DNA of 64,000 nucleotides from Sipunculus nudus (taxonomy: Eukaryota; Annelida; Sipuncula; Golfingiida; Sipunculidae), in assembly GCA_026874595.1 (NCBI GenBank), contig CM049315.1, positions 17,691,664-17,755,663 of the forward strand. Direction: 5' to 3'. Below, one piece after another: positions 1-64,000 of this stretch. How positions within the stretch are numbered: position 1 is the stretch's first letter; every line of letters begins with the position of its first letter. The translations under genes were made by a program, and so were the position numbers. The notes beneath the pieces are model-generated. The model saw nothing but the letters and a program-made list of their open reading frames with translations, was not told the DNA's origin and did not search any database.

Positions 1-2758
1 ACTTTGAAGTTCCCTGAATCTCCCGGTAGTGTGAGCCCCCGACGGGCATACACTGAGGGGCTCCCATCCAGCAATTCCGCAAATTGCCGGCAATTTAGCA
101 ACTTTGTAGTTCCCTGAATGCTCCGGTAGGATGAGCCATGGGGACCATACACTGATTGGCTCCCATCCAGCAATTACGCAAATTGCCGGCAACTTAGCAA
201 ATTTGTAGTTCTCCGAATCATCCGGTAAAGTGAGCCGCATCTGGTCAAACTCAGAGGGGTATCCATCTAGCAAGTATGCGAATTGCTGGCAATTAAGCAA
301 CTTTGTTGTTCCCTGAATCTCCCGGTAGGGCGAGTTCCCGCCGGTCAAACACTGAGGGGCTCCCATCCAGCAATTCCGCAAATTGCTGGCAATCAGACAA
401 CTTTGAAATTCCCTGATTCCTCCGGTAAAAATGAGCCCCATCTGGGCATACACAGAGGGGTCCCCATCAAGCAATTTCGCAAATTGCCAGCAATTCAGCA
501 ACTTTGTAGTTCTCTGAATGCTCAGGTAGGCTGAGTCCCGGGGATCATACACTGAGGGGCTCGCTTCCAGCAATTCCGCAAATTGCCGGCAATTCAACAA
601 CTTGGTAGTTCTCTGAATCTCCCGGTAGGTTGAGCCCCCGCCGGTCAAACACAGAGGGGTCCCCATCTAGCAATTTCGCAAAGTGCTGGCAATTAAGCAA
701 CTTTGTTGTTCCCTGAATCTCCCGGTAGGGTGAGCCCCCACCAGTCAAACAAAGAGGGGTCCCCATCTAGTAATTTTGCAATTTCCGACAATTTAGCAAC
801 TTTGTAGTTCCCTGAATCCTCCGGTAGGGTGAGCTCCTTGGATCATACACTGAGGGGCTCCCATCCAGCCATTCCGCAAATTGCAAGCAATTTAGCAAAT
901 TGTAGTTCACTGAATCCTCTGGTAGAGTGAGCCCCATCTGGTCAAACCCAGAGGGGTCCTCACCTAGCAATTTTGCAAATTGCCGGCAATTTAGCAATTT
1001 TGTAGTTCTCTGAATCCCCCGGTAGGGTGAGCCCCCGACGGTCAAACACAGAAGGGTCCCCATCTAGCAATTTCGCAAATTGCTGGCAATTAAGCAACTT
1101 TGTTGTTCCCTGAATCTCCCGGTAGGGCGAGTCCCCGCCGGTCAAACACTGAGGGGCTCCCATCCAGCAATTCCGCAAATTGCCGGCAATCAGACTACTT
1201 TGAAGTTCCCTGATTCCTCCGGTAAAAATGAGCCCCATCTGGGCATACACAGAGGGGTCCCCATCAAGCAATTTCGCAAATTGCCAGCAATTCAGCAACT
1301 TTGTAGTTCTCTGAATGCTCAGGTAGGCTGAGTCCCGGGGATCATACACTGAGGGGCTCGCTTCCAGCAATTCCGTAAATTGCCGGCAGTTTAACAACTT
1401 GGTAGTTCTCTGAATCTCCCGGTAGGTTGAGCCCCCGCCGGTCAAACACAGAGGGGTCCCCATCTAGCAATTTCGCAAAGTGCTGGCAATTAAGCAACTT
1501 TGTTGTTCCCTGAATCTCCCGGTAGGGCGAGTCCCCGCCGGTCAAACACAGAGGGGTCCCCATGTAGCAATTCCGCAAACTGCCGGCAATTTAGCAACTT
1601 TGTAGTTCTAAGAATCCTCCGTTAGGGTGACCCCCGGGGATCATACACTGACGGGCTCCCTTCCACCAATTTCGCAAATTGCCGGCAATTTCGCAACTTT
1701 ATAGTTCTCTGAATCCCCCTGTAGGGTGAGCCCCGCCGGTCAAACACAGAGGGGCACCCATGTAGCAATTCCGCAAATTGCTGGCAATTTAGCAACTTTG
1801 TAATTCCCTGAATCCTCCGTTAGGGTGAGCCCACTTCGGCTATACACAGAGGGGTCCCCATCTAGCAATTCCGCAAATTGCCGGCAATTTAGCAACTTTG
1901 TAGTTCCCTGAATCCTCCGGTAGGGTGAGCCCCGGGGATCATACACTGATAGGGCTCCCATCAAGCAATTCCGCAAATTGCCGGCAATTTAGCAACTTTG
2001 TTGTTCTCTGAATCCCCGGTAGGGTGAGCCCCCACCAGTCAAACAAAGAGGGGTCCCCATCTAGTAATTTTGCAATTGCCGACAATTTAGCAACTTTGTA
2101 GTTCCCTGAATCCTCCGGTAGGGTGAGCTCCTTGGATCATACACTGAGGGGCTCCCAACCAGCCATTCCGCAAATTGCCGGCAATTTAGCAACTTTTTAG
2201 TTCTCTGAATCCTCGGGTAAAGTGAGCCCCATCTGGTCAAACACAGAGGGATCCCTTCTATCAATTTCGCATATTGCTGGCAATTAAGCAACTTTGTAGT
2301 TCCCTAAATCTCCCGGTAGGGCGAGCCTCGGAAGGTCATACACTGAGGGGCTCCCATCCAGCAATTCCGCAAATTGCCGGCAATTTATCAACTTTTTAGT
2401 TCCTTGAATGCTCAGGTAGGGAGAGTCCCGGGGATCATACACTGAGGGGCTCCCTTCCAGCAATTCCGCTAATTGCCGGCAATTAAACAACTTGGTAGTT
2501 CTCTGAATCTCCCGGTAGGTTAAGCCCCCGCCGGTCAAACACAGAGGGGTCCCCATCTCGCAATTTCGCAAATTGCTGGCAATTAAGCAACTTTGTTGTT
2601 CCCTGAATCTCCCGGTAGGGCGAGTCCCCGCCAGTCAAACACAGAGGGGTCCCCATCTAGCAATTTTGCAAATTGCTGGCAATTAGACAACTTTGAAGTT
2701 CCCTGAATCTCCCGGTAGTGTGAGCCCTCGATGGTCACACACTGAGGGGCTCCCATCC
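1..2758 (+). repeat. Satellite A higher-order block, left copy (offset 5277)
   Basis: This stretch of about 28 monomers matches 5278-8035 almost base for base at a constant offset of 5277 bp. Shared private variants include 'gagccatggggaccatacactgattgg' split over positions 131-157, and 'agcaagtatgcgaattgc' at about 269. The match fades near 2760, where this copy reads 'ccattccgcaaattgcaagc' and the other keeps the standard unit. Such long identical blocks inside an otherwise varied array imply recent duplication by unequal exchange. Confidence 0.85.
283..1876 (+). repeat. Two consecutive 797-bp (8-monomer) repeats in satellite A
   Basis: The marker run 'ctggcaattaagcaactttg' followed by 'ttgttccctgaatctcccgg' occurs at 281 and again at 1078. 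The monomers after it follow in the same order for several units at offset 797. Eight monomers fit 797 bp. The match is strongest in the first six units; after that the two copies take different monomers, so the period is partial. The same pair recurs at 5560 and 6357. Confidence 0.7.
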
Positions 2759-5277
2759 AGCCATTCCGCAAATTGCAAGCAATTTAGCAAATTGTAGTTC
2801 ACTGAATCCTCTGGTAGAGTGAGCCCCATCTGGTCAAACCCAGAGGGGTCCTCACCTAGCAATTTTGCAAATTGCTGGCAATTAAGCAACTTTGAAATTC
2901 CCTGAATCTCCTGGTAGGGCGAGCCCCCGACGGGCATACACTGAGGGGCTCCCATACAGCTATTCCGCAAATTGCCGGCAATTTAGCAACTTTTTAGTTC
3001 TCTGAATCCTCGGGTAAAGTGAGCCCCATCTGGTCAAACACAGAGGGATCCCTTCTATCAATTTCGCATATTGCTTGCAATTAATCAACTTTGTAGTTCC
3101 CTAAATCTCCCGGTAGGGCGAGCCTCGGACGGTCATACACTGAGGGGCTCCCATCCAGCAATTCCGCAAATTGCCGGCAATTTAGCAACTTTGTAGTTCC
3201 TTGAATGCTCAGGTAGGGTGAGTCCCGGGGATCATACACTGAGGGGCTCCCTTCCAGCAATTCCGCTAATTGCCGGCAATTAAACAACTTGGTACTTCTC
3301 TGAATCTCCCGGTAGGTTAAGCCCCCGCCGGTCAAACACAGAGGGGTCCGCATCTCGCAATTTCGCAAATTGTTGGCAATTAAGCAACTTTGTTGTTCCC
3401 TGAATCTCCTGGTAGGGCGAGTCCCCGCCAGTCAAACACAGAGGGGTCCCCATCTAGCAATTTTGCAAATTGCTGGCAATTAGACAACTTTGAAGTTCCC
3501 TGAATCTCCCGGTACTGTGAGCCCTCGATGGTCACACACTGAGGGGCTCCCATCCAGGAATCCCGCAAATTGCCGGCAATTTAGCAATTTTGTAGTTCTC
3601 TGAATCCCCCGGTAGGGTGAGCCCCCGACGGTCAAACACAGAGGGGTCCCCATCTAGCAATTTCGCAAATTGCTGGCAATTAAGCAACTTTGTTGTTCCC
3701 TGAATCTCCCGGTAGGGCGAGTCCCCGCCGGTCAAACACTGAGGGGCTCCCATCCAGCAATTCCGCAAATTGCCGGCAATCAGACTACTTTGAAGTTCCC
3801 TGATTCCTCCGGTAAAAATGAGCCCCATCTGGGCATACACAGAGGGGTCCCCATCAAGCAATTTCGCAAATTGCCAGCAATTCAGCAACTTTGTAGTTCT
3901 CTGAATGCTCAGGTAGGCTGAGTCCCGGGGATCATACACTGAGGGGCTCGCTTCCAGCAATTCCGCAAATTGCCGGCAATTTAACAACTTGGTAGTTCTC
4001 TGAATCTCCCGGTAGGTTGAGCCCCGCCGGTCAAACACAGAGGGGTCCCCATCTAGCAATTTCGCAAAGTGCTGGCAATTAAGCAACTTTGTAGTTCCCT
4101 GAATCTCCCGGTAGGGCGAGTCCCCGCCGGTCAAACACAGAGGGGTCCCCATGTAGCAATTCCGCAAACTGCCGGCAATTTAGCAACTTTGTAGTTCTAA
4201 GAATCCTCTGTTAGGGTGACCCCCGGGGATCATACACTGACGGGCTCCCTTCCACCAATTTCGCAAATTGCCGGCAATTTCGCAACTTTATAGTTCCCTG
4301 AATCCTTCGGTAGGGTGAGCCCCGGGGATCATACACTGATAGGGCTCCCATCAAGCAATTCCGCAAATTGCCGGCAATTTAGCAACTTTGTTGTTCTCTG
4401 AATCCCCGGTAGGGTGAGCCCCCACCAGTCAAACAAAGAGGGGTCCCCATCTAGTAATTTTGCAATTGCCGACAATTTAGCAACTTTGTAGTTCGCTGAA
4501 TCCTCCGGTGGGGTGAGCTCCTTGGATCATACACTTAGGGGCTCCCATCCAGCCATTCCGCAAATTGCAAGCAATTTAGCAAATTGTAGTTCACTGAATC
4601 CTCTGGTAGAGTGAGCCCCATCTGGTCAAACCCAGAGGGGTCCTCACCTAGCAATTTGGAAATTGCTGGCAATTAAGCAACTTTGAAATTCCCTGAATCT
4701 CCTGGTAGGGCGAGCCCCCGACGGGCATACACTGAGGGGCTCCCATCCAGCAATTCCGCAAATTGCCGGCAATTTAGCAACTTTTTAGTTCTCTGAATCC
4801 TCGGGTAAAGTGAGCCCCATCTGGTCAAACACAGAGGGATCCCTTCTATCAATTTCGCATATTGCTGGCAATTAAGCAACTTTGTAGTTCCCTAAATCTC
4901 CCGGTAGGGCGAGCCTCGGACGGTCATACACTGAGGGGCTCCCATCCAGCAATTCCGCAAATTGCCGGCAATTTATCAACTTTTTAGTTCCTTGAATGCT
5001 CAGGTAGGGAGAGTCCCGGGGATCATACACTGAGGGGCTCCCTTCCAGCAATTCCGCTAATTGCCGGCAATTAAACAACTTGGTAGTTCTCTGAATCTCC
5101 CGGTAGGTTAAGCCCCCGCCGGTCAAACACAGAGGGGTCCCCATCTCGCAATTTCGCAAATTGCTGGCAATTAAGCAACTTTGTTGTTCCCTGAATCTCC
5201 CGGTAGGGCGAGTCCCCGCCAGTCAAACACAGAGGGGTCCCCATCTAGCAATTTTGCAAATTGCTGGCAATTGGACA

Positions 5278-8035
5278 ACTTTGAAGTTCCCTGAATCTCC
5301 CGGTAGTGTGAGCCCTCGATGGTCACACACTGAGGGGCTCCCATCCAGCAATTCCGCAAATTGCCGGCAATTTAGCAACTTTGTAGTTCCCTGAATGCTC
5401 CGGTAGGATGAGCCATGGGGACCATACACTGATTGGCTCCCATCCAGCAATTACGCAAATTGCCGGCAACTTAGCAAATTTGTAGTTCTCCGAATCATCC
5501 GGTAAAGTGAGCCGCATCTGGTCAAACTCAGAGGGGTATCCATCTAGCAAGTATGCGAATTGCTGGCAATTAAGCAACTTTGTTGTTCCCTGAATCTCCC
5601 GGTAGGGCGAGTTCCCGCCGGTCAAACACTGAGGGGCTCCCATCCAGCAATTCCGCAAATTGCTGGCAATCAGACAACTTTGAAATTCCCTGATTCCTCC
5701 GGTAAAAATGAGCCCCATCTGGGCATACACAGAGGGGTCCCCATCAAGCAATTTCGCAAATTGCCAGCAATTCAGCAACTTTGTAGTTCTCTGAATGCTC
5801 AGGTAGGCTGAGTCCCGGGGATCATACACTGAGGGGCTCGCTTCCAGCAATTCCGCAAATTGCCGGCAATTCAACAACTTGGTAGTTCTCTGAATCTCCC
5901 GGTAGGTTGAGCCCCCGCCGGTCAAACACAGAGGGGTCCCCATCTAGCAATTTCGCAAAGTGCTGGCAATTAAGCAACTTTGTTGTTCCCTGAATCTCCC
6001 GGTAGGGTGAGCCCCCACCAGTCAAACAAAGAGGGGTCCCCATCTAGTAATTTTGCAATTTCCGACAATTTAGCAACTTTGTAGTTCCCTGAATCCTCCG
6101 GTAGGGTGAGCTCCTTGGATCATACACTGAGGGGCTCCCATCCAGCCATTCCGCAAATTGCAAGCAATTTAGCAAATTGTAGTTCACTGAATCCTCTGGT
6201 AGAGTGAGCCCCATCTGGTCAAACCCAGAGGGGTCCTCACCTAGCAATTTTGCAAATTGCCGGCAATTTAGCAATTTTGTAGTTCTCTGAATCCCCCGGT
6301 AGGGTGAGCCCCCGACGGTCAAACACAGAAGGGTCCCCATCTAGCAATTTCGCAAATTGCTGGCAATTAAGCAACTTTGTTGTTCCCTGAATCTCCCGGT
6401 AGGGCGAGTCCCCGCCGGTCAAACACTGAGGGGCTCCCATCCAGCAATTCCGCAAATTGCCGGCAATCAGACTACTTTGAAGTTCCCTGATTCCTCCGGT
6501 AAAAATGGGCCCCATCTGGGCATACACAGAGGGGTCCCCATCAAGCAATTTCGCAAATTGCCAGCAATTCAGCAACTTTGTAGTTCTCTGAATGCTCAGG
6601 TAGGCTGAGTCCCGGGGATCATACACTGAGGGGCTCGCTTCCAGCAATTCCGCAAATTGCCGGCAGTTTAACAACTTGGTAGTTCTCTGAATCTCCCGGT
6701 AGGTTGAGCCCCCGCCGGTCAAACACAGAGGGGTCCCCATCTAGCAATTTCGCAAAGTGCTGGCAATTAAGCAACTTTGTTGTTCTCTGAATCTCCCGGT
6801 AGGGCGAGTCCCCGCCGGTCAAACACAGAGGGGTCCCCATGTAGCAATTCCGCAAACTGCCGGCAATTTAGCAACTTTGTAGTTCTAAGAATCCTCCGTT
6901 AGGGTGACCCCCGGGGATCATACACTGACGGGCTCCCTTCCACCAATTTCGCAAATTGCCGGCAATTTCGCAACTTTATAGTTCTCTGAATCCCCCTGTA
7001 GGGTGAGCCCCGCCGGTCAAACACAGAGGGGCACCCATGTAGCAATTCCGCAAATTGCTGGCAATTTAGCAACTTTGTAATTCCCTGAATCCTCCGTTAG
7101 GGTGAGCCCACTTCGGCTATACACAGAGGGGTCCCCATCTAGCAATTCCGCAAATTGCCGGCAATTTAGCAACTTTGTAGTTCCCTGAATCCTCCGGTAG
7201 GGTGAGCCCCGGGGATCATACACTGATAGGGCTCCCATCAAGCAATTCCGCAAATTGCCGGCAATTTAGCAACTTTGTTGTTCTCTGAATCCCCGGTAGG
7301 GTGAGCCCCCACCAGTCAAACAAAGAGGGGTCCCCATCTAGTAATTTTGCAATTGCCGACAATTTAGCAACTTTGTAGTTCCCTGAATCCTCCGGTAGGG
7401 TGAGCTCCTTGGATCATACACTGAGGGGCTCCCAACCAGCCATTCCGCAAATTGCCGGCAATTTAGCAACTTTTTAGTTCTCTGAATCCTCGGGTAAAGT
7501 GAGCCCCATCTGGTCAAACACAGAGGGATCCCTTCTATCAATTTCGCATATTGCTGGCAATTAAGCAACTTTGTAGTTCCCTAAATCTCCCGGTAGGGCG
7601 AGCCTCGGACGGTCATACACTGAGGGGCTCCCATCCAGCAATTCCGCAAATTGCCGGCAATTTAGCAACTTTGTAGTTCCTTGAATGCTCAGGAAGGATG
7701 AGTCCCGGGGATCATACTCTGAGGGGCTCCCTTCCAGCAATTCCGCTAATTGCCGGCAATTAAACAACTTGGTAGTTCTCTGAATCTCCCGGTAGGTTAA
7801 GCCCCCGCCGGTCAAACACAGAGGGGTCCCCATCTTGCAATTTCGCAAATTGCTGGCAATTAAGCAACTTTGTTGTTCCCTGAATCTCCCGGTAGGGCGA
7901 GTCCCCGCCAGTCAAACACAGAGGGGTCCCCATCTAGCAATTTTGCAAATTGCTGGCAATTAGACAACTTTGAAGTTCCCTGAATCTCCCGGTAGTGTGA
8001 GCCCTCGATGGTCACACACTGAGGGGCTCCCATCC
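5278..8035 (+). repeat. Satellite A higher-order block, right copy (offset 5277)
   Basis: This is the second copy of the block at 1-2758. Small differences include 'tttatcaactttttag' in the left copy against 'tttagcaactttgtag' here near 7665, and 'aaaaatggg' here (6503) against 'aaaaatgag'. The block carries two 797-bp sub-repeats, starting near 5560 and 6357, as the left copy does at 283 and 1080. Confidence 0.85.
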
Positions 8036-8347
8036 AGCAATTCCGCAAATTGCCGGCAAGTTAGCAACTTTGTAGTTCCCTGAATGCTCCGGTAGGATGA
8101 GCCCCGGGGACCATACACTGAGGGGTCCCCATCAAGCAATTTCGCAAATTGCCAGCAATTCAGCAACTTTGTAGTTCTCTGAATGCTCAGGTAGGCTGAG
8201 TCCCGGGGATCATACACTGTGGGGCTCGCTTCCAGCAATTCCGCAAATTGCCGGCAATTTAACAACTTGGTAGTTCTCTGAATCATCCGGTAAAGTGAGC
8301 CGCATCTGGTCAAACTCAGAGGGGTATCCATCTAGCAAGTATGCGAA

Positions 8348-9330
8348 TTGCTGGCAATTAAGCAACTTTGTTGTTCCCTGAATCTCCCGGTAGGGCGAGT
8401 TCCCGCCGGTCAAACACTGAGGGGCTCCCATCCAGCAATTCCGCAAATTGCTGGCAATCAGACAACTTTGAAGTTCCTAGATTCCTCCGGTAAAAATGAG
8501 CCCCATCTGGGCATACACAGAGGGGTCCCCATCAAGCAATTTCGCAAATTGCCAGCAATTCAGCAACTTTGTAGTTCTCTGAATGCTCAGGTAGGCTGAG
8601 TCCCGGGGATCATACACTGTGGGGCTCGCTTCCAGCAATTCCGCAAATTGCCGGCAATTTAACAACTTGGTAGTTCTCTGAATCTCCCGGTAGGTTGAGC
8701 CCCCGCCGGTCAAACACAGAGGGGTCCCCATCTAGCAATTTCGCAAAGTGCTGGCAATTAAGCAACTTTGTTGTTCCCTGAATCTCCCGGTAGGGTGAGC
8801 CCCCACCAGTCAAACAAAGAGGGATCCCCATCTTGTAATTTTGCAATTGCCGACAATTTAGCAACTTTGTAGTTCCCTGAATCCTCCGGTAGGGTGAGCT
8901 CCTTGGATTATACACTGAGGGGCTCCCATCCAGCCATTCCGCAGGCAATTAAGCAACTTTGTTGTTGCCTGAATCTCCCGGTAGGGTGAGCCCCCACCAG
9001 TCAAACAAAGAGGGGTCCCCATCTAGTAATTTTGCAATTGCCGACAATTTAGCAACTTTGTAGTTCCCTGTATCCTCCGGTAGGGTGAGCTCCTTGGATC
9101 ATACACTGAGGGGCTCCCATCCAGCCATTCCGCAAATTGCAAGCAATTTAGCAAATTGTAGTTCACTGAATCCTCTGGTAGAGTGAGCCCCATCTGGTCA
9201 AACCCAGAGGGGTCCTCACCTAGCAATTTTGCAAATTGCTGGCAATTTAGCAATTTTGTAGTTCTCTGAATCCCCCGGTAGGGTGAGCCCCCGACGGTCA
9301 AACACAGAAGGGTCCCCATCTAGCAATTTC
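8348..9330 (+). repeat. Satellite A block repeated at offset 2879
   Basis: This block of about ten monomers is repeated at 11227-12209. It shares the change 'agttcctagattcc' (8472 and 11351) and the short monomer junction 'ccattccgcaggcaatt' (8935 and 11814). Both markers are rare elsewhere in the array, so the two blocks share a recent ancestor. Confidence 0.75.
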
Positions 9331-11901
9331 GCAAATTGCTGGCAATTAAGCAACTTTGTTGTTCCCTGAATCTCCCGGTAGGGCGAGTCCCCGCCGGTCA
9401 AACACTGAGGGCTCCCATCCAGCAATTCCGCAAATTGCCGGCAATCAGACTACTTTGAAGTTCCCTGATTCCTCCGGTAAAAATGAGCCCCATCTGGGCA
9501 TACACAGAGGGGTCCCCATCAAGCAATTTCGCAAATTGCCAGCAATTCAACAACTTTGTAGTTCTCTGAATGCTCAGGTAGGCTGAGTCCCGGGGATCAT
9601 ACACTGAGGGGCTCGCTTCCAGCAATTCCTCAAATTGCCGGCAATATAACAACTTGGTAGTTCTCTGAATCTCCCGGTAGGTTGAGCCCCCGCCGGTCAA
9701 ACACAGAGGGGTCCCCATCTAGCAATTTCGCAAAGTGCTGGCAATTAAGCAACTTTGTTGTTCCCTGAATCTCCCGGTAGGGCGAGTCCCCGCCGGTCAA
9801 ACACAGAGGTGTCCCCATGTAGCAATTCCGCAAACTGCCGGCAATTTAGCAACTTTGTAGTTCTAAGAATCCTCCGTTAGGGTGACCCCCGGGGATCATA
9901 CACTGACGGGCTCCCTTCCACCAATTTCGCAAATTGCCGGCAATTTCGCAACTTTATAGTTCTCTGAATCCCCCTGTAGGGTGAGCCCCGCCGGTCAAAC
10001 ACAGAGGAGCACCCATGTAGCAATTCCGCAAATTGCTGGCAATTTAGCAACTTTGTAATTCCCTGAATCCTCCGTTAGGGTGAGCCCACTTCGGCTATAC
10101 ACAGAGGGGTCCCCATCTAGCAATTCCGCAAATTGCCGGCAATTTAGCAACTTTGTAGTTCCCTGAATCCTCCGGTAGGGTGAGCCCCGGGGATCATACA
10201 CTGATAGGGCTCCCATCAAGCAATTCCGCAAATTGCCGGCAATTTAGCAACTTTGTTGTTCTCTGAATCCCCGGTAGGGTGAGCCCCCACCAGTCAAACA
10301 AAGAGGGGTCCCCATCTAGTAATTTTGCAATTGCCGACAATTTAGCAACTTTGTAGTTCCCTGAATCCTCCGGTAGGGTGAGCTCCTTGGATCATACACT
10401 GAGGGGCTCCCATCCAGCAATTCCGCAAACTGCAAGCAATTTAGCAAATTGTAGTTCACTGAATCCTCTGGTAGAGTGAGCCCCATCTGGTCAAACCCAG
10501 AGGGGTCCTCACCTAGCAATTTTGCAAATTGCTGGCAATTAAGCAACTTTGAAATTCCCTGAATCTCCTGGTAGGGCGAGCCCCCGACGGGCATACACTG
10601 AGGGGCTCCCATACAGCAATTCCGCAAATTGCCGGCAATTTAGCAACTTTTTAGTTCCTTGAATGCTCAGGTAGGATGAGTCCCGGGGATCATACACTGA
10701 GGGGCTCCCTTCCAGCAATTCCGCTAATTGCCGGCAATTAAACAACTTGGTAGTTCTCTGAATCTCCCGGTAGGTTAAGCCCCCGCCGGTCAAACACAGA
10801 GGGGTCCCCATCTCGCAATTTCGCAAATTGCTGGCAATTAAGCAACTTTGTTGTTCCCTGAATCTCCCGGTAGGGCGAGTCCCCGCCAGTCAAACACAGA
10901 GGGGTCCCCATCTAGCAATTTTGCAAATTGCTGGCAATTAGACAACTTTGAAGTTCCCTGAATCTCCCGGTAGTGTGAGCCCTCGATGGTCACACACTGA
11001 GGGGCTCCCATCCAGCAATTCCGCAAATTGCCGGCAAGTTAGCAACTTTGTAGTTCCCTGAATGCTCCGGTAGGATGAGCCCCGGGGACCATACACTGAG
11101 GGGCTCCCATCCAGCAATTACGCAAATTGCCGGCAACTTAGCAAATTTGTAGTTCTCCGAATCATCCGGTAAAGTGAGCCGCATCTGGTCAAACTCAGAG
11201 GGGTATCCATCTAGCAAGTATGCGAATTGCTGGCAATTAAGCAACTTTGTTGTTCCCTGAATCTCCCGGTAGGGCGAGTTCCCGCCGGTCAAACACTGAG
11301 GGGCTCCCATCCAGCAATTCCGCAAATTGCCGGCAATCAGACAACTTTGAAGTTCCTAGATTCCTCCGGTAAAAATGAGCCCCATCTGGGCATACACAGA
11401 GGTGTCCCCATCAAGCAATTTCGCAAATTGCCAGCAATTCAGCAACTTTGTAGTTCTCTGAATGCTCAGGTAGGCTGAGTCCCGGGGATCATACACTGAG
11501 GGGCTCGCTTCCAGCAATTCCGCAAATTGCCGGCAATTTAACAACTTGGTAGTTCTCTGAATCTCCCGGTAGGTTGAGCCCCCGCCGGTCAAACACAGAG
11601 GGGTCCCCATCTAGCAATTTCGCAAAGTTCTGGCAATTAAGCAACTTTGTTGTTGCCTGAATCTCCCGGTAGGGTGAGCCCCCACCAGTCAAACAAAGAG
11701 GGGTCCCCATCTAGTAATTTTGCAATTGCCGACAATTTAGCAACTTTGTAGTTCCCTGAATCCTCCGGTAGGGTGAGCTCCTTGGATCATACACTGAGGG
11801 GCTCCCATCCAGCCATTCCGCAGGCAATTAAGCAACTTTGTTGTTGCCTGAATCTCCCGGTAGGGTTAGCCCCCACCAGTCAAACAAAGAGGGGTCCCCA
11901 T

Positions 11902-14900
11902 CTAGTAATTTTGCAATTGCCGACAATTTAGCAACTTTGTAGTTCCCTGAATCCTCCGGTAGGGTGAGCTCCTTGGATCATACACTGAGGGGCTCCCATC
12001 CAGCCATTCCGCAAATTGCAAGCAATTTAGCAAATTGTAGTTCACTGAATCCTCTGGTAGAGTGAGCCCCATCTGGTCAAACCCAGAGGGGTCCTCACCT
12101 AGCAATTTTGCAAATTGCTGGCAATTAAGCAACTTTGAAATTCCCTGAATCTCCTGGTAGGGCGAGCCCCCGACGGGCATACACTGAGGGGCTCCCATAC
12201 AGCAATTCCGCAAATTGCCGGCAATTTAGCAACTTTTTAGTTCTCTGAATCCTCTGGTAAAGTGAGCCCCATCTGGTCAAACACAGAGGGATCCCTTCTA
12301 TCAATTTCGCATATTGCTTGCAATTAATCAACTTTGTAGTTCCCTAAATCTCCCGGTAGGGCGAGCCTCGGACGGTCATACACTGAGGGGCTCCCATCCA
12401 GCAATTCCGCAAATTGCCGGCAATTTAGCAACTTTGTAGTTCCTTGAATGCTCAGGTAGGGTGAGTCCCGGGGATCATACACTGAGGGGCTCCCTTCCAG
12501 CAATTCCGCTAATTGCCGGCAATTAAACAACTTGGTAGTTCTCTGAATCTCCCGGTAGGTTAAGCCCCCGCCGGTCAAACACAGAGGGGTCCGCATCTCG
12601 CAATTTCGCAAATTGCTGGCAATTAAGCAACTTTGTTGTTCCCTGAATCTCCCGGTAGGGCGAGTCCCCGCCAGTCAAACACAGAGGGGTCCCCATCTAG
12701 CAATTTTGCAAATTGCTGGCAATTAGACAACTTTGAAGTTCCCTGAATCTCCCGGTAGTGTGAGCCCTCGATGGTCACACACTGAGGGGCTCCCATCCAG
12801 CAATTCCGCAAATTGCCGGCAAGTTAGCAACTTTGTAGTTCCCTGAATGCTCCGGTAGGATGAGCCATGGGGACCATACACTGAGGGGCTCCCATCCAGC
12901 AATTACGCAAATTGCCGGCAACTTAGCAAATTTGTAGTTCTCCGAATCATCCGGTAAAGTGAGCCGCATCTGGTCAAACTCAGAGGGGTATCCATCTAGC
13001 AAGTATGCGAATTGCTGGCAATTAAGCAACTTTGTTGTTCCCTGAATCTCCCGGTAGGGCGAGTTCCCGCCGGTCAAACACTGAGGGGCTCCCATCCAGC
13101 AATTCCGCAAATTGCTGGCAATCAGACAACTTTGAAGTTCCCTGATTCCTCCGGTAAAAATGAGCCCCATCTGGGCATACACAGAGGGGTCCCCATCAAG
13201 CAATTTCGCGAATTGCCAGCAATTCAGCAACTTTGTAGTTCTCTGAATGCTCAGGTAGGCTGAGTCCCGGGGATCATACACTGAGGGGCTCGCTTCCAGC
13301 AATTCCGCAAATTGCCGGCAATTTAACAACTTGGTAGTTCTCTGAATCTCCCGGTAGGTTGAGCCCCCGCCGGTCAAACACAGAGGGGTCCCCATCTAGC
13401 AATTTCGCAAAGTGCTGGCAATTAAGCAACTTTGTTGTTCCCTGAATCTCCCGGTAGGGTGAGCCCCCACCAGTCAAACAAAGAGGGGTCCCCATCTAGT
13501 AATTTTGCAATTGCCGACAATTTAGCAACTTTGTAGTTCCCTGAATCCTCCGGTAGGGTGAGCTCCTTGGATCATACACTGAGGGGCTCCCATCCAGCCA
13601 TTCCGCAAATTGCAAGCAATTTAGCAAATTGTAGTTCACTGAATCCTCTGGTAGAGTGAGCCCCATCTGGTCAAACCCAGAGGGGTCCTCACCTAGCAAT
13701 TTTGCAAATTGCTGGCAATTAAGCAACTTTGAAATTCCCTGAATCTCCTGGTAGGGCGAGCCCCCGACGGGCATACACTGAGGGGCTCCCATACAGCAAT
13801 TCCGCAAATTGCCGGCAATTTAGCAACTTTTTAGTTCTCTGAATCCTCGGGTAAAGTGAGCCCCATCTGGTCAAACACAGAGGGATCCCTTCTATCAATT
13901 TCGCATATTGCTTGCAATTAATCAACTTTGTAGTTCCCTAAATCTCCCGGTAGGGCGAGCCTCGGACGGTCATACACTGAGGGGCTCCCATCCAGCAATT
14001 CCGCAAATTGCCGGCAATTTAGCAACTTTGTAGTTCCTTGAATGCTCAGGTAGGGTGAGTCCCGGGGATCACACACTGAGGGGCTCCCTTCCAGCAATTC
14101 CGCTAATTGCCGGCAATTAAACAACTTGGTAGTTCTCTGAATCTCCCGGTAGGTTAAGCCCCCGCCGGTCAAACACAGAGGGGTCCGCATCTCGCAATTT
14201 CGCAAATTGCTGGCAATTAAGCAACTTTGTTGTTCCCTGAATCTCCCGGTAGGGCGAGTCCCCGCCAGTCAAACACAGAGGGGTCCCCATCTAGCAATTT
14301 TGCAAATTGCTGGCAATTAGACAACTTTGAAGTTCCCTGAATCTCCCGGTAGTGTGAGCCCTCGATGGTCACACACTGAGGGGCTCCCATCCAGCAATTC
14401 CGCAAATTGCCGGCAAGTTAGCAACTTTGTAGTTCCCTGAATGCTCCGGTAGGATGAGCCATGGGGACCATACACTGAGGGGCTCCCATCCAGCAATTAC
14501 GCAAATTGCCGGCAACTTAGCAAATTTGTAGTTCTCCGAATCATCCGGTAAAGTGAGCCGCATCTGGTCAAACTCAGAGGGGTATCCATCTAGCAAGTAT
14601 GCGAATTGCTGGCAATTAAGCAACTTTGTTGTTCCCTGAATCTCCCGGTAGGGCGAGTTCCCGCCGGTCAAACACTGAGGGGCTCCCATCCAGCAATTCC
14701 GCAAATTGCTGGCAATCAGACAACTTTGAAGTTCCCTGATTCCTCCGGTAAAAATGAGCCCCATCTGGGCATACACAGAGGGGTCCCCATCAAGCAATTT
14801 CGCGAATTGCCAGCAATTCAGCAACTTTGTAGTTCTCTGAATGCTCAGGTAGGCTGAGTCCCGGGGATCATACACTGAGGGGCTCGCTTCCAGCAATTCC

Positions 14901-15089
14901 GCAAATTGCCGGCAATTTAACAACTTGGTAGTTCTCTGAATCTCCCGGTAGGTTGAGCCCCCGCCGGTCAAACACAGAGGGGTCCCCATCTAGCAATTTC
15001 GCAAAGTTCTGGCAATTAAGCAACTTTGTTGTTGCCTGAATCTCCCGGTAGGGTGAGCCCCCACCAGTCAAACAAAGAGGGGTCCCCAT
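11902..15089 (+). repeat. Two consecutive 1594-bp (16-monomer) higher-order repeats
   Basis: Positions 11902-13495 and 13496-15089 match at an offset of 1594 bp, which is twice 797. They are nearly identical over the whole length, including variant units such as 'cacacactgaggggctccc' and 'gcatattgcttgcaattaatc'. Differences are few, for example 'cctctggtaaag' at 12252 against 'cctcgggtaaag' at 13846, and 'atcatacac' against 'atcacacac' near 14069. This is the cleanest higher-order unit in the array. Confidence 0.85.
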
Positions 15090-17699
15090 CTAGTAATTTT
15101 GCAATTGCCGACAATTTAGCAACTTTGTAGTTCCCTGAATCCTCCGGTAGGGTGAGCTCCTTGGATCATACACTGAGGGGCTCCCATCCAGCCATTCCGC
15201 AGGCAATTAAGCAACTTTGTTGTTGCCTGAATCTCCCGGTAGGGTTAGCCCCCACCAGTCAAACAAAGAGGGGTCCCCATCTAGTAATTTTGCAATTGCC
15301 GACAATTTAGCAACTTTGTAGTTCCCTGAATCCTCCGGTAGGGTGAGCTCCTTGGATCATACACTGAGGGGCTCCCATCCAGCCATTCCGCAGGCAATTA
15401 AGCAACTTTGTTGTTGCCTGAATCTCCCGGTAGGGTTAGCCCCCACCAGTCAAACACAGAGGGGTCCGCATCTCGCAATTTCGCAAATTGCTGGCAATTA
15501 AGCAACTTTGTTGTTCCCTGAATCTCCCGGTAGGTTGAGCCCCCGCCGGTCAAACACAGAGGGGTCCCCATCTAGCAATTTCGCAAAGTTCTGGCAATTA
15601 AGCAACTTTGTTGTTCCCTGAATCTCCCGGTAGTGTGAGCCCTCGATGGTCACACACAGAGGGGTCCCCATCTAGCAATTTTGCAAATTGCTGGCAATTA
15701 GACAACTTTGAAGTTCCCTGAATCTCCCGGTACTGTGAGCCCTCGATGGTCACACACTGAGGGGCTCCCATCCAGGAATCCCGCAAATTGCCGGCAATTT
15801 AGCAATTTTGTAGTTCTCTGAATCCCCCGGTAGGGTGAGCCCCCGACGGTCAAACACAGAGGGGTCCCCATCTAGCAATTTCGCAAATTGCTGGCAATTA
15901 AGCAACTTTGTTGTTCCCTGAATCTCCCGGTAGGGCGAGTCCCCGCCGGTCAAACACTGAGGGGCTCCCATCCAGCAATTCCGCAAATTGCCGGCAATCA
16001 GACTACTTTGAAGTTCCCTGATTCCTCCGGTAAAAATGAGCCCCATCTGGGCATACACAGAGGGGTCCCCATCAAGCAATTTCGCAAATTGCCAGCAATT
16101 CAGCAACTTTGTAGTTCTCTGAATGCTCAGGTAGGCTGAGTCCCGGGGATCATACACTGAGGGGCTCGCTTCCAGCAATTCCGCAAATTGCCGGCAATTT
16201 AACAACTTGGTAGTTCTCTGAATCTCCCGGTAGGTTGAGCCCCCGCCGGTCAAACACAGAGGGGTCCCCATCTAGCAATTTCGCAAAGTGCTGGCAATTA
16301 AGCAACTTTGTTGTTCCCTGAATCTCCCGGTAGGGCGAGTCCCCGCCGGTCAAACACAGAGGGGTCCCCATGTAGCAATTCCGCAAACTGCCGGCAATTT
16401 AGCAACTTTGTAGTTCTAAGAATCCTCCGTTAGGGTGACCCCCGGGGATCATACACTGACGGGCTCCCTTCCATCAATTTCGCAAATTGCCGGCAATTTC
16501 GCAACTTTATAGTTCTCTGAATCCCCCTGTAGGGTGAGCCCCGCCGGTCAAACACAGAGGGGCACCCATGTAGCAATTCCGCAAATTGCTGGCAATTTAG
16601 CAACTTTGTAATTCCCTGAATCCTCCGTTAGGGTGAGCCCACTTCGGCTATACACAGAGGGGTCCCCATCTAGCAATTCCGCAAATTGCCGGCAATTCAG
16701 CAACTTTGTAGTTCCCTGAATCCTCAGGTAGGGTGAGCCCCGGGGATCATACACTGATAGGGCTCCCATCAAGCAATTCCGCAAATTGCCGGCAATTTAG
16801 CAACTTTGTTGTTCTCTGAATCCCCGGTAGGGTGAGCCCCCACCAGTCAAACAAAGAGGGGTCCCCATCTAGTAATTTTGCAATTTCCGACAATTTAGCA
16901 ACTTTGTAGTTCCCTGAATTCTCCGGTGGGGTGAGCTCCTTGGATCATACACTGAGGGGCTCCCATCCAGCCATTCCGCAAATTGCAAGCAATTTAGCAA
17001 ATTGTAGTTCACTGAATCCTCTGGTAGAGTGAGCTCCATCTGGTCAAACCCAGAGGGGTCCTCACCTAGCAATTTTGTAAATTGCTGGCAATTAAGCAAC
17101 TTTGAAATTCCCTGAATCTCCTGGTAGGGCGAGCCCCCGACGGGCATACACTGAGGGGCTCCCATACAGCAATTCCGCAAATTGCCGGCAATTTAGCAAC
17201 TTTTTAGTTCTCTGAATCCTCGGGTAAAGTGAGCCCCATCTGGTCAAACACAGAGGGATCCCTTCTATCAATTCCGCAAATTGCCGGCAATTTAGCAACT
17301 TTGTAGTTCCTTGAATGCTCAGGTAGGGTGAGTCCCGGGGATCATTCACTGAGGGGCTCCCTTCCAGCAATTCCGCTAATTGCCGGCAATTAAACAACTT
17401 GGTAGTTCTCTGAATCTCCCGGTAGGTTAAGCCCCCGCCGGTCAAACACAGAGGGGTCCCCATCTCGCAATTTCGCAAATTGCTGGCAATTAAGCAACTT
17501 TGTTGTTCCCTGAATCTCCCGGTAGGGCGAGTCCCCGCCAGTCAAACACAGAGGGGTCCCCATCTAGCAATTTTGCAAATTGCTGGCAATTAGACAACTT
17601 TGAAGTTCCCTGAATCTCCCGGTAGTGTGAGCCCTCGATGGTCACACACTGAGGGGCTCCCATCCAGCAATTCCGCAAATTGCCGGCAAGTTAGCAACT

Positions 17700-20600
17700 T
17701 TGTAGTTCCCTGAATGCTCAGGTAGGGTGAGCCCCGGGGATCATACACCGAGGGGCTCCCATCCAGCAATGTCGCAAATTGCCGGAAATTTAGCAACTTG
17801 GTAGTTCTCTGAATCCCCATGTAGGGTGAGCCCCGCCGGTCAAACACAAAAGGGTCCCCATCTAGCAATTTTGGAAATTGCCTGCAATTTAGGATTTTTG
17901 TAGTTCTCTGATTCCTCCGGTAGAATGAGCCCCATCTGGTCAAACCCAGAGGGGTCCCCTTCTAGCAATTTCGCAAATTGCTGACAATTAAGCAAATTTG
18001 TAGTTCCCTGAATCTTCCGGTAGGGCGAGTCCACGCCGGTCAAACAGAGAGGGGTCCCCATGTAGCTATTCCGCAAATTGCCGGCAAATTAGCAACTTTG
18101 TAGTCCTTAGAATCCTCCGTTAGGGTGAGCCCACTACGGTTAAGCACAGATGGGTCCCCATCTAGCAATTTTGCAAATTGCCGGCAATTTAGCAAGTTTG
18201 TAGTTCTTAGAATCCTCCGTTAGGGTGAGCCTACTACGCTTATTCACAGAGGGGTCCCCATCTAGCAATTCCGCAAATTGCCGGCAATTCAGCATCTTTG
18301 TAGTTCCCTGAATCCTCCGGTAGGCTGAGCTCCGGGGATCATACAGAAAAGGGCTCCCGCAAATTGCCGGCAATTTAGCAACTTTGTAGTTCTCTAAATC
18401 CCCCGGTAGGTTGATCCCCCGCCTGTCAAACACAGAAGGGTCCGCGTCACGCAATTGTGGAAATAGCCGGCAATTTAGCAACTTTGTAGTTCCCTGAATG
18501 CTCCGGTAGTGTCAACCCCGGGGATCATACACTGAGGGGCTCCCATCCAGCAATTCCGCAAATTGCTGGCAATTTAGCAACTTAGTAGTTCTCTGAATCC
18601 CCCGGTAGGGTGAGCCCCCGCCGGTCAAATACAAAAGGGTCCCCATCTAGCAATCTTGCAAATTGCCTGCAACTAGCATTTTTGTAGTTCCCTGAATGCT
18701 CAGGTAGGGTGAGCCCCGGGGATCATACACTGAGGGCTCCCATCCAGCAATTTCGCAAATTGCCGGCAATTTAGCAACTTGGTAGTTCTCTGAATCCCCC
18801 TGTAGGGTGAGCCCCGCCGGCCAAACACAGAGGGGCACCAATGTAGCAATTCCGCAAATTGCCGGCAATTTAGCAACCTTTTAGTTCTCTGAATCCTCGG
18901 GTAAAGTGAGCCCCATCTGGTCAAACACAGAGGGATCCCTTCTATCAATTTCGCATATTGCTTGCAATTAAGCAACTTTGTAGTTCCCTAAATCTCCCGG
19001 TAGGGAGAGCCTCGGACGGTCATACACTGAGGGGCTCCCATCCAGCAATTCCGCAAATTGCCGGCAATTTAGCAACTTTGTAGTTCCTTGAATGCTCAGG
19101 TAGGGTGAGTCCCGGGGATCATACACTGAGGGGCTCCCTTCCAGCAATTCCGCTAATTGCCGGCAATTAAACAACTTGGTACTTCTCTGAATCTCCCGGT
19201 AGGTTAAGCCCCCGCCGGTCAAACACAGAGGGGTCCGCATCTCGCAATTTCGCAAATTGCTGGCAATTAAGCAACTTTGTTGTTCCCTGAATCTCCCGGT
19301 AGGGCGAGTCCCCGCCAGTCAAACACAGAGGGGTCCCCATCTAGCAATTTTGCAAATTGCTGGCAATTAGACAACTTTGAAGTTCCCTGAATCTCCCGGT
19401 AGTGTGAGCCCTCGATGGTCACACACTGAGGGGCTCCCATCCAGCAATTCCGCAAATTGCCGGCAAGTTAGCAACTTTGTAGTTCCCTGAATGCTCCGGT
19501 AGGATGAGCCATGGGGACCATACACTGAGGGGCTCCCATCCAGCAATTACGCAAATTGCCGGCAACTTAGCAAATTTGTAGTTCTCCGAATCATCCGGTA
19601 AAGTGAGCCGCATCTGGTCAAACTCAGAGGGGTATCCACCTAGCAAGTATGCGAATTGCTGGCAATTAAGCAACTTTGTTGTTCCCTGAATCTCCCGGTA
19701 GGTTAAGCCCCCGCCGGTCAAACACAGAGGGGTCCCCATCTCGCAATTTCGCAAATTGCTGGCAATAAGCAACTTTGTTGTTCCCTGAATCTCCCGGTAG
19801 GGCGAGTCCCCGCCAGTCAAACACAGAGGGGTCCCCTTCTAGCAATTTTGCAAATTGCTGGCAATTAGACAACTTTGAAGTTCCCTGAATCTCCCGGTAG
19901 TGTAAGCCCTCGATGGTCACACTCTGAGGGGCTCCCATCCAGCAATTCCGCAAATTGCCGGCAAGTTAGCAACTTTGTAGTTCCCTGAAGGCTCCGGTAG
20001 GATGAGCCCCGGGGACCATACACTGAGGGGCTCCCATCCAGCAATTACGCAAATTGCCGGCAACTTAGCAAATTTGTAGTTCTCCGAATCATCCGGTAAA
20101 GTGAGCCGCATCTGGTCAAACTCAGAGGGGTATCCATCTAGCAAGTATGCGAATTGCTGGCAATTAAGCAACTTTGTAGTTCCCTGAATCTCCCGGTAGG
20201 GCGAGTCCCCGCCGGTCAAACACAGAGGGTCCCCATATAGCAATTTTGCAAATTGCTGGCAATTTAACAACTTTGAAGTTCCCTGAATCTCCCGGTAGGG
20301 TTAGCCCTCGACGGTCATACACTGAGTGGCTCCCATCCAGCAATTCCGCAAATTGCAAGCAATTTAGCAACTTGTAGTTCTCTGAATCCTCCGGTAGAGT
20401 TAGCCCCATCTGGTCAAACCCAGAGGGGTCCTCACCTAGCAATTTTGCAAATTGCTGGCAATTAAGCAACTTTGAAGTTCCCTGAATCTCCTGGTAGGGC
20501 GAGCCCCGGCGGGCATACACTGAGGGGCTCCTATTCAGCAATTCCGCAAATTGCCGGCAATTTAGCAACTGTGTAGTTCCCTGAATGCTCCGGTAGGGTG

Positions 20601-23343
20601 CGCCCCGGGGACTATACACTGAGGGGCTCCCATCCAGGAATTCCGCAAATTGCCGGCAATTTAGCAATTTTGTAGTTCTCTGAATCCCCCGGTAGGGTGA
20701 GCCCCCGACGGTCAAACACAGAGGGGTCCCCATCTAGCAATTTCGCAAATTGCTGGCAATTAAGCAACTTTGTTGTTCCCTGAATCTCCCGGTAGGGCCA
20801 GTCCCCGCCGGTCAAACACTGAGGGGCTCCCATCCAGCAATTCCGCAAATTGCCGGCAATCAGACAACTTTGAAGTTCCCTGATTCCTCCGGTAAAAATG
20901 AGCCCCATCTGGGCATACACAGAGGGGTCCCCATCAAGCAATTTCGCAAAGTGCCAGCAATTCAGCAACTTTGTAGTTCTCTGAATGCTCAGGTAGGCTG
21001 AGTCCGGGGGATCATACACTGAGGGGCTCGCTTCCAGCAATTCCGCTAATTGCCGGCAATTTAACAACTTGGTAGTTCTCTGAATCTCCCGGTAGGTTGA
21101 GCCCCCGCCGGTCAAACACAGAGGGGTCCCCATCTAGCAATTTCGCAAAGTGCTGGCAATTAAGCAACTTTGTTGTTCCCTGAATCTCCCGGTAGGGCGA
21201 GTCCCCGCCGGTCAAACACAGAGGGGTCCCCATGTAGCAATTCCGCAAACTGCCGGCAATTTAGCAACTTTGTATTTCTTAGAATCCTCCGTTAGGGTGA
21301 CCCCCGGGGATCATACACTGACGGGCTCCCTTCCACCAATTTCGCAAATTGCCGGCAATTTCGCAACTTTATAGTTCTCTGAATCCCCCTGTAGGGTGAG
21401 CCCCGCCCGTCAAACACAGAGGGGTACCCATGTAGCAATTCCGCAAATTGCTGGCAATTTAGCAACTTTGTAATTCCCTGAATCTTCCGTTAGGGTGAGC
21501 CCACTACGGCTATACACAGAGGGGTCCCCATCTAGCAATTCCGCACACTGCCGGCAATTTAGCAACTTTGTATTTCCCTGAATACTCCGGTAGGGTGAGC
21601 CCCGGGGATCATACACCGAGGGGGCTACATCTAGCAATTCCGCAAATTGCCGGCAATTAAGCAACTTTGTAGTTCTCTGAATCCTCCGGTAGAGTACGCC
21701 CCATCTGGTCAAACACAAAGGGGTCCCCATCTAGCAATTTTGCAAATAGCCGGCAATTTAGCAACTTTGTATTTCCCTGAATCCTCCGGTAGGCTGAGCT
21801 CCGGGGATCATACAGAGAGGGGCTCCCATCCAGCAATTCCGCAAATTGCCGGCAATTTAGCAACTTTGTAGTTCTCTGAATCCCCCGGTAGGTTGATCCC
21901 CCGCCTGTCAAACACAGAAGGGTCCGCATCAAGCAATTGTGGAAATATCCGGCAATTTAGCAACTTTGTCGTTCCCTGAATGCTCCGGTAGTGTGAACCC
22001 CGGGGATCATACACTGAGGGGCTCCCATCCAGCAATTCCGCAAATTGCCGGCAATTTAGCAACTTTGTAGTTTTCTGAATGCTCCGGTAGGTTAAGCCCC
22101 CGCCGGTCAAACACAGAGGGGTCCCCATCCAGTTATTTTGCAAATTGCCTGCAATTTAGCAACTTTGTAGTTCCCTGAATGCTCCGGTAGGGTGAGCCCC
22201 CGACGATTATACACTGAGGTGCTCCAATCCAGCAATTCCGCAAATTGCCGGCAATTTCGCAACTTAGTAGTTCTCTGAATCTCCCGGTAGGGTGAGCCCT
22301 CGACGGTCATACACTGTGGGGCTCCAATCCAGCAATTCCGCAAATTTCCGGCAATTTAGCAACTTTGTAGTTCCCTGAATGCTCCGGTAGGGTAAGCCCC
22401 GGGGATCATACACTGAGGGGTTGCCATCCAGCAATTCCGCAAATTGCCGACAATTAAGCAACTTAGTAGTTCTCTGAATCCCCCGGTAGGGTGAGCCCCC
22501 GCCGGTCAAACACAGAGGGGTCCCCATCTAGCAATTTTCCATTGCCTGCAATTTAGCAACTTTGTAGTTCCCTGAATGCTCAGGTAGGGTGAGCCCCGGG
22601 GATCCTACACTGAGGGGCTCCCATCCAGCAATTCCGCAAATTGCCGGCAATTTAGCAACTTTGTAGTTCTCTGAATCCTCCGGTAAAAATGAGCCCCATC
22701 TGGGCAAACACCGAGGGGTCCCCATCAAGCAATTTCGCAAATTGCCAGAATTTAGCAACTTTGTAGTTCTCTGAATGCTCAGGTAGGGTGAGCTCCTGAC
22801 GGTCATACACTGAGGAGCCCCCATCTAGAAATTCCGCAAATTGCCGGCAATTAAGCAACTTTGTAGTTCTCTGAATCCTCCGGTAGAGTACGCCCCAGGC
22901 GGTCATACACTGAGGAGCCCCCATCTAGCAATTCCGCAAATTGCCAGCAATTTAGCAACTTTGTAGTTCTCTGATTGCTGCGGTAGGGTGAGCCTCGGGG
23001 ATTATACACCGAGGGGGCTACATCTAGCAATTCCGCAAATTGCCGGCAATTAAGCAACTTTGTAGATCTCTGAATCCTCCGGTAGAGTACGCCCCGGGCG
23101 GTCATACACAGAGGTGTCCCCATCTTGCTATTCCGCAAAATGCCAGCAATTTAGTAACTTTGCAGATCTCTGAATGCTCTGATAGGGTGAGCCCCGGGGA
23201 TCATACACTATGGGGGCTACATCTAGCAATTCCGCAAATTGCCAGCAATTTAACAACTTTGTAGTTTTCTGAATGTGCCGGTAGGGTGAGCCCCCGGCGG
23301 TCATATACAGAGGGGTCCCCATCTTGCAATTTCACAAATTGCA
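17700..23343 (+). repeat. Diverged right flank of satellite A
   Basis: Monomers here carry more private substitutions than those to the left, for example 'aattttggaaattgcctgc' (17869), 'ggaaatatccggc' (21941), 'gtagatctctgaatgctctg' (23161) and 'tcacaaattgcag' at the last unit. Apart from one HOR-like island at about 18960-21250, the higher-order order is lost. The last recognisable unit ends near 23343, where the sequence turns abruptly AT-rich. Older, unhomogenised monomers at an array edge are the usual pattern for satellites. Confidence 0.75.
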
Positions 23344-23602
23344 GTGTCCCCTGGTGGGCAAAGTTATGCAGCATACAATACAGTTTCCACGAGGTCATGC
23401 ATGACAACATAACTAACTTTTAAGTGAACAGACTATGAACAGTGCACACAAAGTTACAAATTTAGTGATATCACGTATACAATCCAACGTAGTAAATTAT
23501 CTACATTTTTTTTATAGTTTGCAGTATTACACGTTAATTTGCAAACCACAATACAATTTGATATTATATTGACCTTAAATGGTTAGAGTACACTCTATTA
23601 CA
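23344..23602. other. Array border, AT-rich, no gene seen
   Basis: This short stretch lies between the last satellite A monomer and the MITE. It is AT-rich with an imperfect T-run at 23506-23515. I see no coding signal or repeat family in it. Confidence 0.6.
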
Positions 23603-23843
23603 CCACAGGCGCTTTAATTGCTATTAGTGTAGATTTCGGTTGAATTTGTTTATTTTTTGGGTCATTTCATTATAATTATTACTAATCTGACATTTTCCTA
23701 GCGTTTTTTTTTCGCATCCCTTTATTATTACTTTATATTTGAGATAGGCAGGCAAGATGCCCCCGTTGTTTAACCGAAATTTAAACAAAATTTCTCAAAT
23801 TTAACCGAAATCTGTACACTAATAGCAATTCAAGCGCCTGTGG
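23603..23843. mobile_element. 241-bp MITE-like element with long terminal inverted repeats
   Basis: The left end (23603-23648) reads 'ccacaggcgctttaattgct', then 'attagtgtagatttcggttg'. The right end (about 23796-23843) is its reverse complement with few mismatches: 'aaccgaaatctgtacactaa', then 'tagcaattcaagcgcctgtg'. The arms are about 46 bp with one 2-base indel, around an AT-rich centre of about 145 bp with no coding capacity. This structure is typical of a miniature inverted-repeat transposable element. The target duplication is unclear; a TA lies close outside both ends. The family is not recognised. Confidence 0.75.
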
Positions 23844-25079
23844 TTATACATTGCGACTTCTCGGGACAGAGCAGGAATGATACGTGAAATGACCGTGAAT
23901 GCACAGTGAAGGAACTGACACATACGCAAACCTTGCTTCCTATCATCTACTGTAATTCCTTGTGGGTAGTAGGAAAGAGTAAACACCTTTGAAAGAAGAA
24001 CATACAACCGACAATCAGCACAGAAGGTACTAAAGAGGACTATGGAGTTTGAACTGCAGTCCATTTCAACAATACGGTTATAAAAATAACATTTCGGGCA
24101 TTTAGGGGGGGGGGGGATGAGGCTGTCTGGGATATGAGGGTAACCGTACACCTGTGACAACAGGGATCACTGAAAAGGATACACAGGCAGGGCTGTATTG
24201 ACCAAAGGTTGGTGGCCTGCGTGATCAAATCAATGAATGAAGCCTCTGCCCGAGACGTCAAACGCCACACTACTGTTTTAACATGTCAAATTTCAGAATG
24301 TAACAGATACATTATTTATAACGTACCAGCCGAGGAAAGTGAAGACTTATATACTTACAGGAATAAATGTCATGGCTGTAGCACAGCCAAATCTGAGTTA
24401 CAGATTTTATCTCACTGCAAATTCAGTGAAAAAGTTGCTGAATTCAGGACTGTTGTTTGGGTTTACAAGTGTATATGTACAAGGTGCATATGTTGGGCGC
24501 ATGAATATTATGATGAATGAATACTGACTTATTTTCTGGCAGTTCTATATTACCTGTAAAGGGGCTATAAAAAGAAAGACAGTTGAGTGCATGGTTTTGA
24601 TACTAGGCAGTCCTGAAATCCATGGGTTTTCAATGAGAATAGGTGTTTTTTCCTTAATTTTATCAAACTAACTAAATTGCAGTGACCCATTTGCCGATGC
24701 AGTAGGAGTTCTTGAGACATGTAACAGTATGCTTGATTTCGGAGTTTTACAGTTTTAAAACGTGCCAGACTAATGCACAGTCATAACAGTAGACAACATA
24801 CAAGGGACCATGACTGTAACTCAGTTTGATTATGATCAGGTGGCTCAATATTGCAATGATTGATATGGACACTCTTCTATACCCTCTTAAGTTACCTCTA
24901 CAACACTACAAATTACCCAGGTGCCCTCTGACCTTATCCAGTATGAGTTGGTTCACCCTAAGAAAGCTCAATAGACTAACTATTGGTGACACTGTAGTCT
25001 GTTTTGTGAAATTGTATCAATGCCAGAGCTAGTTATCGAGCACACACTTAAATGTGACCAATGATGTATATTATTACCA
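23844..25079. other. AT-rich stretch, no gene or repeat recognised
   Basis: A 12-base G-run sits at 24103-24115. Short open frames of up to 113 codons exist on both strands, but they overlap each other and show no recognisable motif or splice context. I see nothing else that can be supported. Confidence 0.5.
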
Positions 25080-26350
25080 TGATCATTGGTTGGCTTTTTG
25101 CGAGGATGCAAGTTACCCTAACCCTTCGGCCATGAAAAGCTCCAGTTACTGTTTGTGACTATTTATATATGCTACATCCGGGATACGGGTTACCCTAACC
25201 CTTAGGGCATGAAATATTCCAGAAAGTGTTTGTCACTATGAATATATGGTATATCAGGGATACAGGTTACCCTAACCCTTCGGGCATGAAATGCTCCATT
25301 AACTGTTTGACACTATTTATAAATGCTATATCCAGGATACGGGTTACCCTAACCTTCGGGCATAAAATACTCCAGTGTTTTTCATTATTCATATATGCTA
25401 TATCTGGAATATGGGTTACCCTAACCTGTCGGGCATGAAATATGCCAGGAAGTGTGTGTCACTTTGAATATATGCTAAATCCGGGATACTGGTTACCCTA
25501 ACCCTTCGGGCAGGGAATACTCTAATAAGTGGTTGTCACTATTGATATATGCTGTATCCCAGATGCGGGTTACCCAAACCCTTCGGGCATGAATACTCCA
25601 GTGGTGTTTGTCACTATTAATATATGTGTATCTGGGATTAGGGTGACCCTAACCCTTCGGGCATGAAATACTCCAGTAAATGTTTGACACTATTAATATA
25701 TGCTATATCCGGGATACAGGTTACCCTATCCTTTCGAGCATGAAATACTCCAGTAACTATTTGTCATGATTAATATATGCTAAATCCGGGATACGGGTTA
25801 CCCTAACCCTACGGGCATGAAATACCCCAGTAAGTGTTTGTCACTATTAATATATGCTGTATCCCAGATGCGGGTTGCCCTAACCCCTCGGGCATGAAAT
25901 ACACCAGAAAATGTTTGTCACTATTAATATATGCTATATCCGGGATACTGGTAACCCTAACCATGCGGGCAGGAAATATTCAAGGTAGTGTTTGTCACTA
26001 CGAATGTATGCTATATCCTGGATATGGGTTACCCTAACCCTTCGGGCATGAAATACTGCAGAAAGTGTATGTCACTATTAATACATGCTATATCCGGGAT
26101 ACGGGTTACCCTAACCCTTCGGGCATGAAATGCTCCAGTTACTGTTTGTCACTATAAAATATATGCTATATTTGTGATACGGATTACGCTAACCCTTTGG
26201 TCATGAAATACTTCAGTAAGTGTGTGTCACTATTAATATATGCTATATCCGGGATACGGGTAACCCTAACCCTTCGGGCATGAAACGCTCCAGTTACTGT
26301 TTGTCACTATTAATATATGGTATAGCCGGGATACGGATGACCCTAACGCT
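25080..26350 (+). repeat. Satellite B: about 17 copies of a 77-bp unit with a telomere-like motif
   Basis: The anchor 'ggttaccctaacccttcggg' recurs at about 25111, 25188, 25265, 25342, 25414, 25491, 25568 and so on to 26327. Spacing is 77 bp, with a few 72- to 78-bp units. Each unit continues 'catgaaatactccagtaagt', 'gtttgtcactattaatatat', 'gctatatccgggatac'. The CCCTAACCC core resembles the animal telomere repeat (TTAGGG)n, but it occurs once per unit and is not itself tandem. The unit is unrelated to satellite A. Divergence between units is moderate. Confidence 0.95.
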
Positions 26351-26711
26351 TAGGATTTTGATTGCCCGGTCTGTACATTGGATGTCGGCATGAGCATTAT
26401 ATATATTCCCAACATCCACGTTAATATGAATAATAGGCATATAAATTAACTGTGACAATGGAATTATAGCACTGGATAATCATATGACCTTAAGTATGCT
26501 ACAGACACACACACACACACGCATATATATAGAGGGAGAGAGAGAAAAGGGAGGTATATGAAGACATATATATATATATAAATCTAAATCTAAATATATA
26601 TATATTTATATATATATGGGTGTGTGGGTAAGAGATCATTTTTAGACCAACCCCCCCCCCCCCCCAGATTAATTTATGAAACCCCGGAGATATATCTTCT
26701 CTACTGAATGT
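26351..26711. repeat. Simple-repeat cluster between the two satellites
   Basis: This stretch holds an (AC)n run at 26503-26520, a (GA)n run at 26531-26546, AT-rich alternating runs to about 26618 and a poly-C tract of about 16 bases at 26650-26666. No gene is seen. Confidence 0.8.
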
Positions 26712-27262
26712 CCGGCAAATTGCGGAATCGCTCAAAGGTTGCCCTTCCTTTCAACCTCGACTGGGGCTCCCCTTATCGGAGGATCCATATAACTCTACAT
26801 TTGCTAAATTGTCGGCAATTTGCGAGATTGCTAGACGGTGGTCTCTCAGTGTAATCTCCTCTGGGCCTCCCCTATCGGAGGATTCAGAGAACAACAAAGT
26901 TGCTAAATTGCCGGCAATTTGCGGAATTGCTAGACAGGGGCCCTTCATTTTAATCTCGGCTGGGGCTCTCTCTATCGGCAATTCATATAACTCCAAAGTT
27001 AGCTAAATTGCGGAAAATAGCGGCAAATATTATCCAGCGAAATTGCTAGATGTAGCCCCTTCAGTGTATGATCCCCGGGGCTCACCCTACCGGAGCATTC
27101 AGAGAACTACAAAGTTGCTAAATTGCTGGCAATTTGCGGAATTGCTAGATGGGGGCTCCTCAGTGTATGACCCTGGGGGGGGGGGGGGGGGGGGCTCACC
27201 CTACCGGAGGATTCGAGAACTACAAAGTTGCTTAATTGCTGGCAAATTTACGCAATTTAAAT
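26712..27262 (-). repeat. Inverted orphan block of satellite A (about 5 diverged monomers)
   Basis: The satellite A unit is readable here in the opposite orientation: 'gctaaattgccggcaatttg', then 'cggaattgctagac', a stretch ending 'ctatcggaggattcagagaa', then 'caaagttgc'. About five units are present. They are strongly diverged from each other, and one is interrupted by a G-run at 27176-27194. The block is separated from the main array by about 3.4 kb. It could be an old inversion or an independent seeding of the satellite. Confidence 0.85.
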
Positions 27263-27277
27263 TCGACCGGAAACTCA

Positions 27278-27435
27278 TCAAGCGGCGCTTGAAGCGCGGC
27301 AATGGGCGGAGCCAGGATGCCTGTCGAGTGTTTGTTTATTGGCATCTGATTGGCTGCTTGTCACATCATACGCACGTTTATTTCAGCGGACAACGAACCG
27401 CCATCCGGTGTCTAAAGATATCATAAACGGTCAAA
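27278..27435 (+). repeat. Dispersed repeat R1, copy 1 (about 158 bp)
   Basis: The segment from 'atcaagcggcgcttgaagcg' through 'ggcggagccaggatgcctgt' to 'cataaacggtcaaa' recurs in the same orientation at 36379-36533 with about 85-90% identity. It starts with a short self-complementary core (GGCGCTTGAAGCGC). No coding frame is evident. It is probably part of an interspersed element whose full extent cannot be fixed from two copies. Confidence 0.75.
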
Positions 27436-27540
27436 GCAAGCAGCGTGAAAATCAGTTGCTTCTTTAGAAGCGCAAGATTTCCGCTGCCATGGGAGCGTAG
27501 TTACTAAGGTTTATAGCTTCTAAGATATGGCTTAAATATG

Positions 27541-28460
27541 CTATGTTGTTTTGTTTTGAGTGCAGCGGCCCCTAACGGTTATTTTCCAAAAATGAAAAAT
27601 CACTTTTGAGATATTAGTATATGACATAAGATGTATCAGTTCCAAAACTTTGGCCTGTAGAATGCTATATGTAAGACACAAGAACCAGCAAGAAGGCGAA
27701 ATTGAGGACAACTGACAGACAGGCAGACATTCTTACAAAGTGATACAAAGCTGAGACGAGATGATTAAAACAACTTATGGAGAACAGTCAGAGAAAGAAT
27801 TTAAGATAAAGTTTATGTAATTCAGGTTTATAGTTACGGAGATATTTAAAAAAAATGAAATATTTATGAAGTTTGAGTGCAGCGCCCTCTAGCGGCCATA
27901 TCCCGAAAATGAAAAATCACTTTTGAGATATTAGTGTGAAACATTTGAATCACCAGTTTTTAAAGGGATTCCTGCAAGACACCAGCCTGTAGAATGCTAT
28001 ATGTAAAACGCATGAACCAGCAAGAAAGCGAAATGAAGGACAACTGATGGACAAACAGACATACTGACAAAGTGACTCAAAGCTGAGAAAAGATGACTTG
28101 ATTAAGTTATGGAGAAGACTCAGAGAAAAAAATAACCTTTAGTTTATGTAATTCAGGTTTATAGTTTCGTAAATATTGTAAAAAATGATAAGTATTGTAA
28201 AAAAAAGTGCAGCGTCCCCTAGCGGATATATCTCAAAAACGAATGTTTCATTTTGAGATATTAGTGTAAGACATAAGATTCACAAGTTTGAAACGAATTT
28301 CTGTAAAACTGTGGCCTGTAGAATGCTATATGTAAGACACAAGCACCAGCAAGAAGGCGAAATTGAAGTACAAAGTTGGGAAAAGACGACAAGACCATAT
28401 TAAAAAAAAAAAGACTCAAAGGAAGACAATAAGCCTAATTTTGTGAAAATAGGACTAATA
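27541..28460 (+). repeat. Tandem repeat of about 317-330 bp, three diverged copies
   Basis: 'tgcagcgccccctagcgg'-like starts occur at 27561, 27878 and 28208. Each is followed by 'aatgaaaaatcacttttgag', 'atattagtgt', 'ggcctgtagaatgctatatg' and 'accagcaagaaggcgaaatt'. Copies are 75-85% alike by eye. A related sequence lies at 54690-55110, so the family is dispersed. It has no coding capacity. Confidence 0.85.
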
Positions 28461-28700
28461 TTGACAGAGTTATGATGAAAATAAAATTTCAATTTTGATG
28501 ACCTTGACCTTGAACTTTGACCTATGACGACCAAAAACAATAGGCTTCCAGAACTTTTGACTTTCAATCAACCCTGAAAATTTCAGATCGATTGCTACAA
28601 AATTGTGGCAAATAATGTACTGGCAAACACACAAACAGACATACGCGACTGACCAACATGCTTGCCGAAATCGAAGATTTCCGGCAAGCATCAAATAGAT
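28461..28700 (+). repeat. 'Accttgaccttg' dispersed repeat with terminal hairpin
   Basis: The stretch contains 'tgaccttgaccttgaacttt', then 'gacctatgacgacc', and ends in an imperfect hairpin (cttgccgaaatc ... gatttccggcaag) at 28660-28688. It shares the run 'aacagacatacgc' and the hairpin-like 'gatttccgg' with 54890-55110. I associate such motifs with repeats in mollusc genomes, but that is recollection. Confidence 0.55.
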
Positions 28701-29051
28701 AGCATCATTATCACCATACGTATATAAAAGAAAAGATACTGCGGCTGTTGTCTTTTGTTTCGGGTGTGTCCATCCTTGCATGAACAAGTGGTCTCTTTAT
28801 TCCTAAAAGTCATTATGAGCCAGCAGTGGTGTCTCGCCTGCGTGGTCCATACCAGCTCTTAGGCTACACCTAGTCACGCTGCAACCCGTGCCAACGTACG
28901 CTGCAGCCAGAAACTATCGACGCTGTTGCAGGATCCATTATGAAACTGCTAAGGCTTGTGGCGCCACCAACTGGACTGAAAGTATAAACCTAACATCCTA
29001 TGGACCTAAAGCGCACTAATGGACTGCCAGCACAAACTCTAACAAAAATGA

Positions 29052-29095
<44 letters not shown>

Positions 29096-29903
29096 TTATT
29101 GTACCACTGTGAATGTTGTATAATATGGCTTTATGTCACTAATTTATTATGTATATTATCAAATAAAGATTACCTCCAACAGCATTTATCAGGCTGCTGC
29201 TCCCTAATCCCCGGTAGTACTGTGTGGGGGGAGAACATTCCCTGCCCCCTGTTGGAGCACTGGACAAACCTACCTCTCCATTTGGGAGTTGGGGTTGGGT
29301 AACTGGCTGACAGCCTTTACACAGACTACCAAGCCTTGTAGAAAAATCTCCAGTTAGTGAAGTACTAAGACTGCGAACACAAAATTTTCCACAATAGTTA
29401 AAACTTTTGGAGCATCCTGATGACAGTCACTGTTTATGCCCTGGTCAATCACAAGGCAGTAGGTATTTTACTCTGCTTCCACAAATAGCACACAACTGGG
29501 GATAATTAAACGATACGGCCTCTTTTGACAAGAGTTGGTTCGTGCCGTGCACATCATCTTCGCTCGACCGGTGCAGCCTTAGGTACGTTTGTTTATTATC
29601 TTAGATATCTTAGCGGTCATCATACCGCAGTTCTGATAATGTGCGAGAATAGTTTCTGTTTTTTTAACCAATACAGGCTTGTTGTTGTTCTTTCAAACTT
29701 CCCTAAGTGATCTGGCCCAATTCATTTTCATTACCAAGTTTAGAATGTTAAAACTACTACAATATGACCGCGCAAGGTGAGAAGTGTTTTTATTTTAAAT
29801 TTTGGGTGCTTAATAGCAGCATATAACAACTTTTCTGGCAAGCTTCATTAAAATAATAATAAAGAATATACCTCCACAAGGCGCTAATGAGGACGTGCAT
29901 CCC
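28701..29903. other. No gene recognised; possible promoter and polyA pair, one (TA)n run
   Basis: A TATA-like 'gtatataaaag' at 28720-28730 and an AATAAA at 29162 lie about 440 bp apart, with a GC-richer stretch between them at 28830-29040. This could be part of an LTR or an unrecognised transcript, but I found no terminal repeats. A (TA)n microsatellite occupies 29055-29094. Confidence 0.4.
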
Positions 29904-30942
29904 GTTCATATTTGCAATCATTGAAAGTTTACAACAATAACCCTTGGGAATGGTTATGCACGTATAAATTAAAATATTTACGTAGACAATAAAAATGTGA
30001 CTAGCAGTAAAAATAGGAAATGCTCAGGTTTCCAAAATTTGTTCCGCTGACATGAATCAAATGACAGACCGAGAATCAACTTCTCTCTTTATCTTTCACA
30101 AAACTCATTATTGTTTTCATGTTTCAGGTAAAGGAATCGCTTAATTCATAGACAGTTAAGAATCTTGCCCTGTTATCACACGCTGAAACACAGATCAACT
30201 AACGACTATCGAAAATGTGAAAGAAAGATTAGAATACTTCCGTAGACACTGCATGATGTAACACGGGGCATCTTGAGAGGTGAAGCCGGCTTAATTTTCG
30301 AAACAGGGAGAATCTATGTTCTGACCCCTGAACAAAGTCATTTGCAACATCATTTACATCCAGAATGTCAACCTAGTCCTTGTGGACATAAGCCAATATC
30401 TGGTTATCAAACCTCTCCAATGTCATACATGGCTGAAAGCAGGTAAGTTTTCACTCGTCGATGACAACTGAACGTACTCTCATTACCTGCATTGCTTGCG
30501 TTACAAGGATCAATTTAGCTAAGTTTACATTTTTAGAGAGAAGTGTTTTAGCACCTCCTGACAGTGACAGTAGATACCTAATGATATTGCCAATATGTTT
30601 ATCATCTATGAGTCCATCAAGGGTGAAGTTACTTTTCAGGGTATCCAACTGACCCTGAAGTTTATCCATTACAAAATCATCCGCATAAAACTCAGTGACC
30701 GGGATAGGAAACAATGCTTAAATTTTGATATAGGTCTTTGCGTTTCTGCATGCATTTCTTGAATTATATGATTCGGTTTGTTTATTGTTAACATCCACTT
30801 AAAGGTCCTTCATGAAAAGGTACTCATAAAAAAATGTCCTTCATCAATAGATACATGCTTGAAAATTGGTAAGCCGTCTGAACAGCAGTCACATCTGACC
30901 ATAGATTACATATCCATTTCACACAATAACGAGTTTTTTGCA
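29904..30942. repeat. 1039-bp tandem duplication, left copy
   Basis: The segment from 'gttcatatttgcaatcattg' to 'cgagttttttgca' is followed directly by a second copy at 30943-31981. I noted only a few differences, for example 'gtagacaata' at about 29980 against 'gtggacaata' at 31021, and 'gacaactg' at 30472 against 'gacatctg' at 31511. The duplication is therefore very recent or an assembly artefact. Confidence 0.95.
30229..30714 (-). pseudogene. hAT-like transposase C-terminal fragment (broken), copy 1
   Basis: One minus-strand frame reads from 30714 to a stop at 30229, interrupted by two in-frame stops (TGA at 30451-30453 and TAG at 30373-30375). Readable pieces are 'VTEFYADDFVMDKLQGQLD', then 'NLAKLILVTQAM' and, after the first stop, 'CMTLERFDNQILAYVHKD', then 'VDILDVNDVANDF'. 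The order (an aromatic-D.L..QL segment, a hydrophobic L..LILV patch, then M..ERf...l..vHKd and a D..vAN.F tail) matches what I know of the C-terminal dimerisation region of hAT-type transposases and their ZMYM/TTF-type relatives. The catalytic and zinc-finger parts are absent. It would be non-functional. The family call is by motif only. Confidence 0.5.
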
Positions 30943-31981
30943 GTTCATATTTGCAATCATTGAAAGTTTACAACAATAACCCTTGGGAATGGTTATGCAC
31001 GTATAAATTAAAATATTTACGTGGACAATAAAAATGTGACTAGCAGTAAAAATAGGAAATGCTCAGGTTTCCAAAATTTGTTCCGCTGACATGAATCAAA
31101 TGACAGACCGAGAATCAACTTCTCTCTTTATCTTTCACAAAACTCATTATTGTTTTCATGTTTCAGGTAAAGGAATCGCTTAATTCATAGACAGTTAAGA
31201 ATCTTGCCCTGTTATCACACGCTGAAACACAGATCAACTAACGACTATCGAAAATGTGAAAGAAAGATTAGAATACTTCCGTAGACACTGCATGATGTAA
31301 CACGGGGCATCTTGAGAGGTGAAGCCGGCTTAATTTTCGAAACAGGGAGAATCTATGTTCTGACCCCTGAACAAAGTCATTTGCAACATCATTTACATCC
31401 AGAATGTCAACCTAGTCCTTGTGGACATAAGCCAATATCTGGTTATCAAACCTCTCCAATGTCATACATGGCTGAAAGCAGGTAAGTTTTCACTCGTCGA
31501 TGACATCTGAACGTACTCTCATTACCTGCATTGCTTGCGTTACAAGGATCAATTTAGCTAAGTTTACATTTTTAGAGAGAAGTGTTTTAGCACCTCCTGA
31601 CAGTGACAGTAGATACCTAATGATATTGCCAATATGTTTATCATCTATGAGTCCATCAAGGGTGAAGTTACTTTTCAGGGTATCCAACTGACCCTGAAGT
31701 TTATCCATTACAAAATCATCCGCATAAAACTCAGTGACCGGGATAGGAAACAATGCTTAAATTTTGATATAGGTCTTTGCGTTTCTGCATGCATTTCTTG
31801 AATTATATGATTCGGTTTGTTTATTGTTAACATCCACTTAAAGGTCCTTCATGAAAAGGTACTCATAAAAAAATGTCCTTCATCAATAGATACATGCTTG
31901 AAAATTGGTAAGCCGTCTGAACAGCAGTCACATCTGACCATAGATTACATATCCATTTCACACAATAACGAGTTTTTTGCA
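30943..31981. repeat. 1039-bp tandem duplication, right copy
   Basis: This copy is nearly identical to 29904-30942. The outer junction at 31981/31982 reads 'ttttttgcagggcggat', whereas the inner junction reads 'ttttttgcagttcat'. The breakpoint therefore lies within a two- or three-base shared 'cag'. Confidence 0.95.
31268..31753 (-). pseudogene. hAT-like transposase C-terminal fragment (broken), copy 2
   Basis: This is the duplicate of the fragment at 30229-30714, inside the right copy of the 1039-bp duplication. Both in-frame stops are shared, so the gene was already dead before duplication. One residue differs (a V to D change beside the first stop). Confidence 0.5.
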
Positions 31982-34854
31982 GGGCGGATAAATCGAAGGG
32001 GTTCCACATTCAGTTGAAATATTTCGAACATACATTCACACATGCAAATTGTACCAAAGCAGTAGATGTATAAAATATACATAGGCTATATGGAACAATG
32101 TATACAATATTTGTATATAAAATATACAAATATAGGCTATATGGAACAATAAAATAATACTGCGGTACAAGCATTTGGGGTTGAGGTATAACCGTATGTG
32201 TTGCCTAAAAGTAATAAAATTTTGTCAAGGTTTGGCGATCTTTTAAAGGTATTGATATGTGATTCTAACTCAGACCAATCAAGTGGTGGATACGGGGACT
32301 ATTACAATTGTAAAATTCTATTAAAGTTTTCTAGACTGAGGAAGGCCACCTTTTTTGCCTTTTGATTATCATCCATCTGACCGTACAAGAATGTCACCAT
32401 ATGGGAGAAAAATGTACCAGTCCAGAAATATTTTGCTTTTAGTCTTAGGCCTCAGGACACTTGAAGATGTAAGCTTGTAGTGATTGCTCAGGTTGATAAA
32501 GACAATGTCAGCATGTCACCACGTATTCACCAGGTGGTTGAAGCGTTGAGATTTTTCTAACAAACAGAAGTCTGTCGTATATAAAACCGATTCAGCTACT
32601 GGAGTTTTTGAGAAATAACAGTTGGTCGACCAGCAACAACGTGTATCCGCCGAAGTTCGAGTGAAGCGAGAGACGGATTGAGTGGTATATCACACCACTC
32701 CTGAATATAGTCCACTAAACTTTGAGAAAAAGCCATTACTTTATTCAACAAAAACACATGGCGCCACTTGTCTGGTTTACGAGAAAATTGTCCAAGGTGG
32801 ATGGACATGCCAAATTTTAGACCAATGCCTTGAATCTCTCCGGAGATATGAGCAAATGTACAGATGGACGCCATTGAAAAAACGATTGCAGATGGCGCCA
32901 CCAGTCAGGAGTAAAAAATCCTAAAAAATAGAAAAAAAAACAGGTTACGCCAACAGTTTGCAGGAACTGATGGATCACTCAATGATTAATATTCATGGAA
33001 AGAATCATGGTGATCAATGTATTAGTTATTCAGATACTTGAGCTTTTGTATAAAGTTTTTTTTTATTATTTCTGGGGTTACTTACAAGACCCATAGCTCG
33101 AATAATATAGGTAACAGAGACCTAATATCGGCTTCCAAGGATATATTTTATGGACCCCCTGGATGTCAAGTTACAAGATTCCAGGCCCAGCCGTTACGAT
33201 TTGTGCCCTGTCAACGGCCGGACGGCAGGACACAGGGACGACGGTCGAAGAGAGATCGCTATAGCTCAGATGACTTTCAGTTAGCTTATCTAAAAAAGCA
33301 GATTAAGAAACAGATTTTCTATCAATCTTTTCATCAGCTCGACTTGACAGCCATACCAGGTCTGTAGAGAGTCATTCATATCCAAATTAAAGAGTTGATT
33401 TTACGATATTTTTACACCACATCTAGGTCAAAATAATTGTAAAGATTTGAGTCTGATAGTGCCGGTGATATCAAACATTCTGTGGACACCAAAAGTGGTT
33501 CAAATGACATTTTAGAAACATGACCCTTCCTCGGTTTTGTTATATGGAGTGCAAAGGAGACGCAAATACATACATATAACTACAATTCATGTTAACATAG
33601 TTAATCCTCAAACTCGCAGAAAATGTGTTAGTTTGGATAAAATATTTTAAGTGTCATCACTCAATACATGAAGAATATCACTGGTTTTGACACAAGTGGG
33701 AGAGGGATTATGTTCCCTCCCTACCTGGGTCGGGTTTTGGAAAGAAAGGACCTACAGTCCCTGACAATACTAACATTTTATTTATTTTATTCCCTAACTA
33801 GCATCGGACGGGATGTTTAAATTATTTAAACAAATAATAAAAAGAAGATTAATCAAAAGATTATTTTTAAAATATATCTTTAAATATATTTAAACATATC
33901 AGCGTTGGCTGAAAGCAAAATTTTCTCGAACGTCTGTTTCAACGAATACAATAAGATTTCACCAGGACCATATGTCACGTTCAGGCATCTGATGTCTAAG
34001 GTTTACGATTTGTTCCCAAAATAACCTGATGGCCAAACAAAGGCCAAGAACACTCGGCTTAACTTGGAATGCTTCACTTGTTATACAATAAAAAACACGG
34101 CAGCGAAAATGTTCAGTACATTTGAACTTACCATGAATGTATATACTCCGAGAGGAGTTACTATACGGGAACTTTTCATTATATCCATTTTAAAGTGCCG
34201 GTAACTGTCATTATAGTACTATATCTTCATAATAAATGTTTACTTCAGTTTCCTGTAAAAGGCTGACGTATTTTTAACCAAAGCAAAAACGTCCCGTCTC
34301 AAACGTTTCATCTTTCACGAAGGCTCACCTACAAAAAGGGGACAAACAGGGAAAAAGGGCTACTGATTTTGACGTCACAGGGTCACAGGGGCAAGGCCAC
34401 TGTTCCCATTTTCATAAAAAGCAAGAGTGCGCATTTTTAACCAAACTATTTGACCTAAATCTTTCTTTCGGTGAATCATATTAACTCCTAATTTAATTGC
34501 ACTGATTTTTGTTGTTTTTTTTTTTATCCTAACCCTCCATAAAATTCTGTACACTACCTACCGCGTAAATCTACCGACAAACCGAGGGTAATGTATAATA
34601 TTTCTCGCCCCCTGGCGGAGTTATAGAGCAGCAGGTGTTAAACACCAACCATCAACAATGTCCATCAACAACAACAGAAAGCTATGAATCCCAACAGCAT
34701 CACACTCACATGTTCATACTATTAACTAAATGTGGATCCTGAGACACGTTATTAAAAAAATACTTCTGGTCTAAGGATTCAGTTCGGTTTGAGACCTGTG
34801 CAAGACTGCTTCGAGATGCTTGAGCAACGACTTACGATTTATTGTCATAGGCAG

Positions 34855-34857
<3 letters not shown>
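31982..34857. other. No gene recognised
   Basis: The run 'ggctatatggaacaat' occurs twice, near 32085 and 32134, in a small tandem duplication of about 50 bp. At 32596-32901 the minus strand has a 101-codon open frame without a recognised domain; it sits in a segment bracketed by 'ggcgcca' and may be repeat-derived. A GC-richer patch at 33140-33290 contains 'agagatcgctatagctcag'. The rest is AT-rich. Confidence 0.5.
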
Positions 34858-34896
<39 letters not shown>

Positions 34897-34925
34897 CTCT
34901 TTCTCTCTCTTTTCTCTCTCTCGCA
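34858..34925 (+). repeat. (CT)n microsatellite
   Basis: About 68 bases of near-continuous CT dinucleotides with a few interruptions (cgct, tttc). Confidence 0.95.
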
Positions 34926-36378
34926 GAGGTATTTCTCTTTAAATACGCCCGCCTAAGCCGAGTTGTATTACGGTCTGGTTAGCGTCCATCCATTAACTTT
35001 AAGTGTCACCGCGATAATTTTCCGCGGATTTTGTGGATTTTCACCAAAAAATAAACTATATATACCAACCAATGGATAGCTATAGTCCGCTCATCTTTAT
35101 GGACTGTTAGAGTATTGCTATTTAAAAAAAGGGACATGTTGGGTTTTGCTATATTCAATATGAATATTAAATTCCCAAGTTCAATTGTCTGCAACATTTA
35201 TGTCTAATAAATGAGTTGATGATTACAGGTCACAAGTCAAAAGATGGGTATTCTTATTTCAGGAATGCTTGTGTTTTTGAGTATAGGTATAATAATATTC
35301 TATAATAATATTTTCACGAAGGCCAACTGATGGAACACTTTCAAGGAAAAAGGACACAAAACGGCTGAGTAATTGTAAAATAGATGTACAATGAATGGGA
35401 ACCGGTTTGCTTATAGTTTGACGTGCTAAATATGTACTGTCACCTAATCCACGATTTCGAATACCAGTGCAATTACTAACATGAAATTGCTTGTAAAGAG
35501 ACCTTTGAGGTGAAAAAGACTTAACTGTTATAATTGTCACAACATATTGAGATATGACTGTCCTAATAATTCAGCTTAGACTTATATCAAAAGGTAAGGC
35601 ACTTGCATGCTTCAGTCATTTATTGTGAATTAAAATCATTAGTATGCGAACACAGAAAGCAGAAAGAACAAAGGAACAGTTGGGTAACAAGAAAAATTAT
35701 AATGCATGCGTTTTTAATTCCTCCATATATTTAGTCTCCCGGTGTGGCGGGTTGCAACATCCTGTCATAAAGCCCTGTAGAAGAGTAAATGAGATTTTCC
35801 AGTCCTTGTCAACCGAAAGATCTGTTTATGTTCATCTAAGTTGAGAGTTGACAAAGCAAGTCAATTCCCTCACAAATACGCTCCTTACACAGCGCTTTAC
35901 CTATAGGTCAACTACCTATATCGTAAGTGCTGTTTGTTTTGACCTCGTATTCTGAATCGCTACACCAGAGGGGAGCACTGTATTTTGGTCCAATCAGATG
36001 AGACCCTGTGCTGAAAGACAAAACGGTTAACCAGCCAAGCGAGGAATACACGGAGCCAATGTTGTTCATTTTGGTTTTGTGTGACAGTTCATCGCCCCGG
36101 CACCCGTTTGAACAAGCCACAGGCTCAGAGAGAATCATCCAACGCGTGGTTTGCTCAGGTCCTTGGGCATATAGGATGCCCGGCCGGTGAGCTCTAATTC
36201 AAACGAAATGTAACAACAGAGGCTCCGTGCACATCTCGCTGGCTGGTTTAAGCTTTGAAGAAAACAGATACATAGCTACTCTAGCATAGTCGTAATGTCA
36301 TAATTAAATCAGTCGATGATGTGAGAATGCAGAAAGAGCAATTAAAATTCGATACTAAGTGTAACAATAAACTGTTAT
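34926..36378. other. No gene recognised
   Basis: This stretch has short open frames only, the longest being 93 codons on the minus strand at 35259-35540. None has a recognisable motif. I see no repeat family. Confidence 0.45.
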
Positions 36379-36533
36379 CAAGCGGCGCTTTAAGCGCAGC
36401 CATGGGCGGAGCCAGGATGCCTGTCGAGTGTTTGTTATTTAGCATCTGGTTGGCTGGTTGTCACATCATACGCACTTTTTTCAGCAGAAATCATACCGCC
36501 ACCTGGTGTCTAAGTGTATCATAAACGGTCAAA
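36379..36533 (+). repeat. Dispersed repeat R1, copy 2 (about 155 bp)
   Basis: This is the second copy of the element at 27278-27435. It shares 'ggcggagccaggatgcctgt', 'cgagtgtttgtt' and 'tgtcacatcatacgcac'. Its self-complementary start is mutated (GGCGCTTTAAGCGC), but the change keeps the hairpin. Confidence 0.75.
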
Positions 36534-37078
36534 CTGCTGAAAACACTGATTTTCTTAATGAAATTTGAAAAGTAAAAAATTAATGTAAAATGTGAAAAAA
36601 AATTATCTTTAAATGTTATTGTAGACGATGAATGTTCGAAAGCATTTATCAGAAATATTTTATGCAGTGTGTCATAAGTCACAATTAATTTGGTTACGAT
36701 TGATGGAAGAAAGCAGAAAAACATAGATACTACTTCTAATATGCTGGTATCTCTCAGCCTCGCCAAGTGAATATTTAATGAGAACGGGAAAGAAGCCACC
36801 ATTAAGACTAGATTAATGAAAAGCTTAAATATTTAATGTAAAGGATATAAAGTATTCCTCTATTAGCAAATAAATTTCTTAGAATTTATTTTAGCAGTTC
36901 GAAATATTATGATATATATGGTTGCAAGAAGATGGATTAAGACATTCTCATAAAGAGCGAAACAGGGCAGGAAATAATATAAATTCCAGATATCCCTTGA
37001 TCTTCTATCTTAAATAACACCATTATATTTAAAAACGAATACTCACTAGGCCACCGCTTCCAGTTTCCATAGTTATCG
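36534..37078. other. Downstream of the EF-hand gene; likely 3' UTR, no other gene
   Basis: This AT-rich stretch follows the EF-hand stop codon on the minus strand. An AATAAA-type signal is expected in it; minus-strand AATAAA candidates exist, for example the complement of 'tttatt' at about 36886, but the true polyA site cannot be chosen from sequence. Confidence 0.35.
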
Positions 37079-37146
37079 TCAGGCGCCAGTATTTGCCTTC
37101 TTGAGTGGAGCTTTGATAACCTCGTTTCTGTCCACCTGTCCGTCGC
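37079..37146 (-). CDS. EF-hand protein, last coding exon
   Basis: On the minus strand this exon follows a good acceptor (ctctttttgtcag, at 37147-37159). It joins in phase 1 to the exon at 37622-37766 and reads GDGQVDRNEVIKAPLKKANTGA with a G split across the junction, then TGA at 37079-37081. Joined to the upstream exon it completes the canonical Ca2+-binding loop DKDGDGQVDRNE (D1, D3, D5, G6, V8, D9, E12). The intron between the two exons is 475 bp, GT to AG. The short basic tail after the loop ends the protein. A completed canonical loop across a splice junction is strong evidence that both exons are real. The product probably binds calcium. No specific family is recognised. Confidence 0.8.
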
Positions 37147-37621
37147 CTGACAAAAAGAGCGAGTGAGATAGTAATATAACCTAAATATATATTACGAACC
37201 TACCTCGATTTTTTTTGGTCTGATAATCTTGATGTTTTGAGGTGAGACTTCTGAGGTCGCGGTATTGGTCATTAAGTTTGAACCTAGATAAAGGTTTGTT
37301 AACCGTATTTTGTTGACGTAATTCAAAACACAGGGCACAAATCTTAGTTACTTAAGTGTTCGTGTGTGTGTGTGTGTGTGTTTCAAAATAAATTGAATGC
37401 TTCGGAAATAATGGATTTATCAGGTACAAATGTGTTTTAGTCCAATATAATTTTCCTTAAACACTTGTTCTTAAGAACTAAAGTTGGCATGATCTCAGGG
37501 AGAAATTTCTAAGTATGTGACAGAGGTAGAAAAAACGTCGCTTATCCTGATAATGTTTAAATGAATGAATAAGTTATTAGGGAGTCATGAACGTAAGTTA
37601 TATTGGTGTTATTAAAGATAC

Positions 37622-37766
37622 CGTCTTTATCAGATTGTACGAATGCATCGTGTCCGGAATTTTCATCAAAACAGGTGGTCTTGAGGAACTCCTTCTCAGA
37701 AATGAGACCATTGTTGTCAGGGTCATAGGCTTCAAACTTGGATGGGAATGGTACTTCTTTGGGCGA
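37622..37766 (-). CDS. EF-hand protein, penultimate coding exon (partial gene)
   Basis: The 145-bp minus-strand exon follows the acceptor 'ttctttatttccag' (37767-37780) and ends before GTATCT at 37616-37621. It reads in phase 0 from SPKEVPFPS and contains one complete EF-hand loop, DPDNNGLISEKE (D1, D3, N5, G6, I8, S9, E12), flanked by F..Y and FLKTT helical residues. It then enters the second loop at SDKDG, where the intron interrupts the loop. The linker between the two loops is 19 residues, shorter than the roughly 24 in calmodulin. Upstream exons, which would lie at higher coordinates, were not found with confidence, so the start and any signal peptide are unknown. A secreted or vesicular Ca2+-binding protein is possible but not shown. 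Confidence 0.8.
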
Positions 37767-39130
37767 CTGGAAATAAAGAATATAAGGCATAACATACATG
37801 TGCTAAGGGATCTATATTACCGCAAAATACAGGAGTTATTCCGGTGACCTTTCATGTTTAACTATTGACTGTTTTCAGCGCCAGTTGAGGCTGTTTGCAG
37901 AGAGACAGATGAACTATGTAATAAAACCTTCATTTTTTTCACAATGAAATTCACTTATAAATATTTGAGGTATGTTTAACCAGACAAATATGCAAAACAG
38001 ATTTGGCATGAAGGAGGTCAGAAAGACCTGCTTTGGTTCAAGTATATGTAAGCTCCGATATCTTGTACCAAAGAGATACAATATCAAAAACTACACTCAG
38101 AGGAAGACAGAGATTCAATTATTATGACGTGTTAACTTGGTTAGCTTCATGTACGCAAGGTTGAAATTTTGCGATATTTCCGATTTATTTCATTTTTAGA
38201 TGAATCTGTTTTGTGTGATATCGACAGAAACACTTAACTTGAGAAGGGTATAACATTTTATGAAATGTATCCAAAGATATTAATATATACTGACAATTTT
38301 CCTCATTCACATGTCTCCGAAAGTAGTCCGTGCTTTCTTGACTGACTGACTGACTGACTGAAAGTGAAGTCGGCGCTCGTGCAAGTCACAGGTCTCCGGA
38401 AAATCAGGCCCACACTGGCTCCCTCAGCAACGACAAAATTTGACAGATTGAGTCGGTTCTGGTTGATCCGAGATATTAAAGGGGAAATTAAAAGATATGT
38501 ATGTAGTCTGTCCTGGTTGACACTGTTGAAAATCATTTTCCCAAGTAGAAATGGATAAAATAACGATGGGGTACCATTGAAGAAGATCATTGTTATTTAC
38601 CATGACTACCACTCATGCTTCTCAGCGTCATCTAGTTTTAAAACGTTGAAAAATTTAGCAGTTTAAAATATCTACATTTTCGGTTAAACATATCAAATAT
38701 AACTTTAAAAAGATATCGCTGTTTAGACTAGAAAATTGTACGGTCCATAAACTTTTTATATGTGCCATATTTTCTATAATGAGTACCAAAGGTATACATC
38801 AATCAGTTACACTAAAGACTAAAGGCATCAATCGATCAGTCAAAATAGAGTTTGAATCGTGTACCCAATATTCGCATCCTATAATTTCGTATAATGTAAT
38901 TCAATCCACGACTGTCCGCTACATGGTGTGCACTGGGACATTTAATTATCTGTGGAGATGCAGACCAGTGCGATTTCAATATCATGTTATTTCCATTTAC
39001 GCAGTAGGCCCCTATTGGATAAAATCCTCCGTTACAAAACCGATCATGCCAGGAAGCTCAAAGCACTTGTACAAGCACTTTTCCCTTGCAAGTTACGGAA
39101 AAAGTTTGTCTGTGGAACAGATCTAGTATG
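37767..39130. other. Probable intron or 5' region of the EF-hand gene, no exon identified
   Basis: A (TGAC)n microsatellite sits at 38337-38361. The minus strand has a 95-codon open frame at 38303-38590 that does not resemble an EF-hand and lacks a good donor. I cannot place a first exon here. Confidence 0.4.
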
Positions 39131-39540
39131 TACGGAGCCCGGGAGACGACATGATGAAAAATATTTAGTAATTCGTGGCCACGAATTCGTGACCAATGAG
39201 AACAGCTCTCTTATGTTGCTGGCTCAATGCTCATTGGCTACTTATTCGTGCGTACCAGTTATTAATTCGTGCGCTCGAATTACTAGCCAATGAGAAGCAA
39301 GCACACATCGACTCAGTCTAGGCACAGGCTGGCAGTTTCAGCGGGCACACACGGTTGTCAAAATGAAGCCCAGCGCCTTCCGACAGTTCCGTGACTTCCT
39401 ACCTTGGAAAATTCGGAACTCTGTATATTGAAAATGGAAAGGGCTTTAAGCGATACTTAAAGAATATAAATATAAAACTCACAGATCCAGTTGCCGTGCA
39501 TAGTGGAAAATTTCATCGTTCGGGCATAATGGGAACATTA

Positions 39541-40370
39541 TTATAGACAAAGCCGATCAGGCTGAAATTTTTAACAGTTATTTTGCTTCACAAAGTTACT
39601 ACAGTTACAGTTCTCAATCGCCATTTGACAGTGATGCTAAATTGCAAATTACGCATAAACTAGGTGAAATGAACTTCACAGAACTTCTCATGTCATATTT
39701 GGGATTCGCTTTCCTGACAGGAACACATAAACATGATATGTTTGAAAGCCAATAAGCGTTTGGATATTTTGAAAAAATTATAAATTCCAATTCTCTATGA
39801 AAGTTTTAGGTCGTATGTATAAATCATTAATACATCTAGTACTGAAGTATGATGTTTTAATATTAAACAATTGTTCTGTCAGACAGTCATACCAATATGA
39901 GAGTATACAACGGAAAGCATGTTTAACATGTACTGGAGCGCTCTCGACTTCCAGCACTGGAGCTATGGTAAAAGAGCTATAATGGTCAAGTATAAAAATA
40001 AGAAGAGAGTTGGCTATACAATCCACATTTTATGAAATGATTAACGGACTAGCATCAGATTATCTGCTTATATATTAACTCAAACTCTGTCTCATGCTTC
40101 GCCCTATACAGTCCGAGCATATCGCATTTGCTAAAGATACTGAGGTTCAAACGGAAAGACTGTCGCTTTTCTTTCCTTCCAGTTTTCTTTCCTTTCCTTT
40201 CAATAGCCTGCAAACTTTGGAATAGTGTCATATATTTAAGTCTACTTCAATCGATCCCTTTAAGGAAAATGTTCGTGACTGTTTAAACCCTGCCTCTCGA
40301 GAAATATACAGTTATTATTGCGACAATCATCGTCAACATGAAATTATCCACACTCGGTTATGAATTGGTA
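39541..40370 (+). pseudogene. Non-LTR retrotransposon (LINE) reverse-transcriptase remnant
   Basis: Broken frames in the right order resemble the C-terminal half of a LINE ORF2. An early piece reads DKADQAEIFNSYFAS (39546). The piece MYKSLIHLVLKYDVLILNN continues to QRKACLTCTGALSTSS (39815-39955). The pieces FYEMINGLASDYL (40030), SIDPFKENVRDCLN (40248) and NHRQHEIIHTRL (40325) follow. These correspond to the thumb/connection and tail motifs seen in jockey- or CR1-like elements, as I know them. The catalytic palm (YADD region) is missing and frames shift repeatedly, so it is dead. It lies inside the inverted-repeat element at 39131-41035. Confidence 0.75.
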
Positions 40371-40527
40371 CCAGTTACTTAAATCAATACCTATTTTCAA
40401 TAGGAAAAACTGATGTTTTTAATCTAATTGATATGCTCGATATGGACTGAGACGTACGCCTACCAGTAATAATATATGTATAAGTATCAGTTAATGTGGA
40501 ATGTCAATCTGTATTAACGTATATTAA

Positions 40528-40528
<1 letters not shown>

Positions 40529-40575
<47 letters not shown>
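40529..40575 (+). repeat. (TA)n microsatellite
   Basis: About 47 bases of uninterrupted TA dinucleotides, shortly after the LINE remnant. It may derive from the LINE 3' tail. Confidence 0.95.
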
Positions 40576-40577
<2 letters not shown>

Positions 40578-40764
40578 TATCGTGTGTGAATATATGTGCA
40601 CTTTTCCAATCTGATCATTTAAATATACATATATGCATTCATGTTAATTTTTCACTTTCTTTTAATTTATATATGCAGGAGAGCAGTTGCATTAGCGTAA
40701 ACGGCTACCTTGTTATCCTATTGAAATAAATATTTACCACCTTGGAAATAAATTTTTCACACCT

Positions 40765-41000
40765 AGTAATTCGTGCGCACGGATTAGTAATTCGTGGCCA
40801 CGAATTAGTAATTCGTGCCCACGGATTAGTAATTCGTGCGCACGAATTAATAAATATTTTTTCCACCTTGGAAATTTATTTACTCACACCGAGTAATTCG
40901 TGCGCACGAATAAGTAATTCGTTGCCACGGATTAGTAATTCGTGGCCACGGATTAGTAATTCGTGCGCACGGATTAGTTATTCGTGCGCACGAATTAATA
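40765..41000 (+). repeat. Array of palindromic units of about 20 bp (attcgtgcgcacgaat / attcgtggccacgaat)
   Basis: About nine units of 'agtaattcgtgcgcacgg' type follow one another at about 20-21-bp spacing, in two sub-blocks. A related lead ('ccaccttggaaat' to 'tcacacc') precedes each sub-block, at 40737 and 40863. Many units are perfect or near-perfect palindromes with GCGC or GGCC at the centre. Similar units appear near the left end of the element at 39170-39280. Confidence 0.9.
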
Positions 41001-41035
41001 AATATTTTTCACCATGTCGTCTCCTTGGCTCCGTA

Positions 41036-42609
41036 AGTATGCCCCCCGCGTGTTGTGGAAGTAGCTTGGAAAAATTGTGACTGTGTCTCAAATACTTTTC
41101 GAGTTATTGCGTTATCAACATTTTAACATTATCGCCGCCGGGACCTTTTAAAAATGCGCCAAGGTCATCCATGTTTGAACTTGACCTGTTATGTCATGGA
41201 CTGCACCTATAGTTTATGGTAATTTATAGTTTGCTTGCTAGACGGCGCTTCTGTACATTATAAAATGCTTCATAGTTGGCAAGTTGCCACTTCATCAATT
41301 CATTCCTACATATTGAATGACATACGTACGCCCGACATATAAAATGGTGTCAGAAGTGCTGAAACGGTATTTATAAACCACAAAAGGCATGATGAGTAAC
41401 ATTTCATTGGCTGTCAAGCTCGCCTGAGACGGCCAAATGACATCGAGAAGAAAAGAGCTGTTGTTTGTGTGTATTGTTTTGTCAATGTGGTATCTGTTAT
41501 AAGTTCTGTACAAATTATCGATGTCAAAGTTTCTAAAAGACTTGTATTACCCGTCACATTTTCTGTTACTTGTTATGTTTGCTTTAAGGTCATCAGTGTT
41601 GAAAATCTGGGCTTAAAATCTATATAGTAAAGAGAACAGAGTCTGAGATGCCTAATAAGAGAGAAGAAAGGAGAAAAGAAAGAAAAAAAATGACATCGAG
41701 AGGCTCGTCGGAACTAAAAATCCATATTTACAAATTGTTGTGAAACGGTAACGATCCTCATCTTGCCCTCTTAGTTTAAAGAAAATTAAATTGGTGAAAA
41801 TTAAATATTCAACTGCGGAACGATTCAGCCAACACGCAAAGCCCTTGCAACCACTTACAGAAGGTCATGGTGTCTGTGTCAGAAACCCAATCGACAGCAC
41901 ATCTGTACCCGCTTAAGTAACCGCTATACACGATCAGCCACGCTCCTGTGTTGTCGAGACAAATTTTGAATAGTTACGCCTTCGAGATCTACGACCCTCG
42001 CAATCCAATAATTCGCCAGTCGCTGAAAATACTTCCATGTATAAAACCGTAACATGCATGGACATGAATCAGTCAAAAAATTTATTTCAAAGATGTATCT
42101 CACCACTGCCATCTCCGCAGGTTATTCCCAATAATGACCAGTCAGTGGCAACTGGTCAGTGTCCTCCTATGTCAGAAGACATAAGCGTACCACAAGCCAC
42201 ACAGCCGTACCTGTTACAACACGCTGTGGTCAAGCTGTAAAACCACCAGCCAGACTCTCTTTTTAACGATTTTGGTTAAGTGTTGTGATACGACATACTT
42301 TAAGAGATCACGACCATAGTAAAAATACAGATAGTATTGGTGCTGATAACCAATGTGTAGAGATTCGTGCATAAGATAAACTGTTTTAAGGTATATTTCA
42401 ATAAAATATTTATTATTTTTATCTTATGCTCGTCCCAAAACAACACGGTTTGCTGCAGTCATATGTATATTTACATTTGTATAATATTGCATATGTGTGA
42501 CATTCACATGGACAGTTATGGTGCTCTTTTTTTAACAAAGGGGATGTTTTGTCATCAATTCATTCTCACATGTTGAATGACAATCGTATTCTAGACATAT
42601 AACATGACC
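41036..42609. other. Mostly unannotated; short diverged repeats
   Basis: The run 'gagttattgcg' with 'cattatcgccgcc' at 41100-41140 is a diverged copy of the repeat at 42610-43080. The run 'catcaattcattcctacata' at 41293 recurs as 'catcaattcattctcacatg' at 42554, each followed by 'ttgaatgaca'. A possible minus-strand exon is listed separately. Confidence 0.5.
41859..41945 (-). CDS. Possible 87-bp internal exon, function unknown
   Basis: On the minus strand an acceptor (gacaacacag) precedes GA GCG TGG, and a textbook donor (TTCT|GTAAGT) follows at 41853-41858. Read between them, the 87 bp are open with phase 1 at both ends: AWLIVYSGYLSGY, then RCAVDWVSDTDTMTF. The two splice sites and the open frame are suggestive, but no domain is recognised. 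The two flanking minus-strand frames are also partly open, so chance is not excluded. If real, it would lie upstream of the EF-hand exons on the same strand. Confidence 0.2.
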
Positions 42610-43080
42610 TAGGTAAGGTGCATCAATACTGCCAGTTTGTTGAATGTACCTGAAATTCTGTTCGAGTTATTGCGTTTACATCATTAAGCATTATCGCCGC
42701 TGTGACCTTGAATAATGCGTCACAATCATTCATGTTTAACTGGACCTAGCCCTTGATAAGGTGCATCAATACTGCCAGTTTGGTGAATGTACCTGATATT
42801 CTGTTTGAGTTATTGAGTTAATATCATTTTAGCATTCTAGCCGCTGTGACCTTGAAAAATATGTCAAGGTCTCCATGTTCGAACCTAACCTAGCCCTTGA
42901 TAAGGTGCATCAATGCTTTAAGTATCGTGCCTTTACCTTGAACAAATTTTTTTCGAGTTATTGCGTATACATCATTTAACACGCTGTGACCTTAAAAAAG
43001 CGTCAAAGTCATCCATAATCAAAATTGACCTAGCCCTTGATAAGTCACATCAATACGGCAAATTTGTCAACTGTACCTCA
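42610..43080 (+). repeat. Tandem repeat of about 145 bp, three diverged copies
   Basis: The segment 'gacctagcccttgataaggt', 'gcatcaatactgccagtttg', 'gaatgtacctga', 'gagttattgcg', 'gccgctgtgaccttga' repeats with 'gagttatt' at 42664, 42807 and 42955. A single related copy lies at about 41083-41185. The last copy runs into 'tatcggacggacggaaagac' at 43115. The unit is non-coding and dispersed. Confidence 0.8.
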
Positions 43081-43220
43081 AATACTTTTATTTTTAATTT
43101 TGTATTTGGTTACCATATATCGGACGGACGGAAAGACGGACAGACGCTCTTCATTTCTATGTCCCCCGCCGACGGCGCCTTCAGTTACAACAATGACAGT
43201 GCGTTGCTGCATGGAGTTTA

Positions 43221-43640
43221 ACGATTCTATTATATCTCTTCAGCTTATACAAAATACGGCAGCTAGACTCGAAAGTCAAAATCTTCCCATATTACCCCGA
43301 TACTGAAACAACTGCACTGGCTAAACCGGTGAAGGGGCGGGTTCAGTTTAATTTTCTTTCTTGTGCGTTCAAAGAATTGTGCAGTCCAGCGCCACAATAT
43401 GTACAAGATCTTTCTATAAAATATGTTCCATCATGTCATTGCATGTGTTCTGTGGATAAGGGTTTGGACTGTCATGTTTAGGGAAAAATATTTTAGGATA
43501 GTCACTCCAGCCGCATGCAAGTTAAATCTGACATCATCAAGTGCGCCGATACTTCAGTTTCATTTAAATAGCCTTTTATCTTACTTATTTAAATCGTATT
43601 AAATTCTTACTATTCATGGTACCGTATATACTTGTTATTG
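43221..43640 (+). pseudogene. Second LINE remnant, reverse-transcriptase 3' fragment
   Basis: Two frames carry typical C-terminal LINE motifs: SIISLQLIQNTAARLES, then after a frameshift LKQLHWL and VKGRVQFNFLSCAFKELC, followed by SPAPQYVQDL. These fit the 'lQ..QN.AARl ... LHWLPV..R..fk.l...fk.l...aP.Yl.dl' signature of L2/CR1-like elements. At least two frame changes and stops make it non-functional. It directly follows the 145-bp repeat cluster. Confidence 0.7.
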
Positions 43641-44100
43641 TGGGTTTGTGCTTTTAATTGTATGGCATGACTTTATTCTGTATTTAGCGATGTAAAAATA
43701 TTAAATATGATTTTAATATTAATCACACAGCTATACGGGTGCTTCTTTTTAACTTATTTATTCTACATGGATTGTATGAATAGTATTGATAACTTATCGC
43801 GGCAATGTCCAGCTGGTCCTGTCGATATTTCATACGGGGCAGGAAACTAAAAAATCCAGAGAAAACCACCGGCCTTAGACGGTCCAGCTAAAAGCCACTG
43901 TCACAGGTGTGTCGGATTTTTCTATGGACGTGTGAGTTTACATCAAAATTACACTGGAGCTGCTGACCGGTTTTATTCATTCTGACAAGACGGCTTCTAC
44001 GTTTATGTTACTCTGGTAAGGCGAGACTTAATAATATTAAATAGTCTGAACGTAGGCGACATCCAGTGATTATGTATGAAACTATTCTTTGTTAACTGAT
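43641..44100. other. No gene; fragment of a common dispersed repeat
   Basis: At 43855-43915 the sequence 'ccagagaaaaccaccggcct' with 'agccactgtcacaggtg' resembles a common lophotrochozoan interspersed repeat as I recall it. A related but diverged run ('cacggagaaaaacaccgact') occurs at about 50500. Nothing else is seen. Confidence 0.4.
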
Positions 44101-44550
44101 TATAGGAATAAACAAGGGCACCGCAAAGCGGAGCTTCCCCTCGCACGAGGCATAATTAGAATGGATGTATTACACAGTGTGAAAAATGAGGAGGGCAGCT
44201 CTTTGGCCTTGACCTTTGCTCCTGTGACCTCAAACTAAATAGGGTGTTTCATCCATGGGTGGTTGAGCCATATAAGCAAAATGACACTGACAGGTTATGG
44301 TCAAACGGGTTGGCTTAAAATGGGTGCACACGCTTTTTCAAGAAGTGTGCGCTGTGGCCGTGACCTTTGAGCGCGTGATCTCAAAATCGATAGGGTTCTT
44401 CATTCATGGGTGGATGAGCCATATTTCCAAGATGAAAGGTTTTGGTTAAAGGGTTTGGCTTTATATGGGTCCACAAGCTTTTTCATGAGTGGGCCCTGTG
44501 GCCGTGACGTTTGCCCCTGTGACCTCTAAATCGAAAGGTTTACGTTGAAA
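44101..44550 (+). repeat. Internal repeat of about 135-160 bp, three diverged copies
   Basis: The motif 'cctgtgacctcaaa' with 'tcatccatgggtggttgagc' recurs as 'gcgtgatctcaaaatcgata', 'ttcattcatgggtgg' and 'cctgtgacctctaaatcgaa', at 44222, 44383 and 44517. The segment begins with 'gggcaccgcaaagcggagct', which contains a short hairpin. It is a non-coding dispersed element. Confidence 0.7.
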
Positions 44551-45550
44551 AAAAAACCACTGTCTTTAAAGATAAATACTCAGCAATGAAGATGAATACT
44601 CAAACAGGAAAGTTAGGCTTCAATTTTGTTCTAAAGAACCCAGTATCTCACCCAGTATCATTGTCTAATTTTTCCGCCTTACGGAGAGAGGACTACTAAA
44701 ATGGTCGAGGTCCGTCAATCAGACCTCCCGTCCGTCTGTCCCTCACCAGTGTTTTTACAAAATATCTCTAAAACCCCTGCTGTTTTTTTTTTACCCCAAT
44801 TTTTTTACAGTCCTACCCATCCAATGACTGACATGCGATTAATACTTGCATGTGGGGCACCTTGTGTTTGCGACTTTGCGGGGAAATTCAATGAATTAAG
44901 TTAAACACAAGGCGGGTTAGTGACTATTTGTACCACAGCCTTTGTTTAAGCCTTTGGTCACTAAATACTGACGAAAAGATAAAAGGGTCCATATTTTCTT
45001 GTGTGCACGGTACATAGATACATCAGATTGTAAAGATAAATATGAAATATTATGCTAATTTAGAGTACACTATGAGCATATGGAGCTCTAAAAACAATTA
45101 TAATAATATCTGCACTATACCATTACTTTCTTAAAATTGTAATGGGTTTTATATGAAAATGAAGTCGACCGTCGACTTTTCATGCTGATCTCTTGGTTCT
45201 GTCACGGGGAAAAGTAGGCCTATGACAAAATTCTTAACTGTATAATACCTAGACCAATTGAGCTCAGATCCTTGTTAAATGTGAACATAGGTTTAAGCAT
45301 AATAATTGTGCCATTAGTTTGTCCATTTAAACAACTAATCCCTCAGCAGAATTATCCTTTTATGCAATTTTGTTCAAAAATGCATACTAGTGCTCACCTA
45401 TCTTTTTAACCCAATACGTATAACTACCAAGATTTCACATTTTAGGCCTAAAATAAAAACATGTATAACTGTGTAGATGTTGACATACATGCCCTATCAG
45501 ACAAAACCTATATATTATTTTTTTCTGAAACGTGATTGCACTCGGCTTGA
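44551..45550. other. No gene recognised
   Basis: AT-rich, with one 67-codon open frame without motif. I see no repeat. Confidence 0.45.
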
Positions 45551-45554
45551 ATGC

Positions 45555-45725
45555 GGCAGGGGCGGATCCAGGATTTAGGAAAAGGGGGATCCAACCCAGG
45601 AGAAACCTATAAAAAACAGGGCCGGAAAAGGCTGAAAACCTTAGAAAATGTTGCGGCAACAGAATAAGTGGGGGGTGGGGGGGGGGGGGGTTCCGAACCT
45701 CGGTTCCCCCTCCCCGGGATCCGTT
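45555..45725. repeat. 'Ggggcggatccaggattt' dispersed repeat fragment
   Basis: The run 'aggggcggatccaggattta' at 45558-45578 is followed by purine-rich sequence and a G-run at 45670-45690. The complementary motif 'aaaatcctggatccgccctt' occurs at 57031 and 57461 beside C-runs. All three copies therefore pair the motif with a homopolymer, which marks them as one family. Confidence 0.65.
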
Positions 45726-45958
45726 TCTGTACAACCCGCCTAAACAGCATACCCACAACGTATATGTACATTATTTAAATCTCCAGTGCCAGTATGATTA
45801 AAATCGATTCAAGTGTAGTTAGATAAATGTTGTTTAAATTTCCTTGAGATCTATTTCATGTAAGACATTAACATTTATACTTAACTAGAAATACAGATAT
45901 TAAGATCTGGCAAAGTGATTATAATCTTTCTTCAACTAAATTGCTTTTAAATGTGCAA

Positions 45959-46291
45959 TTATCGAGCATGGTAAAAAAAAATTAATGTGTTATCGAGCAT
46001 GGTAAAAAAAAATTAATGTGTTATCGAGCATGGTAAAAAAAAAATAATGTGTTATCGAGCATGGTAAAAAAAAAATTAATGTGTTATCGAGCATGGTAAA
46101 AAAAATTAATGTGTTATCGAGCATGGTAAAAAAAATTAATGTGTTATCAAGCATGGTAAAAAAAATAAATGTGTTATCGAGCATGGTAAAAAAAATTAAT
46201 GTGTTATGGGGCATGGTAAAAATCAATTAATGTGTTATCGAGCATGGTAAAAAAATTAATGTGTTATCGAGCATGGTAAAAATAATTAATG
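45959..46291 (+). repeat. Minisatellite, about 11 copies of a 30-bp unit
   Basis: The unit 'gtgttatcgagcatggtaaa' plus 'aaaaaattaat' repeats about 11 times at 29-31-bp spacing. Variation is mainly in the A-run length, with single changes such as 'atcaagcatgg' at 46147 and 'atggggcatgg' at 46207. It produces a 78-codon minus-strand open frame that is an artefact of the repeat. Confidence 0.97.
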
Positions 46292-46756
46292 GTTTAAATT
46301 TACAATGCATGGATTTGGCATATTTACCATTGATACGATTGCCTCCAACAAGGAACTTTTCCATACCTGTTAAAACCATCCGCCTAAATATAAAAAAAAT
46401 AACATTGACAGTTAATAATGATGAAAAGTGGTGTCAATGGACATAAAATAAGACTTATGTTGACTTCATGGCATTTATGGTCAAACCTATGACAACAGTG
46501 TAACAAATTTATACACCCACTCGAAACACGTGTATACTGCACGTTCAAAGCTGTCACTGTAGGCAGTTAAATTATGTAATACAATTTAACAGCATGTTTG
46601 AAAATAACAGTGATAATGTCCAAGGTGGGTGAATTCCGGATCCTCCTTGTCCTTCGCTTCTCTTCATCCCTGTTTATATACCACCAAACGCAACCATCAA
46701 AGCCAGTGAGAGTGGCTTGTAATAGTAATTATAACTAACTGTACAATCCATATTAA
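46292..46756. other. No gene recognised
   Basis: AT-rich spacer between the minisatellite and the hAT-like element. Nothing else is seen. Confidence 0.5.
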
Positions 46757-46764
46757 CTATATAT

Positions 46765-48357
46765 CAGACATGGGTCGAATACAGGAGAAATGTATTCGAA
46801 TACGAATACATCAGGGGTACACGAATACGAATACGAATACAAATACTCCAAAACAGAAATGTATTCGAATACGAATACGAATACAAATATGAATGTATTC
46901 ATGAATATATATATAAATACAATTTACTTAAACAAAAAGATACTATCAAGTATCAATTTTGTTAAATACCATTAACTGCAATCATCATATATTCACACTT
47001 GCAAAATGTGTTTTAGTCCAAAATTCAAAATATTCGTGTAATCCGCTGTGATTGCGTTGATTTCCAAACTGCATAATGACGGAGTAATATATATTATGGT
47101 GGTTTGTTACACAATATATGTAAATGAATGTTCCTTTTAGGGTTGGGGCCAGGTACTTGTACCTATGCCTGTACCTTTACCTATAGATATACAATTCAGA
47201 GTACCTGTACCTGTACCTGGCTGTCATGAGTAGGAAGTACCTTGTACCTGTAACTGAAACTAAAGTTCCTTGTACCTGGTTTAAGGTACTCCAGGTACAA
47301 ATGTGATACTGGTTCTTGAAATGGACACCAGGCTTGGGTCAATTGCATGTACAAAGCTGTCACCCCTGTCAGGGTAGTTAGCCATCTTAGGCAGGGGTAA
47401 TTACAAAGCATTCATCCTTAGTGCCTTTGTAGCTAGCTACCTGGCTAGCAAGCTAGTCAACCTCCAGCCTCTTAAACAGGAAGTGCATTGCAGCATTATA
47501 ATCAGCACAAGTACACAGCTACCAACAAAGGATAGATACAAAGGGTTGCCTACATGCCTCATGTCTTAAGTTGGCTATAGTATGTACACTGAGCAGGGTC
47601 GGGGCCAGTTACTTGTACCTGTATCTAGGTGCACAATTCACAGTTATTTGAATTACAAGTTTACCAAGATACTGGAATGGACATCAGGGTTAGTCAAGTA
47701 AGGTACTGAGCTGTCATCACTGTCAGGGCTGTTAACTAGACCAGGCAGGGGTAATTACTAAGCTTTCAACCCTTTGAACTTGAGTGGACTTGGGCTCGTA
47801 GCATGCTGGCCTAGCTACCTTCTGCTTCTACACAGGAAGTTCATTGTGGCATTATCAGACATAAAGGGTACAGAGCAAAGGATATGGACAGGGTTGCTTG
47901 CTCCATGTAGATACCTGTTGTCTAGTATGTATAAAGAACATTTGGTTTAGCTTTAGGATATATGTAGAAGTAAAGAGGGTCTGACTGATGGAGATGTACA
48001 TACACATGACAGAATAAACACATTAATATTAATTTAATATGAATAAAGTAAAAAAATGTCAAAATGTGTTAATAAGATTGTTAGTGTGCATGCGGTAGGT
48101 GGGTCTAAATCAATCGCTATGGAAATAATGGCACATTTTTCCAAATGGAAAAAGGACAAAAGTTAACAACATTAATGTATACTGCATGTATTCGTGAAAA
48201 GTGTTCATGAATGTGAATACTTCTGCAATGTATTTGAAAACGAATACAAATACTTTTGTACTTTAAACAAATGTATTCGAATACAAATACGAATACTGAA
48301 AATACCTGTATTCGAATACAATGAATACGAATACTGAATACGAATACCCCATGTCTG
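46765..48357. mobile_element. Non-autonomous hAT-like element, 1593 bp, with GTATTCGAATAC subterminal repeats
   Basis: The left end is CAGACATGGG (46765) and the right end is CCCCATGTCTG (to 48357), giving an inverted repeat of about 10 bp. The flanks are 'ctatatat' (46757-46764) and 'ctgtatat' (48358-48365), an 8-bp target duplication with one mismatch. The CAG start and 8-bp duplication are hAT hallmarks. Both ends are filled with the palindrome GTATTCGAATAC and half-units 'gaatac' (46776-46905 and 48186-48350). The interior contains two diverged copies of a 'gtacctgtacc'-rich segment and no transposase. Confidence 0.75.
47138..47960 (+). repeat. Two diverged copies of a segment of about 450 bp inside the hAT-like element
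   Basis: 'ggttggggccaggtacttgt' at 47141 and 'ggtcggggccagttacttgt' at 47598 start two copies that share 'gaaatggacaccagg' / 'gaatggacatcaggg', 'ctgtcagggtagttag' / 'ctgtcagggctgttaa', 'ggcaggggtaattac' and 'acaggaagt'. The first copy carries repeated GTACCT units at 47150-47300, which are reduced in the second. Confidence 0.8.
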
Positions 48358-48365
48358 CTGTATAT

Positions 48366-50430
48366 TATAATAAAACAAATTAGACAATAAATATAATATG
48401 AAGTTTATCTTGCTAATAACTTTTATAGCAGACTGATACAGACCTGCGTGCCTGGCAGGACACAGACCTCACAGACCTGTCAGCTGTATAGATTCTGCCT
48501 GATGTGTACCTATTACAATGGTGCTAAAAGCCCATTTTCCATCAGCATACCCAACGAAAAAAATTGTTAAATACCTCACTTTTAAATGAAAGTGTCATTT
48601 GCTTGGGTAGGTTTTTATTATATAAATATTTCATATCTGTTTTCCTCTGTTTGAAATCCCTTTATTTGAATGCAAGCGAATGTATTAACTGCTTTGCAAA
48701 GGCGAGGTAAGACAGACAATAAAAATACTTTTTTACTTCTTTTTTACAACTTTCATACTTCTTTTATTTTTCGCACAATCCCTCAAAATATCGGAGCTTA
48801 ACCGCTGGACTAATAAGAAGAACCGACAGTAAGTTGGACATATGTGAATTTTACCAGAAAAAAAAGCACTTGTCGTACCAAATCTAAAAAAAAGAATATT
48901 CATTCATAGGGCCAAAAATTTGCTGGCAATTTAACAAAATGTTATGTTTAAAACTGTTCTATTCAGTTATAATAATATTCATCAATCTCATTGATGTTAG
49001 TTCACCTGATTAAATGAGTGGTATAAAATACAACTTTCCAAAGCATTCTGTATTGCATGGGCATAAAGCTGATATAAAGAAAAACACTTAACTTTACAAC
49101 TTTAAGGTTGCCAGAGCACTGAAGCTGAAAGCACAGAAGCATTCAATGAAAAGTTCTATCATGTCAATGAAAACAAGTTTTTGTACTGAATATTTAAGTA
49201 ATTAAGATGAGGAAGACAGTATGCATGTATGGAACCTAATATTATACATTTTATGTAAATTCAACCTTTCATCTTGCGCCTTCCTTTTCCATTCTCTTTC
49301 TCATTCATGAAAGATCACCTAGCTTGAACACTGGCATTACCGACTAATGAATTTTGATACATGTTGTTAATATTTCTAATAAAACATGCATGCACTACAT
49401 AAATCTTCAAGTATTAGCAAATTAAAGTGTTTTGTTGACACCAACATATCATGCGGAATTAATCCCAACTCGTTGGTCAGAGAAAAGATTTATATCACAA
49501 AAAAAGCATCACAGCTAAAGGATGTGATATTTTCCTGACACGTGTCGACTCTTTCATACGAGTATACAGCCTGAAGACAGCACCATCACCACATCGCAAA
49601 ATTCTGCAAAAGGTATTTACATGTATATTGATTATGGCATGCATTCATATTTCAATGGTAACACAGCAACATGTGCGCCTCTAAATGTGTGTTGATTCTG
49701 TCTTCATGCCAGCATACACCCTGAGAATCTAAACAGCAAAGACGTATGAGCTTTTTGCATATGTGCGGAATCTGTCATGCATACACGTAGTCTAAATAAA
49801 TTATGAATAAAAGTCTTTCCGTTGTAACAGACATGGTGTTCAAATACAATTATCCGGTAAATGTATAATAAATGACACCACAACTATTTGATTTTTCCCC
49901 AATTAACTGACATAGGTTTATATAAAATTTAAGTTGATCGATAAATTAAGTATCATGTTTGTAAATCATAAAAGATCATAACTATTCTTCACGGATATTT
50001 CAGGCTCCTAACAGACAGGGTAGCCAAGTTTCTTTCATCCATCAAAGCAGTTAATACATTCTTGAGCATGCAAATATAGGGAAATTAAATAGGAGAATTC
50101 AAAAATATTTATATTATAAAATTTAGCGTAGCAAATGACACTTTATTTGAATATGCAGTATTCAACCAATTTTAGCACATTTTACCGTTGGATGTGCTGA
50201 TGAAAAAAGGCAATTAAGCACAATTTCAATACGCATACAGGAGGCATAGAATCTATAAAAACAGACAGGTGGGAGATTTTTTATATATATCCTTATCCTG
50301 CCACACACGCATTCAGTATAATATAAGAATTTTAAGCAAGATAAACTTTATATTAGATGGGTTGTTTAATTTATTTCATATTTATATTTCATTTGGATTG
50401 TACAATTAGTTATATATAATTACTATTACA
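48366..50430. other. No gene recognised
   Basis: About 2 kb of AT-rich sequence. No open frame of note, no clear repeat and no motif that I can name. Confidence 0.5.
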
Positions 50431-50625
50431 AGCCACTCCCATGGATCGGATGGGGGCGTTCACTATATAGTAAATAGGGATAAAGGGAACCGGAGGACAC
50501 GGAGAAAAACACCGACTTTGGACGGGCTACTAGAACCCATTTCAAAAGGAACGATGTTGATCCAGTCTTGGGAGCCAGTAGAGATAGGAGCCTAGGGCCA
50601 TTTACCATTCGACTGTCCATTTCTT
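50431..50625. repeat. Fragment of a dispersed repeat with 'gagaaaaacaccgac'
   Basis: This GC-richer patch ('gaaccggaggacacggagaa', 'aaacaccgactttggac') stands out from the AT-rich surroundings and resembles the fragment near 43860. A 64-codon minus-strand open frame runs through it but has no protein signature. Confidence 0.4.
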
Positions 50626-53600
50626 TGCATTGAAACAGACAAAGGATTCATATACTTAAAATCAATATGTGTTTTAAATATCAGCACTGTTGGATTTAGG
50701 CATTTTATATTTCATGAAATTTAAGTTAATCGTAAAAATCTAATTACACAAAAGATATGAAGGTTTTAAATCAGTGATCAGTGTTTACAGACATATCAAT
50801 TTCCTAACTTTATTTTGGATTTTAACAAATAATTTTCTTGGCCCCATCACCTCTTCAAAACAATTACAAGCATGTGTATAAATTTGTAAGCATGTGAATA
50901 AAGGGAAAATAAAATGAAGAAACATGAAATATAGCAATAAATACTGTTTATAAGACAAGAATAAAAATACATGACAAAACAAACAAACCTAGCCAAGCAA
51001 ATGACCCATTCATTTTATTACAGAATAAAAATATGCCACTATTTCGAGAACGCAACAACTAATATATTCTGTTCGATGTGTTGCTAAATAAAGGCAAATT
51101 TAGTAAAATTTAATATCAACAAAACAAGAATTTATTCACAGAATAATCATACAGACGAAATCCTTAAAATGAATTTCTCGAACCAAAAAAAAAAATGTAA
51201 AAAGTGCACTTGCAATGAATTCTAGGACAAATATAAAGGGGTTTATTGATATTTTATAATCTGGCCGCCATCTTGGAGTTTGACCAAGATAGAATGAATT
51301 CCGCTTGGCCCCGTATCTGAAAATATTGGGTATGGTCTGGACAACCCTTATAACAAGTTTCATGCTTCTTTCATTTTTTGCACAAGTCTTCTTTAAACAG
51401 CTGTACAATATATTCTCTTTGTAAGAAGCCCGTATAAATGGGGTCATGAATATAGATCTGTGGCCAAACGATTTTAGTCTTATGCTCAGTAATAACAATG
51501 CACACCTTTCTGCCCTAACACTGATTTGGTACGAAGGTAGATCTTCATGTACTATCTCTTGCATGTACACCATCACACACTTCATTAAACTGGAAATAAA
51601 AAGAAATAGTTACAAGATTGAGGCTTGAAACTATCTGATGGGAAGGCTGTGTAAATAAATTTGGACTATGTAAGCTTTCGCACTAGAATACAATGCCAGT
51701 TATTGGGTACCCATATGGTTCCATTAATGTTAATGAAAATGCTGGTGGGGCGCTAAAACAAATTCCCTGTAACATGATAACTGTTTTCTTTATTCAGACC
51801 TCAATCCAATCAATAATAATATTAAACCAGAAATTTAAACAACATGAAATTTAAATATTTTGCTGCTGGATATGTCCATCTGAGAATTTTTCCTTAGATG
51901 CTTCAGGTGACAATCTATGTTAATCCCTACTTACAGTTCTTTTCTGTTTATTGTGGCCTTTGCTTCTCAAGAACACTGCAACCACTTGACTTGCGATAAT
52001 TGAAAGCTTACAAAGCCTGTGACAATCTGAAACGTTTTATGCCTTGTTATAATAAAACACGATCCTGGCGCTTACCTCCACCAAGGCTAAAATGCCTTAT
52101 TCACAAGCGGATCACACCTTGCTCCAAATCATGTAATCCTCAAAAAGTGTTTCAGATATCTTAATAGCAGATATACAAGGGACCCGTTTTGAACCACAGC
52201 TCATAGGATTTTATCTTTAGATTTTATTTATTTAATATATAGATTTAAATGAAAAAGGCAGAAGGTACAGCTGTTCTTTATAATCATTATTAAGTAAATT
52301 GTCAGAATTTACATGCTTTTTAAAATTGTACATTAGTTGATAGTAATGCCATGCCTCCCTGTATTCAGTTTGTCAGCCGGAGAAAGATGCATTGGAGCAT
52401 GTTGTGACTGCGAACTAGTGCAGAAACTTTAGTGTTGCAGGCAAATTTATTATGTGTTCTTAGGTTTATTCCAATGTATTTTTCGGTTGTTTGGGGTAGT
52501 TGGGGAAATGCGTGTATGTGTATACTTGGGTGTTTGTATGGAATTTGTGTGTTTTCGGCATGTGTCAGGTACGATGGAGAGGTACTTTGAGTTTATACTT
52601 TGAGATGTAAAAAAGAAAACCTTGTCAGAGAGTCTATGTCGGTGTGTGGGTGCGAACATGCATGTGTATATCTTATATATGTGCATAATGTGTGCCATCT
52701 GGTGATGTATTGCATCATATTTCTCATAATGGCTACACTTACCTACTCACGAAATACTCGTTCAAAACACGTTTTGCAATAAAAACAGGTGAGATAGATC
52801 TTTCTGACAGGAGTGGCAAAGTAGACTTTTCCTTTCCTACCTGTTCATTAAAAAAATACTTTCTTAGTGCCCTTAGCATATAGCAAACCCTTATATATTT
52901 ATATATAGACTATTGACAAAGACCACCGCAGCGTCTTTTCGTGTGGCTCTAGACAGTTTTATTAATGTTTAGTAGGCTTTTAGCTATACCTAATTACTAA
53001 AGCCGCTTGAATTATGTCACACCATGCCAAGGGCAATCTTAAACGTTTCCTTCCTCTGTTAATCCTATAGCACAAGAGACCCTCGCCAGGGCAAGGAAGG
53101 TCATTAATCACTAACAAATCGAACCAAACCTTGAAGAAGAATAAGCGGATATATTTTAAAGATATTTTTCAAACAGTACAGGCGGTGGGTGGGCGAGTGC
53201 GACTATGTATGCTTTGCATGTCTGTTTTTTTAGTGTATGTATATAGAGAGGTGCTTGCGTCGGTGTGGGTATTTGGGTGATTAGATGTGTGGGTATGTTT
53301 GTGTGCATCTGTGCTCGGTTTGTGTGTGTGCGTGCGTCTGCGAATCCTGTTCAAGCGTGTGAAAATACCTGATGTGACTTTTTTTAAACTCAAAAACAAG
53401 TGTACGCTTAAAAATACCAAGTGATTCTGGGCATGAGTCTGTTCAACTGTGCTTCGTTTTTGCGTGTGTCTGTATATTCAAGCATACGAAAATACCTGAT
53501 GCGTCTTACTTTTGTCTGTAGCGGCGTACCTTCTGTTGTTTTATAGAACGCCGGAGAAGGAAGGATTAGAATTAATCTCCGACGTGCGAGAATCTCAAAA

Positions 53601-54470
53601 ATCTCAAATATTTTGTGGCGGCCTATCTACAGGTAGTCCACATGAGGAAACCGTGTTGCACACAATGGACGCATAATTTCCAAATGTACATTTACTGTAC
53701 ACTGCTACAAGATAGTGCTACGTAGCGGATACAATCTCTATATAAAAAAACGGAAAACTCATCTGATTGATATATGTATGCCCGAGAATCAATTCCCTAT
53801 AAGAAAAATATCAGGATTTTTTTGTACACCAGAGGAGAACTAGTGAATAAGTGCGGGCTTGTGCGTTTGACGCTGAGACGAAGAGTGTGTTTGTAAAATT
53901 AGCGTGTGTTACTTTTACGTGACAATGTGCATGTCTTGGCATGTGCATGCTTGCATGTGTAGGAGGGAACAGAGTTGCTAACTTTATTTACTGCTGTCAA
54001 TCACTGATTTATTACCGTTTGATTTATTAGACTGTACCAACTGGCCTGTAGACTCGCATCAAGCAGGAAGGTTTGGAAAGACGTTCACACTTAAAAGTTT
54101 CATGGCCCATATTAATGATAACAAAAAGACACTTTTTACGCTGATGACAATCTTTGACCTTTTCGTGCGTATATCAAACTGAGTTTAGAGGCACGTTATC
54201 AGTGTATCCCACACCAGCCGTGACAATACGGTTTTATAAACCTGTTAATAATCTAAGAATCATATAAACCTTTCTTACTAAATTGCCCGTTTAAAAAAAA
54301 AATAAAATGAAATAAAATGAAAATAAAGTGAAACATGAAATCAAGTAACTTTAGAATACATTCATGCATTTATCTCCTGAGTGGTTTAATGTATTATTCA
54401 ATTTTGCATATCCATAGATCCTGGAATGCGTATCTGCCTGAAATTGTCCATGAAGATGAATTTAGGTTAG
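50626..54470. other. No gene recognised
   Basis: The longest open frame here is 149 codons on the minus strand (51136-51585), with an ATG near 'gcatgtacaccatcacacac' complemented. It has no recognised domain and is flanked by AT-rich DNA. TG-rich degenerate stretches occur at 52490-52640 and 53160-53350, in the style of decayed (GT)n. Everything else is unremarkable. Confidence 0.45.
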
Positions 54471-54473
54471 ATC

Positions 54474-54507
<34 letters not shown>

Positions 54508-54512
54508 GTTAT
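54474..54512 (+). repeat. (TTA)n microsatellite
   Basis: About 12 uninterrupted TTA triplets. Confidence 0.95.
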
Positions 54513-54669
54513 ATATTTCTTAAGAAATAACATCATAAAGCAACTTCACAAAACAGATCAAACAGCATGGATTCCATGAACATATGATAGGATATATAAG
54601 GTTGAACAATCGGTTAAACTATTTTAACAAAAAAATCTTGCTCATAAAAAATCATTGACAAATCCCAAG

Positions 54670-55110
54670 TGTGTAAGTTACAAAGTGATTTCTGTAAAAA
54701 TGTGGCTTCTTGAATGTATCTGTGAGACCAAAGGCGTGAGCAGGCAAAATCGAGGACAACTGACAAATGGAAAGATATACTGAAAAACTGACAGAGGGGG
54801 TCAGTTTAGATAATTTCATACAGAAGAAGAAGAGTAAGAAAAGGAGCTATAGTTAATGAAGATAGGACCAATATTCAGGGTTATGAGGGAAATAAGAGTT
54901 TGGTGACCCTAACCTTGAACTCTGATCTGTTTAAAAGCTTCAAGATAATGTTCCGATATGCAATATGTGTAAGTTATATAATCATTTCTGAAAAAAATGT
55001 GGCCTGTAGAAGACGCGAAAACCAGCAAGCAAGCGACATTGATTACAACTGACAAGAAATCCTTGATTTCCGGTAAGTAACAAAAAGACAAACAGACATA
55101 CGCAACTAGG
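54670..55110 (+). repeat. Diverged copy of the 320-bp / 'accttgaac' repeat family
   Basis: It shares 'aaaatgtggc', 'aaaatcgaggacaactgaca' and 'taaccttgaactctgatctg' with 27660-28520, and ends in 'tgatttccggtaagtaac', then 'aacagacatacgcaact', like 28630-28690. It is one diverged dispersed copy. Confidence 0.7.
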
Positions 55111-55902
55111 CATTTCATTGCATTGCAGTACCTGTAAATAAATTTATTCCTTCGCAACATACAACTGCTGATATAGACCACATTTGTTGTCACCTGACAC
55201 ACTTTGGTCAGGGAGCAAAGGAATATTCATTTCATTGATTATCGAAGCATACATCCATAACACATCGTAGCCCTGTTCACTTAACGATACAGGGAAAGAA
55301 CTTTTTTACAAAATAAATTTTACGGGACATGACTGCACCTTCACCGTGATGTAAAAGTTAAGATCATAAACAAGTGCATCTTGAAAACATGCTGACGTAA
55401 TTAGGTAAATACCTGTATATTCAATAATGAAGCCAATGTACCATCTTCAGTCAGGATGATGTATATCTTAATAAATATTTACAAGAAAAAAAACATGTGA
55501 AAATGTTTCCTTGTCGTATGTGTAAAGTGGCCTAACTGTATCATTAAATGAGGTACATTTGTACTTTTTAGTATACAAAAATATGGTACTGCGCATGCGC
55601 CCATCCACATGATGACTGTAAGGAATATCAACTCGCAACCACAACAGTATATCCTCTGTTCCGAAATTCAGTGTGCGTTCTACGTCTCACTTTTATCTTA
55701 GATTTTGTTTTAAATAACTTCCTAATAGAAAAAAAGTTAAGTCTGAGTTTGGCAACCACCTTAGCCTGAGAAATGAAAATAAAACAAAATGACACGATCC
55801 ATTTCGTGACACCTGTATCCAGTGTAACGGAACCTTTTATCAACAGATCACGTATGTGTGATGGACATAGATTTTGTCAAGGAGATATAAAAAAATAGAC
55901 CC
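55111..55902. other. No gene recognised
   Basis: AT-rich, with only short open frames and no repeat recognised. Confidence 0.45.
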
Positions 55903-56466
55903 TGTAACGCCAGGCAGCGTGAAATGTCTAGGGGAATGAATAAAGAAGTCACTGGTTTTTTTGTCAACAAATAACTATAATTTATTCTTAAAACAACCCT
56001 AACATTACAATACACTTAATCAATACAATAACACAGTATGACAGCGGTATAACAACAAATCAATACAATCACACAGTAAAATAGTCAAAATGCACATTAC
56101 CTGGATCCCACCACTGTCACAACAATAAGTCCCTTAAAATGTATAAGCCGGCGAACAGTTAACATGAATTCTCTCAGAGAATAACAGTCCTATGTAAAGC
56201 TCTTGTAACAATCCAGAAAGTAAACTTGAGGCAGGCAGCATTAAATTGTATAGAGTTAGTAATAGTAGAATCCCTGAAATTACTAAATAATCGGATAGGT
56301 CTCACTCACATACACACGTCTGTGTCCGCTGGAAATTTTCTCACCTCTCTCTCGGCTTTAAAACACAGCCCCCTTATATAAATTTTTACCTCAAGCCGAG
56401 AATTTATTTTCCATTTCTCGAACATTCTAAAGAATCTAACATAATACACAGTAAACACGCGTTACA
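55903..56466 (-). mobile_element. LTR-like sequence (564 bp), minus orientation
   Basis: The segment begins TGTAACGC and ends GCGTTACA on the plus strand, so it has TG...CA ends in a perfect 8-bp inverted arrangement. On the minus strand it carries a strong TATA box (atttatataagggggc, at about 56368-56383) and, about 390 bp downstream, AATAAA (complement of 55981-55986) before the terminus. That order (U3-like, TATA, AATAAA, terminus) fits a retrotransposon LTR. I found no matching 5-bp flanks and no second LTR in the window, so a solo or truncated LTR is the best guess. Confidence 0.45.
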
Positions 56467-57005
56467 GGAATCATCTAGAAGAACACCGCGGTGTCTCTGC
56501 ATACCAGGGTCCAAACGTGAGCCCGACCCGGCTCGGCCAGGCAAGAAAGCCCCAAGCTAGCATGACAACGAGAGTTCAACCAGTACAGATTAAACTGAGA
56601 GTGCAACAACAACACGAGTTACGCCCGTGTCACACAATTAAAAGAGCACCTGTAACACCAGCTCAAACCAAGTCAATGTAAACAAAAAGAAAGGTTTTGA
56701 TTCAAGGTGTACTGCCTCTTTATTATCAATATATAGGTGGTTTGTTAGATTAGCACGTGTTGATGATGAGACCGAATTTTATTTATTAAGCGACTCATGC
56801 TATACGCCTGTCATTGCTGTATATTACAGTGACCTACCCTCAGAAATGTTACATGTACACAAAGTGCTCAACAACATTAAGAAAGACGATCACAGAGGTT
56901 TATACAACTTTACATATGTATCAGAATAAATTTGTTCATTCTCGCTACATTGTAGTTATATTTTAAAAAATAATTTATCATATGGTCCTTGGTAAAGTTT
57001 TGTTT
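56467..57005. other. Flank of the LTR-like sequence, no gene recognised
   Basis: The first 170 bases are GC-richer than the surroundings ('gagcccgacccggctcggcc') and may be internal sequence of the same retroelement. The rest is AT-rich. Confidence 0.4.
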
Positions 57006-57859
57006 GCCCGCCGCCCCCCCCCCCCTTGGTAAAATCCTGGATCCGCCCTTGGTAGGCCTCTGTGTAATCTGTTTTGTCTTGTATCACAATCTCGCCTCCT
57101 TTATAAGCGGGTCTGGTGATAATTTCTTTATCGTTTTGTAATGTGCTTTACTGTATAAATTTTGTTGCAATTTATGTCGTTAATTACTCCGTTTGGCGTT
57201 TCAGATTCATTTGATAGTGAGTAGATATATTCTTTTAATCTGAGCCTGGGGAATAAATCTTTCTGGTTTCCATACAGTTGGATGGTGTAGATTTTAGGTG
57301 TAGGGCAATATTCCAAGCTCTTTGAGGAGTTTTTGATTTTTTAAATCAGTTTATGTTTGGACGGATTGGTAATTTTTGGGTTTGTCAGGTAATGGGCTTA
57401 TTCGGTCTGTGAATTTTCTCTTTTGATTTGCCCGCCGCCCCCCCCCCCCCCCCCGTTGGTAAAATCCTGGATCCGCCCTTGGTAGGCCTCTGTGTAATCT
57501 GTTTTGTCTTGTATCACAATCTCGCCTCCTTTATAAGCGGGTCTGGTGATAATTTCTTTATCGTTTTGTAATGTGCTTTACTGTATAAATTTTGTTGCAA
57601 TTTATGTCGTTAATTACTCCGTTTGGCGTTTCAGATTCATTTGATAGTGAGTAGATATATTCTTTTAATCTGAGCCTGGGGAATAAATCTTTCTGGTTTC
57701 CATACAGTTGGATGGTGTAGATTTTAGGTGTAGGGCAATATTCCAAGCTCTTTGAGGAGTTTTTGATTTTTTAAATCAGTTTATGTTTGGACGGATTGGT
57801 AATTTTTGGGTTTGTCAGGTAATGGGCTTATTCGGTCTGTGAATTTTCTCTTTTGATTT
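57006..57859. repeat. Tandem duplication of 424 and 430 bp, each headed by a C-run
   Basis: Copies 57006-57429 and 57430-57859 look identical after the C-run. They differ by the length of that run (about 13 against 18 Cs) and a 'cgttggt' against 'cttggt' junction. Each copy contains 'aaaatcctggatccgccctt', then 'ggtaggcctctgtg'. A 62-codon minus-strand frame in each (57128-57316 and 57558-57746) looks protein-like (PTPKIYTIQLYGNQ) but is not recognised. Confidence 0.95.
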
Positions 57860-58268
57860 ATCCGTCATCTTGATAGTTTATGCTTTTTAGTGAAACTATT
57901 CTGAATGATACATATTGATTTATATGACTTTAAGTTCTTAAGGAGTCATTTAAGTAAAATTAAATATACATTAAACTTGCATTCATTTTTTGGAAAATAA
58001 TCAAATCTGTCCCAATATGAACATCTGTTCTTAACCTTTGCTCTAAAAATCAACTGCCGCTGTGATAATCGATCAATGCTAAAACGATGGACCATGATTC
58101 CTAATGTAGCTGTCTGCTTTGAGCAAAAATGTCACAGTTTTATGTGTGGCTATTTGGCTAATAAATGTTATAGATGTACGGCGATTTAAATGTCACAAAT
58201 GTCGTGAGAAAGCAACACTTGAGTGCTGCGTCCCTCGTATTATCAAATCCTGGCTGCGCCACTAAATC
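57860..58268. other. No gene recognised
   Basis: AT-rich. It ends with 'tcaaatcctggctgcgccac' at 58244, which resembles another repeat terminus. Confidence 0.45.
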
Positions 58269-58520
58269 TCACTGATTCTCTTTTTTGCAAGTAATAACGA
58301 AATTATCTTTGTCAATTATGGCCACATAACCGTGCCACATAAGGAATCCATTAAAACCTTTTTTATGTTGAACAACACCGCATACATGTATTTTAGCCTT
58401 CCTACGAAAAGTGTGTGTGTCCATATAACAGCTCTGGTGCTGTGTGTGCTCTAAGAGTATGCATCGTTTTATATATTCAGTGTAGACATTATATTCTTCC
58501 CCTTCAGTTTTTACCCACAT
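58269..58520 (-). CDS. 83-codon open frame, possible coding fragment
   Basis: The minus-strand frame starts at ATG 58518-58520 and ends at a TGA. Its composition is protein-like (EYIKRCILLEHTQHQSC; FRRKAKIHVCGVVQHKKG; WHGYVAIIDKDNFVITC), with balanced codons and no low complexity. No domain is recognised, and there is no clear promoter or splice context. It ends next to a repeat terminus ('gtggcgcagccagg' complemented), so it may be the tail of a transposon or a captured exon. Confidence 0.25.
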   Translation of the reverse strand: MWVKTEGEEYNVYTEYIKRCILLEHTQHQSCYMDTHTFRRKAKIHVCGVVQHKKGFNGFLMWHGYVAIIDKDNFVITCKKENQ

Positions 58521-60700
58521 GTTTCACTTTAATAGCTCCGACTCTTTACATCTATATCAGACATACACAGAGTAGAATCTCGCTAACACCACCTGCCGAA
58601 CTATCCGAGGTGGACGCGTCATTGGGATAATCATAGTTCATATACCCAAGTCGCAACATATCAAAACATAAGTATTTTAATAACAACTATTATAAGTCGT
58701 ATAATAAATACGCTATACTTAAAAACAAGCACATATCATATAATTCATAAGTTTTGTTTGAAAAGAAAATAATCCATGGGGATGATATAGTAATACTGAT
58801 GTTTCAATGTCCCGATCTAATGACGTGCAACTCTCTGCTAACTGTACCTTTGTACTGACGTACATCTCTTTTTTTATCTTAGAATTGCACTTCATTTTAC
58901 TTGATAGGAAAAGCATAATATATATACATGTGCATATACATACATATACACATACATTTCGGGTTTTTGTTTTCTTATAATGATCATCATCATCGATGCG
59001 ATTCCCGGATAATTTATTCCAGAGTTAACAACAGACAAAGATCTACATGTATAACGTGAATACATTGATTTTTAACATATATGTGAACGTTTGTAGAGCA
59101 GTGAAGTCATCTCTTTACTTTAATAGTATACTCTTGTACTGACGTGCACCTCTTCCCCTGCTTTACCTATGTACTGACGCACACTTTCCAGTTTACTGGC
59201 GTACACCTCTTTGCTTACTGTACCGACGTACCTAATGGGCAGATTGATCAATATAAATAGGCACTTTCATTTAACTTTGTTATACCAAAAAAATGTAATT
59301 CTGACACTATCACTGCCAGTAATTATAAGAGTGGGTGGCGGGGTGTCATGTCCTATATTTTTTCCATTTTCTTTTCTCGCAATATCTGAATGGACACCAT
59401 TTACCGTTATATGATGTTTTATCAAACGTACATTTCGCATTCACACAAATTCCATCTCTAGCTTTTCAACTTACCCACTACATTGTATGCCCATCCTTCA
59501 TTTGTCTATATGTCATTATTTAATATGCAATTTAGCTTTTCATTCTATTATTCTTACGAGATGATAATGAGGTCTCTTTGATAATAAGATAATTTAAATA
59601 AATGAAATGGGGTCTACCAGATTTATCTCCCATACTTATCATATATTTGCTCAATAAAACAGTATCAGTGGTAGATGTATCCATTTGGGATGAGGACGGG
59701 TCGGCCGCAGTGTAGTTACTAGATTGCTATTTTAAAATTTACCATAACCTCGTAAAGAACAAGGAAAATAATCTTTGCCACTCACACACCACGCATTATC
59801 GTTCAGTGTTTGCTTACTCAGAAGACAACCGTGCTAAAAGTGGCATACTACTTTTTAAGTGGTTTATAATTTTGGCTAATGGGTATAAATGCAAAACTGT
59901 TTTAACTTCCCCAAAGATTCATCGAGGCATATGAGCTAGATCTCATTTAATGTAGGTGCATGGATATTTCCATTTTAATGACAGCTCTTATCTGCAGTAC
60001 TCTTCCAAACTCGCCGTTGAAGTGTTTTGTCCTCATTGAATTCACTTAATAGAGGCAGAGGGAAGATAAGAAGTGAATGTAAAGTCCTTCTCGATATCGT
60101 GAGGTGGTCACGTGAGGGTGTTACTGGAAGGCCGCCAGTCTCAAAATAAGACAATAAATCACAGGGGGGACGTCATTCAAAGTTTCCTCACAATAATCTT
60201 TGGCCTGCAAAGTTGACTGTTTTATGTAAGAGGGCAATGTTTGATAACACCAGTGATAGTCAATCAACTACAAGATGAAAACAATGTGTGCGTGGATACC
60301 AGCAATATTTAGATTTTAAGGTCATTTTATTTCAAATTTAAGATGAATTGGCAGAAATTTGTAGAGTGTTTCTCCTTCATTAAAACCAAGGTATGTTTAG
60401 CAACTCTAGGCTGTAGGGTTGATCAAATGCAAGATAGACCATGTAATTATCATCTACGCAATTAATAAACGTATATATTGATGACTTAATGTTGTTTCTT
60501 TTCACTAATCTCAATGGGAAGCTACAAGGGCTTTCCTGTATATCCGAAGACAAAACATAACCGACTGTTTGGGTCCCAAAGAGTACTTTAAACATTGGAA
60601 GTTAGCAGGATAAAAAGTTGGCCGCACTTTATAAAATCGTGGATGTGGTAAATATGACAGCCCAAAAATTCAGATTCAGATACAAAATTTAACTGGATAT
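58521..60700. other. No gene recognised; short degenerate repeats
   Basis: A loosely repeated 'gtactgacgtgcacctctt' motif occurs at about 58853, 59136, 59170, 59196 and 59222. A 71-codon minus-strand frame at 60380-60595 has no recognised domain. The rest is AT-rich. Confidence 0.45.
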
Positions 60701-62019
60701 CAAGGTTGAGCAAAACCCGGGTTATTTTAGTTTTTTGTAAACCCGAGATTTATGGGTTAAACAGGTTTTATGGGGAGCATAGTGTCAATTTGAAATTGAA
60801 TATGATTATGTGTAGTCATAAATATGATTCAATACTTATTTTTTATTAATATAAAGCAATATCAAGAGCTTTGTCTTATATACAATACTTGACATATAAA
60901 GCAATTAATTATGATTCACTTAACCGAAATAAAAAAAAGAGAAAAAATCACGAGTCTTTTGACAGTGAAGTCATAGTTCTCACATCTAAACCCATTTTTC
61001 TTAGGACTTTTATTTTCAATAAAACTGAGAAAGTGGATTGCTATGTGGGTGTATAGATAAAGTGATGTAGAAGCTGCTTCTTGCTATAAAAAATGACTAC
61101 TGGCTATCATTTTATTTTGCTTTTTTTTCAGTGTGACCTAATAATGTGGAACGTTGGCCAGTCTTTTACACGAACGTCATTTACACTATTAATAGATATT
61201 GTGTTAAAACAGTTATTTTACAGGTAAGTTTAAAATGTAAAAACCTTTTCTTTATATGGGATTTCTTAAATACAGAATCCAGAAATGTTCTATATAACAG
61301 GGCTACCATATTCCCACTCTGATGATAATGTGGATCAAGCACAGACTGGTAGATAACACTTTACAATTACCTACCGATTCAGCCACCTAGCTTGTGCAGT
61401 GCTAACCACAACTTCTTTTGTTGCCATTATTAAGTGCCAGGCTAAAGGAGAACTTGTGCACTTGTTAGCAAATGTTCAGATGCAGATATCAGGGAGTCAT
61501 CTGGTGGGTGTGAAGGATTCCACAGTAACTTTGATACAACTGAAATATAATCTGTCAGGCTGCCATGACTGGCAAGCCATAATGTTACTTCTATACCAAT
61601 GCACCTTATCTAGTCATCTCTGCTAGATGGTAGAGCAATGCACATTAAAGTAAGACAAACTGATCATGTCAAAGAAAGCTTCCACGTTGATGATTCCCAT
61701 GGGCCTAATAAGGAATTCTGGGATGAAGAATTGATGAAACTGTTCATTTAAATTCACTTTTATGAGCAGTTATTGACTTTTTTTACAATCAGTCACATGT
61801 AAAAAGTAATATTAATCTGTAATTATATGACAGGATATCCTTTATCACACTTCTTGAATACTTTGGAAATTATATATAAACAGAAATGTTTTCAGAAAAG
61901 TCCGTATCATATTGCACATAAATCCCACATGTGGGTTTTAAGACTTATTGCCCAACCCGGGTTTAAACGAGTTTTACACGCCCGGGTTTACCCGGCCGGG
62001 TATTGCCCACCCAACCTTG
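60701..62019. mobile_element. Inverted-repeat element with CCCGGG-rich ends, about 1.3 kb
   Basis: The left end reads CAAGGTTGAGCAAAACCCGGG (60701). The reverse complement of the right end reads CAAGGTTGGGTGGGCAATACCCGG (to 62019). Both ends share CAAGGTTG...GCAA.ACCCGG with a 5-bp indel, and both are followed by further 'aacccgggt' units (61954 and 61980). The flanks 'ctggatat' and 'gtgaatat' match at 6 of 8 positions, which would suit a decayed hAT-type duplication. The interior has no transposase. Confidence 0.6.
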
Positions 62020-62656
62020 GTGAATATGAACTGAATAAGATTAAAACACACGCAGATGTTAGGTACAGCAGATTTTTATGCAATTAGAGAATGCTTCTTA
62101 AATCATCACGCGTAAATGATTTTTAAATGCTACTTTACTAAACCATTATGTGTTGAAAGGTGAACAGTTTGTTGTATATATCATATAACTATCCACACAA
62201 ATGAACATTTAGTGACCCATGGACGGATTAATGAAATAGCATAACCGAAAGGGTTTTGTCAATTAGACAAATGAGAACCAATTGGGACTAAAGGAAAGTG
62301 TTCTAGAATATTCATTTTGTCCATACAATTTTATAGTGACAGTGTGACTATATCTAATATTCAGCATCAAACTAAAGGCTATTTGAAGCCAATGTTAATT
62401 TTTTGTCTTACTCTCTGGCTTGATACTACAACATGGATGTTACATTACCATTAACAATTAAATGTGCCATTTCCCTGGCTTAATAAAATAATTTGCACCG
62501 TCATGTTGAATTAAATAAATTTAATACATCCCAGCATAATAGTTTTGAAATAAGAAGTATAGTGATTGATTCGGTACTGATATTATTTTTTTAACTTTAC
62601 CTTTGCATGAATATAAATCAGAGGATAAAGATTATTTTATCCCCTCGAAGTAACTA
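62020..62656. other. No gene recognised
   Basis: AT-rich stretch with no repeat or open frame of note. Confidence 0.45.
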
Positions 62657-62765
62657 CAGTCGAACCTGTATAATGTTGGCACCCATGGGACTCGGTCAAA
62701 CTGCCCACTTTATAACGATGCCCCCTATATGGAGGTAATAGCTGCCACTTCAATGCTGCCACCTA
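62657..62765 (+). mobile_element. pogo/Tigger-like terminal fragment
   Basis: The sequence starts 'cagtcgaacctgtataatg' and continues with 'actcggtcaaactgcc', 'ctttataacgatgccccc' and 'tatatggaggtaa'. The CAGTCGAACCT start and the paired 'ttata..g...ccc..tatatggagg' layout resemble the termini of pogo/Tigger-type transposons as I recall them. Only one end is visible, so this is a fragment. Confidence 0.4.
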
Positions 62766-64000
62766 TTTTGAAATATTTCTATCCCGATAGTTACTCCTGT
62801 TTTAAGAGTAGGCCTACTTTATTAACTTAAAGCATGTGCTTTTTCCCTGTTTTTAGAAATAAAGCTTAATAAGTAAAAATTTATAATAGTTTATATAAAT
62901 GTGAGTGTGTGTGTGCATGTGTGTGTTATAACATATATTGATGGACATAACCTACAAGCATGGATCCTGTTATTTAATAATTTCTAATATTTTTATAAGT
63001 TACCCAATGCATCCTTAGATTATACCACTTTCAGAATCTTTGAAAAGATAAACTATGCCAAACCTTTATATTTTAATTTTTGATTGATATTTTATTTAAG
63101 TGGACAGTTGTAGTGTATATGACACAGTATGCATGCATATGATCAGTGTTGGTGTTAATCATTAAGTGCAACTGCTAAGTACACATTGCACTGGGCCTGG
63201 AGGACCTTACCCTGTTACCGTTTTTCAGAGTACCAAGGAATTTGGTGCACAAGCAGGGCGTCCACTCATGGTATTAAATATGGCAGGTTCTTTGCTTTAC
63301 TAACATAAGAAAGCCTAGTGACTGTCAGATCAAAGTATGCCCATCAGTCCAGTATGAATACACGCATAGCTTCTGAGTGGTGCATTCACCGCTGGCTATA
63401 AACCATTACCAGGATGGCCAGTCCGGCTAGGCTGAGGTCTGACCATAGCATAAGAAGCGAAGAAGGGAATCAAGCAGCCTCTAACAATCTCAAGTTATGA
63501 ACCATTAACATTGGCTGAGCATATTTATTTATTGAATACTACTGTGATATATTGGCCTTTCCGATGAAAAAGTATTGGTCTTGTTTCCGACGGAAACATG
63601 GATTTCCTTTAAAAAGAAAATAATATTATTGTAATACAAATTTGAAAGTGTATGAAATATGTAGGCCAATATTATAACATGGAGTTCACCGGATAGACGG
63701 CTTGATACGAAATGAAAAATGCCTTTCTGTGCATTAATATTCCTATGACAAAGGATAACATGACCCCTGATATTGGAAAACTGCAGATACACAATGTATG
63801 ACAGTTGTGCGATACGCATTGTATTATCATGGGATTTTGTGATAAAGTAGAGATTAAATCTGTCGACATATGTATAAAAACTATACATCATTCAAATTTT
63901 AAAAAAAAAGTTCTAAGTTCTGATTCAGGGCAGATTCACAAGCATGGGACTTGAAATGGACGTTTCACGTTAGGAAAACAAAGGACTGCCTAGTGTCTAG
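62766..64000. other. No gene recognised to the window end
   Basis: A short (TG)n run lies at 62900-62930. A GC-richer stretch at 63190-63480 has the look of a dispersed repeat but has no partner in the window. Two overlapping minus-strand frames at 63529-63891 have no recognised domain. Confidence 0.45.

What the first reader, a model, noticed from the sequence alone, without database searches (positions are those of the whole stretch)
1..23343. Satellite A: a large satellite with a monomer of about 99.6 bp, of no family I recognise
The array has about 234 head-to-tail copies and runs off the left edge of the window, so its true size is unknown. The two monomer types (A: gatcatacactg; B: ggtcaaacacag) and hybrid units point to exchange between types. 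I do not recognise the unit from any known family.
Basis: seen in the sequence. Interest (0 to 1): 0.75.

Follow-up and report, generated by a model that had tools for sequence, protein, structure and literature searches.

The report
Satellite arms of a giant transposon
The long run of 99-letter repeats in this window is not a free-standing satellite but one greatly swollen arm of a jumping-gene family whose ends are built of satellite repeats and which is probably moved by a Zisupton-type (KDZ) enzyme, which shows how a mobile element can seed large satellite blocks.

Summary
Confirmed: window 1-23343 is a head-to-tail array of about 235 units of 99-100 bp. It starts 32.2 kb left of the window (55.6 kb, about 558 units if gap-free; about 20 kb of that was not read). 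The interpretation changes. The unit recurs inverted at 26710-27232, and array, core, a 77-bp array and inverted array form one composite found at three other places. Of 26 array clusters taken from the listed search rows (24 places), 26 have an element end within 25 kb; the window's own copy has neither end. Elements end GAGGGAGG.../...CCTATATG with imperfect inverted ends; a target-site duplication of 7-9 bp shows at 5 of 10 paired family-1 elements (0 of 90 mismatched pairs), and a perfect 8-bp one at 3 of 3 relatives read in a sister family. Sister families share ends but carry other satellites. Of 8 KDZ transposase loci found in 1.43 Gb, three lie inside such elements, one with both ends and a perfect duplication. 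So: the subterminal arm of a foldback-like, probably KDZ-mobilised giant transposon, here an end-less relic with a runaway arm. Closest known: Tetris of Drosophila virilis; Zisupton/KDZ giants. New variant of a known kind. Not shown: transposition in action, transposase binding, species.

The parts
1..23343 (+). Left arm: 99-100-bp satellite array, about 235 units in the window; continues left to C10:17659456, where it starts abruptly without the family's left tail. Consensus units contain the dyad AAATTGCCGGCAATTT.
23344..25103 (+). Core of the element, 91.5-92.6% identical to the C7 and C14 copies over its aligned parts; about 1.1 kb of their core is missing here
25104..26354 (+). Internal 77-bp satellite array (16 units here; 63-90 in the three other copies)
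26355..26709 (+). Spacer with AT microsatellite, 85-90% identical to the other copies
26710..27232 (-). Right arm: the same 99-bp satellite in inverted orientation, 5 units (11-12 in the three other copies)
27255..28695 (.). Unrelated abundant repeat abutting the right arm, where the family's right tail is missing; its right boundary is approximate. A relative of this repeat on C16 is the target of one insertion; the uninterrupted site here is at 27447.

Best explanation
The array is the left subterminal arm of a foldback-like DNA transposon. A typical member runs: left tail (about 165 bp, starting GAGGGAGGTGGGG), 99-bp array (+), core with a 77-bp array, 99-bp array (-), right tail (about 190 bp, ending CCCCACCTATATG). 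Members insert with an 8-bp target-site duplication, as cut-and-paste elements do. A KDZ/Zisupton-type transposase encoded by a few large members most likely moves them, the non-coding members in trans. Most monomers repeat an inverted-repeat core that is also in the right tail; I infer it to be a contact for the transposase or a host factor. Arm length changes by block duplication. In this copy the left arm grew to about 558 units and both ends are missing, leaving a satellite-like relic. Shown by sequence: anatomy, ends, duplications, dispersal, KDZ exons inside three elements. Inferred: that KDZ does the moving, movement in trans, the role of the dyad, and that growth followed insertion.
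For: Shared array-core-array composite at four places. Sharp ends: 39 of 40 scored right-tail matches end within 4 bases of one point and 19 of the 25 strongest left-tail matches start within 4 bases of one point. The 20-base end motif has 209 exact matches, 0 when read backwards. 26 of 26 array clusters (24 places) near an end. Duplications of 7-9 bp at 5 of 10 pairs against 0 of 90 controls, and an empty-site relative; three perfect 8-bp duplications in family 3. KDZ exons in three elements. Block duplications in the array. Zisupton is reported to give 8-bp duplications (passage of PMC12730594).
Against: The window copy has neither tail, so its own insertion cannot be proven. 5 of 10 paired family-1 elements show no duplication, nor do the two KDZ-bearing family-1 elements on C12 and C17. 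Homology of those two over their full 67-72 kb is not shown: 4 of 5 sampled C12 windows matched none of 11 C17 samples. Five of eight KDZ loci were not tied to ends. KDZ scores are modest (32 bits, cut-off 26.6). Right-left association had no randomised control, only an arithmetic expectation of about 0.2% per cluster.
Confidence: 0.82

Rival explanations
1. Same transposon reading, but moved by another transposase (for example hAT, which also makes 8-bp duplications), with the KDZ genes only passengers.
For: 8-bp duplications are also usual for hAT (stated in PMC12730594, passage). hAT dimerisation domains are abundant here, 667 candidates. KDZ exons were tied to only three elements.
Against: By reading the list, none of the 150 scored hAT matches lies in a paired element, whereas 3 of 8 KDZ loci do, in the same antisense orientation, one with both ends and a perfect duplication. 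517 hAT candidates were not scored.
Confidence: 0.12
2. An ordinary satellite (for example pericentromeric) from which pieces were captured by a transposon, so the link with element ends is secondary.
For: The window copy lacks both ends; a very long array; capture of tandem repeats by elements is described (passages of PMC12628747).
Against: 26 of 26 examined clusters carry an end; arms are inverted and lie at fixed positions; the tails themselves contain degenerate unit sequence; sister families have their own satellites in the same position.
Confidence: 0.08
3. The great length of this array is an assembly artefact (false expansion).
For: Blocks of up to 27 units recur at 99.4% identity; no reads are held.
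Against: Mean unit identity is only 80%, and arms of tens of units occur elsewhere (54 on C7, 51 on C2).
Confidence: 0.07
4. Helitron/Helentron-borne central repeats, as in the Pacific oyster.
For: Satellite-like arrays carried by non-autonomous elements, each with its own combination of flanks and repeats (abstract and passages of PMC7492417).
Against: Those elements lack target-site duplications (same paper); here there are 8-bp duplications and inverted arms.
Confidence: 0.02

Closest known systems
Tetris, foldback transposon of Drosophila virilis (PMC4079207; abstract and passages read)
   Same: Non-autonomous element with tandem repeats inside long inverted ends; outer flanking domain; variable unit number; 8-10-bp duplications; repeats amplified into satellite-like arrays
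   Different: Unit about 220 bp, arrays up to 66 copies, transposase not found there. Here the unit is about 99 bp, one arm reaches about 558 units, an extra internal 77-bp array is present, sister families have other satellites, and a candidate transposase (KDZ) is inside some members
Zisupton / KDZ giant transposons (passages of PMC12730594, PMC12477816, PMC9297572; the founding Zisupton paper is not held)
   Same: KDZ transposase domain; 8-bp duplications (Zisupton); large size, up to 30.3 kb in Ectocarpus and 31.7 kb in Chlamydomonas; movement in trans suggested
   Different: Satellite arms were not mentioned in the passages I saw. Here a 26.3-kb KDZ element is proven by its ends; two spans of 67-72 kb are not fully verified
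Oyster Cg_HINE Helentron elements (PMC7492417; abstract and passages)
   Same: Satellite-like arrays dispersed by non-autonomous elements; different repeats in otherwise similar frames
   Different: Central, mostly short arrays; no target-site duplications; other transposition class
Galileo of Drosophila (only as described in PMC4079207)
   Same: Foldback-like; tandem repeats in the inverted ends hold additional transposase binding sites
   Different: P superfamily (THAP) transposase; a binding role of the repeats here is inference

Membership tests
Zisupton / KDZ transposon (the element families) | KDZ transposase domain inside elements bounded by the shared ends | tested here: met
   3 elements: C12:7129432-7155773 (both ends, duplication), C17:52827242-52899182 and C12:49126109-49192708 (both tails); Pfam PF18758 over its cut-off
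Zisupton / KDZ transposon (the element families) | 8-bp target-site duplication (Zisupton) | tested here: met
   Perfect 8 bp in 3 of 3 family-3 elements read; 7-9 bp in 5 of 10 family-1 pairs, 0 of 90 controls; none seen at the two KDZ-bearing family-1 elements
Zisupton / KDZ transposon (the element families) | Terminal inverted repeats | tested here: met
   Imperfect, about 20 bp; motif AGGYGGGGARCYGTYGGTTT at both ends, 209 matches, 0 control
Zisupton / KDZ transposon (the element families) | Complete multi-exon transposase gene | not tested
   Only one exon read in each of three elements; no transcript data
Zisupton / KDZ transposon (the window copy itself) | Own ends, duplication and transposase | tested here: not met
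   No left or right tail at the array start or in 23300-64000 apart from matches to unit-like parts; a 1.8-kb core without a KDZ match. It is a relic, filed as such
Foldback-like element | Long inverted arms made of tandem repeats around a middle part | tested here: met
   Four places with (+) array, core, (-) array; also the C2 and C12 long copies
hAT transposon | hAT transposase inside the elements | tested here: inconclusive
   0 of 150 listed matches in paired elements by reading; 667 candidates, 517 unscored
Helitron / Helentron | No target-site duplication | tested here: not met
   Duplications present
Centromeric satellite | CENP-A association, chromosomal block | not testable with these tools
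   No ChIP or cytology; listed matches lie on 13 contigs, besides C10 and C17

The most novel reading that the evidence does not exclude
This genome holds a superfamily of giant KDZ transposons whose ends are made of satellite DNA. The families keep the same outer ends but replace the satellite, while an inverted-repeat core (about GCAAATtGCnnGCaATTTGC) stays in the monomers because it is the binding site of the transposase or a partner protein. The satellite arms would then be a functional, fast-evolving binding platform, and runaway arms such as this 55-kb one a continuing source of new genomic satellites.
Probability: 0.4. Interest if true: 0.75.

Novelty: new variant of a known kind. Interest (0 to 1): 0.6.

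Why it matters
Where new satellites come from is a long-standing question. Here possible stages of birth sit in one genome: elements with 3 to 54 units in the left arm, KDZ-bearing relatives, sister families with other satellites in the same place, and an end-less relic with about 558 units. With ends, target-site duplications and a candidate transposase in hand, the link between transposon arms and satellite growth becomes directly testable.

Tried and rejected
A free-standing or centromeric satellite was set aside once the inverted second arm and the shared flanks appeared. My first reading that the C14 array begins directly at host DNA was wrong: its left tail was recognised later. hAT was my first guess for the mover, from the duplication length; it fell back when the listed hAT domains lay outside the paired elements and KDZ inside. 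Helitron was dropped because of the duplications. ORFs in the long family-1 copies on C2 and C12 are short; eight typed ones, seven from C2 and one from the window core, had no Pfam match. The 1-kb stretch L010:4700-5700 proved to be part of a widespread repeat (918 candidates) carried along. An even-length palindrome test did not find the family-2 dyad (10 bp, reached by 221 of 300 shuffles); a test allowing a one-base spacer did. The 77-bp unit has no dyad above chance (212 of 300). Rfam (gathering thresholds) and tRNA scans of the window found nothing. The organism was not identified; I ran no species test. Paper searches for Zisupton or KDZ with satellites or tandem repeats and for satellites in inverted-end elements listed no satellite-armed KDZ element in the titles and abstract starts shown; some searches listed only part of their hits (20 of 40, 15 of 239, 15 of 25), and the founding Zisupton paper is not held.
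Full report
OBSERVATION. The window is G000:C10:17691664-17755663 in a 1.43-Gb assembly of 153 contigs. TRF gives one array at 1-23342 of about 235 units of 100 bp; an HMM built from the units finds 235 up to 23343. The array continues left to C10:17659456: 55.6 kb, about 558 units if gap-free; about 20 kb of it was not read. Units average 79.7% pairwise identity over 233 units. Types A and B exist as described (62 and 103 of 233; 68 other); A is followed by B in 57 of 61 cases. Blocks recur inside the array: the longest run is 27 units at offset 53, 99.4% identical. So part of its growth was by block duplication.

SURROUNDINGS. Five more units lie inverted at 26710-27232. Between the arms is a core with a second satellite of 77 bp at 25104-26354. 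The flank of the array is repeated elsewhere: 23330-23830 matches three other places at 91-92% over most of its length. Fetched and oriented, all four places show the same order: 99-bp array (+), core, 77-bp array, spacer, 99-bp array (-). The left arm holds 54 (C7), 37 (C14) and 3 (second C7 place) units in the others; the right arm 11-12. Those three cores are 97.4-99.8% identical to one another over the aligned parts; the window core is 91.5-92.6% identical to them.

ENDS. Beyond the right arm the three other copies share about 190 bp and then diverge after ...CGGTTCCCCACCTATATG. As a query this tail has 79 candidates; of the 40 scored, 39 end at query base 202-206 and one at 197. Longer copies on C2 and C12 showed a left tail of about 165 bp starting GAGGGAGGTGGGGAGCTGTCGG. 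Of its 25 strongest matches 19 start at query base 13-17; one of the rest is the query itself. The ends are imperfect inverted repeats. The 20-base end motif has 209 exact matches and none when read backwards; a longer left-end pattern has 127 and none. Of 26 array clusters taken from the listed rows (24 distinct places; 30 of 92 candidates scored), 26 have a tail within 25 kb, against about 0.2% expected per cluster by simple arithmetic; no randomisation was run. The window's own array is not among those rows and has no tail. Of the 25 strongest left tails, 16 have a same-strand right tail within 100 kb, at spans from 1.5 to 72 kb.

TRANSPOSITION. For ten paired family-1 elements I compared the bases outside the two ends. 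A prefix of at least 7 bases of the right flank lies next to the left end in 5 of 10, and in 0 of 90 mismatched pairs (longest control match 6): GAAAATCAG, GAAAATAG, AGGAAATG, AGGACTAT, CACAAAA. The other five show none, nor do the two KDZ-bearing family-1 elements. In two cases (C2, C12a) a short inverted copy of the duplication stands before the left end (read). The C16 insertion sits in a relative of the repeat at window 27255-28695, and the window supplies an uninterrupted relative of the site at 27447 (81% over 100 bp with the flanks joined). Seven long copies, query included, are 99-100% identical over 1 kb; the five whose ends were both read have different flanks, so movement was probably recent.

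SISTER FAMILIES. Weaker left-tail matches led to a second family with the same terminal part (80% over 84 bp in both loci read) beside a different satellite of about 100-139 bp. The end motif led to a third family with satellites mostly of 118-139 bp at its ends. The three family-3 elements read have perfect 8-bp duplications: CGATTTGT (C2, 29.2 kb), TGCACTTG (C7, 6.6 kb) and CGTTGTGG (C12, 26.3 kb). The monomers differ, but each has an inverted-repeat core: AAATTGCCGGCAATTT in family 1 (8 of 300 shuffles reach that length), GCAAATAGC-A-GCTATTTGC in family 2 (0 of 1000), CGCAAATTGCTAGCAATTTGCG in family 3 (0 of 300); the right tail has CAAATTGCTAGCAATTTG (no control). In family 1 this core overlaps the best-conserved 16 bases of the unit (92.7%), but the next region is nearly as conserved (91.6%), so that alone is weak.

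THE LIKELY MOVER. KDZ (PF18758), the transposase domain of Kyakuja-Dileera-Zisupton elements, has 9 matches among 12 candidates, at 8 loci. Two fall inside the two longest family-1 spans (C12:49126109-49192708, C17:52827242-52899182); for 8 loci and 138.6 kb of 1.43 Gb that has a chance of about 3 in 10 million, though the pairing was noticed after the fact. A third falls in the family-3 element C12:7129432-7155773, which has both ends and a perfect duplication. In all three the exon lies antisense to the left-to-right direction. Pfam supports all three at about 32 bits (cut-off 26.6); families 1 and 3 are 85% identical over 187 residues. The C12 and C17 copies are 97-98% identical for about 8 kb around the exon. 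Of 11 further C17 samples two matched one of five C12 windows (at positions suggesting a duplication of about 6 kb in C17) and nine matched none, so homology over the full 67-72 kb is not shown. The other five KDZ loci were not tied to ends; the list of ends stopped on C15. hAT domains are abundant (667 candidates, 150 listed), none of the listed ones in a paired element by reading. [quoted passage not shown]

THE WINDOW COPY. It has both arms, most of the core (about 1.1 kb missing) and the 77-bp array, but neither tail; its right arm ends against another repeat. I read it as a relic whose left arm expanded from a few dozen to about 558 units. Whether growth came before or after loss of the ends is unknown. 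This matches the path proposed for Tetris (PMC4079207, abstract and passages), on a larger scale and with a candidate transposase, which was missing there.

LIMITS. Searches of G000 score only the best candidates, so counts are lower bounds. No reads, expression data or repeat libraries were available. Binding, cutting and any effect of arm length are inference.

Noticed in passing
window 25104-26354; also L002/L003, L004-L008, L009, L010, L013: The internal 77-bp satellite carries a telomere-like stretch (TTACCCTAACCC) in each unit; it is present in every family-1 long copy read, but was not detected in the C17 KDZ region or its samples.
   Followed up: partly
window 23602-23844: A short inverted-repeat element inside the core, with many relatives genome-wide (1222 candidates for a query covering it), looks like a nested MITE.
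   Followed up: no
window 29904-31982: Two copies of a 1,040-bp segment in tandem, 99.8% identical.
   Followed up: no
window 57006-57859: Two copies of a 430-bp segment in tandem, 99% matches, starting in a run of C.
   Followed up: no
window 45959-46291: A 30-bp minisatellite with 10.9 copies, 93% matches.
   Followed up: no
L015 and L021 (left ends of the C2 and C12a elements): Short inverted copies of the target duplication stand between it and the left end (for example GACTATGCATAGTC), as if left by hairpin repair at that end.
   Followed up: partly
G000:C8:30782902-30794953: Five copies of the 20-base end motif on one strand within 12 kb, a cluster of element ends.
   Followed up: no
G000:C10:17423028-17430500: A separate family-1 array with a left tail starts 236 kb left of the window's array; satellite is still present at 17430001 and absent at 17445001.
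   Followed up: no
L066:1047-2352 and L059:3395-4789: A 1.4-kb stretch next to the array of the C17 KDZ element is 82% identical to the interior of a family-3 element, inverted; either shared element sequence or a common nested repeat.
   Followed up: no
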